Below the pieces are notes generated by a model. That model was not told the origin of the DNA, ran no database searches, and worked only from the letters and a program-made list of their open reading frames with translations. DNA of 64,000 bases from Zanthoxylum bungeanum (Eukaryota > Streptophyta > Magnoliopsida > Sapindales > Rutaceae): assembly GCA_019454045.1 (NCBI GenBank), contig SKCR01021431.1, forward strand, positions 1-64,000, written 5' to 3'. Shown here in pieces: positions 1-64,000 of this stretch. Within the stretch, counting starts at the first letter, position 1. Every line of letters starts with the position of its first letter. Both the position numbers and the translations under genes were made by a program.

Positions 1-865
1 CCATGATGCAACACTGCTAACTAGCTGCCACACGCAAGCACTTGGAGTCTTGCGCCGAGTCCACGGTCAACCTTTGAGCCTGGCCGTAGCACGTGGTCCA
101 AAACCTAAAGTGTCCTCCTCGCCATGAAGAGAAAAACCCGAAATTGTCCCCAGCCACGTCGTCTTCATCTTCAACCTTAGAGACGAGAGCAGCAAGCACG
201 TCCAGGCCATGCATGGTGCTGCTCCCCTAGGACGGCCCATACGCCAAAAACAAGCTCCTAAAAACCACAAATCCAAGTTGGCCCACGTGAAGGAGCACTA
301 GTGCTCCCAAAATGCATGCGCTGGACGCATACAGCCACGAAAGCCATCTTCAAGCCACACAAATCCACACACGAATAGCATGAAATCAACGCCATCAAAA
401 TATGAACCAAGAAACTCGCCCCAGACAAGCTCACGAAAACAGCTCAAATGCTCTGTTCTCGGAAGTCTGAGAACGAACAACCAAGGTGAAGAACCTACTG
501 TTCATAGCTATTGTTCGCTAGCTCGAGGCCCATGGAAGAGACCACTAACGCACGCAGAACCGGTGCCTATCTCAAGCAAACCAGTGCTTCCATCCAAGAG
601 GAATCCCACATCGGCTTGAAGAGTCGAAAGTGCCGAGTACAAAACCCATATCGGCAACAGCACCGAAAAATAAGTGTGAGAGGGGGCGCGAAATTTCTCT
701 ATTTTCTATCAAAAAAATTACAAAAAAACTTTAATTTGGATGAAAATGAAGATCAAAAGGATATGGAAAACACAATCGCAGTTGATGAACATCACTTTCA
801 AACCAAAAAATTAGAGAGAATTTTAGAGTGAGAAATCAAGAGAGAGAAAAAATTAACACAAATGA
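1..865 (-). mobile_element. 5' part of a non-coding LINE-derived unit (block A)
   Basis: No coding ORF is credible here. In minus-strand terms this is the 5' portion of a unit cut by the window edge. Its right end (about 800-865) has the same purine-rich GAGAGAATTTTAGAG tract followed by CAAATGACCCC as the right ends of the other blocks, and it abuts telomere-like repeats in the same way. Phrases around 160-260 (cacgtcgtcttcatcttcaa) recur in block C near 7420, so A and C look like copies of one non-autonomous family. CACGTG hexamers occur at 90 and 284. Family membership is inferred from end structure and short shared phrases. Confidence 0.55.
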
Positions 866-893
866 CCCCTAAACCCTACCCCCCCTAAACCCT

Positions 894-897
<4 letters not shown>
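866..897. repeat. telomere-like CCCTAAA repeat, short
   Basis: About 32 bp of slightly degenerate CCCTAAA units separate the 5' end of block A from the poly(A) tail of the next element. The final unit reads CCCTAAAC and is followed directly by 43 T residues. It is an interstitial telomere-like tract used as a junction, not a chromosome end. Confidence 0.85.
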
Positions 898-941
<44 letters not shown>

Positions 942-989
942 TAAAAGTTAAGTATATAGATCAAAGAAAAATAATTACAAGAGGTGGCA

Positions 990-1000
990 GGGTAAAACCC
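990..1000 (-). other. 3' UTR hairpin of the LINE
   Basis: GGGTAAAACCC can fold into a short hairpin 49 nt inside the poly(A) tail. Hairpins of the same type lie at 6368-6379 and 8255-8265 in the neighbouring non-coding units at almost the same distance. In stringent-type LINEs a 3' stem-loop is recognised by the RT; that role is inferred here. Confidence 0.5.
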
Positions 1001-1204
1001 CCAAAGATACAACAAATAAACAGGCCTTAGAGATTGGCAGCAAGAGAAAAAAACAAAACACAAAAATGAGACTAGAGCGAAAGGGCTAAACAAGGCCCAA
1101 GAGGAACAAACGAAAGCCCAACCAGAACTAGCGATTACATGAAAATGATTCGTTCATGCGTGAAACAGACCAAGCGCTGCCATGCACAAACAAAAAGAAT
1201 CAAG

Positions 1205-4200
1205 CTAATTCGAAGATAAGTTCCAGGAGTAGAGAATCTCAACTGGCAGTTTCCATTTGTAGGAGGATTGCAAGAACCTAAGGCGCTCTCGAATCTGATC
1301 AATAATTTCCTTTGTGACTTCTTTGCAAGTTCTGGCCTTGTTATTGAAGATACGGTTATTTCTCTCAAACCAAATAGCATAAACAGTAGCTGCCGATGGT
1401 TAACCGACCCACGGTGTGCATTGAGTTACCTTTTGTACTAGTATGAGAGCTCGCCCAGCTACTGATCTTTTGGAGAGAGTTTGAAGGCCATTGAATGGGA
1501 GTTTTCCCCGTTACCGAGTTCCAAGCAGACAAAGCAAAGGGGCATTGGAAGAAAAGATGGGAGTGGGATTCACAAGCTCCCTTGCAAAGGACGCACACTT
1601 CTGAGGTAATAATATTAAGGTTTGCCAATCTATCTGCCGTCCTCAGCTTGTTAGAACAAGCAAGCCAGAGAATAAATGAGTGTCTAGGAATATGACCAGC
1701 AAACCAGATAATATTATGGGCTTCACTAACCGTTCCCCTAGGGCGAAATGTTTCCCAAGCAGAATGAATGGAGAAGGAGGTGCTGCCCTTCCATAACAGA
1801 GAGTCCTGAACATTGATTCTAGGCTGGAAAGTAATTGAGGACCATAATCTGAAGAGATCAGAGCTGTTATCAGGGAAATTCCACCGGCCATCTATAATAA
1901 TTTCGGACACCCTTGCATCCATTTGAAAACCCGAGGAAGCAATGGTTCTAGCTGAGAAGTGATTGCAGATCGGACCATTTGGTAACCAAAAGTCTGTCCA
2001 GAGAGCAGTGTCCTTTCCGTCACCAATACGATGAGAGATGAGCCGTCTGCAGTGCGTTCTGAGATGCAGGATCTTCCTCCAAACCAAGAAGAGTTACTGT
2101 TAGGTTTAACATACCAGAAAGAATTACCTTTGAGGATATTATTATGGATCCAAGACGACCAAAGAGAATCCTTAACAGTGAGAAGCCTCCAGATGTGTTT
2201 CACTATGGCTGCTCTATTCCAATCCTTAACTCTAAAGATTCCTAGCCCGCCTTCCTCTTTGGGGAGACAAAGGCTAGACCAAGCAATTTTTGCACCCGAG
2301 GTGGCAAGAGAGCACCCCTTCCAGAGAAAGGCTGAAAGCATGCTTTCCATCTTTTTGGCAGTGGATAGGGGGAGAAGGAACATTGAAGACCAAAAATTTT
2401 GAATGGCAAAGAGCACAGACTTTATGAGCTGTAAACGGCCTGCGAAGGAGAGAGAAGCAGCAGTCCATAATTTAATTCGGGAGAGAATCCTTTCTACTAG
2501 GGGCAGACAATCTCTATGCTTGAGGCGGGTGGTGATAAGGGGGACTCCAAGATATTTAATGGGGAGGCTGCCAAGAGTGAAACCAGCGGCTTCCGAGATC
2601 TGAGTAATGACATGATCTTGCACTCCAGAGACAAAGATGCGGCTCTTGTTGGGGTTAGGGTTGAGGCCGGAGTGGTCAAAGAATTCTTGGAGAGCAGCTT
2701 TCAAAGCGCAAACAGAAGGAATATCAGCTTTACAAAAAAGCATCAGGTCATCAGCAAAACTCAAGTGGGTAATTTTGTCCTCTTTACATCGCCAGTGGAA
2801 GCTGAAATCTGGGTTGTGGCTAGTTTTAGAGAGGATGCCGTTTAGACCCTCCATGGCAATAACAAAAAGGTAGGGGGAAAGAGGATCCCCTTGTCTAAGA
2901 CCTCTAGAAGAATTGAAAAAACCATGGAGCTCACCATTAATATTGACTGAAAAATGAGCTGAAGAGATGCAGCTACTGATCCAATCAATCATTTTCTTGG
3001 GGAAGCCCATAACTCGAAGACCATGGTAAATATAATCCCAGCGGATGGTATCAAAAGCCTTCCTAATGTCGATTTTCATGGCACACCTTGGCGAGCCTTT
3101 CAAGTGGTAGTTGCGCATGAGCTCTTGGGAGAGCAAGATATTATCAGAAATCAACCTTCCCGGCACAAAAGCACTCTGAGCATGACTAATAATATCAGGA
3201 AGGACAGATTTGAGTCTTCCACTGATGACCTTTGAAATGCATTTGTAAAAAACATTGCAGCAAGAAATAGGGCGATAGTCATCCAAGTTGGTAGGTCTTT
3301 CAACTTTAGGCACTAACGATAAAGCTGTAGCATTAGCACATTTAGGGAGAAAGCCGGAGGAGAAGAAGTAATGGGCTGCTCGGAGGAAATCATGGCCAAC
3401 AACTTTCCAAGCAGATTTAAAGAAGAGGGAAGTGTACCCGTCAGGGCCTGGGGATTTAAAGTCTGGGATGGAATGGAGAGCAAGGATTATCTCATCGTCA
3501 GAAATGGGAGCAATCAGGGAGACTGAAACAGCCGGGGGGAGATGGTTTGAGAAGTGATAATCAGGAGTTTGCTTGGCGTTTGACAAAGGGGGGGAAAGCA
3601 GGCCTTTATAATACTCGACAGCCAGGGTGCTAATGTCTTTTTTGTCAGTGAGGGATCGACCATCAGAATCTTGGAGCCAGAGGAGCTGGTTTCTGGAGTT
3701 TCGATGAAGCAAAGACCTGAAAAAGAATTTGGTATTTGAATCTCCAAGATTAAGCCATTGGATTTTAGATCTTTGTTTGTAGAAAGTTTCCTCAGCCTTG
3801 GAGAGGCTAAAGAAGGTTCTAGCTGCCAATCTTTCACTAGAGAGGTACTCTTGATCATTAGGGTTATTATCCAAATCTGCTTGGGCTGAGTGCCAGGAGT
3901 ATCTAGCTTCAGAACACCGATTAGAAATGTTGGCAAAATGGGCAGCATTAAACGCCTTTAAACTGGCTTTCAGTCTTTGAAGCTTAGAGGTTAAAACGAA
4001 AATAGGGTTACCATGAACACAAGCATTCCATGAGGATTGAACCGTTTGCATGAAGAGATCATGGTCAGTCCAAAGGTTAAGAAACTTAAAGTTACTTTTG
4101 AATCTTTGAGGCTGATGACCAAAGTGAAGGATCATGGGGCTGTGATCAGAATATTCTCTAGGGAGAAACTCAGCCAAAGTGCCAGGGTAAGACTTCAACC

Positions 4201-4820
4201 ATTTTTCATTACCAAGGACCCAATCAATCTTCCTTAATATGGAGGAGTTATCATGACGACCATTATGCCAGGAGTATTTGAGCCCTTTGTAGGGGAGGAC
4301 TGCAAGGTGAGCTTCTTGAAGGCAATTACCAAAATCCTCCATATGAGTCGGCCAGTCTTGAGAGCCACCGGCTCTATCAGAGGAGTTAAGAATGGAGTTG
4401 AAGTCGCCTAGAATCACCCAGGGAAGGGAGTTGTTATCAGCAGAGGACTGAGCAAGTGAGCTCCATAAGGGATTCTGGAGGAGGGATCGTTGAAAGCATA
4501 AACAAAGGAGACACTAATAGGGGTGTTATTGATGAGGTGCTTGAAAATACAAGTAACAACTTGGGGGGAAGCTGAGTGGCTTATCAGATGATAAACAGAA
4601 GGGTCCAAGTCACCAGGATACGGCACGACGAGGTAGGGGACACATTTGAGATAGAGGACCAAGAGTGGTTGATTTGGGAAGAGACGTGCAGGAGGTTATT
4701 ATGGTTAACCTTGGTTTCAAGCAAGCCTATAAGGTTCAAAGAGAAGAGAGAGATCAGTTTTTTTACTGCAAAAATAGAATTAGGGTTGTTTAAACCCCTA
4801 GTATTCCAGCAACCTATCAT
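1205..4820 (-). pseudogene. LINE ORF2: APE endonuclease, reverse transcriptase, zf-RVT (frameshifted)
   Basis: ORF2 would nick the target and reverse-transcribe the element RNA. The start at 4820 (MIGCWNTRGLNN) is the usual endonuclease N-terminus. The endonuclease is split over three frames, with shifts near 4660 and 4420, and ends in SDHSP at residues 90-94 of the long segment (4417-1892). RT motifs in that segment are KSPGPDG (321-327), DYRPIS (380-385), a KIDIRKAFD palm aspartate (about 456), GLRQGDPLSP (507-516) and the catalytic FADD (554-557, about 2747-2758). Another shift near 2000-2080 leads into the zinc-finger tail (IWFAGHIPRHSFILW, CVLCKGACESHSHLFFQC). A last shift near 1385 leads to the C-terminus (YAIWFERNNRIF...) and a TAG at 1205-1207. 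No RNase H domain is seen. Confidence 0.92.
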
Positions 4821-4852
4821 GGATGGAGGAAAGAGAGAGGGGGGAGGGCAAA

Positions 4853-6199
4853 TCAGTAATGGGCATTACGCCCTTTCTTCTTTTTCCTCATTCCTGCACG
4901 TGACTGGGGGGCAACTCGGGAAGAAGAGCCTGAGCTGCAGGGGCTAGCAATCAGAGCTAGGTCCAAAGGAACAGCTTTTATCGTGGCAGAAGAGCACTGC
5001 CCAAGGTTGGCTTCGCTGACAATACCAAGAGTTTGGGATTCATAAGACACGGCAGCGGAGGCTTCTTTGTTTAGCTGGCAGACTTCAAAAGCTGGGAAAT
5101 GCTCTACAGACTTGGGAGGGGAGGCTACAGGTTCTGAAGTCTCTTGGGAATTAGTTCCAACATATGAAACCATTGCTAGGTTTCCCGAAATAGGAGAGGG
5201 GCAGGGAGCAATGTCAGCATTGACAGGAGTGGGCAGTTGTTGTTTATCGGTGACAGTGACAGGACTTGGAGCAAAAGCATGTCCAAGGTTAGGGCATTGT
5301 TCTATGCAAACTAGTGACAGCTTTCCTTGCTTTGGGGGTTGAGAGCTGCTAGGCTTTTTGGGGCCAGCTGTAACCCATTTAGTCATAACATTACCTTTTT
5401 GCCCTTCTTCTCCACCTGCCAACTTCTGATCATCTTCAACCTTCTTCTTTCCTTCCAACTTATCAGCACAGTTATGGCCGAAAACATGGCAGATGGTGCA
5501 CCTTTTTGGCTTCCATTCATACTCCACTGTAACCCTAATAGGTTCATCCGTAAGGCTTGTAACTAGGTCGAAAGAATGGACAGGAGCTTTAGCGGCTGTG
5601 ATTTCAACACAGACTCTGGCATAGGCGAGTCTTGTGCCTTCATGAGTAGCTTTGTCACAAGCGACTGGTTTGCCAACAATGCTAGCAACGAAACTAAGGC
5701 CTTCCTCAGACCAAAGGGGGAGGGGTAAGCCATGAAGCTTGGCCCAAACTGGGACCTTTTTTATACCATTTCTGTTGAAGACAAAGGAAGCACTCCAACG
5801 TTGGAGGATGAATGCTTTCCCACCAAACATCCAAGGGCCTGCCTGGAGGACTGCGTGGAGGCCATCTTCATCTCGGAATCTGAACACGAAGAAGCCATCC
5901 GAAGAAAATACATGCTCAAGCCCAAAGCCACTCCAAACTCTCAAAGCAATAGATTTCACCGCATGAAAAGGCATTGGAGAGCCAGGGAAGTATCCCACTA
6001 AGCAGCGGTCCCATTTTGAGGTAGAGGAGTTGGTCAGTTCATCAGGAACCTTAACAGCCGGGATATCACCGATCAGGACATGATCTACATTCTTTAAAGC
6101 AAATCGGTTGCTGGCACTTGAAACTCTAACTCTTTCGGCCCATGAGCGATCATTGGAATCAGGAGGCTTAGTCTCCATGGGGCGAGGAGAGGGAGCCAA
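4853..6199 (-). CDS. LINE ORF1: DUF4283 / zinc-knuckle RNA-binding protein
   Basis: An open 448-codon frame encoding the LINE nucleic-acid chaperone, expected to coat element RNA. Residues about 60-215 match the plant DUF4283 pattern (WDRCLVGYFPG, GPWMFGGKAFILQRW, VPVWAKLHGLPLPLW). A zf-CCHC_4-like knuckle, CTICHVFGHNC, lies at about 232-243. The C-terminal half is low-complexity and ends in a basic KKKKGRN tail. The ATG at 6199 lies about 75 bp inside the element's 5' end. ORF2 starts 33 bp after this ORF stops, in typical LINE arrangement. It is the only LINE frame here without a break. Confidence 0.88.
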   Translation of the reverse strand: MAPSPRPMETKPPDSNDRSWAERVRVSSASNRFALKNVDHVLIGDIPAVKVPDELTNSSTSKWDRCLVGYFPGSPMPFHAVKSIALRVWSGFGLEHVFSSDGFFVFRFRDEDGLHAVLQAGPWMFGGKAFILQRWSASFVFNRNGIKKVPVWAKLHGLPLPLWSEEGLSFVASIVGKPVACDKATHEGTRLAYARVCVEITAAKAPVHSFDLVTSLTDEPIRVTVEYEWKPKRCTICHVFGHNCADKLEGKKKVEDDQKLAGGEEGQKGNVMTKWVTAGPKKPSSSQPPKQGKLSLVCIEQCPNLGHAFAPSPVTVTDKQQLPTPVNADIAPCPSPISGNLAMVSYVGTNSQETSEPVASPPKSVEHFPAFEVCQLNKEASAAVSYESQTLGIVSEANLGQCSSATIKAVPLDLALIASPCSSGSSSRVAPQSRAGMRKKKKGRNAHY

Positions 6200-6274
6200 A
6201 GGGAGGAAAAAAGAATTGAGAGAATTTAGAGAGAGAAAAATTTAGAAAGAGAAAAAAATGAGCCAAATGAATTC

Positions 6275-6310
6275 CCCCTAAACCCAAACCCTAAACCCTA
6301 AACCCTAAAC
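6275..6310. repeat. telomere-like CCCTAAA repeat between LINE and block C
   Basis: About five CCCTAAA units with one variant (CCCAAA) lie between the LINE 5' end (CAAATGAATTCC) and the short T tract of the next element. The last unit is CCCTAAAC followed immediately by T7, the same junction as at 897/898 and 8178/8179. Confidence 0.85.
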
Positions 6311-7979
6311 TTTTTTTGGAAAATTTAAGTAGTGTATTCCAAATCGTAAATAAATTACAAAAATTAAGGGGCATTCCCCAATTTATGGCATAAAGCCTAA
6401 CATGGACAACTACCAAAGTTAAATTAAAAACATAGCCCATAAAGCAAGTAAAAGTAAAGAGGGCACGCAGGCCCATTTTGAGAAAAAGCCCAAAAGGGCA
6501 TACAAATTAGAGAGCACATTAATTTGTTGGAGAATAAAATCCCCTAATAACCAGCCCATACATGCGAAAATCTGAAACCAAATTTTGTAGAGGGTCCATA
6601 AGCGATCAAAGCCCACGTGATGGCCCAAACGCGCACTCCACATGCTAAGATCGAGCACGCCATGCTGAAAGCTCGTGTGGGAGAGAGAAACTTCTCTCCA
6701 AACACCCACTCCAAATGTAAAAATTGAAAATGGCCAATTTACCAAAAATAAAGACTGCCACGAAAAATTCAGCCCAATCCGCATCCCAAAGCAGCTCAAA
6801 ATACACAGCCCAATGTTAACTGCTCAATGTTATTGACCATTCAAAGCTGCTACACGTGAAAAGGATCACGTGAAGCTGAGCAAAATGAAAAGCCCACTAC
6901 CACCTTGTGAATTGCGCCTGTCACTAGACTACTTAAACTGTCATCAGCCCACTCACTGCCTATGAATTCAAACGCATGCATGGTATTGATTGCCATGCCT
7001 CCAAAAGCCACTAAGTGCAAAACGAGCTTGAAAGAGTAAGGCCCATTGACGCAAAAACCGTCCATCTAAACTGAAACCGAACAAATGTTTTTATGGCCCA
7101 CTCGCCAATTAAAGAAACGTATTTATTGATGGCTCACGTGAGTCAAGCTCACTGCCCATGCCATTTTGTCTCATCTCAAGCACGCCTACCATGTGCGTCC
7201 AAGAAACCTGATCACACGCGCAAAATCAGGACACGATGAGGGGCCCATCACGCAGCAAGCTGCCAGCTCGCAAGTTGCCAGCTATGATGGCGCACTGCCC
7301 CAACACCTGCGCTTGTCATGTATTGTCAAGCTTCTGCGTATGTCACGTGAAAGACCAAGCTGCCATGTCTCAGACAGTAAACTCAAACACGCCAAGAAAA
7401 GCCTATGTTGCTAGAATCCACGTCATCATCTTCAAGCTTGGAACGCAGACCTCTTGCTAGGAACACAGGCGGAGAGAGCCCAAGCACCAAGCAAAAAAAT
7501 CAACCAGCTTCCAAGTGCTAGAAGAAAGCATCTAGCCGTGAGGCTCAAAGCATACCTCACTACCACGTCTGCAAACCTCACTAAGCTTGCTGAATTCCTT
7601 GTTATGTTTTGCAAAAAATCGTGATTTTGCTCCCCATAAATTTCCAAAGATTTCTTCACGCATCAAGTGCGAGCTACTGCTTCCGAGAATATCCATGAGA
7701 GGGCTGCTACAACAAATTATTTGCATCACACGAGCAAAGAACATCATCCACTTAGAAGAAAAACAATGCAGAGAATATGAGAGTGAGTGAGAGAAGGGGT
7801 CGAAGAATCTCTTAATTCTATCTAAAAAATTACAAGCAATTTTAATTTGGATGAAGAGGGAGAATCAAAGGACGTACAAGTTACATACAATTGATTAACT
7901 TCACCTTCAAAGCCAAAAAAATTTGAGAGAATTTTAGAGAGAGAAATTTAAGAGAGAGGAAAAATAAGCACAAATGACC
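6311..7979 (-). mobile_element. non-coding LINE-derived unit (block C)
   Basis: A 1.67-kb unit without a credible ORF but with LINE-like ends on the minus strand: a T7 tract (poly(A) remnant) at 6311-6317, a GGGGCATTCCCC hairpin at 6368-6379, and a purine-rich 5' end closing with CAAATGACCCCC next to telomere repeats. One copy of the monomer found in block D occurs at about 7619-7720 (GATTTT..TTTCTTCAC..GCTACTG..GCTGCTACA). CACGTG occurs at 6614, 6853, 6867, 7135 and 7344. It looks like a full-length non-autonomous partner mobilised by a LINE such as its neighbour; mobilisation is inferred. Confidence 0.6.
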
Positions 7980-8178
7980 CCCTGACCTAAACCCTAAACC
8001 CTAAACCCTAAACCCTAAACCCTAAACCCTAAACCCTAAACCCTAACCCTAAACCCTAACCCCTAACCCCTAAACCCTAAACCCTAAACCTAACCCCTAA
8101 CCCCTAACCCCTAAACCCTAAACCCTAACCCCTAACCCTAAACCCTAAACCCTAAACCCTAAACCCTAAACCCTAAAC
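7980..8178. repeat. telomere-like repeat tract with variants
   Basis: About 200 bp of CCCTAAA units with variants CCCTAAC and CCCCTAA. It separates the 5' end of block C from the T25 tail of block D, and the last unit is CCCTAAAC. The variants show that this tract has diverged. Confidence 0.92.
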
Positions 8179-11100
8179 TTTTTTTTTTTTTTTTTTTTTT
8201 TTTGGAAAAGGTTACAAGTATATTCCAAAAGTTGTTTTTCGTACAATTGTACAAGGGGCATCCCCCAGGAAAGCGCGAAAGCGCGAAAGCTACAAGAAGC
8301 CAAGAATTCAAAACACAGCCAAATACATGGCCCAAGAAAGCAAAAAGCAACGATGAAAATGCAAAATACAAGGCACCAATGTTCTAATTCTAGCGCACAC
8401 ATCACCCAATTTGAAACAATCCAAAGCAGCGCCAAAAACCCAAAACCGAGCCTAATTCGTTCTTCCAAACCCAGCTCAGTCAAAAATTCATAGCAGCCCA
8501 CATGCATCTGTTCCACCATAATAGCAACCCACATGCAAATAGATTTACCTTCACATAGGCCACGAAAAGCCCAACAACATTAATTCAGCCCACACGTTTG
8601 TGGCACAAAACAGGAGGCGAAATCCCCTAACACGCATTTTGGCAGGCTCTTCAGAAGCCCATCGCACGCGCAAGGAGCTTCAGCCCGCACACCAAAATAC
8701 ATGGCAAAAGGAGAAATTGCGAAAGTAAGCAACGAAAATTGCAAACTTCCCAAAATCAGCCCTACGCTAAGCTTCACAGCCCAAATCACGGGAACCTCCT
8801 AAAGTCCAGCAGGCCCATGATCCAAACAGCCCATATCAGGCCCAAATACACACTATTATTGCAAAACATTCCAAACTGAAAGCCTCCCACCTATATGAGA
8901 ATGCGATAGATCCACATAGCAGTGCCTAGCCAAATTTTTGCCCCTGCTATCCAAACTAGTAGAGTCTGTGTCATCTCGGTACCTTAGCACACTCGAAGAG
9001 AGCGAATCTCATGAATATGACGAGATTTTACCCCACTAGACAAACCTACAATTTCTTCGTACATCCTGGTTCCCCTACCAGATATATACGCTACTGCTCG
9101 TAGTATTAGTCAGTGTGAAGTTGCTACATCGCCACCTCTCCTGAAATCGGCCCTAACCAAGAATGTCGATGGTCGTAGAAACAGTCCAATGAGAAAGTCG
9201 TGATTTTACCCATCCTATTATAGTTCCAAGGTTTCTTCACACTTTGAGGCCCAACTACCCCAAAGTGTGCTACTGTCCTCAAGCACATTTAGGAATGGAT
9301 TGCTACATCGTTCTCCCATAAGAATCCACTACTACTGATCTCGGCATCAAGACATCACTTCCCTCAACGAGTCTGGCAACAGTAGAGTAGAATGAGGCCA
9401 AGAGAATTGCCATGGGGAAGTCCAAATCACAGAATCTCACTACCCACCATGCTAGGGGTTCAAAGAATAAGGCACAACCTCCGGATGAGCAAACACGCCT
9501 ATAGCCATGCTGAATCATCAAATCAATACACATGAACAAGATTTTTCCCTAAATATAACCCTGCTATGTTTCTCCACACCACATGGTGGCCCCTTCCATA
9601 TGAATATGTTACTGTTCACAGCCAGGATACTTTTCAGGGATGCTACATCGCCAAGGCATTAGACAATGATGAAGGGCTGGCTAGTACGCAAAATGACCTC
9701 CGAGAAGTCATAACCTATTTGAATTCAATCACCCAACCCAGTCAAATCAACACCAAGCATACCAAATGAAACGTGATTTTACCCAACATAGACCAGCCAT
9801 GTTTCTTCGTAACTCGTACGCTACTGCTCACGGCTTAGCTAATAAAGGGCTGCTACAGCGCCCAAGTGAGGCTGGCTTTGGCAGAAGTACTAGGCTTTAC
9901 GATGCTCAAGACACTAATCCGGAAGTGCTGATGACGCGATCTGCCTCTCCTACTAAACAACTCCAAAGATTTCTTCACTAAGCTCAAGTAAAGCATAGTG
10001 CTACTGTTCAAAGGAAAGCTTCGGAAAGAGGTGCTACAGCTACCAATCATCACTACCAGGCAGCAACTAAAGCATCAGACCCCTCCTTACCGCACTGAGC
10101 CGTGATGGTGAATGAACTCAGATTCAAAATCGCTTAACAAGGGGGGTGATATCCTAATTTGCTTTCATGAAATGAAGTAATTATGAACAAACCCCTGGAA
10201 CCGATATCATCCAGAACCAAACATCAAAACCTTACCGAGTTGTGCTGATGACGCGATGAACTCCATATGCAGCCATGTGCGAAGCTACAGATAAAGGCAT
10301 TACAGCATCTAAACCACAACGCCAGCAGGGGTCGAGTAACGCTCAGATTTGCCTAACGGGAGGGAGCGATCTGCCTGCATAGATGCCAAGATTTGTCTGT
10401 GTTTCCAAGAAAATTACGAGAGTCAGCCAGCAGCTTAGGCCCAAATCCAGCCCAACTTGAAAAACCGGCCCAATCTTGCCTAAGTGCAGCAAGCAGTGTC
10501 CCTCCAAAATAAAGTTCCACGCTAATTCACCTCACCGGGCTCAGCTATCCAATCATGCGATGAGCAGGCCCACAGGCCCATAACACACACAAAACCACCA
10601 CATTCGTTTAAGCCCAACAAAGACAACCCATCAAGGCAAACAGCTCACCAAATGCAATTAGAGATTAATCAAACCGCCTTTCACGTGAATATTAAAAAAA
10701 CCACGTGACAAACCTGTGAAGGGCTAAGAACAGGCCCACTTTCGGCCCAAGTTCCAACCAATGAAGACCAAAGCTCAGCCCAAAATCAGCAGACCTCACA
10801 AACAGAAATTTTCACTGAGTTAACTCAGAATAAGATCAAACCCAAGAATTCCAAAGAACCTGATGAAGATTGTGAATACACATCAGATCAAATTCCCAAA
10901 TCCTGAAATTGATTCCTAAAAAAATCGTCCAGATCCAGAAATCAAAACCAAATCTGGCCACGATGTAATCCAGAGGACATCATTTATTCGCAAAGATCAG
11001 TTTGCTCAACAACCATTCAACCAAATCTGGAAAAACTGGATAGCAAGAAGCAAAGCAGCACTGAATCAGAACCAAAATGCGACCAGGTTCATGCACGTGA

Positions 11101-11602
11101 CAGGATGCCTCACGTGACAAACAGCAGATTTCCAATATTTCACCCCAACGAAAGATCAAATCAAATATTTTCCAAGAACAGCTTGAATTTGATGAAGGTC
11201 AACTAAGGTCAACGCAGCCCAAAATCAGACTCTGATCTTCAAAAACAAAGAGATTCGGCCTGTACAAAGCCGAAACAATGATCACACAAATCCACCAAGA
11301 TTCCGTCAAGGAACATGATGAATATAAGCAATCGCCCGAGGGGAGCTCGTCAACCTTCCTCTCTCCTTCGTCAATCTTCAACTCAAATTCCCCAAGATCT
11401 ACAGTACGAAATCCAGGAAGAAATGGGATAAAAAGACTTCAAAAAAAGAATTAATCGCAAATCACACACTTTGTTGACTCGGCAATCCGAGGATCACACA
11501 ACAATGGCATGAATTGAAAGAAATTCCTAAATTGTAGTTGAGAGAATTTTGAAGAGAGAGAAATTGTAGAGAGAGGAAAAATTTGACCAAATGAACTCCC
11601 CT
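8179..11602 (-). mobile_element. non-coding LINE-derived unit (block D), 3.4 kb
   Basis: Bounded like blocks B and C. The poly(A) tail is 25 T at 8179-8203, a GGGGCATCCCC hairpin lies at 8255-8265, and the right end is purine-rich and closes with CAAATGAACTCCCC before a perfect telomere-like tract. No long or conserved ORF is present on either strand. The middle (about 9021-10040) is built from degenerate monomers. The right part (10680-11120) has paired CACGTG sites at 10682/10702 and 11094/11111. It resembles a long non-coding, non-autonomous LINE derivative and shares phrases with block E. Confidence 0.6.
9021..10040. repeat. degenerate monomer array inside block D
   Basis: Successive units start near 9021, 9199, 9537, 9771 and 9935. 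Each has, in order, C(A/G)(A/T)GATTTTACCC or a variant, TTTCTTC(G/A), GCTACTG(C/T)TC and GCTACA(T/G)CGCC. Spacing is irregular (roughly 160-340 bp). A related unit occurs in block C at 7619. In other LINEs (mouse L1) tandem monomers act as promoters, but here they lie mid-element, so no role is assigned. Confidence 0.6.
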
Positions 11603-11714
11603 CCCTAAACCCTAAACCCTAAACCCTAAACCCTAAACCCTAAACCCTAAACCCTAAACCCTAAACCCTAAACCCTAAACCCTAAACCCTAAACCCTAAA
11701 CCCTAAACCCTAAA
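11603..11714. repeat. perfect (CCCTAAA)16 telomere-like tract
   Basis: This stretch is 112 bp, exactly 16 perfect CCCTAAA units, next to the 5' end of block D. It ends at AAAGCTCACG, where other DNA begins. Perfect periodicity contrasts with the degenerate tract at 7980-8178 and suggests this tract is younger. Confidence 0.95.
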
Positions 11715-12230
11715 GCTCACGTAGTACCATTACAAGTTTAAGACATATCCCCTTTGTAAATTATAATTTTACAATTATCAATCATCATTATCAGTTGATC
11801 CTTCGGCTCCGGTTCCGCAGCTTCCGCTTGCACTTGTTGCAGGAAGCATTATCGAACAAATCTTCAAAATCATCGGGGGCATCTTCTTGTTGTCTCAGAT
11901 CAGCTCGAGTCCAATCATCCACGCAAGCTGTTGCTTCTAGAGTGCTTGGATGTAATGAAGATCGCCTAGCTTCCAATATATTACCTCCCAAACTGAAGGC
12001 TTGCTCAACCGCAACGGTGGAAATAGGTGCTGCCAAGATCTCTTTAGAATTTTTTTGATACTAAAAATGCCCATAAATATAACCGTTTTTATTACCGTTA
12101 TTAGGGGTACATTAGTATTTTTTTATATAATAAAAATATATTTTTTTAATTCTTTTTTTTTTTGGCAGGGAGAACCGGTTCGGTTCCGGTTCCGAACCGG
12201 AACCGTGGCCGGGTCTAGTCCCACATCGAT
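11715..12230 (-). mobile_element. hAT transposon remnant (3' end)
   Basis: Contains the end of a hAT transposase (see 11791-12050), a T/A-rich stretch at 12060-12165, and a GC-rich self-complementary tract at about 12175-12205 (GGTTCCGGTTCCGAACCGG) of the kind found beneath hAT ends. Neither terminal inverted repeats nor a target duplication could be fixed, so boundaries are approximate. Confidence 0.6.
11791..12050 (-). pseudogene. hAT transposase C-terminal dimerisation domain fragment
   Basis: The minus-strand translation reads KEILAAPISTVAVEQAFSLG, then N-I-L-E-A-R-R-S-S-L, ACVDDW and an acidic tail, ending at a stop near 11791. This matches the conserved C-terminal hAT dimerisation region (canonical form: L-A-I-P-I-S-T-V-A-S-E-S-A-F-S). 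Only this last segment is present; catalytic residues and the BED finger are missing. Confidence 0.85.
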
Positions 12231-13170
12231 TGGAGGGATAAGCAATTTAGGAAAACATTCAAAAATCAGCAAACGCCCCTGAGTTCTTCATGGTCCCCTA
12301 CACAGACTTTCAAAATCGTTTTCAGCAAATCTCACTGCGGGGGGGGTTGAGATTTGCCTTCCCGGTGGTTAAAGTCCTTCAGCAATCCAGAAATATGAGC
12401 AATCAGGCCCAGACAACAAAACAGCTTACGAGAACAGGCCCAAAACAGGGCCATACTAATACGGCTGCAAGCCCATGATGGCCATGTCTTGCTCCAACAC
12501 CCGAGAGTTTAAAAACTCGTGAGATAGGCCAGCATACCAAACAACGAGCAAAGGCTCAACCTGTGAACTTAGTCCAAAGAGCCCACCCACTAACCGGTCC
12601 AAGTTACCAACGGAAGGGCCACATTAAAATCACCCAATCTGCTATTCATCATACTGACCGGCCCAAACGGTCCAATAGTGAGCAAACAAAGTCCAGATCA
12701 TAATGAAGGGGCGTCCGCGATAAACGCCAGCAGTCACCATGACAAATAAAGTCCCGCATCGCCTATTAATGAAGCAAATAGACACTGCCCTCATCGAGAG
12801 AATTGCCCTGCATTACACCGAAAATCAGCAAAAAAACTGAATCGGAGCAGTAAGCCCAAATGCCGAAACCAGGCTCAATAGGCCCAAACAAGCAGGCCCA
12901 ACTTCCAGCCCACTAAGCGGCTCCAGTACAATTGCAATCAGAGAAAAACACTTCCCCGAGCACGTGACTGGTCACAAAAGGCCACTCAAATTAGGCTTTT
13001 ATTCATGCCCAAGCAAACAGGCCCAAAACTTAAAAGATCAGGCCCACACGCCAACTAACAAACACGTGGCCAAATCTTGGCCCAATACCAGTATCAATTG
13101 ACCCTCATGTGACAAACAAAACTTTTCCACTGAGTAAACCCAAAATTGGATCAAATCCAGGAATTTCTCC
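12231..13170. other. non-coding block E, related to block D
   Basis: No ORF of note. The end (13120-13170, CACTGAGTAAACCCAAAATTGG with AATTTC) parallels block D at 10810-10855, and the many aggcccaa/cagcccaa phrases match blocks A, C and D. It runs into degenerate telomere-like repeats on the right, as the other blocks do, but lacks their CAAATGA terminus and any visible poly-T on the left. Probably a decayed member of the same non-coding family. CACGTG occurs at 12961 and 13063. Confidence 0.4.
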
Positions 13171-13310
13171 CTAAACTCTAAACCCTAAACCCTATTATTT
13201 TTTTTTTGAAAAGCTAAACTCTAAACCCTAAACCCGAAATCCAAAACTCCCAACCTCAAAACCCCTAACCCCAAACCTCAAACCCTAAACTGTTGAAATA
13301 TGCTTTATCC
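13171..13310. repeat. degenerate telomere-like repeats with a minimal insertion
   Basis: Decayed CCCTAAA-type units (ctaaactctaaaccctaaac, cctaaccccaaacctcaaac). Near 13192-13215 a T-rich run followed by GAAAAGCT sits between two such stretches. Reading minus, this is AGCTTTTC followed by poly(A), matching the last few bases of block D (CCTTTTCC then poly(A)). It may be an extremely 5'-truncated copy of the same non-LTR family. Confidence 0.6.
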
Positions 13311-13800
13311 TTAGTAAACCATTAGGCCTTTTACCTTTGCAAGCCACGAAGCCCAAGGAACAAAAACAAAACCAAACAAAATTGCCTCAGTATTAAGGCA
13401 GCAGTATGTTTGAGAAGACATGGGCAGATCCACATCAGAGTAGTCAAGCATCAAGTTATTTTCGGAACCTGAAATTTAGGGTTTAAGATTCAAGATCGTT
13501 ATATTATTATGAAATGGACCGCAGTTGTAGATAAACCACAAATGAAATGTCTATTTTTGTTTGCTCTCTACGGACTATTTTGGTTTACCAATTTTCGACT
13601 TAAATCTTCTTGTATATAACAGTCATATACTAAGTCTGATAGTACATTAGTAACCAAGGAAATATATGATAATTTAAAATATACGAATTTAAAATCAACA
13701 CTCTAACAAATGAAAATTGCATAATTCATTATTCATTTGTTAAAATAAATTCCATTTACATATTACAAGATGCTCTAGGATATATATCTCAATTCTCTTT
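13311..13800. other. intergenic, nothing recognised
   Basis: Mixed, increasingly AT-rich DNA with no coding frame, no terminal repeats and no RNA gene that I can see. The first 100 bp (aagcccaaggaac) resemble the non-coding blocks to the left and may be their decayed edge. Confidence 0.4.
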
Positions 13801-14640
13801 AGTATTTTATGTGGGGATGCTACCACTTATAATCACTTTGCAAATGTGTCTAAACAAATATAATCACAATGTAACTGAGGTCACAATGTGATTGTGCTTA
13901 ATATGTTTAAGGGTTGGTAAACTAATGGTCGGCTATATGACTGATGTTAAAAGTATGAATGAAGGTCGATAATATAACTGAGCTCATAATTGTGATTGTG
14001 TTTAATATGACTAAGGATCGGAAATGTGATTGAGGTTAAATTGTCAATGTGTTTAATGTGACAGAAAGTCGGCAATGTCACTGAGCTAACTAAATTGATT
14101 AAGATCACGAATGTGACGAATAGTTGAAAATATGACTAAGATCACAAATATGATTGAGGTCACAAATGTGAAGAGACACGCCTATGATTAAATTATTTTG
14201 TGCTCAATGTGACCAAAAGTCGGCATTATGACTGAGATAACTAATATGATTATAACTGAGATAACTAATATGATCAAGGTCACAAATATAATTGAATGTC
14301 AGGAGTATGACTAATATCACATATATGATTAAGGGTCGACAATGCGATTAAGATCACAAACGTGACTGAAGCACGCCCATAATTAAGTTGTCAATCACCT
14401 AACTAGAAGTCACAATGTAATTCTAGGTTAAAAACGAATATAATTGAGCTTTGTGTAACTTTAGTAAAATATTATTGTGACTAAGCTTAGTGTGATTTAG
14501 AGTCGGTGATGTGACTGCAATAAATAGTATGACCGAAGGTAAACAACGTGACTGAGGTACACATAACACAGCTTTCAGCCACTAATGTGACTATAATAAA
14601 GATTAATGTGAAGTATGTGTGACATAACAACTTTAGGTTA
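13801..14640. repeat. degenerate short tandem repeat (TGTGACTGAGGTCACAA-like)
   Basis: Over 800 bp the sequence repeatedly returns to variants of AATRTGAYTGAGGTCACAAA and GTCGGCAATGTGAC, at irregular 20-40 bp spacing. TCACAAATGTGA-like palindromes recur (14110-14180, 14275-14370). No ORF crosses it. It is a strongly diverged minisatellite-like array with no assigned function. Confidence 0.65.
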
Positions 14641-15790
14641 ATTCCGATTTACGTAAGTTCGAATTTAACAACGATTTATTGATGAAAGTTGTAGATATAT
14701 ATGTTAAGTATATGTGTATATTTATATATTATGATTTGGATTTCAGATGAACGAGATATGAGTGTTTGAAAAAAGTTTAGTTTAAAATTATTATTCTCTT
14801 ACAAATGTTGTAGTATTTTTTGACTAATTTTTTCGAAACATATAGACGTTAAATCTTATTTTAAAGGTTATAATTTAAATGTTTAGATTTTTTTTTAATT
14901 AATAAAAGCTCCCACATACAACATCAATATCAACAATAAGTTAATTCATTAATTAAAATATATATACAATTAAGGGTGAGTAAACGTGTTTCAAAAGAAA
15001 TTAATTTTTTTCAGCTTAGTTCGACCTGACTTGAAATTTGAGGGTTGAGTCACTGGTTTGATATTAAAACCCGACTCGACTCGAAACTATAATATTTTTA
15101 TTATTTTTTAAAAAATTTATTAATTTTTTAAAGTTTTTATTAATATTTTTTTTATATATATATGATAATTCCTGATACATAAAATAATTAATATATATAT
15201 TTCAAAATAATTAATTCATTAATTTTTTGACCGATCCGATGACACGATCCTTTTAATTTCACCTCTTAAATTTTATGTTCGGGTTCACTACCCGATTGAA
15301 TCTCACAAAATTCAAAAAAATCTGACCCTACTCGTGAAAAAATAAAATAATAAATAAATCAGAGGCTATAGCCCATTATAGCCAGTAGCCACCCCGACTA
15401 CAAGCACCCGCGTTAGTTGCAGCGGCAAAAGTGCCATCTTACTCAGCCCTCAGTTCTAAATCTAATGGGAATTGAATGAGCAGCGCGAAATGAAATGCTC
15501 ATAATAGTTCACTAAAGTTGCTTCCTTTCTCTCAGTGTGAGTCTCATAATGTGTTCAAATTTATTTGTCATTAATTTTCTTACTCTCTTTTGGTCGTCAA
15601 GAAAGATTGAGTCAACGACGTATAGTTCGGTCAAATTTAGTTTCTGTTTCGAATTTATAGATTTTCTATTTATTTTTTTTTTTTGGAGGTAAAATAAAAA
15701 TGAAATGTAAAGCTTTGGAGGTCGATGAATGGATTGACATGTCCGTCCACTGGACGACTTTATATCGTCATCCACTTCCAGTCACCATCG
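14641..15790. other. AT-rich intergenic, possible decayed MITE
   Basis: No gene. Between about 14970 and 15350 there are repeated acccgactcgactcgaa / gaccgatccgat / cactacccgattgaa phrases around an A/T-rich centre, starting TAAGGGTGAGTAAAC. This resembles a decayed hAT-type MITE, but I could not pair its ends or find a target duplication. The rest is poly(A/T)-rich with nothing to report. Confidence 0.3.
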
Positions 15791-16249
15791 TCGGAAGGTT
15801 CAAGGAAATGATAAGCAAGGCCAGTGGGCCCCACCACACGCGGAAATAGAAATATTACGATCAGTATTATAAAATAAAATAAAATAAAATATTCAAAGTT
15901 GCGAGTTTTCAACTAGATTGATTCAACGAAAAAAAATGCACAAGCAAAAGCATTATGTGGTTCTGGGATATTAGAAAATTCAAATGCGCGTACCCAATCC
16001 CTTATCATCTTATTTCGTCATCAGCAACCCCACTGTAATTACAAACAACAACAACAACAACTAGCCGATAAGTCAACGATACAAAGAAAGGCGCCTTCAC
16101 ACTTTGTGAAACAGAGATAGAGAAAAGGATTCTTGCTTGCTGATCCAACAATTTTATCGAATTCATATATTGATTATTGCTGCTGGATTGGATATTCGAT
16201 AAAATAAGAAAAGAACTGGAAGCATATATTCGTATGAGTGTTTTCAGAG
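15791..16249 (+). promoter_or_regulatory. PP2C upstream region and 5' UTR
   Basis: The stretch directly before the PP2C start codon must hold its promoter and leader. It is less AT-rich than the DNA to its left, with an (AAAAT)n run near 15875 and an (ACA)n run near 16047. No TATA box can be picked confidently and the transcription start is unknown. The leader ends in a seven-codon uORF overlapping the main ATG. Confidence 0.4.
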
Positions 16250-16257
16250 ATGAGTAA
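16234..16257 (+). CDS. uORF overlapping the PP2C start codon
   Basis: The first ATG of the presumed leader opens a seven-codon frame (MSVFRDE) that stops with TAA at 16255-16257, five bases past the PP2C ATG at 16250. The overlap means a ribosome finishing the uORF has passed the main start, so it could reduce PP2C translation. It holds only if transcription begins upstream of 16234. Confidence 0.4.
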   Translation: MSVFRDE

Positions 16258-16318
16258 GCACTCGGCTGCTAGTGTTTCTCGCTCCCAGAAAAGTACAGGC
16301 TGCTTTTCCAAGATCAAG
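16250..16318 (+). CDS. PP2C exon 1
   Basis: 23 codons, MSKHSAASVSRSQKSTGC then FSKIK, ending AAG before GTACTA. It is a short variable N-terminus, so the exon is supported by frame and splice site more than by conservation. Confidence 0.7.
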
Positions 16319-19300
16319 GTACTAATTTTTACTTTATTTAATCTTCATGATTTTGTATCATGTTTGTCTTTATTCTTTTAGATTGTTTTTATTGATTTAT
16401 TTTTCTTCCCAATCTTTTTTCGCACACTTTAATTGAAACAACCATATGCATCTATTATGAATTTAGAGTAATAAAGAAATACAAGATTCGCTTTGTTGTA
16501 CAATCAGAGCATGTTTTTTGTTTTGTTTGCTCTGAATCTCAACATCCTATTTTTGATCTAGTAGTTTAGTCTATTGGGGCTTCCGGAGTCTACATCTATG
16601 AATTCAAGTGTTATTTCTTTAAGTTGGATTGAGAACTGCTTTGTTCTTGTGGATTTAGCAATTCCATGGTAATTAAATTAAGAGTCATTTGATAATTTTA
16701 ATTGTTTGATAGTATTCAACTTTATGGCAGAATTCTACTTGTTTTATTTCATCGTCATCAGACACTGGAAAAGGAAGAAGTAAGTCTTCAAGTAACAAAG
16801 TATCTCATGGATATCACTTAGTAGAAGGCCGATCTGGTCATGATATGGAAGACTACCTTGTTGCCGAATACAGAAAAAAGAAGAATCATGTGCTCGGTCT
16901 ATTTGCTATCTTCGACGGTCATCTTGGGGATCGTGTACCTACTTATTTGAAAGATAACCTTTTTAACAATATACTTGAAGAGGTATGTTTATATGTCTAT
17001 GTTTGTCTACTTCTTCCCATCTCGTTAGAGTTGTGGTATGCAGTTCGTACTGGTGTGCTCTGGTGAGTAGGAGTCTTGTATACGTTCTTTCTATTTTATC
17101 TTCTGTTCTCTGTTTATGTTTTCCTGTTACAATCAGTTTTCTTCGAATTCTCATGCTTGTAAACTATTAATTTCTGAATTGCACAGATAGAATAACTGTT
17201 TTTCATTCAAGTTTAAACTAGGCATTCAATCAAAATGCAATCCAGTACATGTGGCGTTTGCCTTTGTCTGTGCAAATATTGCCACTCTTTAGGTTAGTGG
17301 TCAGCTAGGTGGATTACCACCCATCAAAATCTATATGGCTATGCAGCAGACATCTTTCTTTCTATCTTTTCTACCTTTTTCAATTTTTTGTTGCTCTACT
17401 TATTTCCTCGAATACCCCTTAATCATCAACTTTTTTACTTATTTTATACAGCCAAATTTCTGGAAAGACCCTCAGACAGCAATAATGAATGCATACCGCT
17501 CCACAGATAAGTTTATATTGGAAAACTCTATGCAATTAGGTCCTGGTGGATCAACTGCAGTTACTGGAATTGTTATTGATGGCAAGGATCTATGGGTGGC
17601 AAATATTGGTGACTCAAGAGCTGTTGTGTGTGAGAGGGGCTCTGCCAATCAAATAACAGTGGACCATGAGCCTCATGCTGAACGAAGAAGGATTGAGAAG
17701 CAGGGTGGCTTTGTGACTACTCTTCCTGGTACGTGTCTACTTTCTTACGATATGACTTTACTTTTGCTCCTTATCTCTCTTCTGCATGAGGATCTTAGTA
17801 CATGATGCTTGCTTCAAAAATGTGGTATCTGTTGGGTACTTGGGTTGAAATTTCCCTATGGATAATTTTCAGGCCAGATCCAATTTATGAAATTTTTTCG
17901 AACCAAGGGTATTTCGAGGTAAATAATGAAAATAATGATGAGCCTCGGATTAATTTGATCCTCATAAAAGTACAAAAAGCAAAAGCCTGTTTCCATTGAG
18001 TATAAATTTGCAAGTTTATCCAAGTATGATCCAAAGAGCATATGATGTTTATGTAAGAATAACTTCAATAACCACAATTTCTGAGTTTTTATCCAAATTT
18101 TATCTCAAAACTTCAAATGTATTCTAATTTTGAAAACTTCTTTTTGGATTGAATGGAAATGCCCCCTAAGATAGTCTTTTTATTTCAATAAGCAATCAAG
18201 TCTGAAATTTACCTACAAGCACTCAACAAGCAATCTCTATACCCAAGAATGAGGTGATTTGGGTATGTGACAAAATAATGCGGAATTAAAAATCTTTTTG
18301 ATTTTACACTACTAAGTTAGTACCTTTACCTATTTAGCTTAGGTCAATTTTCTCAATCACAATTAAGACACCTAACAATTTATATCTCAATGACAATCTT
18401 TACTAAATAATATGGAAATATAATATAAAGCTCAGTGTTTGAAAACGCGCCGCCTAGGCGTTTTCGTTAGCCGGCCGCCAACCGCGGTGATTACCACCTA
18501 ATCGGTGATGGTAATCGTGCGACTGACTGGTCGGCGTGAAATCGGTGCCTAGGCGCCTATTTTGCCGCCAATCGATCGCGTTTCGGCGCTTTATTTTTTT
18601 GCTCTGAAACGACGACGTTTGGGAGGGTTTTTGTAACCCCCCAAAACATCGCCGTTTTGGGGTTTAATAATACCCCCAAAACGACGATGTTTTGGGGGTA
18701 TTATTAAACCCCCCAAAACGTGACGTTTTGGTGGGGGTTATATAAAAAAAAAAGAAAAAAAATTTATACGTTTTCTTCTTTCTCCTTCATCGTATCTCCT
18801 CTGCGTAGACCTACGGTAAGTCGTCTTTTTTATTTTTTTTTTCCTTTTTTCAACAGAAAACAAATTGGTTCATATAATAGTTCTTCATCTCTATTCTCTG
18901 CCCTCTATCTGCGACGATTCTTAAGTATTTTTTTCCTATCTTCAACTTAAATCTTTAGTTTTTGTTTTAATTGTTTTTTATTAATAATAGTTAAAAATCA
19001 ATGACATATTAGTAGTTACTTAATAACTTAAAGTTGTTAATAAATTATAAATTTGATTAAAGACAAAGTAAATAAATTTTAGGGTTTATGGTGATAATTA
19101 ATTGTTAATTGGGCATATTAATTAATAACTATAATAGACAGTAGTAATTAATTACTAATCAAATTAATTGATTCATTCTTAATAGGACATGACTTCTTCT
19201 TTCGCGACCTCTAATTCGGAGTGTAGTCCCGTTCTTAAACGGAACTCGAATGATGATGGATGGGAGTATGAGGCTTTAGTGAATCCGAATAACTTGGATA

Positions 19301-22300
19301 AAGTTAAATGCAAGTTATGTTCAAAAACTTTTTCCAGATGAGTTTACAGAATGAAATAACATATTGGGCATATATAGGGGAACGTTGCAAAATGTCCAAA
19401 CTCCAGTAAAGAGAATCAGAAGAAGTATAGACAGGCCATTTTAGAGGCAAGGAATAAAAAGGAAGAATAGAGAAACATGTGAGTGAGATAAGGCAATGAG
19501 TTAATATTGTGGGCGATGAAGAAGATGAAATTCGTGAAATAGAAGAAGGGTTAGATTCAAGACTCCCTCGGCATCGTGACCATTTGGATAGATGGAAAGT
19601 GGTAACCCCCTGATTCTTCAGTGAGTGATGGTAAAATAATGCGGTAACAAAATATTAATGATGCACTTTTTAAAGAGAAGACACATATTGTGAAGCGATT
19701 TGTTGCCAAGTGGGTTTATGAATCCGGTGTTCCTTTCAATGCTATTGACAATGATGCTTGGATAGCGATGATGGAGGCAGTTGGTCAATTTGGATTGGGT
19801 TTCATAGGTCCTAGCTAATATGAATCGACAAAGCCATTATTGAAAGAGGAAGTTGAAAGCGTTAAAGTTTTCTACAACAACATAATAGGGACTGGAAGGA
19901 GAACGGGTGCTCGATCATGACATATGCTTGGAGTGATAGGAAAAAGAGAAGTATAATGAATTTGTGTGTTAATTGGACAATAGCTACCACTTTCCTTTCT
20001 TCCAATGAAAGTTCCGATGTAGAGGCTGCAAAAGCATGTCGGGTATCTATTGATGTTTTTAATATAGGTAAAAACAAATAATTCATTTGAATTATTTTGC
20101 ATATTATATAAGATTTATTATATTTCATTTAAACTATTTATGTTAATCTGTAGTTCAATGTTTAAAAATACGGGGCGGCGCCTCGAGGCGGCCGGTCATT
20201 GAGGCGTAAGGCGGACCTCCTCGAGGCGGTGAGGCGGGCGCCTCAATCCGGAAATCGGAAAAATAATTCAAAATACATTCATTTCTTCATAATTCATAGT
20301 ATGGTCAAAAAATAATTGATAAGTAATCCAAAATACATTACTTTCTTCATAATTCATAGTATGTTCAAAAAAATTATTGATAACTAATCCTTAAATAAAC
20401 TATCATTAGTGTATTACACAAATTCATGCTTTCAATTTTCATTACACAAATTCATTTAACATTATTTCAATTTTCATTACACAAATTCATTCAATTTTCA
20501 AGTAAAAATCATTATATACCCGCAATGGACGAAGCTGAGAGCCTGAGACGCGAAGACGACACACCGAGAAGCTGAAGACGAAACGCCGAGAAGCTGAAGA
20601 AGACACGCCGAGAAGCTGAAGACGAAACGCTGAGAAGTTGAAGAAGACACGCCGAGAAGCTGAAGACGAAACGCCGAGAAGCTAAAGACGAAACGCCGAG
20701 AAGCTGAAGAAGACACGCCGAGAAGCTAATGCGTCGATGCTGAGACGAGAAACCCTAGACGAAGTTTCTGATGCGTCGATGCTGAGAAGAAACCCTAGAC
20801 GAAGATTGAATGATTTTTTTTTTTTATAAAGAAGTCTAAACGACGACGTTTTGGCACCCCCAAAACGCCGTCGTTTCAATGGTAAAAAAAAAATTAGCAC
20901 AAGAACGCGAGGAGGCCGCCTCAGACCGCCTGGCGCCGAGTCTGCGTGAGGCGGCCGCCTCAGTGGTTAGCGTATAAGGCGGCCGCCTCGACACGCCGAC
21001 GCCGTGAGGCGGTGCGAGGCGGTCCGAGGCGGCCGCCTTGAAACATGTTTTTAAACACTGCTGTAGTTTCATGGTGGCGTACACATGGATACCATACACT
21101 TAACTTGCTAAAAATGGCAAAAATGTTACTTTCATTAACCACTAGTTCATCCGGCCCGGGTGCGAATGAAATTGCAACACTTTTGAGGGGTTAAATATTT
21201 AACATTAGTTAAATATTTGATTATTTTATTTTTTAATGATTAATATTAATTGATTTATTAAATTATTTATGTAAATTCATACGAGGAAAAAGAATAGACT
21301 AGATGTGAATCGATTAAACAATATAGTCTTTGTTTCCTTTAATGCCAAGTTGCAGAACAAGCATAAAAGGGAGAAGGATATGAAATTGGATGTATTACTC
21401 GCAAAAAAATGCTACTAATGCATAAGGATGGATTGTTGAGGGTGGTGAATTTGGTGATGATGAAGAAGTAGAGCCCTGTTCGGGGCTTACTTGGAGGATA
21501 GTTGGAGAAGTATCTGGGGCAGATGAAATGTTACAACCTCGGAAAAGCGTTAGAAATGCTGAATACAGAAAACTTGATGAAAAAGATTTTGATTTTGATG
21601 TTGATGAAGAACCTAAGGATAATGAGTTTGAAGTAGATGAAGAAGAATTAGAGATTTAGTTAAATTTAACTTTGTTAAAGAATGATGAACATGAACTTTA
21701 TTACATTTTGAGCTTTGGCTTCCGCTCTCGCCATCTATTTAGAGGAAGAACTGCTTATGAAACAAAAGCAATCGCAGCGACAGTTCGCTCCGCACCTTAA
21801 GAGAAAGAGTTCCGGCATACTACTCTATTATGATACCGAACCCTTGGGGAACTTCACTACTTTGAGAGTAGAGTTAGCCCTTTTATTCTGCTGTGCCTGG
21901 GCATGAGTAGACTGCTTTCCTTATCTGTACTCGGTATATTTTCTTGTCTAAGATAGAAGGTCTTCCCTCATCACCTGTCCCATTTGAAAGTGCTTCCAAT
22001 AGTCAATGAGCAGGAAGAGGTTTAGGAAGTTGATTCAAGCAAGAAAGGAAAGTCCATTGACTTGGCTACGATAGGGCTATGATTCCCATCGAGAAAGAAG
22101 AGTTTACAGCTACCGGCACCGACTCGAACTAATAAGAGCTACCTCACCACTACCTACTAGGAAGAGGTAGTGCCTTCCTCAAAGAGATTCAATAGAAAGG
22201 CTTCTTCCCTGTGACCAACTTCTGCCTGATGGTAACTATCCCCGGGGTATGATCGGAAATACCCGGCCCTGTGAAGTCTGCTTCAGAGTTCGGGAAAGTA

Positions 22301-25300
22301 GCAAGCCAACTGTCATTAACCAACACTCTGTCAAGCTTCCTGGCAATAATCTGCTCACTATCTCTGCGGTTGGACCAAGTGTAGAGCGGGCCCTTAAAAG
22401 GGAGGTCAAACAGATCTATATCTAACAAGCATTGGTGGAGGTAAGTATTATGGCTTCTCCCACTCCCGCCTCCTCATGGAATCTAGAAGAATTCAAATCT
22501 CACATAAAAGCTTGGTCAATCACTACACTGCTCATTCTCTTCAAATCAGCCCAAAAAGCCTTCCTCGGATTAACTTCATTCGAACCATAACAAAGAGACG
22601 CCCAGAAATCCCCTTTCTGATTGATGAAGCTGCAAAACACATGGAGAATCTGATCACTTCTGTACATGTACATAGGGGTCACTTTTAGAATCAACGGATC
22701 CCAACCAACCCAAATTCTGCCCAACAATGCATGGTCATAATTATCAAGAACCTCTCAATCCCAAAAAACCTTCCTGCTAATCATGTCTTTATTGATGGAT
22801 CTTACTTTAGTTTCCACAAGGCCACACAAACTAAGATTCTTATTCTTTAGGAGATGTCTAACCTCCCTTTGTTTTGAGGGCGGATCTACGACCAACCTCA
22901 CATTCCAGTAACCGAGACTAATCATAAAGGGGGAGTAGGAGCTAATTCGTACGGAATCGAATGATTACGAGATAGACAATGAGACAAAGCCAAGAGGGGA
23001 GAGCACTTAGACAATTCACTTTGAGTACAGGGAAGTCTGCTGGTAGGAATTCCTCAGGGCGTATTACAACTTCGGAAAAGTGCTAGAAATGCTGAATACA
23101 GAAAACTTGATGAAAAGATTTTGATTTTGATGTTGATGAAGAACCTAAGGATAATGAGTTTGAAGTAGATGAAGAAGAATTAGAGATTTAGTTAAATTTA
23201 ACTTTGTTAAAGAATGATGAACATGAACTTTATTACATTTTGATTGAATTTATATTATTTGGATTATTTATGATGTTACAAAATATTAGGTTTTAACTGT
23301 TTGCCTACTAATTGCCTAGGTTCCGCCTAGGCGCCCTAGGCGCTAGGTCGCCGCCCGACTAGCGACTAGTGCATTTTAGAACACTGATAAAACTTGCAAG
23401 AATTGAAAGAGTTAGAGAAATTGACACTGATGATTTATAGTGGTTCAGCCAAAAATACATACGTCCACTCCTCCAAGCCGCGCTTAAAGTTTTCCACTAT
23501 GTCAAAGTGATCGCACACTTTACACGAAAGTTTTTCGTGGCTCACTTCAAAGTAAGAGTTTTCTCCTCTAGGTTCACTCTAAATCTTTACACAAGAGTTT
23601 TATCCCTAAGTTCGTTATTAAACCTTTTCAATGAGTTTTGTCTTTAGACTCACTCACAAACCTTTACAAAAATCACCATTTTGAGTATACTCACTCACAA
23701 AGGGATTTCCACAACCTCAAGTGTTTGAATATGAAGTTTATAATACAACTTGGGCACTTACAAAAGATAAAGAAAATTAAGATTGTGCGTTTCTAACCCA
23801 AGTATCCCAAGCTGACTAAATGATGATGAAAGTGTAGTTTGTGAGCTTAGATTATGATGAGAGTGTTCGATAAAGAAGATTTAGGTTTTCTCATTGTTTT
23901 TGCCTTAGATAAAAAGTAGGAAGGTTCAAGAACATTGGCAAAAACGAAATTGGGGCTCAATATATAGTGAATGTGAAAAACTGCCCCGGCTCTTTGTCTG
24001 AGACCGGTAAGTCGGTCTACAGGGGCCAATATGTCGGTCTTGCAAATGTAACAACTATTATTATCGTTGAAGGTTAAAGCGCACATACCGATTTATTGAC
24101 CGGTATAGAGGCCGGTATGCCGGTAAACTCACCGGTATAGAGACTAGTATAATCTTTCCCGGTTCCAGCAGCCGTGCAAACTCCACACTGATCGATATGA
24201 GAGACCGTTATAGAGTAGCCCAGTTCCAGAGAGCATGCAAATCTGCCCAAGGCAGAGTAGAGTCACTGTTACGCCGTGAAGGGGACCAATATGCCGGTTT
24301 CAATGCCAAAATCTCAGGATTTGAATATTAAAATCATTTTGCACATGACCCTAATGCATCTAAATGAATGTGCATGAGTCTTATGAGCTTAGAGTAATTA
24401 AATTATCAACTCAACACTTAATATTCTCGTTTGGCTGTTGAGTCTTCATATACATTTTGCTCTTCACAACCAATTGCTTCGACTTCTTTTTGTAATGTTC
24501 GCTAATGTGTGTCGAAGTCTTCTTGTGTTGCATCATTAAAATCCATCTTTGAGAATATGTCGCTAGCAATCTTCCCTTTTTGATGATGACAACCTTTAAA
24601 ACTTGTAGCTTTGAGAGTCCTAAATTTGTTGACGATTATGGCTCCCCCTCAATATTAGTTCCCTCTCAACATGTAATTGTCTTCAATATAGCTCTATAGA
24701 AACTTAGACAAACACATTAGTATAAATTTGCTCCCCCGTAATACAAGAGTGGGGGTAACACAAGTTTTAATCTCATTCTATGATTTCTCTCCCTTTGACA
24801 TTATCAAAAAGGATGGAGAAGTAAAAATTAAGCACACAGAGATACCAAACAATAAAGCAAAAATTAAGCACAAAGAGATACCAAACAATAAGTGCCATAC
24901 AATTCTCCTATTTTGCCATATAATATTAAATACATGCATAGATCATCAAAATTATCGAAGTTGTACCAATATCTATGCATTTCATTTTTAACCAATAGTG
25001 ATCAATGACAAGGGATATCAATTAATAATCTAAAAGGATCACACATATCATAAATGGCAATAAGACCTATGTGATGCCAATTGATGCCCACTGAGATTTA
25101 TGATATGATCAATTTAAAATAATTAAAATCAACTTTGACAAATTATGTATAAATTTCATACAATTTTAGCTCAAATGCCCAATCACTAGTATGTTCCACA
25201 AACAAATTCAATTTCATACCAATTGAAATTATCATACTTAAGTAAGGTGGAAGAAACGGTACCAATGTTTCCGTAAGCATTGATTATACCTTTTACCGTT

Positions 25301-28300
25301 GTCACCAAGTGACACATCCACCATTCTTGAAACTTATCGGTTTTTTAGTTAGAATTTTGATCTTCTTTTTGAGCTCTTCCCCCATATTGTGTTGAGTCTT
25401 TGAGATCATTTGCATTTCTCATTAAGAACCAATCCTGAAACTTCCCTTACAAAATCTTTCAATCGCATTTTGGTATCCAAACTTTCTTGGGTCCCTAGGG
25501 GGTTAATCCTAGTTCATTTCGGAACCCAAATAATAGTCACATTTTTCTTTTTGGTCCGACAATCATAACTTTTATGACCTTTTATGTTACATGTATGATA
25601 TACAACTTTTGATTCAAATACTTTAGATGTATATGCATACGATGAATGTGTATATGATTTGGATGCACTCACAAAATAATTTTTCAAATGTTTTTGCTCA
25701 TTCAACATATCTAGCAATTCATCACAAACAAAAATTTCATTTTTACAGACAACTATGTTTTCTTTCTCCTATTCCCCTCTAGGATTTTCTATAGCCATGA
25801 ATGTCAAATTACAAGTTTCACAATTTGATGAGCTAGAATCAATATTGCATTCATTTAATTGACTATTTCCCTCATTTAGCAATTCCAATGATTTTGATAA
25901 TTCATATGCATTATTAAATTTGGGAATCCAATCAAATATGCTTTTATCTAATGTTTCATATAAAAATTTAAGTACATTAGAATATTGATGTTTTTCGCCC
26001 TTCCACGATCTCTACATATCCACCAATGTCGTAAGCGAGAATCATCTTTTTCCAAAATTTGAAGTTTGTTCCGTCATAAAATGGCGATCTATCGGTGAGT
26101 GCACCTTGGAAAATTTTGTTGTGTAGCTTGTAAAGGCCATGATCTATTCTCAGACGATTAAGTTTTTGTTGAGAATACCTCGCTCTGATACCAATTGAAA
26201 TTTACCTACAAGCACTCAACAAGTAATTTCTATACCCAAGAAGGGGGTGAATTGAATATTTGACAAAATAATACAGAATTAAAAATCTTTTCGATTTTAC
26301 GCTACTAAGTTAGTAGCTTTATCAATTTAGCTTAGGATAATTTTCTCAATCACAATTAATACACCTAACAAATTGTATGGAAATATAATATAAAGCTTGC
26401 GATAATTAAAAGAGTAAGGGTTAGAGAAATTGACACCGATGATTTACAGTGGTTCGACCAACAATGTCTATGTTTACTCCAAATCTTTGCACTAGTTTTA
26501 TCCCTATGTCAACTCTTAAACCTTTACAATGAGTTTTCTCTTTAGGCTCACTCACTAACCTTTACAAAAATCACAATTTTGAGTGCTCACTAAATGATAA
26601 TGAAGGTGTAGTGTTTGAGTTTAGATTATGATGAGAGTTGTTTGATAAAGAAGATTTAGGTTACTCTCAATGTTTTTGCCTTAGTGTCTTAGAGAAAAAG
26701 TAGAAAGGGGTAAGAACATTGGCAAAAACAAAATTGAGGCTCAAAACACAGTGAAGGTGAAAAACTGTCACAGTTCTCTGTCTGAGATCGTTATGCCAGT
26801 CTACAAGGGCTGGTATACCGGTTCAGCAAATGTAACGGTTATATTACTGTTGAAGGTTAAAGGACACATATCGGTTTACTAATTGGTATGGAGGTCGGTA
26901 TGCCGGTAAGCTTATCGGTATGATCCGTCCCCGTTCCAGCAGCTATGCAAACTCCACACTGATCCATATGAGAGACTGGTATAGGAATGGAAAAATCCGG
27001 ATCCGAAAGCATTTTCGTTAGCTCGGGTCCGGTTCCGGACCCGGGTAAATAGGCACGGGTCCGGACCCTGGTCTACCCGGTCCGGATTCGGATACCCGAT
27101 TTATTATTATTATTATTTTTAATTTTTAATTGTATTATTTTATATTTATATTTGGATTTTGTCAATTTTATTAATTTTATTTCAATTCTTTTATATTTTA
27201 TTAATTATATTATATTATATTTTTTTTATATATGCATATTATTTTATATTTTTCATTAAATTTATTTGTTATTATTTTTTTCCGGACTCGGGTCTATCTG
27301 GGCCAGACCCATGCGATCCTGGGTCCTAATTTTTAAGACCCGAGTCTAGATTTTTTAATCCCGGACCCGGGTCTACCCGGATCCGGACCGAGTCCGGGTC
27401 TCCTTGCCATGCCTAACTGGTATAGAGTAGTTTGGTTCCAAAGAGCATGCAAATCTGCACAAGATAGAGCAGGGTCATCGATATGTAGGTGAGGGGGATC
27501 AATATGCCGGTCTCAGTGCCAAAGTCTCAAGGTTAAAAACATTTTGCGCATGAGTCTAATGCATCTAAATGAACGTAAATGGTCGGTCCTATGAGCTTAA
27601 AGTACTTAAATTATCAACTCACTTATATAGAGAGTCCTAAAAAATAAGACTATACTTGATATTCTCGTTTGGCGCTTTTCTTCATAGCCATTTTTCCGTT
27701 CACAATCAATTGCTTCGACATCTTTCTGTAATGATCGATAATGTGCGTCGAAGTCTTCTTGTGTTGCATCATCAAAATTCATCTTTGAAAATATATCGCT
27801 AACAAAGTCTGCACTTGTTTGACCGTGATAAACACAATAAGTCACATCTTCAATGCATTCTATAAGGTTAAGTTTACAGCTTACTTTCCCTTTCAATTCC
27901 AGGATATTCATTTTGTTTATTTAATTGTAAGTTACTGAAAACTGGAAAGGTGGTGTTAAATGAGTGCCATTTTTTCCTCTTGCTGTATTAATTTTCTTTT
28001 TGTGGACTGCTGGCCCTCACTCCTTTTACTCTTTAATATTTCCTTCGTTGTTATCAAAAAAATTCTACAACTTACTTGAAAGACAAAGTTTAGTTGACAA
28101 ATCTATGCTTCAATTGAAGTTACTAAGGAAATAAATCAACAATTTTAAACTTCAAATATAATTAGACATGTGCATCTCCTTCTAGAATTAGGTTAAATTT
28201 TAATAACCTAACATTAATAGGGAATTTGAGAGCTCAGCTGAGACCATTACTTTGGAATAAAGCGAAGGGATAATGTAACTATGTGCTCAATCTAGTGATT

Positions 28301-29694
28301 CCATATGCCTATCATTCTCCACTTCGGTGATAAGATTTTTGGTCACTGTCAATAGGTTGTTAAAACTAATTGATTAAGTTTAAAAATGACTCTGGAACTT
28401 TTGGAGTTATTGTCATTTTAGGTCATAATTTTGAATGACAGAAACTCACTTTTGCATTTAGGTAGACAAATAATATGAAAACTTTAGAAGATGTAGAGAC
28501 CCTACATTAAACAGTAATTTAGATTTTTTTTAATTTTTTTTTTTTTGGGATACAATTGTTAAAAAGCCGATTCTTGTTTCAGGGGATGTGCCCAGAGTTA
28601 ATGGTCAACTTGCTGTTGCACGTGCTTTCGGGGATCAAAGTCTTAAAGCACATTTAAGTTCGGAGCCTGATGTAAGACATGTGCCTATAGACCCAAGTAT
28701 CGAATTTGTAATATTGGCAAGTGATGGATTGTGGAAGGTCAGTGGTTATTATATCTTGTGGACAATACTCATCCTTCTCTCTCAACTCTTGCCCCATTCA
28801 TCCTTTTGCTTGATCTCCATCCTACATTACACGTATCTTGGCTAATGCATTGAATGCAGGATTAAAGGTTTTGAGTTTTTCTTCAAAATATGGACCTGAC
28901 TTGAAATTCTCGATGACCAGCATCATTTTTATTTATCTATATGGCCCTATGATTAAACCTTGTGGATTAGAGCAATAAGCTAGCCTGTCGACCTTACTTT
29001 ACTTGGTTAATGAATTAGACCATTGGGAAGTATAACTTGATCAATCTATTTATGTGGAGGGTTTATGAGAATTGACTTGAAAGAGTACACTTGAAATTTC
29101 TGTTCATCATCTCTGGCATAGAACTATTCTTGAATGGAATAAAATGTTGATTCCATGACATATGAATACATGAGCCAGCTTGGGGCAGGCTTTCAGTTAT
29201 TAAAAAGATCATCTATTCATAGATTATACCTTGTAATGTAGAAGGAATAATTTAGTTCAATATTGCCATAGTTTGGTGCATGTTTTAATTGTTTAAAAAG
29301 GTAATTGTTTACTACAGGCACGTAAGTATATGACAATATGTCATATGAAGGTCATGAAGCCTGTTTTAGGGGTGAGGTTTTGAAGCCCGTTGTTGACATA
29401 TTATGTACATCATTACCAATAAAATTGGAGTGTTGGTTTTGTTTTGCCCCATGAATGCTGCATCGGCATGAACCCATAATGAGATAGTTGATAAATAATA
29501 ATATTACATAGAATTTAAAGATTATAGTACAATGATTGATTTGACGTCGTCAGCAGGTTATGAAGAATCAAGAGGCAATTGATCTTGTGAAACACATAAA
29601 AGATCCTCAAGCAGCAGCTAAACGACTAACAATTGAAGCGTTGGCGAGAAAGAGTAAAGATGATATATCTTGCATTGTTATTCGTTTTGGATAA
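16250..29694 (+). CDS. protein phosphatase 2C (clade-F-like PP2C), five exons
   Basis: A Ser/Thr phosphatase of the metal-dependent PPM family. Exons: 16250-16318, 16731-16982, 17452-17728, 28583-28737, 29557-29694; all introns are GT-AG and the frame is kept, giving 296 residues, close to the usual 280-300 for these short plant PP2Cs. Metal-site motifs are all present: HDMEDY (60-65), FDGHLG (84-89), GDSRAV, DHEP, PGDVPRVNGQLAVARAFGD, ASDGLWK and KDDISC near the C-terminus. No signal peptide or membrane segment is seen; the N-terminus is Ser-rich with a Gly-Lys-Gly-Arg stretch, so a soluble cytosolic/nuclear enzyme is likely. Intron 3 is 10,854 bp because of nested transposons. Family assignment is firm, substrate unknown. 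Confidence 0.93.
16731..16982 (+). CDS. PP2C exon 2
   Basis: 84 codons starting after GGCAG. The other AG at 16764-16765 would put the exon out of frame, so the upstream acceptor was chosen. It carries HDMEDY and FDGHLG, the first metal-binding residues, and ends GAAGAG before GTATG. Confidence 0.88.
17452..17728 (+). CDS. PP2C exon 3
   Basis: 277 nt, starting PNFWKDP after TATACAG and ending in phase 1 within PG, before GTACGT. It contains GGSTAVTGIVIDG, ANIGDSRAV and DHEP. Confidence 0.92.
18659..18712. repeat. perfect 24-bp inverted repeat (hairpin)
   Basis: Arms 18659-18682 and 18689-18712 are exact reverse complements around a 6-nt loop (gacgat). The left arm is GGGG, an A/T segment, CCCCC, AAAAC. 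Further CCCCCAAAACG/CGTTTTGGGG copies surround it (18630-18740). It lies upstream of the transposase start inside the hAT element. Confidence 0.9.
20156..21060. mobile_element. hAT-type MITE inside the hAT element
   Basis: 905 bp with ends CAATGTTTAAAAA and, inverted, CAGTGTTTAAAAA. The 8-bp target duplication CTGTAGTT is perfect (20148-20155 and 21061-21068). Both ends have dense GAGGCGG/GCCGCCTC subterminal repeats. The centre carries a minisatellite at 20525-20735. Its termini resemble those of the surrounding hAT, so a related transposase may have moved it. Confidence 0.92.
20525..20735. repeat. minisatellite gaagctgaagacgaaacgccga
   Basis: About eight alternating units of GAGAAGCTGAAGACGAAACG and GAGAAGCTGAAGAAGACACG type, 20-22 bp each, with small variants. 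Periodicity is not a multiple of three and no conserved protein is encoded. Confidence 0.85.
21529..21711. repeat. direct repeat flanking a foreign insert, copy 1
   Basis: From TTACAACCTCGGAAAAG to ACATTTTGA, nearly identical to 23065-23246 (a few substitutions and one A deleted). It covers the end of the hAT transposase and its 3' flank. Between the copies lies 1.35 kb unrelated to the hAT. Confidence 0.88.
21712..23064. other. foreign insert, organelle-like DNA carrying LINE fragments
   Basis: It has a more balanced base composition than its surroundings. The first half (21712-22190) has the look of plant mitochondrial intergenic DNA (short purine-rich motifs such as agaaagagttcc), which I cannot confirm. 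The second half is minus-strand LINE endonuclease sequence. Plant mitochondrial genomes often hold nuclear LINE pieces, so the whole could be one mitochondrial transfer, or mixed filler captured at a break. Confidence 0.5.
22189..22930 (-). pseudogene. LINE ORF2 endonuclease fragments
   Basis: The minus-strand frame 22428-22189 reads LFDLPFKGPLYTWSNRRD, KLDRVLVNDSW, then GISDHTPG, the end of a plant LINE APE-type endonuclease (canonical SDHSP). Frame 22727-22500 and its upstream extension (VETKVRSINKDM, LLGRIWVGWDP) are the preceding part, separated by a frameshift near 22490. RT is absent. It belongs to a different LINE lineage from the element at 898-6274. Confidence 0.82.
23065..23246. repeat. 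direct repeat flanking a foreign insert, copy 2
   Basis: Second copy of 21529-21711. From here the hAT sequence continues to its right end, so this copy is in native context while copy 1 adjoins the insert. Confidence 0.88.
24569..26195 (-). other. interior of the intronic Copia-like element
   Basis: 1.6 kb between the LTRs. Reading minus: PBS (26181-26193, TGGTATCAGAGCG), a broken gag (26140-25514), about 930 bp without recognisable coding sequence, and the PPT AAAAAGGGAAG (24581-24571) at the 3' LTR. No pol sequence is present. Confidence 0.75.
25514..26140 (-). pseudogene. Copia-type gag remnant with zinc knuckle
   Basis: The start ATG at 26140 (MAFTSYTTKFSK) is followed by a frameshift to FYDGTNFKFWKKMILAYD, the usual plant Copia gag N-terminal pattern. 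The distal part (25717-25514) contains YHTCNIKGHKSYDC, a CCHC knuckle whose first Cys is replaced by Tyr, then a Lys-rich run and IWVPK before a stop. In Copia polyproteins the IWVPK-like motif precedes protease; here nothing follows. Confidence 0.75.
26196..27804 (-). repeat. 5' LTR of the intronic Copia-like element, with MITE
   Basis: Aligns with the split LTR at 18203-24568. Interrupted by a hAT-type MITE at 26983-27415. Removing that leaves about 1.17 kb, shorter than the partner LTR because of a deletion near 26480. On minus it starts TGTTAGCGATAT and ends TTTCA before the PBS. Confidence 0.85.
26983..27415. mobile_element. hAT-type MITE (ccggacccgggtc family), copy 1
   Basis: About 433 bp between ACTGGTAT duplications (26975-26982, 27416-27423). 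Ends are (T)AGGAATGG and, inverted, TAGGCATGG. GC-rich tracts of CCGGACCCGGGTC flank an A/T-only centre. It is closely similar in design and sequence to 49118-49525. Confidence 0.85.
27810..28582 (+). other. original PP2C intron 3 sequence, right part
   Basis: AT-rich intron sequence to the right of the Copia-like element, ending TTCTTGTTTCAG at the exon 4 acceptor. With 17729-18197 it makes an ancestral intron of about 1.2 kb. No other element is recognised in it. Confidence 0.6.
28583..28737 (+). CDS. PP2C exon 4
   Basis: 155 nt, entering in phase 1 to complete the Gly of PGDVPRVNGQLAVARAFGDQ and ending ASDGLWK before GTCAGT. It carries the DG metal-binding motif. Confidence 0.92.
29557..29694 (+). 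CDS. PP2C exon 5
   Basis: 45 codons plus TAA, starting VMKNQEAIDLVKHIKDPQAA after GTCAGCAG and ending SKDDISCIVIRFG. The DD pair supplies the last metal ligand. It is the normal C-terminus for this clade. Confidence 0.93.
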   Translation, partial: VMKNQEAIDLVKHIKDPQAAAKRLTIEALARKSKDDISCIVIRFG

Positions 29695-30543
29695 TGCCCC
29701 CAAGTGCTCAGTGCTCACGGTCATTACCTCCAAAAATTGCAGCTGGTAGAAGATGAAAAAGGAAGTAGTATTTTGGTCAGAACTTTTATGTATGTAGTCG
29801 CTTTCTTTGTTGAGAGAAGTCGATATATACATGGTAATGTGGATGCAACTTTTTTTCTTGTTTTCGGGTGCCAAAGAGAGGAAAATTTGCTCATTAATTG
29901 TATCAGCCACTTTCTTTCATCTCATGATTTGAGGTGGTGCTATTGATGAGGGTAATTTGTGCATTAGTCTGATTTGGGGGAAAGAAAATATCGATTCTCA
30001 TTGTGTGTATACATTGTGGAGTGGATATAATTACTAAGATATATAATATGCAATACTCCATGCAATATTGTCAATTTTGTGTGGGAGTCTCTTATGAAAA
30101 TATACAATCGTCTTATTATAGGATTTGGATTTATTCGTGGGAACTGGCAACTGGCAACTGGCAACTGGTACCTCTGATTAATCCAGTCCTCTAGCAGTGA
30201 AAATTTGCAGTTTACCACGTGGATGAATTGTTGTACGAACACAGTTAGTTGAATTAAGATTCTTGTCAGATGTGTATCAAAATTTACACTTCTGCATTTG
30301 CCAACACGGCTTCACGGGACTCCACTTGACCACTTCCCAATCAAGAGACTAAACTAAGGCTTACCTGCAATTACAATGCAAAATAGTGAAATACAGTCGA
30401 TAATGGAGTTGGGTTTTGAAAATCATTTATTAATATTTTTTAAATTTTTGCAAAATCAATTTTATTAAACTTTGATGATCTTATTTTGTTTTATAAAATT
30501 CAAATTTAAATAAATAAACTTCACATTATAAATAACTTTTATC
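29695..30543 (+). other. PP2C 3' UTR and downstream region
   Basis: The 3' UTR must start here. A poly(A) site cannot be placed with confidence. A triple CAACTGG-type repeat lies near 30147-30168. No other gene is seen before the MITE at 30552. Confidence 0.4.
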
Positions 30544-30551
30544 ATTTACCT

Positions 30552-31100
30552 TAGGAGTGGCAAAACGAATCAACGAATCGAATTTGTATCGAATCCTAAA
30601 CGAATCGAATCAAAATGTGATGGATTCGTATTCGATTCGTTTATTAAACGAATCCTAATATCAGGATTCATATTCGATTCGTTTAATAAACGAATCAAAT
30701 ACGAATATTCGTTTATTTGTTTAGTCAATGATATTATTTAATAAAATAATTTACCACACTTGATTTACATTAATTCTTCATAAATATATACATATGAAAT
30801 ATGTAATTAATATGTTTATAAAAAATACCTCACCAAATATCGAAAATATTATTTTTTCTATTATAATTAACTATAATTTCTCGAATCTTAATTGAAAATT
30901 AACAAGAACTAGTAAATAAAAATAATAAAACGAATCCTAAACGAATTAATGAGCTTAAATTCGTATTCGATTCGTTTAATAAACGAATCGAATTGAATTG
31001 ACCCATTTATTAAACGAATCCATTTTTTCAAACCCGTATTCGCTTTAAAACGAATCGAATAGAACAAATAAACGAATCATGACCCAAATTACCACCCCTA
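30552..31100. mobile_element. hAT-type MITE with aaacgaatc repeats
   Basis: 549 bp, target duplication ATTTACCT (30544-30551, 31101-31108). Ends TAGGAGTGGCAAAAC and, inverted, TAGGGGTGGTAATTTGG. The interior is filled with direct and inverted AAACGAATC / GATTCGTTT copies around an AT-rich core. Confidence 0.9.
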
Positions 31101-31108
31101 ATTTACCT

Positions 31109-32049
31109 ACCCTACCGCAATCTAAAACAACATTCTTCGATTAAATACACTTAATGGATATGTTTAGTTTGAAAAATAGATAAAAGGGAAAGTTGATGAA
31201 ATAATAATTGCTGGTGGCCCACCTCACATGTGTATCTATCTATTTATTCGGATCGATTCAACCGGCCCCCGCCCTGGATCGATATCTATGATCTTCATAG
31301 CTGGTTCTTGCTATGTTATAAATTATTGTCATTATTATTATGTCAGATTGACATGAATACTCTCTTGCAAGACCATCACTGCAATCCATTATGAGTCAGG
31401 CAGAAAGAGTTATTTTTACTCATCTCCCCTCAAGTTTGACATGTTCACTTGGATGAAGTTTTTGAGCATATTTACAGACACCTCCATTGCCGCCATCCTT
31501 TGACTGATTGTTGACTGATGAAGTTGCAAAATACCCTTGGCACATTATTTGAAGCACTAATAATGACATTGTCGTGCACAGCTGGATAATCACATATTTT
31601 GACACCAAATTGTAACTGCCCCTCACAAATATCCCATATTTGATTCAAACATGTAATTTTTATCATTAAACATACTAACTTAAACCATTAAATATGTAAA
31701 TTCCGTCAATACATATAAAATTTTTCAAAATATGAAATTAGTTATATATTTATTGATAGAATTTGTATATTTATTAATAACATTTACATATTTAATAATA
31801 AAAATTACATATTTATACTCAAAGATATTTAATACCCTCAATTATCATAATTGTGGCCACTTATAACAAGTGTAGAATGTGACAAAACACACTTTTACTA
31901 TTCAATATTTATTGTGCTGTAGATTCATCAGATTAGGAGTTAAATGTTACCATTCTGAACTTATATTAAAATTAATAAAATGACAAATTTCTATTATATG
32001 AATATATGTGTATACGAGTGTGTATATACACACATATACATATATATTG
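31109..32049. other. AT-rich intergenic, nothing firmly recognised
   Basis: A minus-strand stretch at 31420-31666 has two overlapping frames that look mildly protein-like (ICDYPAVHDNVIISASN), but I do not recognise it. The remainder is AT-rich, ending in a (TA/CA)-rich run at 32000-32049 that may be the tail of the SINE. Confidence 0.35.
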
Positions 32050-32208
32050 GAATCGTTAGAAATTCCGTCATCAAACCACCATTTCCGGGCTTAAGCGGAG
32101 CATGTAAAATCTCCGGCTGTCCCAGGCTCTTATAAGAAACGCACTCACTAGATTCGAACCTAGGAGCTCAAGGTAAAATCCTGAGCCTTACACCATCAAG
32201 TCACGCCC
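32050..32208 (-). mobile_element. tRNA-derived SINE
   Basis: On the minus strand: GCGTGACTTGATGGTGTAAGG gives a pol III A box (about 32186-32203), and GGTTCGAATCT a B box (32150-32160) about 35 nt later. A tRNA-unrelated body then ends in an AT-rich tail around 32000-32049. The left half does not fold into an intact tRNA, so it is a SINE and not a tRNA gene. Target duplication not resolved. Confidence 0.68.
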
Positions 32209-33565
32209 TTTGGAGACATATAAAAGAGTAATTTACATAATAACCAATTGGAGTTTTGGTATGAGATTTTATTACTCATAAATGTTCATAATCATGAAAT
32301 TATCAATAACAAGGGTATCAATAATCCAAATAGACTAATATGATGTTATTACCACTCATTTATGGGATAACTGATCTCATAAGCTATTAGCGTAATCTGG
32401 ATGATTGGTGTAACATATTGGTGCTTGCAATGATTAACAAGCACAATGAGCTGACTTTAATGAGTTTTCATATGGAGATGTATTTATCCCATGTGTTTAT
32501 GAAAGACTCTTAGTAATGATGTATGAGCTAATCCTCAAACTCGAGGTCTTTCACTAATCTTGTATAGGATTTATGTAATTTTGTCACCGATCCGAGTCGT
32601 CCTTTAAAGACTACAAATAGAAGAGTGACTATGTTACATAATGAATTATGAAGACACGATAGAGGTTCGCAAACTCATAATAAACATGTATTTATTGAGT
32701 ACGGCTAGCCAGATGTGTAGATAAGCTTGTAATATTGATATTTTTCAAAAATATATAGTTACGTATATTTTCTTAAATGAATTTTAAGTTTACGCATTAA
32801 AAGATTTAGTTTTGGAAAACCTTATAGTTTGTTATGAAAGAAATGATCAGATATTGAATATATTTGAAATCATGTATTTGTAGTATATGGAAATGTTTGC
32901 ATGATTTTGAGATAAATGAGCATATATTTTAGAAAATGATTTTTATACTAGGTTACACTCCGTATATATTTATGTGCCAGATTTATTTATCGTGAGATGA
33001 GGTCTCATGCTACCAGTTTTTCTCTGGATGCCAGTTATTTGATATGGGAAAGTCCCAAATTGCTAATTTTGTCGTGTTGTCACGAGTGTATATATAGAAT
33101 AATAAATAATTATTTTAGTTCTATGCATAAATGAGATTTATGAGAAATAAGATTTATATTTACCAGGAAAGTATTGTGATGATTTACACATATGCTTACA
33201 GTTTTAAGTATTCATTTATATTCTGAAAGACTTATTCGATCTGTTTTGTTGCTTATTTATCCATGACTTTAAGATATAATCCATTACACTAAGCGTAACC
33301 TTATTCATTTATTCATTTTACAAGTTTGAAAGATTTGTAAATCTTATTTTTATTTTTATTTTTCTACTGCCTTTCATCCACTTCTACTTATAGGGACATG
33401 TTAAGTAAACAATCAAGAGTATTTTGTTATGTTTTAAGTTGAATGATCTAGTTATGTCTTTGTTACGTGGGTCTATTATTTTGATTTGAGCATGAAGCCT
33501 AATTTTAATACATTGATATGCGTGTGTGTATATAAATGACTCTTTTGTTATATAGATCATGGAGG
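32209..33565. other. AT-rich DNA, possible decayed LTR material
   Basis: No ORF worth reporting. Near 32610 TTTAAAGACTACAAATAGAAGAG followed by transcript-like sequence recalls an LTR core promoter, but no partner copy or end is seen in the window. Confidence 0.3.
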
Positions 33566-34422
33566 TGTTGGGGTTGGTGCTCTGACCGACAATCCGTATC
33601 GTATTTATGACATGTTCATAAATACAAACAATCATTTTTTCTATAATATTACTCACTTGATAGTATCACCTCTTGTCTTTTATATACTTATTCGATATAA
33701 TTTAGTTTAAATCGAAACTAACTGAAGTTTAGTGTGTATATATTAGATAAATACCCAAGAATATACAATAATCATACAATTACGTGGCTTCTAACTGACA
33801 TTGTGAGGTATCACTACTTGTGGTATATTTTCAAATAAAGTTTTTGATTTAGATTTATTGACACATGATCAATTAGTAAAACCTATTGAGACTAATACAT
33901 ATAGTATATCGAGATTTTATCCGATGGTTTATCCTAATGAACCATGAGTCTTTGGAGACTCGTATAGACATGTAGGTATTCAATTGATGGGCACTAAACG
34001 GCTCACAAGAAGTATTCCTAATATATGTACACCAAAGTCAATAGAAATCTTTTCGAGTCGAGTAACATATTTGATCCTGTAACTTGAGATGCCACGTGAA
34101 TGTATGAGTGATCCTCCATACTTTGATAATAGTCATGTCACTTGTCTTTTCAAACCAGTCATCTGACTGTTCATTAGGTATGGACATATACTCATGATAT
34201 TATGTGATGTATCTAGAGAGGATCTGTCAGTCTCATGCGCGAGATTTATGCATCCACTTTTTGATCTTTAAATCTTTGTCCATAATACATTTTGGAAACG
34301 AGTTTCGAATATTGATTGAGAGATCACAAATATATCGTGACACATATTTGAATTGTGTACTATGGAAATTTGACATTCTCTTCTATATCTCTGGTACAAT
34401 TCAAATAACTTATGATGGATGG
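33566..34422 (+). repeat. Copia-family LTR, fragment (left part)
   Basis: Starts TGTTGGGGTTGGTGCTCTGA and is similar over its length to 48538-49560, the 5' LTR of the Copia element to the right (shared: gagactcgtatagacatgta, gatcctccatactttgat). It is interrupted at 34423 by an Ogre-like element and continues at 42803. Probably an older copy or solo LTR of that family. Confidence 0.65.
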
Positions 34423-36683
34423 TGTAGGCACTGCATTTTTACACATGAGTCCCTATGATGAGTCTCATTTTGGAGACACTACCTTTTAAGTCACGGAGGT
34501 CACGGGAAACGGACATCGGAAGGCGAAATTCAGAATAAACAAGGTTCACTGTTTTCGTTGGTGCTACGTTCGTGTATACGTTCGAACGTCAAACAGATTA
34601 CGGGCGTTCGTGCTACGTTCTATGATGCGTTCGAACGGTGTCGGTAATTCTGGTTTTGCTGCTAGCCTCACATCCAGCCCAATTAGCCCCCCAAAGCCCA
34701 TAAAACACATCCCAATTTAAATAAATAAATATTAATTAAAACATTAACTAAATAAGATAATAATTAATTAATTAATATTAAATAAAACATATACCAAACA
34801 TAAAATAAACAATTACCAACTTAAACTAAAATCATGCCTAAAATAAACAAATCACATACTAAATCAAAATATAATCATGCCTAATTAAAATCAATCAACC
34901 AATTATATTCCCAATCTAATAAGATTATTCCCAAACTTAAAATATTGTATTCCTAATCCAAGCCAATCAAATATTCAACCTTCCCTATCTAGCCAAGATT
35001 TGTCCCCCCTCAATCTTTGACTTCCCTTAACCAAACCAAATCAAATCTCTTGACTTCCCTTAACCAAACCAAATCAAATCCCTTTCCTTGTCAAACCTAA
35101 CCCTTTGCCTATAAAAAGAACCCTTCACCAACCTTCTCAGGGGTTCCCTAGTCCCCTAGCTAGCTACCCCCCTAACTCATACACAACACACATAAAAATT
35201 ACAGGAGAAGACACCCAAAAACAGTAAGCAAAAGATAAAGAGGAAATAGGAGCAGAACGGAGTTCGAGCCGCAAGCAAAACAGTAAAGACAACGAACGAG
35301 AACAGTGAACCAGTGAACCGAGAGAGTTGCGGAGCATCCACCCTTCCGACGATCGTGTACCGTACATCCGAGAGGTGATTTAAAAGGTTAGACCTGAGGG
35401 TACCTTTTCATTAGTTTATATTCATTTTTTATTGAATTCTATTCGCATGAGAGTCGTCTATGAATGCATGTTGTGGTCTTTGAGTAGATAAATATGCATG
35501 AATTATGAGATGTAATATGTTGTGGGTATTGGATGAATGAGAGATGTGTCAACTCTCGCGGTATAATCGGATGGAAACCCGGACATAAATTTCATAGCCG
35601 ATTCCGAATGGACGGTAATATGATCTGTACTCGGGCCACAACTCCACGTACCGCTTGGGTAAACGGCACCATCTTTATTTTGTATTGTGTTGCTTTTGTT
35701 TATTTAGTTTTCTTTACTTGAATTCAATATGTTGTTTTCGTATGCATGATTCAACCAAGCGCATGGGCTTAGTATGTTGGTCTAAAGGTCCTCTCTTTGA
35801 GAGATCAAGAGCCCCCAAAAGGCCACCTTTACGGCAGTACTTCGCCGCGCCCCTTTATTTTGTTGTTTATGCATGGTGTCCCATTTCATGCATCAGGTCC
35901 GTTCCCGTTCGAACGCGTTTACGAACGCAACTCGAACCGCATGCATTTTTTCCTTATCACGCATCAGGTCTCATTTCCGTTCGAACGCGTTATCAAACGC
36001 CATACGAACGCGAGCATTCTGTTTCATTTCCGTTCGAACGCTTTACGAACGCTACTCGAACGCGAACATTCTGTTTCATTTCCGTTCGAACGCGTTTACG
36101 AACGCTACTCGAACGTGAGCATTCTGTTTCATTTCCGTTCGAACGCGTTTACGACGCTACACGAACGCACACACACTGAACTGAGTCTGTCTTATCATAT
36201 TCATGCATAATTGCCTCTTGGTTGATCTTTCTTGTGTTATATAGCCAACTGTATTATTTGTATTCAAGCATGATTAGGTTGTTAGCATGTTATTTGGTTA
36301 ATAGGTTCATGAGATAGTACTCAAGCATGATTATGTTGTTCTTAGTTTTCCATAACATAGGATTGAAATATGTTCATGAGATTGCCATGTGACATTGCAT
36401 GTTGTGATGAACTTGTTGATGTATGCATATGAATTTAGAAGCATGATATTCTTGGAAATAAATGTTATTTAAGCCTGGTTAAATTATATAAATCCTTTTA
36501 TTACAAGTGACATAAGTAAGGGACCATTCCGAACCCAACGGTTTGAGGTCTTCCCTTGCGAGGGGTGAGTGCGGCCTTCAATCTTTGTCCCGGTTCACAC
36601 CGGGTGGCGACTCCATGTTATTTCGTACTTCCATCTAGGCCGTGAGCCTAGGAACGGCGTCGCTCAGTTTTCTGTGTCCCACA
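34423..36683 (+). repeat. 5' LTR of Ogre/Tat-like element 1
   Basis: 2261 bp, TGTAGGCACTGC...CCCACA. Probable TATA box TATAAAAAG at 35110. Contains GTTCGAACG-rich stretches near 34560-34640 and 35896-36172. Near its end it carries GGTGGCGACTCC, a partial copy of the PBS sequence. Confidence 0.92.
35896..36172. repeat. GTTCGAACGCG tandem array in the LTR
   Basis: About five units of roughly 54 bp built from CGTTCGAACGCGTTTACGAACGC, TACTCGAACG and a C/T-rich spacer (ATTCTGTTTCATTTC). CGTTCGAACG is a perfect palindrome. The same array is in the other LTR (42006-42282) and, with fewer units, in the second element (52390-52590, 58738-58920). Confidence 0.88.
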
Positions 36684-36686
36684 GTC

Positions 36687-36704
36687 TGGCGACTCCACTG
36701 GGGA
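36687..36704 (+). other. primer binding site, element 1
   Basis: TGGCGACTCCACTGGGGA lies three bases after the 5' LTR. The identical site is at 53122-53139 in element 2. It matches the tRNA-Arg type PBS described for Ogre/Tat elements. Confidence 0.8.
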
Positions 36705-37838
36705 TAAGAGAATTGGCCCCGAAATATTGACTTGTGATGTTTGGATTTGTGTTTTAATTGACCGTGTCTATAGTGGATAAAGTAAGGGTTTAATTGAAGG
36801 CATTTTTGGGCTAGGTAATGGTTTGGTGTCTTCCTTCATTCACTACCTTTCTAGAAGGAAAAGCTGTGAAGGCACCTAGATAGCCATCTACTTGTAGCCT
36901 ATTGTGGTGGACTAATTTGGAGGACTCGTTGTTATTCCTGACAACAAGCGATAAGAGCCTAAGAGGCTTGGGTATTTAAGTGAGCCTCGCTCCACCTTCC
37001 CTCTGGGGGATCTACAACGGGAAATCCATTTGACAGTCCGTCACACACCATAGCTCATTGGCACGTACCTTAGTGTATAAAAAAGGGTGCGCTCACTTGG
37101 TTGCTCGAACCCTTGAGTGGGGAGACCTAGTTGTGGGCCATCCTTCGCCGGTGAGAGCCTTTGTCTATACTCTTACTAACCCACCTATAGACCGGGTTGG
37201 CTAAAGTAGCAATTATTTCCTTGAGTATGTGCTTGTGGACCATCCTCATTTGGATGCAGTTGGACTATTGTCAGAAATGCGGGCTTGCTGGGCCATTTAA
37301 ACTGGGGCAAGTTCGCACCGTATGACTATTAGGCCAAAAGCTTCTGAAATATTGATGGGCCACTTTGTAAAAATTATTATGTCATGTTTGCATCATCTTG
37401 CTTGTGTTTGAGAACATCGTTGTTTGGATCCATTTGGACCACTTATCATGGGATATGGGCTTGTTGGGCCATTTAAACTGGGACAAGAACACATCTTATG
37501 ACGATTGGGCCAAAAGGTTTCTAAATAACAATGGGCCATTTTATGATTGTGTTCGGAATTTTATCATTTGGATTTAGTTGGGCTCTTTGCCATAAGACAT
37601 GAACTCGTTAGGCCATTTAAACTGGGACGGGTTCACTCTTATGACAGTTGTCCCAAAAACTTCTAAAATGATAATAGGCCGATTTGTTTGAGAATTTTAT
37701 TTGATTTAATATATGTTATATACTTCTTATGCACATCATGCATACATACATCATGTTAACCCTTGTGTTCTGAAAGCCATCATAGATTCCCGTTGGGTTA
37801 GAAAAAAGGGAAGACTCACCAAAATACCGAGAACAGAC

Positions 37839-39109
37839 ATGAGTGAATCAGATACTGAGGTATCCCGGATAGATCAGTTGGAAAGTGGCTTCGCCAAGAT
37901 TACTGAACAGTTGCAAGCCTTGACTGCTGCCATGACAAATATGGCTGTGCCCCGTGCTGGGGAGAATTCAGAGAATGTAAGGCGCGAGAAGCCTCCGAAT
38001 GGGTTGGGGGATGATATCCCCGCTTTTGATGATGATAATGCAGAGTATGCAACAGACAGAGTGATTGGGTCTCAGGCCGAGATACAGAAACTCAGGGATC
38101 AGGTTGAATCCGTTACCCGCAAGATGAGGGGTAAGAATGAAGATTTGCTAGACTATGAGACAATGAAGTTTGAGGAGCAGTTGCCAGCGCAGTTTAAGAT
38201 GCCGGATTTGGCTAAGTTCAATGGGAATGGAGATCCGAGGGTGCATCTCCGTCAGTATGTGTCTGTTATGAGTTCAGTTGGCCTGTCTCAGCGCCAAGTC
38301 CAAAAGATGTTTGGGATGTCACTCGAGGGGGCACCTGTGGTTGGTATCATAGCCTTGCGAAGAAGGTTAAGGAAGATTGGAAGGAACTAGCTGATGCTTT
38401 TCTGAAGCAGTATGTTACAGACTTGGAGATTGATTTGTCACTTCGAGATTTGGAGAACACTAAGCAGAAGCCGGAGGAGAGCTTCAAAGAGTATGTGGAC
38501 CGCTGGAGGAGCCAGCTTCTGAAGATGCAGACCCGGCCCTCAGAAAAGGACCAGATCAAAATGATCATCAAGGGCACCAAGCCCTCTATTTATGGCAAAC
38601 TGAGGAGAATGGCCTCCATGATTGCAGACTTTCGGCAGTTGAGGGAAACTGTCATGGATATTGAGGAAGAAGAGGCCGAGAATAGAAAATTCTATGGTCT
38701 AAACAGGAAGCCCATTGGGGGACATTCAGGGACTATGCCTGCTACTGCTGAAGTCACTGCCATTAAGAACAGACGATTTTCTAACCTTGGTAAGCCTCTT
38801 TCAAAGGTATTCGAAAAGCTGAAGGCACATGGACTCTTAAAACCTTTGGAACCTAGGCCCATTCCAAATCCTGTGCCACCTCACATGAACTTAAACTTAT
38901 ACTGTCACTTCCACCAAGAAAAAGGCCATGACACCGACAATTGCGCCCGCCTCAGGCATGAAATCCAAAACCTCATCGATGCCCATACAATACCCGACCC
39001 AGAAAAAGAACAACCCAACGCACACAGAAATCCCCTGCCCAACTACATGATCAACTCTGGCCTACCCGAAACCCTTGTCCTCCAAACTCTCAACCACTCA
39101 GCTTCATAG
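37839..39109 (+). pseudogene. Ogre/Tat-like gag, one frameshift
   Basis: Encodes the capsid/nucleocapsid precursor. MSESDTEVSRIDQLESG starts at 37839; an in-frame ATG at 37713 is also possible. A coiled-coil-like N-terminal third and the retrotrans_gag region (PAQFKMPDLAKFNGNGDP, DLEIDLSLRDLENTKQKPEE, SEKDQIKMIIKGTKPSIYGK) are followed by a zinc finger CHFHQEKGHDTDNC (C-X2-H-X4-H-X4-C). Compared with element 2 a single base is missing near 38341 (gtggttGGTATC against gtggttAGGTATC), splitting the frame. The frame ends NHSAS with no protease. Confidence 0.87.
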
Positions 39110-39631
39110 GAATAAGGGATAACAATGGTGAAGAACCATGGGCTGAAGAAGAAGGCACTGTTGTTTCTCCTAGTTTATCTTACACTTTTAATAAAAACAT
39201 TGATTTTGTTCGAACGTTTCCTCAACATTAATAAAGACGATCATTTCATTTATCTGCCTAAGACTATTACTTTCAAACTTGCAACATGAGTGTGTTCAAT
39301 CTTGGTAATATGATACTCAGAACACGGGGAATCCTCGAATAAACAAGAAGGGGGGGCAGTGAGAGCATCAGACTTGGAAGGGAATTAGTTCACCAAGCCG
39401 ATCAGCGTAGACAGATTAAAGGCGGTTGCTTGCCTGAGGAAAGGAAGACTGAGCAGTCACCAAGAGAATTGGCAGAAGACCTAACCCGACGGGATAGGAA
39501 CATTCATGCATGCATACACGTAACACATTTTGCATCCTTTTGTGTTTTTTTTGTGTTCACAGGTTTTAAAGAATAAGAAAAGCGGCAAAGAACAAGCTAA
39601 TCAGAAACGGTAAAAAGCACAGTATCAGATT

Positions 39632-40330
39632 CAGGTAATGATTCCAGGGCGAGGCCCATATCAGTATCAGTCTGAGGGCGAGGCCCCTATCGGTATCAGT
39701 CTGAGGGCGAAGCCCCTATCAGTATCAGTCTGAGGGCGAAGCCCATATCAGTATCATTCAGGAAGAAAGCCCACATTCAATACAGTTCGGGGACAAAGCC
39801 CACAGTTAACACAGTTCGGGAACAAAGCCCAGGGGAATAAAGCCTCATATCAACACAGTTCGGGAACAAAGCCCAGGGGAATAAAGCCTCATATCAACAT
39901 AGTTCGGGAACAAAGCCCAAGGGAATAAAAGCCTTATATCAGTATAGTTTGAGAACAAAGCTGAAGGGGAAGAAAGCCTCATGTCGGTATTGTTCGGGAA
40001 TAAAGCTCGGGAGGAATAGAGCCTCATCTCAACAGTTCGGGAATAAAGCTCGGGAGGAATAAAGCCTCATCTCAACAGTTCGAGAATAAAGCTCGGAAGG
40101 AATAAAACCTCATCGCAACAGTTCGGGAACAAAGTACATGGGAATATAGCCTCATCTCAATACAGTTCGGGAATAAAGCCCACAGTCCAAACAATCATAG
40201 AATAAAGCCCTATCTCTACACAGTCAGCAGTTCGGGAATAAAGCTCGGGAGGAATAAAGCCTCATCTTAACAGTCGGGAATAAAGCTCGGGAGGAATAAA
40301 GCCTCATCTCAATACAGTTCAGGAAGGAAC
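39632..40330. repeat. tandem repeats 3' of gag, element 1
   Basis: Two families in series: a unit of about 32 bp, tcagtctgagggcgaagccc (39640-39760), then a unit of about 44 bp, acagttcgggaacaaagccc plus aggggaataaagcctcat (39780-40330). Tandem repeats between coding region and 3' LTR are usual in Ogre/Tat elements. Confidence 0.88.
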
Positions 40331-40533
40331 AGGCCGAGAATGGCACTCCAAGAATGGAAGCACGGTTCGGGAATGAACCAAGGGTCGCAGCACCTCACCA
40401 CCAAATCAAAGCAACTCAACACATGGTAAGTCAAGTGGCAGCTGGCGAGCCAGGTAAGTAGAAATGCATTGCATAACTTTGATAGGATTGTCACTGTTGT
40501 ACATTACACAAGTCCCATCAAAGTGGGGGCGAC

Positions 40534-42797
40534 TGTAGGCACTGCATTTTTACACATGAGTCCCTATGATGAGTCTCATTTTGGAGACACTACCTTTTAA
40601 GTCACGGAGGTCACGGGAAACGGACATCGGAAGGCGAAATTCAGAATAAACAAGGTTCACTGTTTTCGTTGGTGACGTTCGTGTATACGTTCGAACGTCA
40701 AACAGATTACGGGCATTCGTGCTACGTTCTATGATGCGTTCGAACGGTGTCGGTAATTCTGGTTTTGCTGCTAGCCTCACATCCAGCCCAATTAGCCCCC
40801 CAAAGCCCATAAAACACATCCCAATTTAAATAAATAAATATTAATTAAAACATTAACTAAATAAGATAATAATTAAATTAATTAAATAATTAAATAAAAC
40901 ATATACCAAACATAAAATAAACAATTACCAACTTAAACTAAAATCATGCCTAAAATAAACAAATCACATACTAAATCAAAATATAATCATGCCTAATTAA
41001 AATCAATCAACCAATTATATTCCCAATCTAATAAGATTATTCCAAACTTAAAATATTGTATTCCTAATCCAAGCCAATCAAATAATCAACATTCCCTATC
41101 TAGCCAAGATTTGTCCCCCCTCAATCTTTGACTTCCCTTAACCAAACCAAATCAAATCTCTTGACTTCCCTTAACCAAACCAAATCAAATCCCTTTCCTG
41201 TCAAACCTAACCCTTTGCCTATAAAAAGACCCTTCATCAACCTTCTCAGGGGTTCCCTAGTCCCCTAGCTAGCTACCCCCTAACTCATACACAACACACA
41301 TAAAAATTACAGGAGAAGACACCCAAAAACAGTAAGCAAAAGATAAAGAGGAAATAGGAGCAGAACGGAGTTCGAGCCGCAAGCAAAACAGTAAAGACAA
41401 CGAACGAGAACAGTGAACCAGTGAACCGAGAGAGTTGCGGAGCATCCACCCTTCCGACGATCGTGTACCGTACATCCGAGAGGTGATTTAAAAGGTTAGA
41501 CCTGAGGGTACCTTTTCATTAGTTTATATTCATTTTTTATTGAATTCTATTCGCATGAGAGTCGTCTATGAATGCATGTTGTGGTCTTTGAGTAGATAAA
41601 TATGCATGAATTATGAGATGTAATATGTTGTGGGTATTGGATGAATGAGAGATGTGTCAACTCTCGCGGTATATCGGATGGAAACCCGGACATAAATTTC
41701 ATAGCCGATTCCGAATGGACGGTAATATGATCTGTACTCGGGCCACAACTCCACGTACCGCTTGGGTAAACGGCACCATCTTTATTTTGTATTGTGTTGC
41801 TTTTGTTTATTTAGTTTTCTTTACTTGAATTCAATATGTTGTTTTCGTATGCATGATTCAACCAAGCGCATGGGCTTAGTATGTTGGTCTAAAGGTCCTC
41901 TCTTTGAGAGATCAAGAGCCCCCAAAAGGCCACCTTTACGGCAGAGTACTTCGCCGCGCCCCTTTATTGTTGTTTATGCATGGTGTCCCATTTCATGCAT
42001 CAGGTCCGTTCCCGTTCGAACGCGTTTACGAACGCAACTCGAACGCGCATGCATTTTTGCCTTATCACGCATCAGGTCTCATTTCCGTTCGAACGCGTTA
42101 TCAAACGCCATACGAACGCGAGCATTCTGTTTCATTTCCGTTCGAACGCGTTTACGAACGCTACTCGAACGCGAACATTCTGTTTCATTTCCGTTCGAAC
42201 GCGTTTACGAACGCTACTCGAACGTGAGCATTCTGTTTCATTTCCGTTCGAACGCGTTTACGAACGCTACACGAACGCACACACACTGAACTGAGTCTGT
42301 CTTATCATATTCATGCATAATTGCCTCTTGGTTGATCTTTCTTGTGTTATATAGCCAACTGTATTATTTGTATTCAAGCATGATTAGGTTGTTAGCATGT
42401 TATTTGGTTAATAGGTTCATGAGATAGTACTCAAGCATGATTATGTTGTTCTTAGTTTTCCATAACATAGGATTGAAATATGTTCATGAGATTGCCATGT
42501 GACATTGCATGTTGTGATGAACTTGTTGATGTATGCATATGAATTTAGAAGCATGATATTCTTGGAAATAAATGTTATTTAAGCCTGGTTAAATTATTAT
42601 ATAAATCCTTTTTATTACAAGTGACATAAGTAAGGGACCATTCCGAACCCAACGGTTTGAGGTCTTCCCTTGCGAGGGGTGAGTGCGGCCTTAAATCTTT
42701 GTCCCGGTTCACACCCGGTGGCGACTCCATGTTATTTCGTACTTCCCATCTAGGCCGCGAGCCTAGGAACGGCGTCGCCCAGGTCCTGTGTCCTACA
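40534..42797 (+). repeat. 3' LTR of Ogre/Tat-like element 1
   Basis: 2264 bp, differing from the 5' LTR only by scattered substitutions and small indels. TATA-like TATAAAAAG at 41220. GTTCGAACG array at 42006-42282. Ends CCTACA, followed by the GATGG duplication. Confidence 0.92.
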
Positions 42798-42802
42798 GAT
42801 GG

Positions 42803-42804
42803 AC

Positions 42805-42860
<56 letters not shown>

Positions 42861-43438
42861 TACACACACATATGAGTGGGTAAATTATGGATACGAAATT
42901 TATTCCGTGATAGATATACCTGAACTTAGAGAGTCTCACTAATAAAGTATTATTGTAAAGCATTAAATAAACTAATTACGAATAATATGTATTAGGTGCA
43001 CATTAAATCCAATTATATTTTTACACATATCAATAAATAATTATTAATTAATTAAAAGTTATTAATCTAGTAATTATTTATTATGGAATATTCTAAGCTT
43101 ATAATATAAACTTGATACTTGACCAAATATATAGCCACATATTTTGGTTAAATTTCGCATCATTTTAGCCATGCATTTAACATGTCAAAATTATCAAAAT
43201 GTCCCTCCCGTATATAGGCTTATATTTTCAGCCATTTGATAAAAATAATGACTTGAGATTTTTTTTGTTACGAATTGTTCATTTGAGAGAGAGCAAAATT
43301 AGGAATTTATTAGGATTTGATTAATTCACCAAAATTAGAGAAGGTGGAAGAACAATTGGAAGCAACCAAAGCCAAAATTGGTGAATTAAGGTAATTTCTA
43401 AATTTATTTGATTGAAATTATAACTTTATGTTGATGGT
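42803..43438 (+). repeat. Copia-family LTR, fragment (continuation) with microsatellite
   Basis: Continues the LTR interrupted at 34422. A (TA)n(CA)n microsatellite lies at 42805-42857. From 42870, gtgggtaaattatggatacgaa and cctgaacttagagagtctcac match 49830-49895 in the right-hand copy. It is interrupted at 43439 by the LARD-like element. Confidence 0.65.
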
Positions 43439-44196
43439 GTTTTCAGGAACTTTGGTATTTAAACAGCTCGGCAGGGGTAAAAAGGTAATTCATTTCTTGA
43501 CCGGAATCATTAAACGCCGACCCGACCACATGAGTCAGGGGCCGATCACTTTATGATCGGTAACCCGACCACTTAAAGATCGGATGACCGGGCATTATCA
43601 GATCGACAACAATATTCTCAGTTCAAAGGACCACTATGACCGACCTCATGAAGACCAAACACATGGTAAGGCGTGCTCAGAAAGATAAGACATCCTATTT
43701 TTTGTGGATAAGATGACAAGTTATCCTATTTTCATGGGGAAAACTGGTGAGTCAGAGTCCTAGTAGGATAAAGAAAGTAAATGTAGTTTTGATTAGGAAT
43801 CCTTATGGGAAAATGAAATTGTTTCAACTAGGAAATTCTTGTACAAGTAGGAATATGATTTCTTCACTATTATAAATAGGAGGGTAGAGTGAGTGTAGTG
43901 GGAGGGAAGAGGAAGATCATCAAGTTGAGAATCATCAAGCTCTAACTTGTAAACACAAAAAGATCTGAGAAGCGTGTTTGAGTAATAAAAAGTATCATCC
44001 TGTTTGTGTCCGTGGACGTAGGTCGGATCCAAATCCACCGAACCACGTTAAATCTCCTTGTTGATTGGTGTATTTATCTGTCTTATGCTAAATTTGCTTT
44101 TGGTCCCCCATAACCAAACAAATTCACTATTGAGGGAGGGTTGTCTCGGGAGTGATATTCCCATATTACCCTAAGACCAAAAATCAGCTGTCAACA
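43439..44196 (+). repeat. 5' LTR of the LARD-like element
   Basis: 758 bp, TG...CA. TATA box TATAAATAGG at 43871, and an AATAAA-like signal (gtaataaaaag) near 43981 within the transcribed part. Contains acccgaccac / gatcgg motifs near 43520-43600. Confidence 0.88.
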
Positions 44197-44249
44197 GTTG
44201 GCGCCGTCTGTGGGGAACCTGAACAAGAAGCAGCTCGCGTAGTAAGACG

Positions 44250-44507
44250 ATGGCAGAAGATGGAAATCACCGGTCGTCAGAGAGTTCAACAGCAGAATGG
44301 ATGGAGAAGATAGAATGAAACATGAGAAAAAAAAGGGAGGAAAACCAAGCCCTTCTAAAATCCATGATGGACCGACTAGAAAGAGTGGAAGAGAGGAACA
44401 ACGAGAGATTTGAAATCGGAACCAGTCAGAGAAGAGGTGAGACGGCGGAAGGAAAAAATGTTGTGGACACAAGCGAAGACGATAAACCCAGAAGGAGGGG
44501 CCCTTAA
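44250..44507 (+). pseudogene. gag-like N-terminal remnant of the LARD-like element
   Basis: From ATG 44250 (MAEDGNHRSSESSTAEWMEK) a stop follows at 44316; the frame then continues MRKKREENQALLKSMMDRLE...ERNNERFEIG to a stop at 44505. The heptad-like charged stretch resembles the coiled coil at the start of some Gypsy gag proteins. Nothing beyond it is recognisable. Confidence 0.45.
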
Positions 44508-44739
44508 GGGGTAAAATCCGTAGTAGTAGAAAAGATTTACAAATGGAGGATACGTGGGAAGAAGAAGAGGGGAGACAGTCGCCAGATTCATCTTGTGATG
44601 GCCCTCGTGATACCAGAATGGGAGATAGGAAGCATGGTGAAACCTGACGGGAAACCTCAAGTGCATGAGGGAGCGCGTGAACCCTTCGTGGTAGGATCAA
44701 ACTCCCGAAGCTGGAACGTAACTACCCCATGACTTGCAT

Positions 44740-45515
44740 CTATGCTAGGCTCGGGGCTGGGTTTGTCCCGCTGAGGCCTTTGTGTGCCACCGGCTCGGGG
44801 CTGGATTTCGTTCCGTCGAGGTTATTCGGCTCGGGTCTAGATGTCGTTCCGCCGAGGCCACTTGATCAATGGATCCGTGAGAAAGCATAACACGGGGAGA
44901 AACTATGCCCCCATGATGTTTGCTTGCTCCAGTGACACCAGCCATAAGGAGGAATGTGCCCTTAGTGTCTCAGACACTCTTTGATCCATTGATCATTTGG
45001 ATCCAAGAGAGGCGCAGTACGGGGAGGGATTGTGCCCCCGTACCGTGTGTCTGCTCCAGCGTTGTAAGGAGGAGCCCTTTGTATAATACACATGCTCCAT
45101 AGTGACATGGCGTATAGAGGATGTGCCCTTACCATTCTAAACGCTCTCTGATCCAAATCCTGGTTCGCCGAGATGCTGAATTGAAAGATTCAGAATTATG
45201 TTTTGGAGACCTCGGACAGGACGCTATCTTGAGGCATCCATGTTGTTGTTTTTGCTTACAAAATATTTTTTGGGATAAGTGCTAAGTCACCCCCACCTTT
45301 TAATTTCATTCTCCAAAGTTTTGTTTTTGTTTTTCACTAGTCTGGCACAGAGACGCCCGTGTCAGATTCAGTAGGGCTTCAAAAGGTTGATTCACTTCCC
45401 TTCTGAGCAAGTCCCAATAATTAATCGGCTCGGAGCTGGATTAGTTCCGCCGAGGTCTTTTAGCTAATTCAGCTCGGGTCTGCTCTCGCACCACCAAGAT
45501 CGATGTTTGGTTTCC
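44740..45515. other. interior of the LARD-like element, non-coding
   Basis: GC-rich stretches with repeated ggctcgggnctgg...ttccgccgaggt phrases (44745, 44790, 44830, 45425, 45470) and two accnttctgatccaat-type segments near 44980 and 45150. No credible ORF. Confidence 0.5.
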
Positions 45516-45925
45516 ACTCGGGGTCGGGCTACGTCCCACCGAGTCGACTTCTTTGGACTGAGGACGTAACATTCCCCCAGGTCCAAGTGCCTTTCTCAGC
45601 TCGGGGTCGGGGTACGTCCCACCGAGTCAGCCCTTCGGACTGGGGACGTAACATTCCCCAAAATCTAAGTGCCTCTTTTCATTCGAGGTCAGGGTACGTC
45701 CCACCGAGTCAGCCCTTCGGACTGGGGACGTAACTTTCCCCCAGGTCCAAGTGCATTTCTCAGCTCGGGGTTGGGGTACGTCCCACCGAGTCAGCCCTTC
45801 GGACTGGGGACGTAACATTCCCCCAGATCCAAGTGCCTCTCTTCATTCGGGGTCGGGTTGCGTCCCACTGAGTCAGGCATTCGGACTGGGGACGTAACAT
45901 TCCCCCAGGTTCGAGCATCTCTCAC
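45516..45925. repeat. 82-bp GC-rich tandem repeat, five units
   Basis: Units start near 45516, 45598, 45680, 45762 and 45843. Each reads CTCGGGGTCGGGGTACGTCC, CACCGAGTCAG, CCCTTCGGACTGGGGACG, TAACATTCCCCCAG, GTCCAAGTGC with variants. GTACGTCCC and GGGGACGTA form an inverted pair within every unit. Confidence 0.92.
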
Positions 45926-46331
45926 AGCTTGAGACATGATCACATGCCACCGAGCACATCATCTTTAGCTCAGAGGCAAAGTTTTCTCCTCACAATCGAG
46001 AATGGATCAGTTAGGGGTCAAGACCCCCAAATCTCCGGTACATATATTACAGAGGAGGAGTCATTTTTAGTTTTGACAACAAGAGGAACTTCATCTCCTG
46101 ATAGAACGACCCAAGTAAGAAAATCGCTTTGAGGTGGAGAATCATTCTGAATAGGGTCAGCATCTCCAATAACCAAGGATATAAAGATAGAAACATAAGA
46201 CATGGTTGATGACGAAAACAGTTTCTCTGTGATTTCTGGAGCGACCACCAGCAAGGCGGTCAGCACACCATCTTCATATAGTTCCCGGCACCAACTTGTA
46301 TACTCGTTGGAACCGAGAACTAGGGGACATA

Positions 46332-47084
46332 TGTTGATGGTGTTTTCAGGCACTATGGTATTTAAACAGCTCGGCATGGGTAAAAAGGTAATTCCTTTCT
46401 TGACCGGAATCATTAAACGCCGACCCGACCACATGAGTCAGGGGCCGAGCACTTTATGATCGGTAACCCGACCACTTAAAGATCGGATGACCGAGCGTTA
46501 TCAGATCGACAGCAACATTCTCAGTTCAAATGACCACTATGACCGACCTCATGAAGACCGAGCACATGGTGAGGCGTGCTCAGAAAGATAAGGCATCCTA
46601 TTTTTTGTGGATAAGATGACAAGTTATCCTATTTTCATGGGGAAAACTGGTGAGTCAGAGTCCTAGTAGGATAAAGAAAGTAAATGTAGTTTTGATTAGG
46701 AATCCTTATGGGAATAGGAAATTGTTTCAACTAGGAAATTCTTGTACAAGTAGGAATATGATTTCTTCACCATTATAAATAGGAGGATATAGTGAGTGTA
46801 GAGGGGGGGGGAAGAGGAAGATCATCAAGTTGAGAATCATCAAGCTCTGACTTGTAAACACAAAAAGATCTGAGAAGCGTGTTTGAGTAATAAAAAGTAT
46901 CATCCTGTTTGTGTCCGTGGACGTAGGTCGGATCCAAATCCACCGAACCACGTTAAATCTTCTTGTTGATTGGTGTATTTATCTGTCTTCTGCTAAATTT
47001 GCTTTTGGTCCCCCATAACCAAACAAATTCACTATTGAGGGAGAGTTGTCTCGGGAGTGATATTCCCATATTACCCTAAGACCA
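46332..47084 (+). repeat. 3' LTR of the LARD-like element, 3' end shortened
   Basis: Matches 43439-44196 from TGTTGATGG to CCCTAAGACCA, then diverges. TATAAATAGG at 46774. A G8 run near 46805 is an indel hotspot against the partner. Confidence 0.85.
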
Positions 47085-47925
47085 TAATTCGACCTAATTA
47101 CATTAATTAGTCAAATTAATTTTACACATGCAAGAAGGGCTTCGTATTAGGGACCAAAGCCAAAATTGGTGAATAAAGGTAATTTCTAATTGTTTTTGAT
47201 TGAAACTATTTCTTTTATATTTATAATTAATTATATTTGATATAATTGAGGTTTTTTCAACCTTTGGTGTTAATTTATATTTAGAAACCCTAATATGAAG
47301 CCTTTATTACATGAGTATAATTTAATTTGACTAGTTAGTACAATTATGTCAAATTATGGTATACACTAAATTGACACCGAATTATCATTTTAGAGTTGCT
47401 TAAGTCATTCCTTTATGACCTAAAATTGTTATTGAGTTACTTTATGATGGTTGACTCTCAATTGGTAATTAGGGATTTATGTTATAATGATTTTGGATTA
47501 ATTATGTGTTAATTGTGAATTAATTTATGATTTAAGATGTTGTGGATGAAATTGAATATGTCATCATATATAAGAAAAATTATCAAAATTTTTAGAATCG
47601 TTCAGAAAGTGTTTTGAGAAATTTTTCGTAAAGCCATATGAGGGTAAAATTATAATTAATATAAATTATATTTATTTGGCTATTGATACAGTACAAAATT
47701 ACTGTAGCAATGCATATGATATGTAGAAAAATTCTTGGATTTTTTTCAGAAGTCTTTCGGAAGCCTTTTGGGAATTTTCGACGAAAATCATAATAGGGAT
47801 AAAATTATAATTTGTTGAAATTCCAGTGATCAACTACTGCTACAGTGAATGAATCACTAGAGCAGTGGGCTAGTCTGGTTCCCGAAAAATATTTCTGGAA
47901 ATTTTACCTCGAGTCTTTAATATGT
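47085..47925. other. AT-rich sequence of the Copia-family LTR, with local duplication
   Basis: 47151-47215 (accaaagccaaaattggtga) repeats 43361-43425 just outside the LARD-like element. Further right, cctaaaattgttattgag...gactctcaattgg resembles 59908-59955, the end of the right-hand Copia LTR. No ORF. Its right limit is uncertain. Confidence 0.45.
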
Positions 47926-48059
47926 AATCACACTTTGATATTGGATATCAATGAGGGATTTGGATGAAATACAAATAAAATAACATAAGCTCAAATAATC
48001 TAAATGAATCAATCTTGTTGCACAATTACATATATTATATCAATGAAACAAGATTATTA

Positions 48060-48537
48060 ATGTTACATAAGGATGAGTGTCTCAGACCCTTCAAATATTA
48101 ACATTATAGAACTTGTGAATCCTGTTTATTTGGTAAGATGACCAAGTTACCCTTTAAGGGTAAATGACAACGTGCACCAGAGAATTTGAAACTCATACAC
48201 TTTGATATGTATGGGTCTATATCTGTTACAGCTAGAGGTAGGTTTTCATAATTTATCACCTTTATCGATGATCACTCAAGATACGAGTATTATGTACTTT
48301 ATGAGGTACAAATCTGAAGCCTTTGGAAAATTCAAGGACATCAATGCTAAAGTTGAGAAACAACTTGATGAAAATATGAAGTCAATAAGGTTGGACCGAT
48401 ATAGAAAATACTTAAGCCAAGAATTTTAAGATTATTTAAGAAAAGTTGGCATCATGTCCCGGTGAACTCCTTCCAGGAACATCATAACCTATTGGTGTTG
48501 CCAAAAGATGAAATCAGACGTTGTTGGATATGGCATG
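48060..48537 (+). pseudogene. Copia GAG-pre-integrase / integrase fragment
   Basis: In frame from 48111: TCESCLFGKMTKLPFKG, a stop, then LIHFDMYGSISVTARGRFS, a stop, then FITFIDDHSRYEYYVLYE. These are the zinc-binding end and the first part of the Copia integrase core, with the first catalytic Asp in HFD and the second in IDDHSRY. Distal matches (KSEAFGKFKDINAKVEKQLD, YLSQEF, LLDM) are in other frames. The reading breaks off at LLDM, where another LTR begins at 48538. Confidence 0.85.
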
Positions 48538-49117
48538 TGTTATGGTTGGTGCTTTGAGCGCCAATTTCTTATGTATTTCCCTATAAATACTTTTGTAAAT
48601 ATTTTATTAATGAATAAAATAGATAATTTATTTAATATAAATTCTTTTATTATATGGTAAAGACGTAAATGACTATAGAGTGATTGATTATGATACAGTT
48701 GCAAAAGCTCCGCAACTGACATTGAGCGGTATCATAACAATATCATTTTTTTAACTGTTCTTGGTCAATGTTTACAATTACTTGGTCAGTAAGTAAACTT
48801 GTTGAGACCGATACATGTCGTATATTGGAATGTTGGATTATAATGGTTTCTCAATGAACCACAAGTCTCGGGAGACTCGTATAGATATGTATGTGTTTAT
48901 ATCGGATAAACACTGAACGATTCGCCGAAGATTCTTAATAGATGGTACACCAACTTCAATAAGAATCTTCTTGGGTTGAGTGAGCATAGTGATCCTTCGA
49001 CTTGAGGTACCACTGTGGATATATGAGGTATCCTCCACACTTTGATGGCAGTCACGTCACCGATCTTTTTAGATCAGACCCCCGCCTGTTTGTTGGGTGT
49101 GGACTGATCCTCATGAT

Positions 49118-49525
49118 TAGAGATGGCAAAAATACCCGGACCCGGACGACCCGGGTCCGGAATAAAAAAATCCGGACCCGAGTCTTTAATATTAAGACCC
49201 GGGTGATCCCGGGTCCGGAAAAAAATTAAAAAAATTAAAAAATTAAAAAATAAAATTAGATTTTATAAAAATATAAATATATATGGGCATATATATATAT
49301 ATATAAATAATAGAATTTAATAAAAAATTAAAAGAATTGAAATAAAAATAATAAAATACAAATATGAATATAAAATAATACAATTAAAATTTTTCAAAAA
49401 ATTAAAAAAAAAAAAAAAAGAATACGGGTAACCGGGTCCGGACCGGGAATATTTACCCGGGTCCAGAACCGGACCCGGGGAAGTGAAATCTCTTCCGGAC
49501 CCGGGTCCGGAAATTGCCATCCCTA
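49118..49525. mobile_element. hAT-type MITE (ccggacccgggtc family), copy 2
   Basis: 408 bp with perfect 8-bp duplication CTCATGAT (49110-49117, 49526-49533). Ends TAGAGATGGCAAAAA and, inverted, TAGGGATGGCAATTTCC. CCGGACCCGGGTC tracts at both sides of an A/T-only core. Same family as 26983-27415. Confidence 0.92.
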
Positions 49526-50734
49526 CTCATGATATCATGTGCGTATCAAGATAGGATCCGTCAATTCTGTGTACATAACATAGGTATTTATTATGGGATT
49601 AGCGATCTGTTAAATCCATGGGCCCGTGGTACACTGTAGAATTTAGTTTTAAGTGTTATTTAAGAGATTGCTAATAGAATCGTCGACGAGATTATGCCTA
49701 AGGAGATTTGACGTTTATATCTATATCTTTGTGATAATCCAAATACCTGTAACAGAAAGATTATACGTATGTAGTGACCTCGACCTGTATGGTTCAGAGA
49801 TTTTATTCGTGCTCGCATAATTTCCGGGTGGGTAGATTATGGACACGAAATTGGATTTCGTGACGGATATGCCTGAACCTAGAGAGTCTCACTAATGAGA
49901 TATACTCGTTGGGCACTAGGGAAACTTTTATAAATAATACAAATTATTTATAAGTCATTTAACAGTTAAACGAAGATACATGCTTTAGAGATCTTTTGGC
50001 CATTTCTTAAATGTAGAATTGTGATATTTGACATTTATAATTAATATATGTATTTTTGATTATTTAATGTAAATATAATACATATATTTTTTGAGATATT
50101 TATATTTAATTATTTATTTGTTCAATTATTGAATAATTAAATCAATTAAATATTTAATATCCATTTTCTTATTAAGATAATGGCATTTTTTTATTGGAAA
50201 TTGTGGCCAAATTTAATTGGTTAATTTGGCATGATTTAATAGGCTAATTTGTGATAAGTATTGACTTATTCAAGTTATTTGATACCACAAATTAAATTAA
50301 ATTAATTTCCAATAAATTAAAACAAAAAAATTGAAAATGTGGCTATTATTTTCCGTAGTAAAATCGGTTATGTCAAGGAAAATATAAATGCCATTTTTTA
50401 TTTTTGTTTTATCATTCTATCAATCTTAAAACACAAAATACAAAGAGAGCAAGAGGAGAAAAGAAGGAAAAATGAAGAAAAGCTTATTAATTTAGGAAAA
50501 TTGGTAAGGAATTTCATACTTTTACCTTCTAGAAAATTGTTTCTATGTTCATAAGCTTGAATATGATTAGCTTAATTTTTTCTCTACCTTATCATGGTTA
50601 TGTTTTGATGTTTGGCTGTTGATTTGAAGATGAAAGCATGTATATTGAATTAGTATGATTTAAATTGTTTATTAATCACACTTTTTACCATTTTGTTGGC
50701 AAGTTGCCATTCTAGAGTTTATTAGCCACTCATG

Positions 50735-53118
50735 TGTAGGCACTGTATTTTTGCACATAAGTCCCTATGATGAGTCTCATTTGGAGAAACTACCTTTTAA
50801 GTCACGGAGGTCACGGGAAGCGGACATCGGAAGGGGGAATTCAGAATAAACAAGGTTCACTGTTTTCGTTCGTGCTGCGTTCGTGTATACGTTCGAACTC
50901 CAAACAGATTGCGGGCGTTCGTGCCGCGTTCGAGGAAGCGTTCAAACGGTGTCGGTAATTATGGTTTTGCTGCTAGCCTCACATTAAGCCCAAATCGCCC
51001 AAACCTTAGCCCACACGCCCAAGCCCACTTAAAACACATATTTAACACATGGTGAAATCAAAACAAATCTAAAAATCACATACCAAATTAAAATAAACAT
51101 TAAAATCAATCAAATATTTTAATTCCTTAATTAAGATATTCACCCACCAATTACACAAGATTCCTTCCTAACCAAACAAATCACATACTAAATTAAAAGG
51201 ATGTCATGCCTAATCAAAATCAATTATAACAAATTAAAGATATTGACTTCCTAATCTAGCCAATATTTGTCCCCCCTCAATCTAATCATTTCCTTGTTGA
51301 AAACCAAATCAAATCATTTCCTTGTGAGACAAGGTGAAGCCCTAGCCATTCTCTATATAAACAACCCCTAACCAAGACACCCATCCCCGCCAATCTCTCT
51401 AGCTCATTAATACAAGAAAAGCCTCTCCTACCTCATTCATACAAGAAAAGCCTCCCCTAGCTCATACACATAACATACACGCACAAACAAGAAAAGCCTT
51501 TCCTAGTTCATTTACACAAGAAACACCCAAGCTTATGGACACAACTCTCCCTCACTCTCAATAACAAAGATCATAAACCAAAGAACCCCCATCGCATTGA
51601 CCAAAACACATCCCGAACAGCCCATTTACCTCACCGAAAAACAGCCCACAAAACAGCCCAAAAACACGCATACAACAAACCTAAACACACACATAAAACA
51701 ACCCCCAAACCACACCATAACACCACCGAAAATCACACCAAAAATAGTAGCCAAAACACCCAAAAAGCAGTAACTAAGATACACCAGCAAAACGGCAGTG
51801 AATCGGAGTTAAATCAGCAGCAAAAGACGGAGAACGACGACCCCAAAACAGTAAGATAACGAACGAAAGCAGTGAACCAGTGAACCGGAAGAGTTGCAGA
51901 GCATCCACCCTTCCGACGACCATACACCGTACGACCGAGAGACGACATAAAAGGTTAGACCTGAGGGCACCTTGTATTTATTATCTTTCATTTGTATTTT
52001 ACTTATTCTAATATATTTTTTATTGCATGAGAGTCATTTTGTTGAGGCATGATGTGAATTCCGGATGAACAGAATGTGTGTTCTCTTTTGTGGTATATCG
52101 GATGGAAACCCGGACGTAAATTCCGTAGCCGAATCCGAATGGACGGTAGTGCGGTCTGTACTCGGGATACAACTCCACGTATCACTTGAGAGATACATGT
52201 ATTCCGTTTCATCCAAACTTGTATTTTAGCATGATGTAGTTAGCACGTTATTCATTTATTTAGCATGATTTAGCCCTTAGTATGTTAATCTTTATGCATG
52301 ATTTAGATATCCATGTGATTAGATATGTCGTTGTTGTGATCCTGTTTGAATGCGGTATCTAAAACCATATGAATGTATGCAATCTGCCAGTTCCTGTTCA
52401 AACGCGTCATCGAACGCAACTCGAACACGAACCTTAAATTTACCGTTCGAACGCGTTATCAAACGCTACTCGAACGCTCATGCATTTTGTATCATCAGGT
52501 CTGGTCCCGTTCGAACGCGTTATCAAATGCTACACGAACGTGAACCTTCTGTTTACCGTTCAAACTCGTTTACGAATGCTACACGAACGCGCATACACTG
52601 AACTGAGTCTGTCTTATCATATTCATGCATAATTGCCTCTTGGTTGATCTCCCTTGCATTATGTAGCCAATCATATTATTTGTATTCCTGCATTTATCCA
52701 TTCGATGTATTAATGAGATAGTACTCAAGCATGATTATGTTGTTCTTAGTTTTCCATATCATATGATTGAAATATGTTCATGAGATTGCCATGTGATGTT
52801 ACATGTTGTGATGAACTCGTTGATGTATGCATGTGAATTTAGAAGCATGATATTATTGGAAATAAGTGTTACTTAGACTTAATTAAATTATTACATAAAT
52901 CATTTCATTACAAGTGACATAAGTAAGGGATCATTCCGAACCCAACGGTTTGAGGTCTTCCCTTGCGAGGGGTGAGTGCGGCCTTAAATCTCATTTTCCC
53001 GGTTCACACCGGGTGGCGACTCCATTATTCCCCGGTTTAGTCCCCGTGGCTACTCCGTACTCCCAACCGGGCCGCGAGCCTGGGACAGCATGCGTCGCCC
53101 AGCTTCTGTATTCCCACA
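50735..53118 (+). repeat. 5' LTR of Ogre/Tat-like element 2
   Basis: 2384 bp, TGTAGGCACTGT...CCCACA. TATA box TATATAAA at 51353. GTTCGAACGCG repeats at 52390-52590. A PBS-like GGTGGCGACTCC lies about 100 bp before its end. Confidence 0.92.
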
Positions 53119-54278
53119 GTCTGGCGACTCCACTGGGGATAGAGAATCGGCCCCGAAATATTGTCTTGTGATGTTTGGATTTATGTTTTAATTGACCATG
53201 TCTATAGTGGATAAAATAGGGGTTTAATCAAATGCATTTTGAGGCTAGGTAATGGTTTGGTGTCTTCCTTCACTCACTACCTGTCTAGAAGGAAAAGCTG
53301 TGAAGGCACCTAGATAGCCACCTACTCGTAGCCTATTGTGATGGACTAATTTGGAGGACTCGTTGTTTATTCCTGACACCAAGCGATAAGAGCCTAAGAG
53401 GCTTGTGTATTTAAGTGAGCCTCGCTCCACCTTCACTCTGGGGAATCTACAATGGGAAATCCATTTGACAGTCCATCACACACCATAGCTCATTGGCACG
53501 TACCTTAGTGTATAAAAAAGGGTGTGCTCACTTGGTTGCTCGAACCCTTGATTGGGGAGACCTAGTTGTGGGCCATCCTTCGCCGGTGAGAGCCTTTGTC
53601 TATACTCTTGCTAATCCACCCATAGACCGGGTTGGCTAAAGTAACAATTATTTCCTTGAGTATGTGCTTATGGACCATCCTCATTTGGATGCGGTTGGAC
53701 TATTGTCAGAAATACGGACTTGCTGGGCCATTTAAACTAGGGCGAGTTCGTATCTTATGACTATTAGGCCCAAAGCTTTTGAAATGTTGATGGGCCATTA
53801 TGTAGAAATTATTATGTTATGTTTGCATTATCTTCCTTCTATGCTTGTGTTTGGGAACATCGTCGTTTGGATCCATTTGGACCATTTGTCATGGGATATG
53901 GGCTTGTTGGGCCATTTAAACTGGGACAAGAACGTATTTCATGATTATTGGGCCAAAGGCTTCTAAGTGTTGATGGGCTACTTTGTGCTTGTGTTCGGAA
54001 CATTACCATTTGGATTTAGTTGGGCTCATTGCCATGAGACGTGAACTTGTTGGGCCATTTAAACTGTGATGAGTTCACTCCTATGACAGTTAGCCCAAAA
54101 GCTTCTAAAATGATAACGGGCCGATTTGTTTGAAAATTTTAGTTGATTTAGTATGTTATATATGTTACGTGCATCTCATGCATACATACATCATGTTAAC
54201 CATTGTGTTCTAAAAGCCATCATAGATCCCCGTTGGGTTAGGGAAAAAGGAAGACTCACCAAAATACTGGGAACAGAC

Positions 54279-55444
54279 ATGAGTGAATCAGATATTGAGG
54301 TATCCCGTATGGATCAGTTGGAAAACGGTCTCGCCAAGGTCACCGAACAGTTGCAGGCCATGACCACTGCCATGGCAAATATGGTTGTGCCCCGTGCTGG
54401 GGGAAATTCTGAGAATGTGAGGCGCGAGGAGCCTCTGAATGGGTTGGGGGATGATGTCCCCACTTTTGATGATGACATAGCAGAGTATGCAACAGGCAAA
54501 GTGATTGGGTCTCAGGCAGAATTTCAGAAGCTTCGGGATCAGATTGAAACAGTTACCCGCAAAATGAGGGGTAAACATGAATATTTGTTAGATTATGAGG
54601 CAATGACGTTCGGAGAACAGCTGCCAGCTCAGTTTAAATTGCCCGACATGGCCAAGTTTAATGGGAATGGAGACCCGAGAGTCAATCTGCAGCAATATGT
54701 CTCAGTCATGAGTTCAGTGGGCCTATCACAGCGCCAAGTCCAAAAGATGTTTGGGATGACACTCGAGGGGGCACATGTGGTTAGGTATCATAGCCTTGAG
54801 AAGAAGGTTAAGGAAGATTGGAGGGAACTAGCTGATGCTTTTCTGAAGCAGTATGTTACAGACTTAGAGATTGACTTGTCACTCCGAGATTTGGAGAACA
54901 CTAAACAGAAGCCAGAGGAAAATTTCAAAGAGTATGTGGATCGCTGGAGAAGCCAGCTTTTGAAAATGCAGACTCGGCCCTCAGAGAAGGACCAAATCAA
55001 AATGATCATCAATGGCACCAAGCCCTCTATTTATAGTAAGCTGAGGAGGATGACTTCGATGATTTCTGATTTTCGACAGTTGAGGGAAACTGTCATGGAT
55101 ATTAAGGAAGAGAAGGCTGAAAACAGAAAGTTATATGGCCAGAATAAGAGGACTTTTGAGGGGCATTCTGAGCCAAGCCCGCTGCGGCCGAAGTCACTGT
55201 CATCAGAAACATGCAATTCTCCAACCTTGGTAGACCTTTGTCGAAGGTATTTGAAAAGTTACAGGGTCAAGGACTCTTGAAACCCTTAGAAGGAAAACCA
55301 CTTCCGCACCCCCCACCACCACACATAAATGTGAACCTTTATTGTCACTTCCACCGGCTACATGTCCATGACACCGACAACTGCACCCGCCTCAGGCATG
55401 GAATTCAAGATCTCATAGATTCCCATAAAATACCCAACCCATGA
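54279..55444 (+). pseudogene. Ogre/Tat-like gag of element 2, one frameshift
   Basis: Collinear with 37839-39109. MSESDIEVSRMDQLENGLAK, PAQFKLPDMAKFNGNGDP and the capsid part are in one frame until about 55165, where one base is missing relative to element 1 (ctgagccaagcccgct). The C-terminal part resumes at 55211 (MQFSNLGRPLSKVFEKLQ) with the finger CHFHRLHVHDTDNC, ending at a stop at 55442. The two elements have different single breaks, so each fills the other's gap and the ancestral gag was open. Confidence 0.87.
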
Positions 55445-56059
55445 AAAGAAACCCTCAACCACCAAGCTTCTTACATGGATGACAGTGAAGAACCATAGGC
55501 CGAGGAAGAAGGCAGTGCTGCGGATGATGGGGATGTTCCTCCTAGTCTATTTGATACATTTTTTTTTAAAAAAAAAAGACATTGATTTTGTTACTTGTTC
55601 GAACTCTTTTCCTCAACGATAATAAAGATGTTCATTTCGCTGAAACTCTTCTGCAATATGAGTATATTTGAGAAAAGTATTCAACCTTGGTACTATGGAA
55701 TCCAGTGATGAACACGGGGAACCTTCGAAATAAGCAAACAGAAAAGATAAGATAGACATTCAGAAATTGGGAAATGGAGGCAGTGAAAATATCAGACTTG
55801 GAAGGGAATTAGTTCACCGAGCCGATCAACGTAGACAGATTGAAGAAGTAGCTTGCCTGAGGAAAAGAAGACTGAGCAGTCGCTAAGAGAATTAGCAGAA
55901 GACCTAACCCAACGGGATGAGAAACACACTCATGTATGCATGCATACATGTAACACATTTTGGCATTCGTTTTGTGTTTGTTTTGTATTCGTAGGTTTTG
56001 AAGAAGAAAAGAGAAAGCGGCAAAGAACAAGCTAATCAGAAATGGTGAAAAGCACAGTA

Positions 56060-56930
56060 TCGGATTCGGGTAATAATCCCAGGGTTGAGGCCCATATCAG
56101 TATCAATCTGGGGCGAGGCCCACATCAGCAATAGTGTTGGGGCGAGGCCCACATCAGTTTCAGGGGTGAGGCCCATATCAGTATCAGTTGGGGGCGAGGC
56201 CCATATCAATATCAGTCTGGGGGCGCGGCCCATATCAGTAGCAGTATCAGTTTAGCCGGGAACGACACTCCAAGAATGGAAACACAGTTCAGGAATGAAC
56301 AAGCCGGGAATGGCACTCCAAGAATGGAAACACGGTTCAGGAATGAACAAGCCGGGAATGGCACTCCAAGAATGGAAACACAGTTCAGGAATGAACAAGC
56401 CGGGAATGGCACTCCAAGAATGGAAGCACGGTTCGGGAATGGACCACCTTACAGTTCGGGAATGGACACCTCACAATAACGGTTCGGGAATGGACCACCT
56501 CACAGTAACAGTTCGGGAATGGACATCTCACAGTAACGGTTCGGGAATAGACCAACTCACAGTAACGGTTCGGGAATGGACCACCTTACAGTAACAATTC
56601 GGGAATGGACACCTCACGGCAACGGTTCGGGAATGAACCACCTCACAGTAATGGTTCGGGAATGGACCACCTTACAGTAACAGTTCGGGAATGGACACCT
56701 CACAGTAACGATTCGGGAATGGACCACCTCACAGTAACAGTTCGGGAATGGACATCTCACAGTAACGGTTCGGGAATGGACCACCTCACAGTAACAGTTC
56801 GGGAATGGACATCTCACAGTAACGGTTCGGGAATGGACCACCTTACAGTAACAATTCGGGAATGGACACCTCACGGCAACGGTTCGGGAATGGACCACAT
56901 CACAGCACGGTTCGGGAATGAACCAGGGGT
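56060..56930. repeat. tandem repeats 3' of gag, element 2
   Basis: Three families: tcagtctggggcgaggccca (about 28-32 bp, 56075-56245); a unit of about 48 bp, gccgggaatggcactccaag (56257-56430); and a unit of about 30 bp, cggttcgggaatggaccacc with tcacagtaa (56440-56930, about 16 copies). The last is far more expanded than anything in element 1. Confidence 0.9.
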
Positions 56931-57079
56931 CGCGGCACCTCACCACCCAAATCAACTCAACTCAACACATGGTAAGTCAAGTGGCAGCTGGCGAGCCAGG
57001 TAAGTGAGAATGCATTGCATAACTTTGATAGGACTGTCACTGTTACACATTACACAAGTCCCATCAAAGTGGGGGCGAC

Positions 57080-59896
57080 TGTAGGCACTGCATTTTTGCA
57101 CATAAGTCCCTATGATGAGTCTCATTTGGAGACACAACCTTTTAAGTCACGGAGGTCACGGGAAGCGGACATCGGAAGGGGGAATTCAAAATAAACAAGG
57201 TTCACTGTTTTCGTTCGTGCTGCGTTCGTGTATACGTTCGAACTCCAAAAACATTTCGGGCGTTCGTGCCGCGTTCGAGGAAGCGTTCGAATGGTGTCGG
57301 TAATTCTGGTTTTGCTGCTAGCCTCACATTAAGCCCAAATCGCCCAAACCTTGGCCCACACGCCCAATCCCACTTAAAACACATATTTAACACATGGTGA
57401 AATCAAAACAAATCTAAAAATCACATACCAAATTAAAATAAACATTAAAATCAATCAAAATTTTAATTCCTTAATTAAGATATTCACCCACCAATTACAC
57501 AAGATTCCTTCCTAACCAAACAAATCACATACTAAATTAAAAGGATGTCATGCCTAATCAAAATCAATATAACAAATTAAAGATGTTGACTTCCTAATCT
57601 AGCCAAGATTTGTCCCCCCTCAATCTAATCATTTCCTTGTTGAAAACCAAATCAAATCCCTTCATTGTGAGACAAGGTGAAGCCCTAGCCATTCTCTATA
57701 TAAACAACCACTAACCAAGACACCCCTCCTCGCCAATCTCTCTAGCTCATTAATACAAGAAAAGTCTCTCATACCTCATTCATACAAGAAAATCCTCCCC
57801 TAGCTCATACATATAACATACACGCACAAACAAGAAAAGCCTCTCCTAGTTCATTCACACAAGAAACACCCAAGCTTATGGACATGACTCTCCCTCATTC
57901 TCAATAACCAAAGATCACAAACCAAAGAACCCCCATCGCCTTGACCAAAACACATCCCGATAGCCCCTTTACCTCTCCGAAAAACAGCCCATACAACAGC
58001 CCAAAAACACGCATACAGCAGCCCTAAACACACACATAAAACAGTCCACAAACCACACCATAACACCACCGAAAATCACACCCAAAACAGTAGCCAAAAC
58101 ACCCAAAAAGCAGTAACTAAGATACACCAGCAAAGCGGCAGTGAATCGGAGTCAAAGCAGCAACAAAAGACGGAGAACGACGACCCCAAAACAGTAAGAT
58201 AACGAACGAGAGCAGTGAACCAGTGAACCGGAAGAGTTGCAGAGCATCCACCCTTCCGATGACCATACACCGTACGACCGAGAGACGACATAAAAGGTTA
58301 GACCTGAGGGCACCTTGTATTTATTATCTTTCATTTGTATTTTACTTATTCTAATATATTTTTTATTGCATGAGAGTCATTTTGTTGAGGCATGATGTGA
58401 ATTCCGGATGAACAGAATGTGTGTTCTCTTTTGTGGTATATCGGATGGAAACCCGGACGTAAATTCTGTAGCCGAATCCGAATGGACGGTAGTGCGGTCT
58501 GTACTCGGGATACAACTCCACGTATCACTTGAGGGATACATGTATTCCGTTTCATCCAAACTTGTATTTTAGCATGATGTACTTAGCACGTTATTCATTT
58601 ATTTAGCATGATTTAGCCCTTAGTATGTTAATCTTTATGCATGATTTAGATATCCATGTGATTAGATATGTCGTTGTTGTGATCATGTTTGAATGCGGTA
58701 TCTAAAACCATATGAATGTATGCAATCTGCCAGTTCCTGTTCAAACGCGTCATCGAACGCAACTCGAACATGAACCTTCTGTTTACCGTTCGAACGCGTA
58801 ATCAAATGCTACTCGAACGCTCATGCATTTTGTATCATCAGGTCTGGTCCCGTTCGAACGCGTTATCAAACGCTACACGAACGCGAACCTTCTGTTTACC
58901 GTTTGAACTCGTTTACGAATAAGGATGACAACGGGCCAGGCTCGGGCCGGGCTTTGATAAGCCCGGGCCGGGCCCGTACTGTCATCGGGCCGGGCTGGGC
59001 AGGCCCGGTCGGTCTCGGGCCGGGTTAGGGCCGGGCCCGGGCCTGATTTTTTAATTATAAATAATATTATCTTAAGCCCGGATCCGATTTTTTTATTATA
59101 AAAAAATATAATATAAAAAATTTATTATAAAAATATATATATTTTATGAATTAAAATATTTATTTATTTATTTTAAGCCTGGATCCGATTTTTTTATTAT
59201 AAAAATTTATTATAAAAATTTATATATTTTATAAATTAAAATATTTATTTATTTATTTTAAGCCTGGGCCGGGCCGGGCTCGGGCTTTTTGGGTGAAGCC
59301 CGACCCGGGCCCGTGTTACCCCGGGCCGGCCCAAAGCCCGCCCCTATTTACGAACGCTACACGAACGCGCATACACTGAACTGATTCTGTCTTATCATAT
59401 TCATGCATAATTGCCTCTTGGTTGATCTCCCTTGCAGTATGTAGCCAATCATATTATTTGTATTCCTGCATTTATCCATTCGATGTATTAATGAGATAGT
59501 ACTCAAGCATGATTAGGTTGTTCTTAGTTTTCCATATCATATGATTGAAATATGTTCATGAGATTGCCATGTGATGTTACATGTTGTGATGAACTCGTTG
59601 ATGTATGCATGTGAATTTAGAAGCATGATATTATTGGAAATAAGTGTTATTTAGACTTGATTAAATTATTACATAAATCATTTCATTACAAGTGACATAA
59701 GTAAGGGATCATTCCGAACCCAACGGTTTGAGGTCTTCCCTTACGAGGGGTGAGTGCGGCCTTAAATCTCATTTTCCCGGTTCACACCGGGTGGCGACTC
59801 CATTATTCCCCGGTTTAGTCCCCGTGGCTACTCCGTACTCCCAACCGGGCCGCGAGCACGGGACAGCATGCGTCGCCCAGCTCCTGTGTTCCCACA
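57080..59896 (+). repeat. 3' LTR of Ogre/Tat-like element 2, with MITE
   Basis: 2817 bp including a 427-bp MITE and its duplication; without them 2382 bp, matching the 5' LTR length within 2 bp. TATA box TATATAAA at 57697. Small differences from the 5' LTR (for example acatttcgggcg against gattgcgggcg) make it slightly older than element 1. Confidence 0.92.
58920..59346. mobile_element. hAT-type MITE (gggccgggc-rich) in the 3' LTR
   Basis: 427 bp, perfect 8-bp duplication TTTACGAA (58912-58919, 59347-59354). Ends TAAGGATGACAACGGGC and, inverted, TAGGGGCGGGC. The empty site is visible in the sister LTR at about 52569-52576. GGGCCGGGC tracts flank an A/T-only core. Confidence 0.94.
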
Positions 59897-60515
59897 TCGT
59901 GTTAACCTAGAATTGTTATTGGTGTATTTCATGTTGGTGAGACTCAATTGGTGTTGTAAGATTTGACTTAAAATATTGAATTGAATTTTTGGTGTTAATT
60001 GATTAATTTGTGAAATTATTAAAATTAGGGTTTCCAAACTTCACCAAATTTGGGACTTTTCATGTATGTGATTAGATTAGATGTATATTTGATGTATATA
60101 AAATTTGGGAATTTTTGGATTTGATCTTGACATGTTTTGAACAAAAATGACCAAATTGTAAATTCTTGAAAATTGAGGGACCATTCGACAATTAGGGAAA
60201 CATTATTTTCTGAAATCGCAAAACTGAATTTTCATGTATTAGACATGAATAAATCATTTTGGAATTGATTTGGAATCAATTGGAATTGTATTTGACAATT
60301 TTGGATTAAAATGATTAAAATTCAAAGTTTTGGGGCAAATTGGTAATTTATGAAAAATCTGATTTTTTGGGTAAAATTTCAGTTATTAAATATGGAGTAA
60401 TTGAAATAAATTAGTTTATTTTAATTACCAAAGAAAAATAATTGAAATCGGAAAATTTTGATTTTCCGCAATCCGCTGCGTTTACCAGAATTACCGCCCA
60501 AAACCCCAACAAAAA

Positions 60516-60527
60516 TGGTATCAGAAC
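60516..60527 (+). other. primer binding site of the Copia element
   Basis: TGGTATCAGAAC, complementary to the 3' end of initiator tRNA-Met except near its last bases (canonical TGGTATCAGAGC). It fixes the LTR end at 60511 and the + orientation. Confidence 0.85.
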
Positions 60528-60885
60528 AGGTCTGAACTTCGACACAAAATATGAATAAGCCTTTAAATTCATTGTTTTAATTATGTTCTTACATGATACA
60601 TGCTTGTATCTATTTAATTTGATTAAATTAAATATGTTTTATCTTTGCGGAAAATCCCTATTTTAATAAGGTTTTGAAAGTAGTATGTATTGGATACATA
60701 TTTCTTGGTCTTTCTTGTCAATACGGTTTGTGGATATCTGTTCTATGGCTGCATCCGAGATCGTGCCAAAGCTGTGAGGGTGTAGTTGATAGAAATTTTT
60801 CCACACCGGATGTATATGTGATACTAGATAAATTCAAGCGAAAGTGGAAATCATGAACGTGCCAAAGCTGTCAGGACTACGCAAG

Positions 60886-62751
60886 TGACCAGTGCGTAAT
60901 CACACGCGTATAACGCAAACGCACGTATCGTTCAAGTAGTATAAAAATATCGATCCCACGAGGACTTAATTTCTATTATTGTTATTAATTATTGATACTA
61001 TTTATTTACATGTATCTAATTATAGGGAGATGAGAATAATTACTTTTGGTTGGTTGAATGTGGATTTGCTGAACAAATAAATAAATAAAAACACAAAAGA
61101 AAGTACTAAGGAAAATAACAAAAGACACAAATATCTAGGGTCGTGACTCTACATAATATTATTCTAATGATGAATTGATTATCTTATATATATATGTAAT
61201 AAATCAGTTTGCTAACATGAAACACGAAGATATGCAAAAGCCTCTGTCGATGGTCAGATGCAAACACCCAAATAACCCAAATAACCCAATTAATCATATG
61301 TCTATGTTAATTAAGTTACCTGAATTCATTAAGTTCAAGTTCCACTAGTGGCTACCCCCGCTCGACAAATATATGTCTATCCTGTAAGGAAATCTATTAA
61401 AGGGTTATTTATCCTCAAGGAAGATCGTGAGCTATTGAATCTAAGGCTGAAACCTAAAATCTTTTCGTCAAGTTCATTTTAAGTTTACCACATCAATCTT
61501 ATTGGTGATCAAGCAACAAGAAGCATTAAGCTTAAGATTCAATAAACAAACTAAAGAATTACCCATTATATAATTAAATCAATTATTAAGCATGTGAATA
61601 TTGTGTTTTATCACTTCCCTAGAATAAAAATATAATACCGGGGTTAGGGGATCCATCTTTACTATTTCTAATTTAGAAATCTCCCTTATTATAATATAGA
61701 AATTATTAGTGATATTACCAACCGACCATATAGGCGGTATCCTGATTAAGTCAGATTTTTAATTAAGTCCAACCGACCATAAATGCGGTGTTATCATTTG
61801 TCCATAAACCAGCCATATGAGCGGTAATTATCTGTCACCTAAAGACCGACCATATAGGCGGTGTCACATTATGTCAAATAAATAAAACCAGTCATTAAGG
61901 CGGTATAACCATTAGTTTAAATTATAATTTCCATATTATAATTAAGGGAGATTAATCTAAACTAAAATAATAAAAGATGCACCATTCCCCCAACGAAAAT
62001 TTAACTACTAAACATAAAAGAAAAGAAAAGAAAATAAACTATTACTATTACTGAAAATAAAAATACATAATTAAAATACTGGAAATAAATACAAACAAGA
62101 TGCAATCCTTAAATTCCTTACAAAAACCTAAGAAAAACATGAGAATTACAAATGAAATGGCTTGGTATTTCTAGGCAAATCTAAAGGCTTCCACCAATTT
62201 CTCCACCAAACATGGCACCAAACATGACATCAAACATGACACCAAAGTGGAAGTTTGACAATTTTTATTATTCTTATAAATTTTTTTTTTTTTAAAAAGG
62301 ACTTTAATAATTACACATAACACACTTTCAGATATTTCATCAATTTCGGACTTGCAAACTTCAGAATGCGAAAATATTTTAAACTTCAAAGTTGTAGATC
62401 TTTGTGTCTTCTTTAATCTGAAACTTGAATCAGCTCAATCAGATATCGGATGAAAAATATATGGCCAAAATACCAAACTTGCGCAAAATTGGAATTTATG
62501 GCCAAAATACCAAACTTGCGCAGAACTGGAATTTAGGACTGCACTTCATGACGCGTATAGTAAATTTCCGTTTTCGCCATTTTTTGCTCCAGATTTCATC
62601 GTTTTAGCCCCGAGTTGATTCCATTAAGTCACGATACTTTATTTATCTGCAAAACACATCAAAACACATCAAAACATTCATCAAACCCGAGAAACTAAAC
62701 AAAATATTAAGTAAAAGGGACGGTAAATATTGATATATTTTTCGCTCATCA
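60886..62751. mobile_element. solo LTR in the Copia leader
   Basis: 1866 bp, TGACCAGTGCG...CGCTCATCA, between perfect GCAAG duplications (60881-60885, 62752-62756). TG...CA ends and a 5-bp duplication without interior coding sequence fit a solo LTR. It includes the widespread plant phrase tatcgatcccacgagga (60947) and five accgaccatataggcggt-type repeats at 61720-61910. Orientation cannot be decided. Confidence 0.72.
61720..61910. repeat. accgaccatataggcggt repeats
   Basis: Five imperfect units (61721, 61769, 61803, 61846, 61889) spaced 34-48 bp, within the solo LTR: accgaccata...gcggt. Each has ACCG...CGGT inverted ends and could form a small hairpin. Confidence 0.75.
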
Positions 62752-63148
62752 GCAAGTATCTTGAATTTTTCATTGACAAGTTTAACCTTGGTATGCCTCA
62801 TTGTGAACGTGCCAAAGCTGTCCCAACGAGAAATGGCCAGGATCGGAACCCAGGAGTCACTATTGAGTGATTGACAATGTGTTGTCTACCTAATGATATA
62901 CGTAGACGAGAACGTGCCAAAGCTGTGAGTTGAAATATATTCATGGGATCCACATTTCGCTATTAAATTTAATTTGATTAATTGTATGATTGCATTCCGT
63001 TTGGGGATTACAATATTGCATGTTATAGTGGGATGAGTATTTTTAGATTAAAAATCCATCATCTATTTATGTTTTGTTTGATTTATATTATTATGAAACT
63101 ATTTTTATCTGCTAACCGTTTTTTCGCTATCTATATGATAGATTTGTG

Positions 63149-63398
63149 ATGGCTGGACCTGCTTCTAATCCTTTTGCGCGTATACTGGATACGAACAAGC
63201 TTAAGGGTGCCGAAAACTTCGCAGATTGGGACCTGGATCTGAGAATTATTATTTGGTCTGAACAAATAGATTATGTGTTGGAAGGTCCGTTACCACTGGC
63301 CATAGCACCTGATGATACACTAGAGGAACATAAGACTCTCCAAAAGTGGACAGATGATGACAGACGTGTCAAATCATATATTCCACTCATGAGACGTA
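63149..63398 (+). pseudogene. Copia gag N-terminus, truncated
   Basis: MAGPASNPFARILDTNKLKG, FADWDLDLRIIIWSEQ, DYVLEGPLPLA and LQKWTDDDRRVKSYI follow the usual plant Copia gag N-terminus (L-x-G-x-N/F-x-x-W...I-L...VLD-x-PLP). GTG at 63146 precedes the chosen ATG at 63149. The match stops near 63390, where LTR-like DNA begins. Upstream PBS and LTR show it belongs to the element starting at 48538. Confidence 0.83.
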
Positions 63399-64000
63399 TG
63401 TTTAGACAAATTAGATTAAGCCCACTTAAAATTTGATTAGAACTTTTATTAATTAAAAATTACCTAAGTTTTGCTATAAATAGTAAGCTTTAGGAAGGTT
63501 TTAATTACAAGTAAAAATACAAGCAAATTCTTAGAGAAAATAGCCTAAGTTAGAGAAGTGTTTAGAGAAGCTTGTGAGGTCTCTAAAATATTTCATTAAG
63601 GAGAAATCAAGATTAGATCTTGAAGTGAAGCATGCTTGCATTGGAAATCGAGATTGGATCTTGAAGTCGAGCTTGTACACCTTAGAGGTTCTCCGACGAT
63701 TTCAACAAAGGAGAAGCAGATTGGATCTTGCATCAAGCTTACTATGTAATGTTTGATCTTCTCCTAAGTTATGTTTATTTTTGTATTAGATGCATGATCA
63801 CATAGCTTAATATTGAATAAGGCTAATCAGTTGTATTAGGATACTTTTGAAGTATAAACACAACATGCTTGTAATTAGGTCAGAGATGTTCATGTTAGAC
63901 ATAAAACAATTAATTAGAGTTTGGAACTCTATATTAAAGCTTAGAGTTATGGCTACCATTCTAGAATCACTTAACCACATTTGGGTGACTGTAGGAGGCG
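63399..64000 (+). mobile_element. probable LTR start of a further nested element
   Basis: TGTTTAGACAAATTAGATTA begins exactly where gag homology ends. TATAAATAG at 63475 and transcript-like sequence follow, as in a short U3 and an R region. No second copy or end is in the window, so the class is unknown. Confidence 0.45.

Follow-up and report, generated by a model that had tools for sequence, protein, structure and literature searches.

How did a one-directional array of LINE-like units come to lie among telomeric repeats at the end of a Zanthoxylum bungeanum contig? The window, that is, the whole stretch of 64,000 nucleotides analysed here, corresponds to C18338:1-64000, and its base 1 is the contig start. 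As shown in Table 1, it carries four units (A to D), all on the minus strand, with CCCTAAA tracts between them. The original prediction described LINE and LINE-like units in a single orientation. The four minus-strand units and the LINE nature of unit B were borne out, while units A, C, and D have to be redefined as non-coding. Very probably, the array is the chromosome-end product of a plant L1-type LINE lineage that targets the telomere repeat, together with non-coding partners sharing its machinery.

Table 1. Units, tails, and telomeric tracts at the start of the window
Feature	Position	Strand	Remarks
Unit A, non-coding, LINE-type terminus	1..865	-	5′ end at 865; 3′ part beyond contig start
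Telomeric tract between A and B, imperfect CCCTAAA	866..897	+	ends ...CCCTAAAC
Poly(A) tail of unit B, 43 A on element strand	898..940	-	
Unit B, plant L1-type LINE	941..6270	-	5′ end 6270 (CAAATGA); ORF1/ORF2 domains, relatives, trees
ORF2 of B: endonuclease, reverse transcriptase, zf-RVT, several frames	1244..4817	-	tblastn pieces; PF00078, PF13966
ORF1 of B, 448 aa, DUF4283	4853..6199	-	PF14111, E=1.6e-30
Telomeric tract between B and C	6271..6310	+	ends ...CCCTAAAC
Poly(A) tail of unit C, 7 A	6311..6317	-	
Unit C, non-coding, termini common to other units	6318..7977	-	
Telomeric tract between C and D, ~28 repeats, CCCCTAA variants	7978..8178	+	ends ...CCCTAAAC
Poly(A) tail of unit D, 25 A	8179..8203	-	
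Conserved 3′ terminal region, hairpins immediately ahead of poly(A)	8204..8295 (D), also 6318-6409 (C)	-	
Unit D, non-coding, diverged internal motifs, shared termini	8204..11594	-	
Telomeric tract, 16 perfect repeats, proximal side of D	11595..11714	+	non-telomeric DNA from 11715
Older unit remnant, same kind	12215..13168 (about)	-	motif bias and orientation as in the other units; matches D over 54 bp at 81%
Degenerate telomeric tract, T10 run inside, array's proximal edge	13169..13292	+	

It had been claimed that the three poly(A) tails start in one telomeric phase. Both strands of the window were scanned for T-runs of at least 7 residues, giving 57 runs (31 plus, 26 minus). Exactly three of the 57 are directly preceded by CCCTAAAC, and these are the poly(T) runs of the three tails, just as claimed; no other rotation of the telomere repeat precedes any of the 57 runs on either strand. 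The 13-mer CCCTAAACTTTTT, with up to two mismatches, has 6 matches in the window against 3.9 expected, and 17 of 100 shuffles reach 6. Since inexact matches are near the chance level, information comes solely from the three exact ones, which lie at the three junctions. The four 5′ ends also agree with their description, CAAATGA (859-865, 6264-6270, 7971-7977, and 11588-11594) followed by CCCTAAA repeats, the first exact CCCTAAA coming after 1, 5, 14, and 8 bases in units A, B, C, and D, respectively. CCCTAAA/TTTAGGG occurs 52 times in the window; 100 first-order simulations gave 12.1 on average and 23 at most. CCCTAAA is present 48 times on the plus strand, with 42 copies in the four tracts and 4 more in the degenerate tract (13160-13292). 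A chance origin of the window pattern was rejected by the T-run phase and by the repeat counts compared with the simulations.

What are the units? Unit B has the plant L1-type set of a DUF4283 ORF1, an ORF2 with endonuclease (EN), reverse transcriptase (RT), and zf-RVT domains, and a poly(A) tail; such plant LINEs are assigned to the L1 clade. ORF1 has one CCHC-like knuckle. ORF2 is frameshifted, with breaks near 4605, 4477, 2081, and 1393, and B is thus not intact. A tblastn search with an EN-containing relative aligned pieces of B showing the EN motifs N, E, Y, GDFN, and SDH; the EN type is given by PF03372 in the relatives of B and by these aligned pieces in B itself. No LINE protein match was found by tblastn in A, C, or D, and the idea that they are decayed LINE coding sequence was rejected for this reason. 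The termini are common to the coding unit and the three non-coding units; for example, A matches the 5′ end of C over 200 bp at 77%. Since the window units, which differ in length and content, can be aligned only at their termini, segmental duplication of one unit was also rejected. The older remnant adjoins the degenerate telomeric tract and has a 5′ end without CAAATGA. A known RNA family within 1-14000 was rejected as well, the single match (12002-12135) being below threshold.

Is this arrangement found elsewhere in the genome (3.96 Gb)? Using the 5′ 377 bp of C without telomeric letters as the query, at least 44 matches were found, C itself and A included (40 of 66 candidates scored). The 44 listed matches comprise the window's own two, three second pieces of counted copies, and 39 fetched copies. 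Rather than lying mostly in ordinary DNA, the 5′ ends of 30 of these 39 other C-type copies among the matches listed adjoin telomeric repeats in the predicted orientation, and none does so in reverse orientation (0/39). The threshold here was taken from 1000 control windows (their 99th percentile); the control maximum is exceeded by 28 of the 39 flanks, and sequence inside the element passes in 1 of 39. The short stretch that separates CAAATGA from the repeats is not the same in all copies. Nine of the 39 flanks fall below the threshold: those of L042/L043 (near-identical), L054, L058, and L069 look non-telomeric, and those of L059/L060 (near-identical), L076, and L078 look degenerate. The fixed poly(A) phase was likewise found to hold genome-wide. 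In 33 of 40 distinct junctions among the matches listed (100 of 192), the poly(T) run follows ...AAAC; in five it follows AAA, and two are degenerate. These 40 junctions lie on 23 contigs, were de-duplicated by hand with each related locus counted separately, and include two of the window's own; a reversed-pattern control for the junction search gave 0.

Further B-like LINEs have the same surroundings. In L100, close to one end of a contig of 1.53 Mb, the 3′ end is ...CCCTAAAC followed by T12, with a tract of 38 repeats, and the 5′ end is CAAATGA plus 21 repeats; its ORF2 is split over several frames, and the main piece contains one stop. In L103, the third B-like LINE, 52 repeats adjoin the 5′ end, so that telomeric repeats occur in both cases where the 5′ end of a further B-like LINE is readable. 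In four contig-end stretches, four of the five recognised 3′ ends come after TAAACCCTAAAC, and the fifth has a degenerate flank. The three array ORF2s form one clade with support 99/96; the L100 end piece fills only 28% of the columns. Between copies, pN is 0.16-0.36 versus a saturated pS of 0.77-0.83. Judging from these values, the proteins of the LINE lineage are under purifying selection. Pattern scans of viral contigs and of a genome-contig set gave 0 matches; among the protein scans, one gave no relative and two gave one distant locus each (L001 and L002), which were left unused.

The orientation of a copy predicts on which side the telomere lies, and copies lean to that contig end. Positions were taken from one copy per contig (32 rows on 31 contigs, with C21322 twice and the window's contig included). 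Where the contig measures 50 kb or more, the predicted telomere end is no more than 20 kb away in 13 of 22 rows, and the other end is this near in 0 of 22; without the window's contig, the former count is 12 of 21. For contigs of at least 100 kb, the counts are 9 of 14 and 0 of 14. With small contigs included, the predicted end is the closer one in 23 of all 32 rows, and the opposite end is no more than 20 kb away in 7 of 32. The arrays of C27094 are internal, and those of C21322 are mixed in orientation. Six of 16 predicted-end termini lack telomeric repeats and also fail to match the window units. Taking contig ends as chromosome ends, the copies would be located at chromosome ends.

Might a few chance insertions in telomeric DNA have been multiplied by subtelomeric recombination (break-induced replication or unequal exchange), with no special targeting? 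Near-identical flanks show that copies have also been multiplied by recombination or as duplicated haplotypes: several loci are near-identical, making 6 multi-member groups among the 39 copies. Fungal MoTeR arrays expand and contract in that way, as described in the part of PMC7367193 available. However, 23 of 30 groups are still telomere-flanked after near-identical loci are merged. The units are moreover unlike one another, the autonomous copies are saturated at synonymous sites, and tract and tail lengths differ between junctions, all of which makes recombination without targeting unlikely.

A second possibility is that the telomeric repeats are the element's own, carried by the RNA 5′ end or acquired by readthrough past the poly(A), and then copied. 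Units B, C, and D and L100 have telomeric sequence on both flanks, the MoTeR1 terminus bears a telomere-like run according to the part of PMC7367193 available, and pairing of a readthrough RNA would presumably fix the phase too. On the other hand, the tracts range from a few to about 52 repeats with differing variants, some 5′ ends lack them, and the bases after CAAATGA differ by copy; I regard an element-borne origin as improbable. Chromosome ends can act as safe havens, and ordinary untargeted L1-type LINEs might survive mainly in telomeric DNA, being harmless there; copies outside telomeric repeats do exist (L042, L043, L054, and L069). Such a retention bias is nevertheless very improbable: it leaves unexplained the single phase out of seven (33/40 among the matches listed, 100 of 192) and the single orientation (0/39 reversed), and the join comes after CCCTAAAC and not at a T/A step, the expected cut of a typical L1 endonuclease. 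An assembly or segmental-duplication artefact is next to inconceivable: some contigs are sized in exact multiples of 5,000 and may have been trimmed or split, but the same structure, with differing units, recurs on 23 contigs (no fewer than 40 junctions) and is also present where contigs of 0.45-1.5 Mb end.

Returning to telomere-repeat targeting, the arrays are best explained by target-primed reverse transcription from the C-rich strand, in a SART1-like orientation. The ORF2 endonuclease would nick double-stranded (CCCTAAA)n, probably on its C-rich strand and between two Cs (CCCTAAAC^CC, a putative specificity), and the free ...CCCTAAAC 3′ end would serve as the primer from which the element's poly(A) tail is reverse-transcribed. 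The 5′ end, which reads GGGG..TCATTTG on the element strand, would be connected to telomeric repeats again when the second strand is completed. Repeats would continue to be added or shuffled by telomerase and recombination, and successive insertions would thereby line up in one orientation with the poly(A) towards the telomere. The observed polarity fits the original prediction of priming from the C-rich strand and of insertion into the repeats rather than addition to a 3′ overhang, the nicked strand being the putative part; HeT-A-type terminal addition was rejected by the same polarity. Units A, C, and D would be mobilised in trans by the LINE machinery, and the insertions may affect telomere length.

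Which known elements does this lineage resemble? The TRAS/SART family belongs to the R1 clade. HeT-A, TART, and TAHRE form non-LTR arrays at Drosophila chromosome ends, HeT-A being a non-autonomous-like partner. The proposed resemblance to TRAS/SART is one of behaviour, any shared descent being hypothetical: the nearest named ORF1 and ORF2 relatives of B among those listed are plant L1-type LINEs of Salicaceae and Pistacia, in trees built without R1 rows. SART1 of Bombyx mori inserts within telomeric repeats with its sense strand along the G-rich strand and its poly(A) joined to the repeats, and its EN domain cuts the bottom (C-rich) strand before reverse transcription, as given in the available part of PMC7265360. 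The Zanthoxylum units share the insertion into telomeric repeats, the poly(A)-to-repeat join, and the orientation. However, the SART1 tail joins between TT and AGG whereas these units join before GTTTAGGG, and here the protein set is plant L1-type (DUF4283 ORF1) and units A, C, and D are non-coding. TRAS1 of B. mori is also telomere-repeat-specific with EN-encoded targeting in the accounts available (PMC7265360, PMC4700185), but its orientation is opposite to that of SART1, its position is another, and its join, between C and T of the C-rich strand, differs from the one before GTTTAGGG here.

MoTeRs of Magnaporthe oryzae form head-to-tail arrays with telomeric tracts between them, and MoTeR2 lacks an RT and has both termini in common with MoTeR1 (PMC7367193, in part); FoTeRs of Fusarium oxysporum have telomeric repeats at both ends (PMC12857005, in part). 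MoTeR1 carries an endonuclease of putative restriction-like type and points its 5′ end to the chromosome end, whereas the lineage studied here is of the EN type (PF03372 in relatives) with its 3′ end, by orientation, to the telomere. The poly(A) tails of HeT-A, TART, and TAHRE point to the centromere (PMC10088271, in part); the polarity here is opposite, with insertion into repeats and the poly(A) followed by GTTTAGGG facing the predicted telomere. Zepp of Chlorella is a telomere-associated retrotransposon of the green lineage (PMC10088271, in part), but its host is an alga and Zanthoxylum is a flowering plant. As far as sequence features go, the lineage may be assigned to the functional class of telomere-repeat-targeting non-LTR retrotransposons, which is supported by an ORF2 with EN and RT, the fixed phase, the one-orientation flanks (5′ ends of the C kind), and the contig-end position. 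Target-site duplications of 7-20 bp, which plant L1-type LINEs make at untargeted sites, would be indistinguishable from the 7-bp repeat units that surround these insertions.

Is such a habit known in land plants? Telomere-associated retrotransposons have been listed for insects, fungi, rotifers, Giardia, a lizard, and a green alga, with no land plant named in the part of the 2023 paper PMC10088271 available. No land-plant equivalent was found in a full-text literature search, with subscription journals mostly outside its reach, and the invasion of telomere repeats by LINEs is apparently undocumented in land plants within the literature searched. A plant L1-type lineage with this habit and with saturated synonymous divergence between copies would be an independent plant case of targeting. 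It would bring to plant telomeres the question raised in silkworm, whether the ends are maintained by telomerase or by LINEs, and would supply a plant endonuclease with a putative specificity for a 7-bp repeat. Such arrays may also partly account for plant contigs that end before clean telomeres. It is a more doubtful proposal that chromosome ends are mixed, made of telomerase repeats and a long-lived, selectively maintained LINE lineage with non-coding partners. Insertions would then add kilobases and help to maintain or buffer the ends, as proposed for silkworm, and the non-coding units would be functional RNAs whose marks are G-box sites and a UGGGC motif found strictly on one strand.

LINE and partner RNAs are likely recognised through the conserved hairpin region at their 3′ ends. 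A search pattern took 29 3′ ends and missed some (e.g., L012 and L050); 22 of the 29 were aligned, and seven whose hairpin region is deleted or unalignable were dropped (L032:241, L034, L071, two of L073, L077, and L078). Each pair of the GGGG/CCCC hairpin is preserved in 22-25 of 25 alignment rows, while the covariation term of the fold is small (-0.2). The fold of the 3′ end of B (941-1032) is no better than that of shuffles, 187 of 200 being as good. The junction-pattern search gave 30 loci, of which 18 remained after repeats of the same T run were removed. In 16 of these 18, [GA]GAAAA directly follows the T run; in one it comes after about 27 bp, and one has GTAAAA as in B.

Units A to D all lie on the minus strand of the window (the element strand), as the original prediction had it, and their coordinates are given in the following table. 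Base 1 of the window is base 1 of contig C18338; thus, unit A is truncated by the contig start. It was confirmed that the three poly(A) tails are in one phase: of the 57 T-runs of at least seven residues on both strands of the window, three are preceded by CCCTAAAC, exactly the tails of the units, and none by another rotation of the telomeric repeat. CCCTAAA/TTTAGGG occurs 52 times in the window, against a mean of 12.1 and a maximum of 23 in 100 simulations. The 13-base junction string with up to two mismatches shows no excess in the window (6 vs 3.9), so the signal resides in the exact junctions. At 13190-13214, T10 and then GAAAAG lie within a degenerate telomeric tract, possibly an insertion cut down to its final few bases.

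Units and telomeric tracts of the array in the window
Feature	Position	Strand	Remarks
Unit A	1-865	-	non-coding; cut by contig start
Telomeric tract A/B	866-897		plus-strand reading
Poly(T), tail of unit B	898-940		plus-strand reading
Unit B	941-6270	-	DUF4283 ORF1 + RVT_1/zf-RVT ORF2
Telomeric tract B/C	6271-6310, then T7		plus-strand reading
Unit C	6318-7977	-	non-coding
Telomeric tract C/D	7978-8178, then T25		plus-strand reading
Unit D	8204-11594	-	non-coding
Telomeric tract beyond D	ends at 11714		16 perfect repeats
Further unit	~12215-13168	same orientation as A-D	degenerate telomeric tract alongside

A genome-wide pattern of (CCCTAAA)2 running to T9, with any of the seven phases permitted, gave 192 matches (T-run multiplicity included), while its reversed control gave none. 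The matches listed (100 of 192) reduce to 40 different junctions, spread over 23 contigs and including two from the window itself; 33 of the 40 have ...AAAC directly before the T run (exactly CCCTAAAC in 30), five have AAA there, and two are degenerate. Also among the matches listed, [GA]GAAAA directly follows the T run at 16 of 18 junction loci, the other two having it after about 27 bp in one case and GTAAAA, like unit B, in the other. The 3′ ends were aligned in 25 rows (22 of 29 extracted ends plus B, C, and D). A GGGG/CCCC hairpin is clearly conserved, each of its four pairs being kept in 22 to 25 rows. Double changes were found in three of the seven predicted pairs of the fold, one of them within this hairpin; since the covariation term in the 25-row alignment is small, covariation support is only modest. 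Most shuffled sequences fold less well than the 3′ ends of C and D (z of -1.5 and -2.0, respectively); for B, the 3′ end folds no better than shuffles (z of 1.3).

The 5′ ends were traced with a 377-bp stretch taken from the 5′ end of unit C and free of telomeric repeat. At least 44 matches were found in the 3.96-Gb genome, a lower bound since only 40 of 66 candidates were scored. Among the matches listed, 39 other 5′ ends formed the flank sample; exact CCCTAAA occurs within 120 bp at least once in 29 of them and at least twice in 25. When flanks were scored by alignment to the telomeric repeat, 30 of the 39 exceeded the 99th percentile set by 1000 control windows, 28 of them also the control maximum, and 9 fell below that percentile. 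None passed this threshold in the reverse orientation. Element-internal sequence passed at one of 39 loci, and 23 of 30 groups pass when near-identical loci are collapsed. In at least 10 loci, the tract beyond the 5′ end reaches the poly(T) and 3′ end of another element.

If the arrays lie at chromosome ends, plus-strand CCCTAAA is expected near the left contig end and minus-strand CCCTAAA near the right. For a complete maize genome, the available text has the G-rich strand running endward at all telomeres, which supports orientation as a pointer to the telomere; it also describes copies in inverted orientation in the regions that flank telomeres, chr6L being one example, so outside telomeres the rule does not hold strictly (PMC10335936). 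One copy per contig was used, in 32 rows. The 20 kb at the end predicted by orientation contain 13 of the 22 copies whose contigs reach 50 kb, and the 20 kb at the opposite end contain none of them; for the 14 copies whose contigs reach 100 kb, the counts are 9 and 0. In the full set of 32, the predicted end is the nearer one for 23 copies and no more than 20 kb away for 20; seven copies come as close to the opposite end, all on contigs shorter than 50 kb. Assembly breaks in repeats would not by themselves be expected to produce this asymmetry. Among the matches listed, five contigs above 50 kb outside the position test (C301, C3107, C8557, C22649, and C17890) carry junctions no more than about 11 kb from the end that orientation predicts. 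Over 600 bp, 6 of 16 predicted-end termini carry telomeric repeats (L088 in its first 26 bases only); of those without telomeric repeats, four match units of the window and six show neither. Two contigs are exceptions. C27094 has an internal array of the same kind at 314-321 kb of 514423, possibly an interstitial telomere, and neither of its ends is telomeric over the last 600 bp. In C21322 (31351-36920 of 240468), a plus-oriented array at 36.7 kb is faced by minus-oriented ones at 31-35 kb, a layout that an assembly join or two telomeres fused head to head would give. Contigs C4805, C2345, C20628, and C35482 are exactly 20000, 25000, 30000, and 105000 long, round sizes that suggest trimming or splitting in assembly. 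A run of CCCTGGA/CCCTGAA variant repeats lies close to the end of C17890 (144200-145000), with a D-like element nearby.

Unit B is the coding member of the array. Its ORF1 matches DUF4283 (448 aa, E=1.6e-30), and its ORF2 is split across frames; tblastn with a full-length relative placed the breaks near 4605, 4477, 2081, and 1393 and found no in-frame stops in the aligned pieces. Two further B-like LINEs were read, with tract repeats counted as CCCTAAA or CCCTAAC. L100 is on the 1.53-Mb contig C47125, close to the contig end, and has a 38-repeat tract ending ...TAAACCCTAAAC directly before T12 at its 3′ end. At its 5′ end, CAAATGAATTG borders a tract of 21 repeats, beyond which come T12 and a C-like unit. 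Its ORF2 is likewise split across several frames, and the main piece contains one stop. The contig itself ends in a further LINE remnant. On C22649 (0.48 Mb), L103 is a LINE 5′ part at the contig end; it adjoins a 52-repeat tract, and its ORF1 shows 74% identity over 240 aa. Thus, all three LINEs with a readable 5′ end are flanked there by telomeric repeats. In four contig-end stretches, TAAACCCTAAAC precedes four of five recognised 3′ ends, the fifth (L103 at 4731) having a degenerate flank; no poly(T) junction was seen in the L101 stretch.

In the ORF2 tree, B, L100, and the contig-end remnant of the L100 stretch form one clade (99/96), beside LINEs of Salicaceae and Pistacia. pS between the compared copies is saturated (0.77-0.83), with pN of 0.16 for ORF1 of B and L103, 0.36 for ORF1 of B and L100, and 0.26 for ORF2 of B and L100, which indicates purifying selection on the LINE proteins. 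The telomere-repeat habit of this lineage is probably old; alternatively, it was gained separately by different LINE lineages.

No LINE protein matches were found in units A, C, and D by tblastn. The pairwise matches found among the 5′ ends of the four units span 57-200 bp, with 77-86% identity; all four 5′ ends, which close with CAAATGA, could be aligned together. B, C, and D are alignable over the final 90-100 bp. The 12215-13168 unit shares 54 bp with D at 81% and has the one-strand motif bias of the other non-coding units, while CAAATGA is absent at its degenerate telomeric tract. TGGGC occurs 52 times on the element strand of the non-coding units (A 3, C 15, D 21, 12215-13168 remnant 13) and its complement not once there, although the count of A taken alone is not above shuffles; in the same sense, the ratio is 8:6 in B and 56:37 in the rest of the window. 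CACGTG occurs 13 times in these units vs 0.67 expected. The two motifs go by the names Site II and G-box, respectively. In the non-coding units, G+T makes up 0.60-0.63 of the element strand, vs 0.505 in B; elsewhere in the window the mean is 0.50, with single 500-bp windows at 0.41-0.75. At 8930-10050, unit D also contains repeated motifs that have diverged, among them GATTTTACCC, GCTACTG, and GCTACA.

The junction implies that the C-rich strand, ending ...CCCTAAAC-3′, served as primer, with the poly(A)-tail cDNA attached to it directly. As was originally proposed from the junction polarity, this argues against simple addition to the G-rich overhang. Such addition would yield poly(A) and then CCCTAAA, unlike the junctions observed. 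I infer trans-mobilisation of the non-coding units and recognition of the hairpin. According to the available texts, silkworm SART1 inserts in the same orientation but is joined differently (PMC7265360), and MoTeR2, which has termini in common with MoTeR1 but lacks its RT, recalls the non-coding partners here (PMC7367193). A 2023 list of telomere-associated retrotransposons does not name a land plant in its available part (PMC10088271). Non-telomeric inserts in the telomeric arrays of 74 Arabidopsis accessions comprised organellar DNA, rDNA, fragments that had been duplicated or translocated, and seven pieces without a class; the available text does not mention LINE, and the words transposable and retrotransposon do not occur in it (PMC11406999). 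The phrase 'telomere-specific LINE' is applied to Drosophila in the parts seen of PMC5738225 and PMC8122249. No land-plant telomere-repeat LINE was found in the available full-text literature, which leaves out most subscription journals and is not proof. The mode of working is already known. As far as could be seen, the novelty lies in the lineage, its join, its host group, and its non-coding partners.

To the right of the array lie AT-rich DNA and then a PP2C44-like gene, whose best relatives are in Melia, Citrus, Xanthoceras, and Pistacia (92-94% identity), which makes Sapindales the probable order of the plant. At 22195-22925 there is an endonuclease fragment from another LINE, diverged and with no CCCTAAA or TTTAGGG nearby. 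Long direct repeats (96-98% identity) at 34423-42798 and 50735-59896 are accompanied by gag-like ORFs (37713-38390 and 54153-55280); both are probably LTR retrotransposons, the class being presumed.
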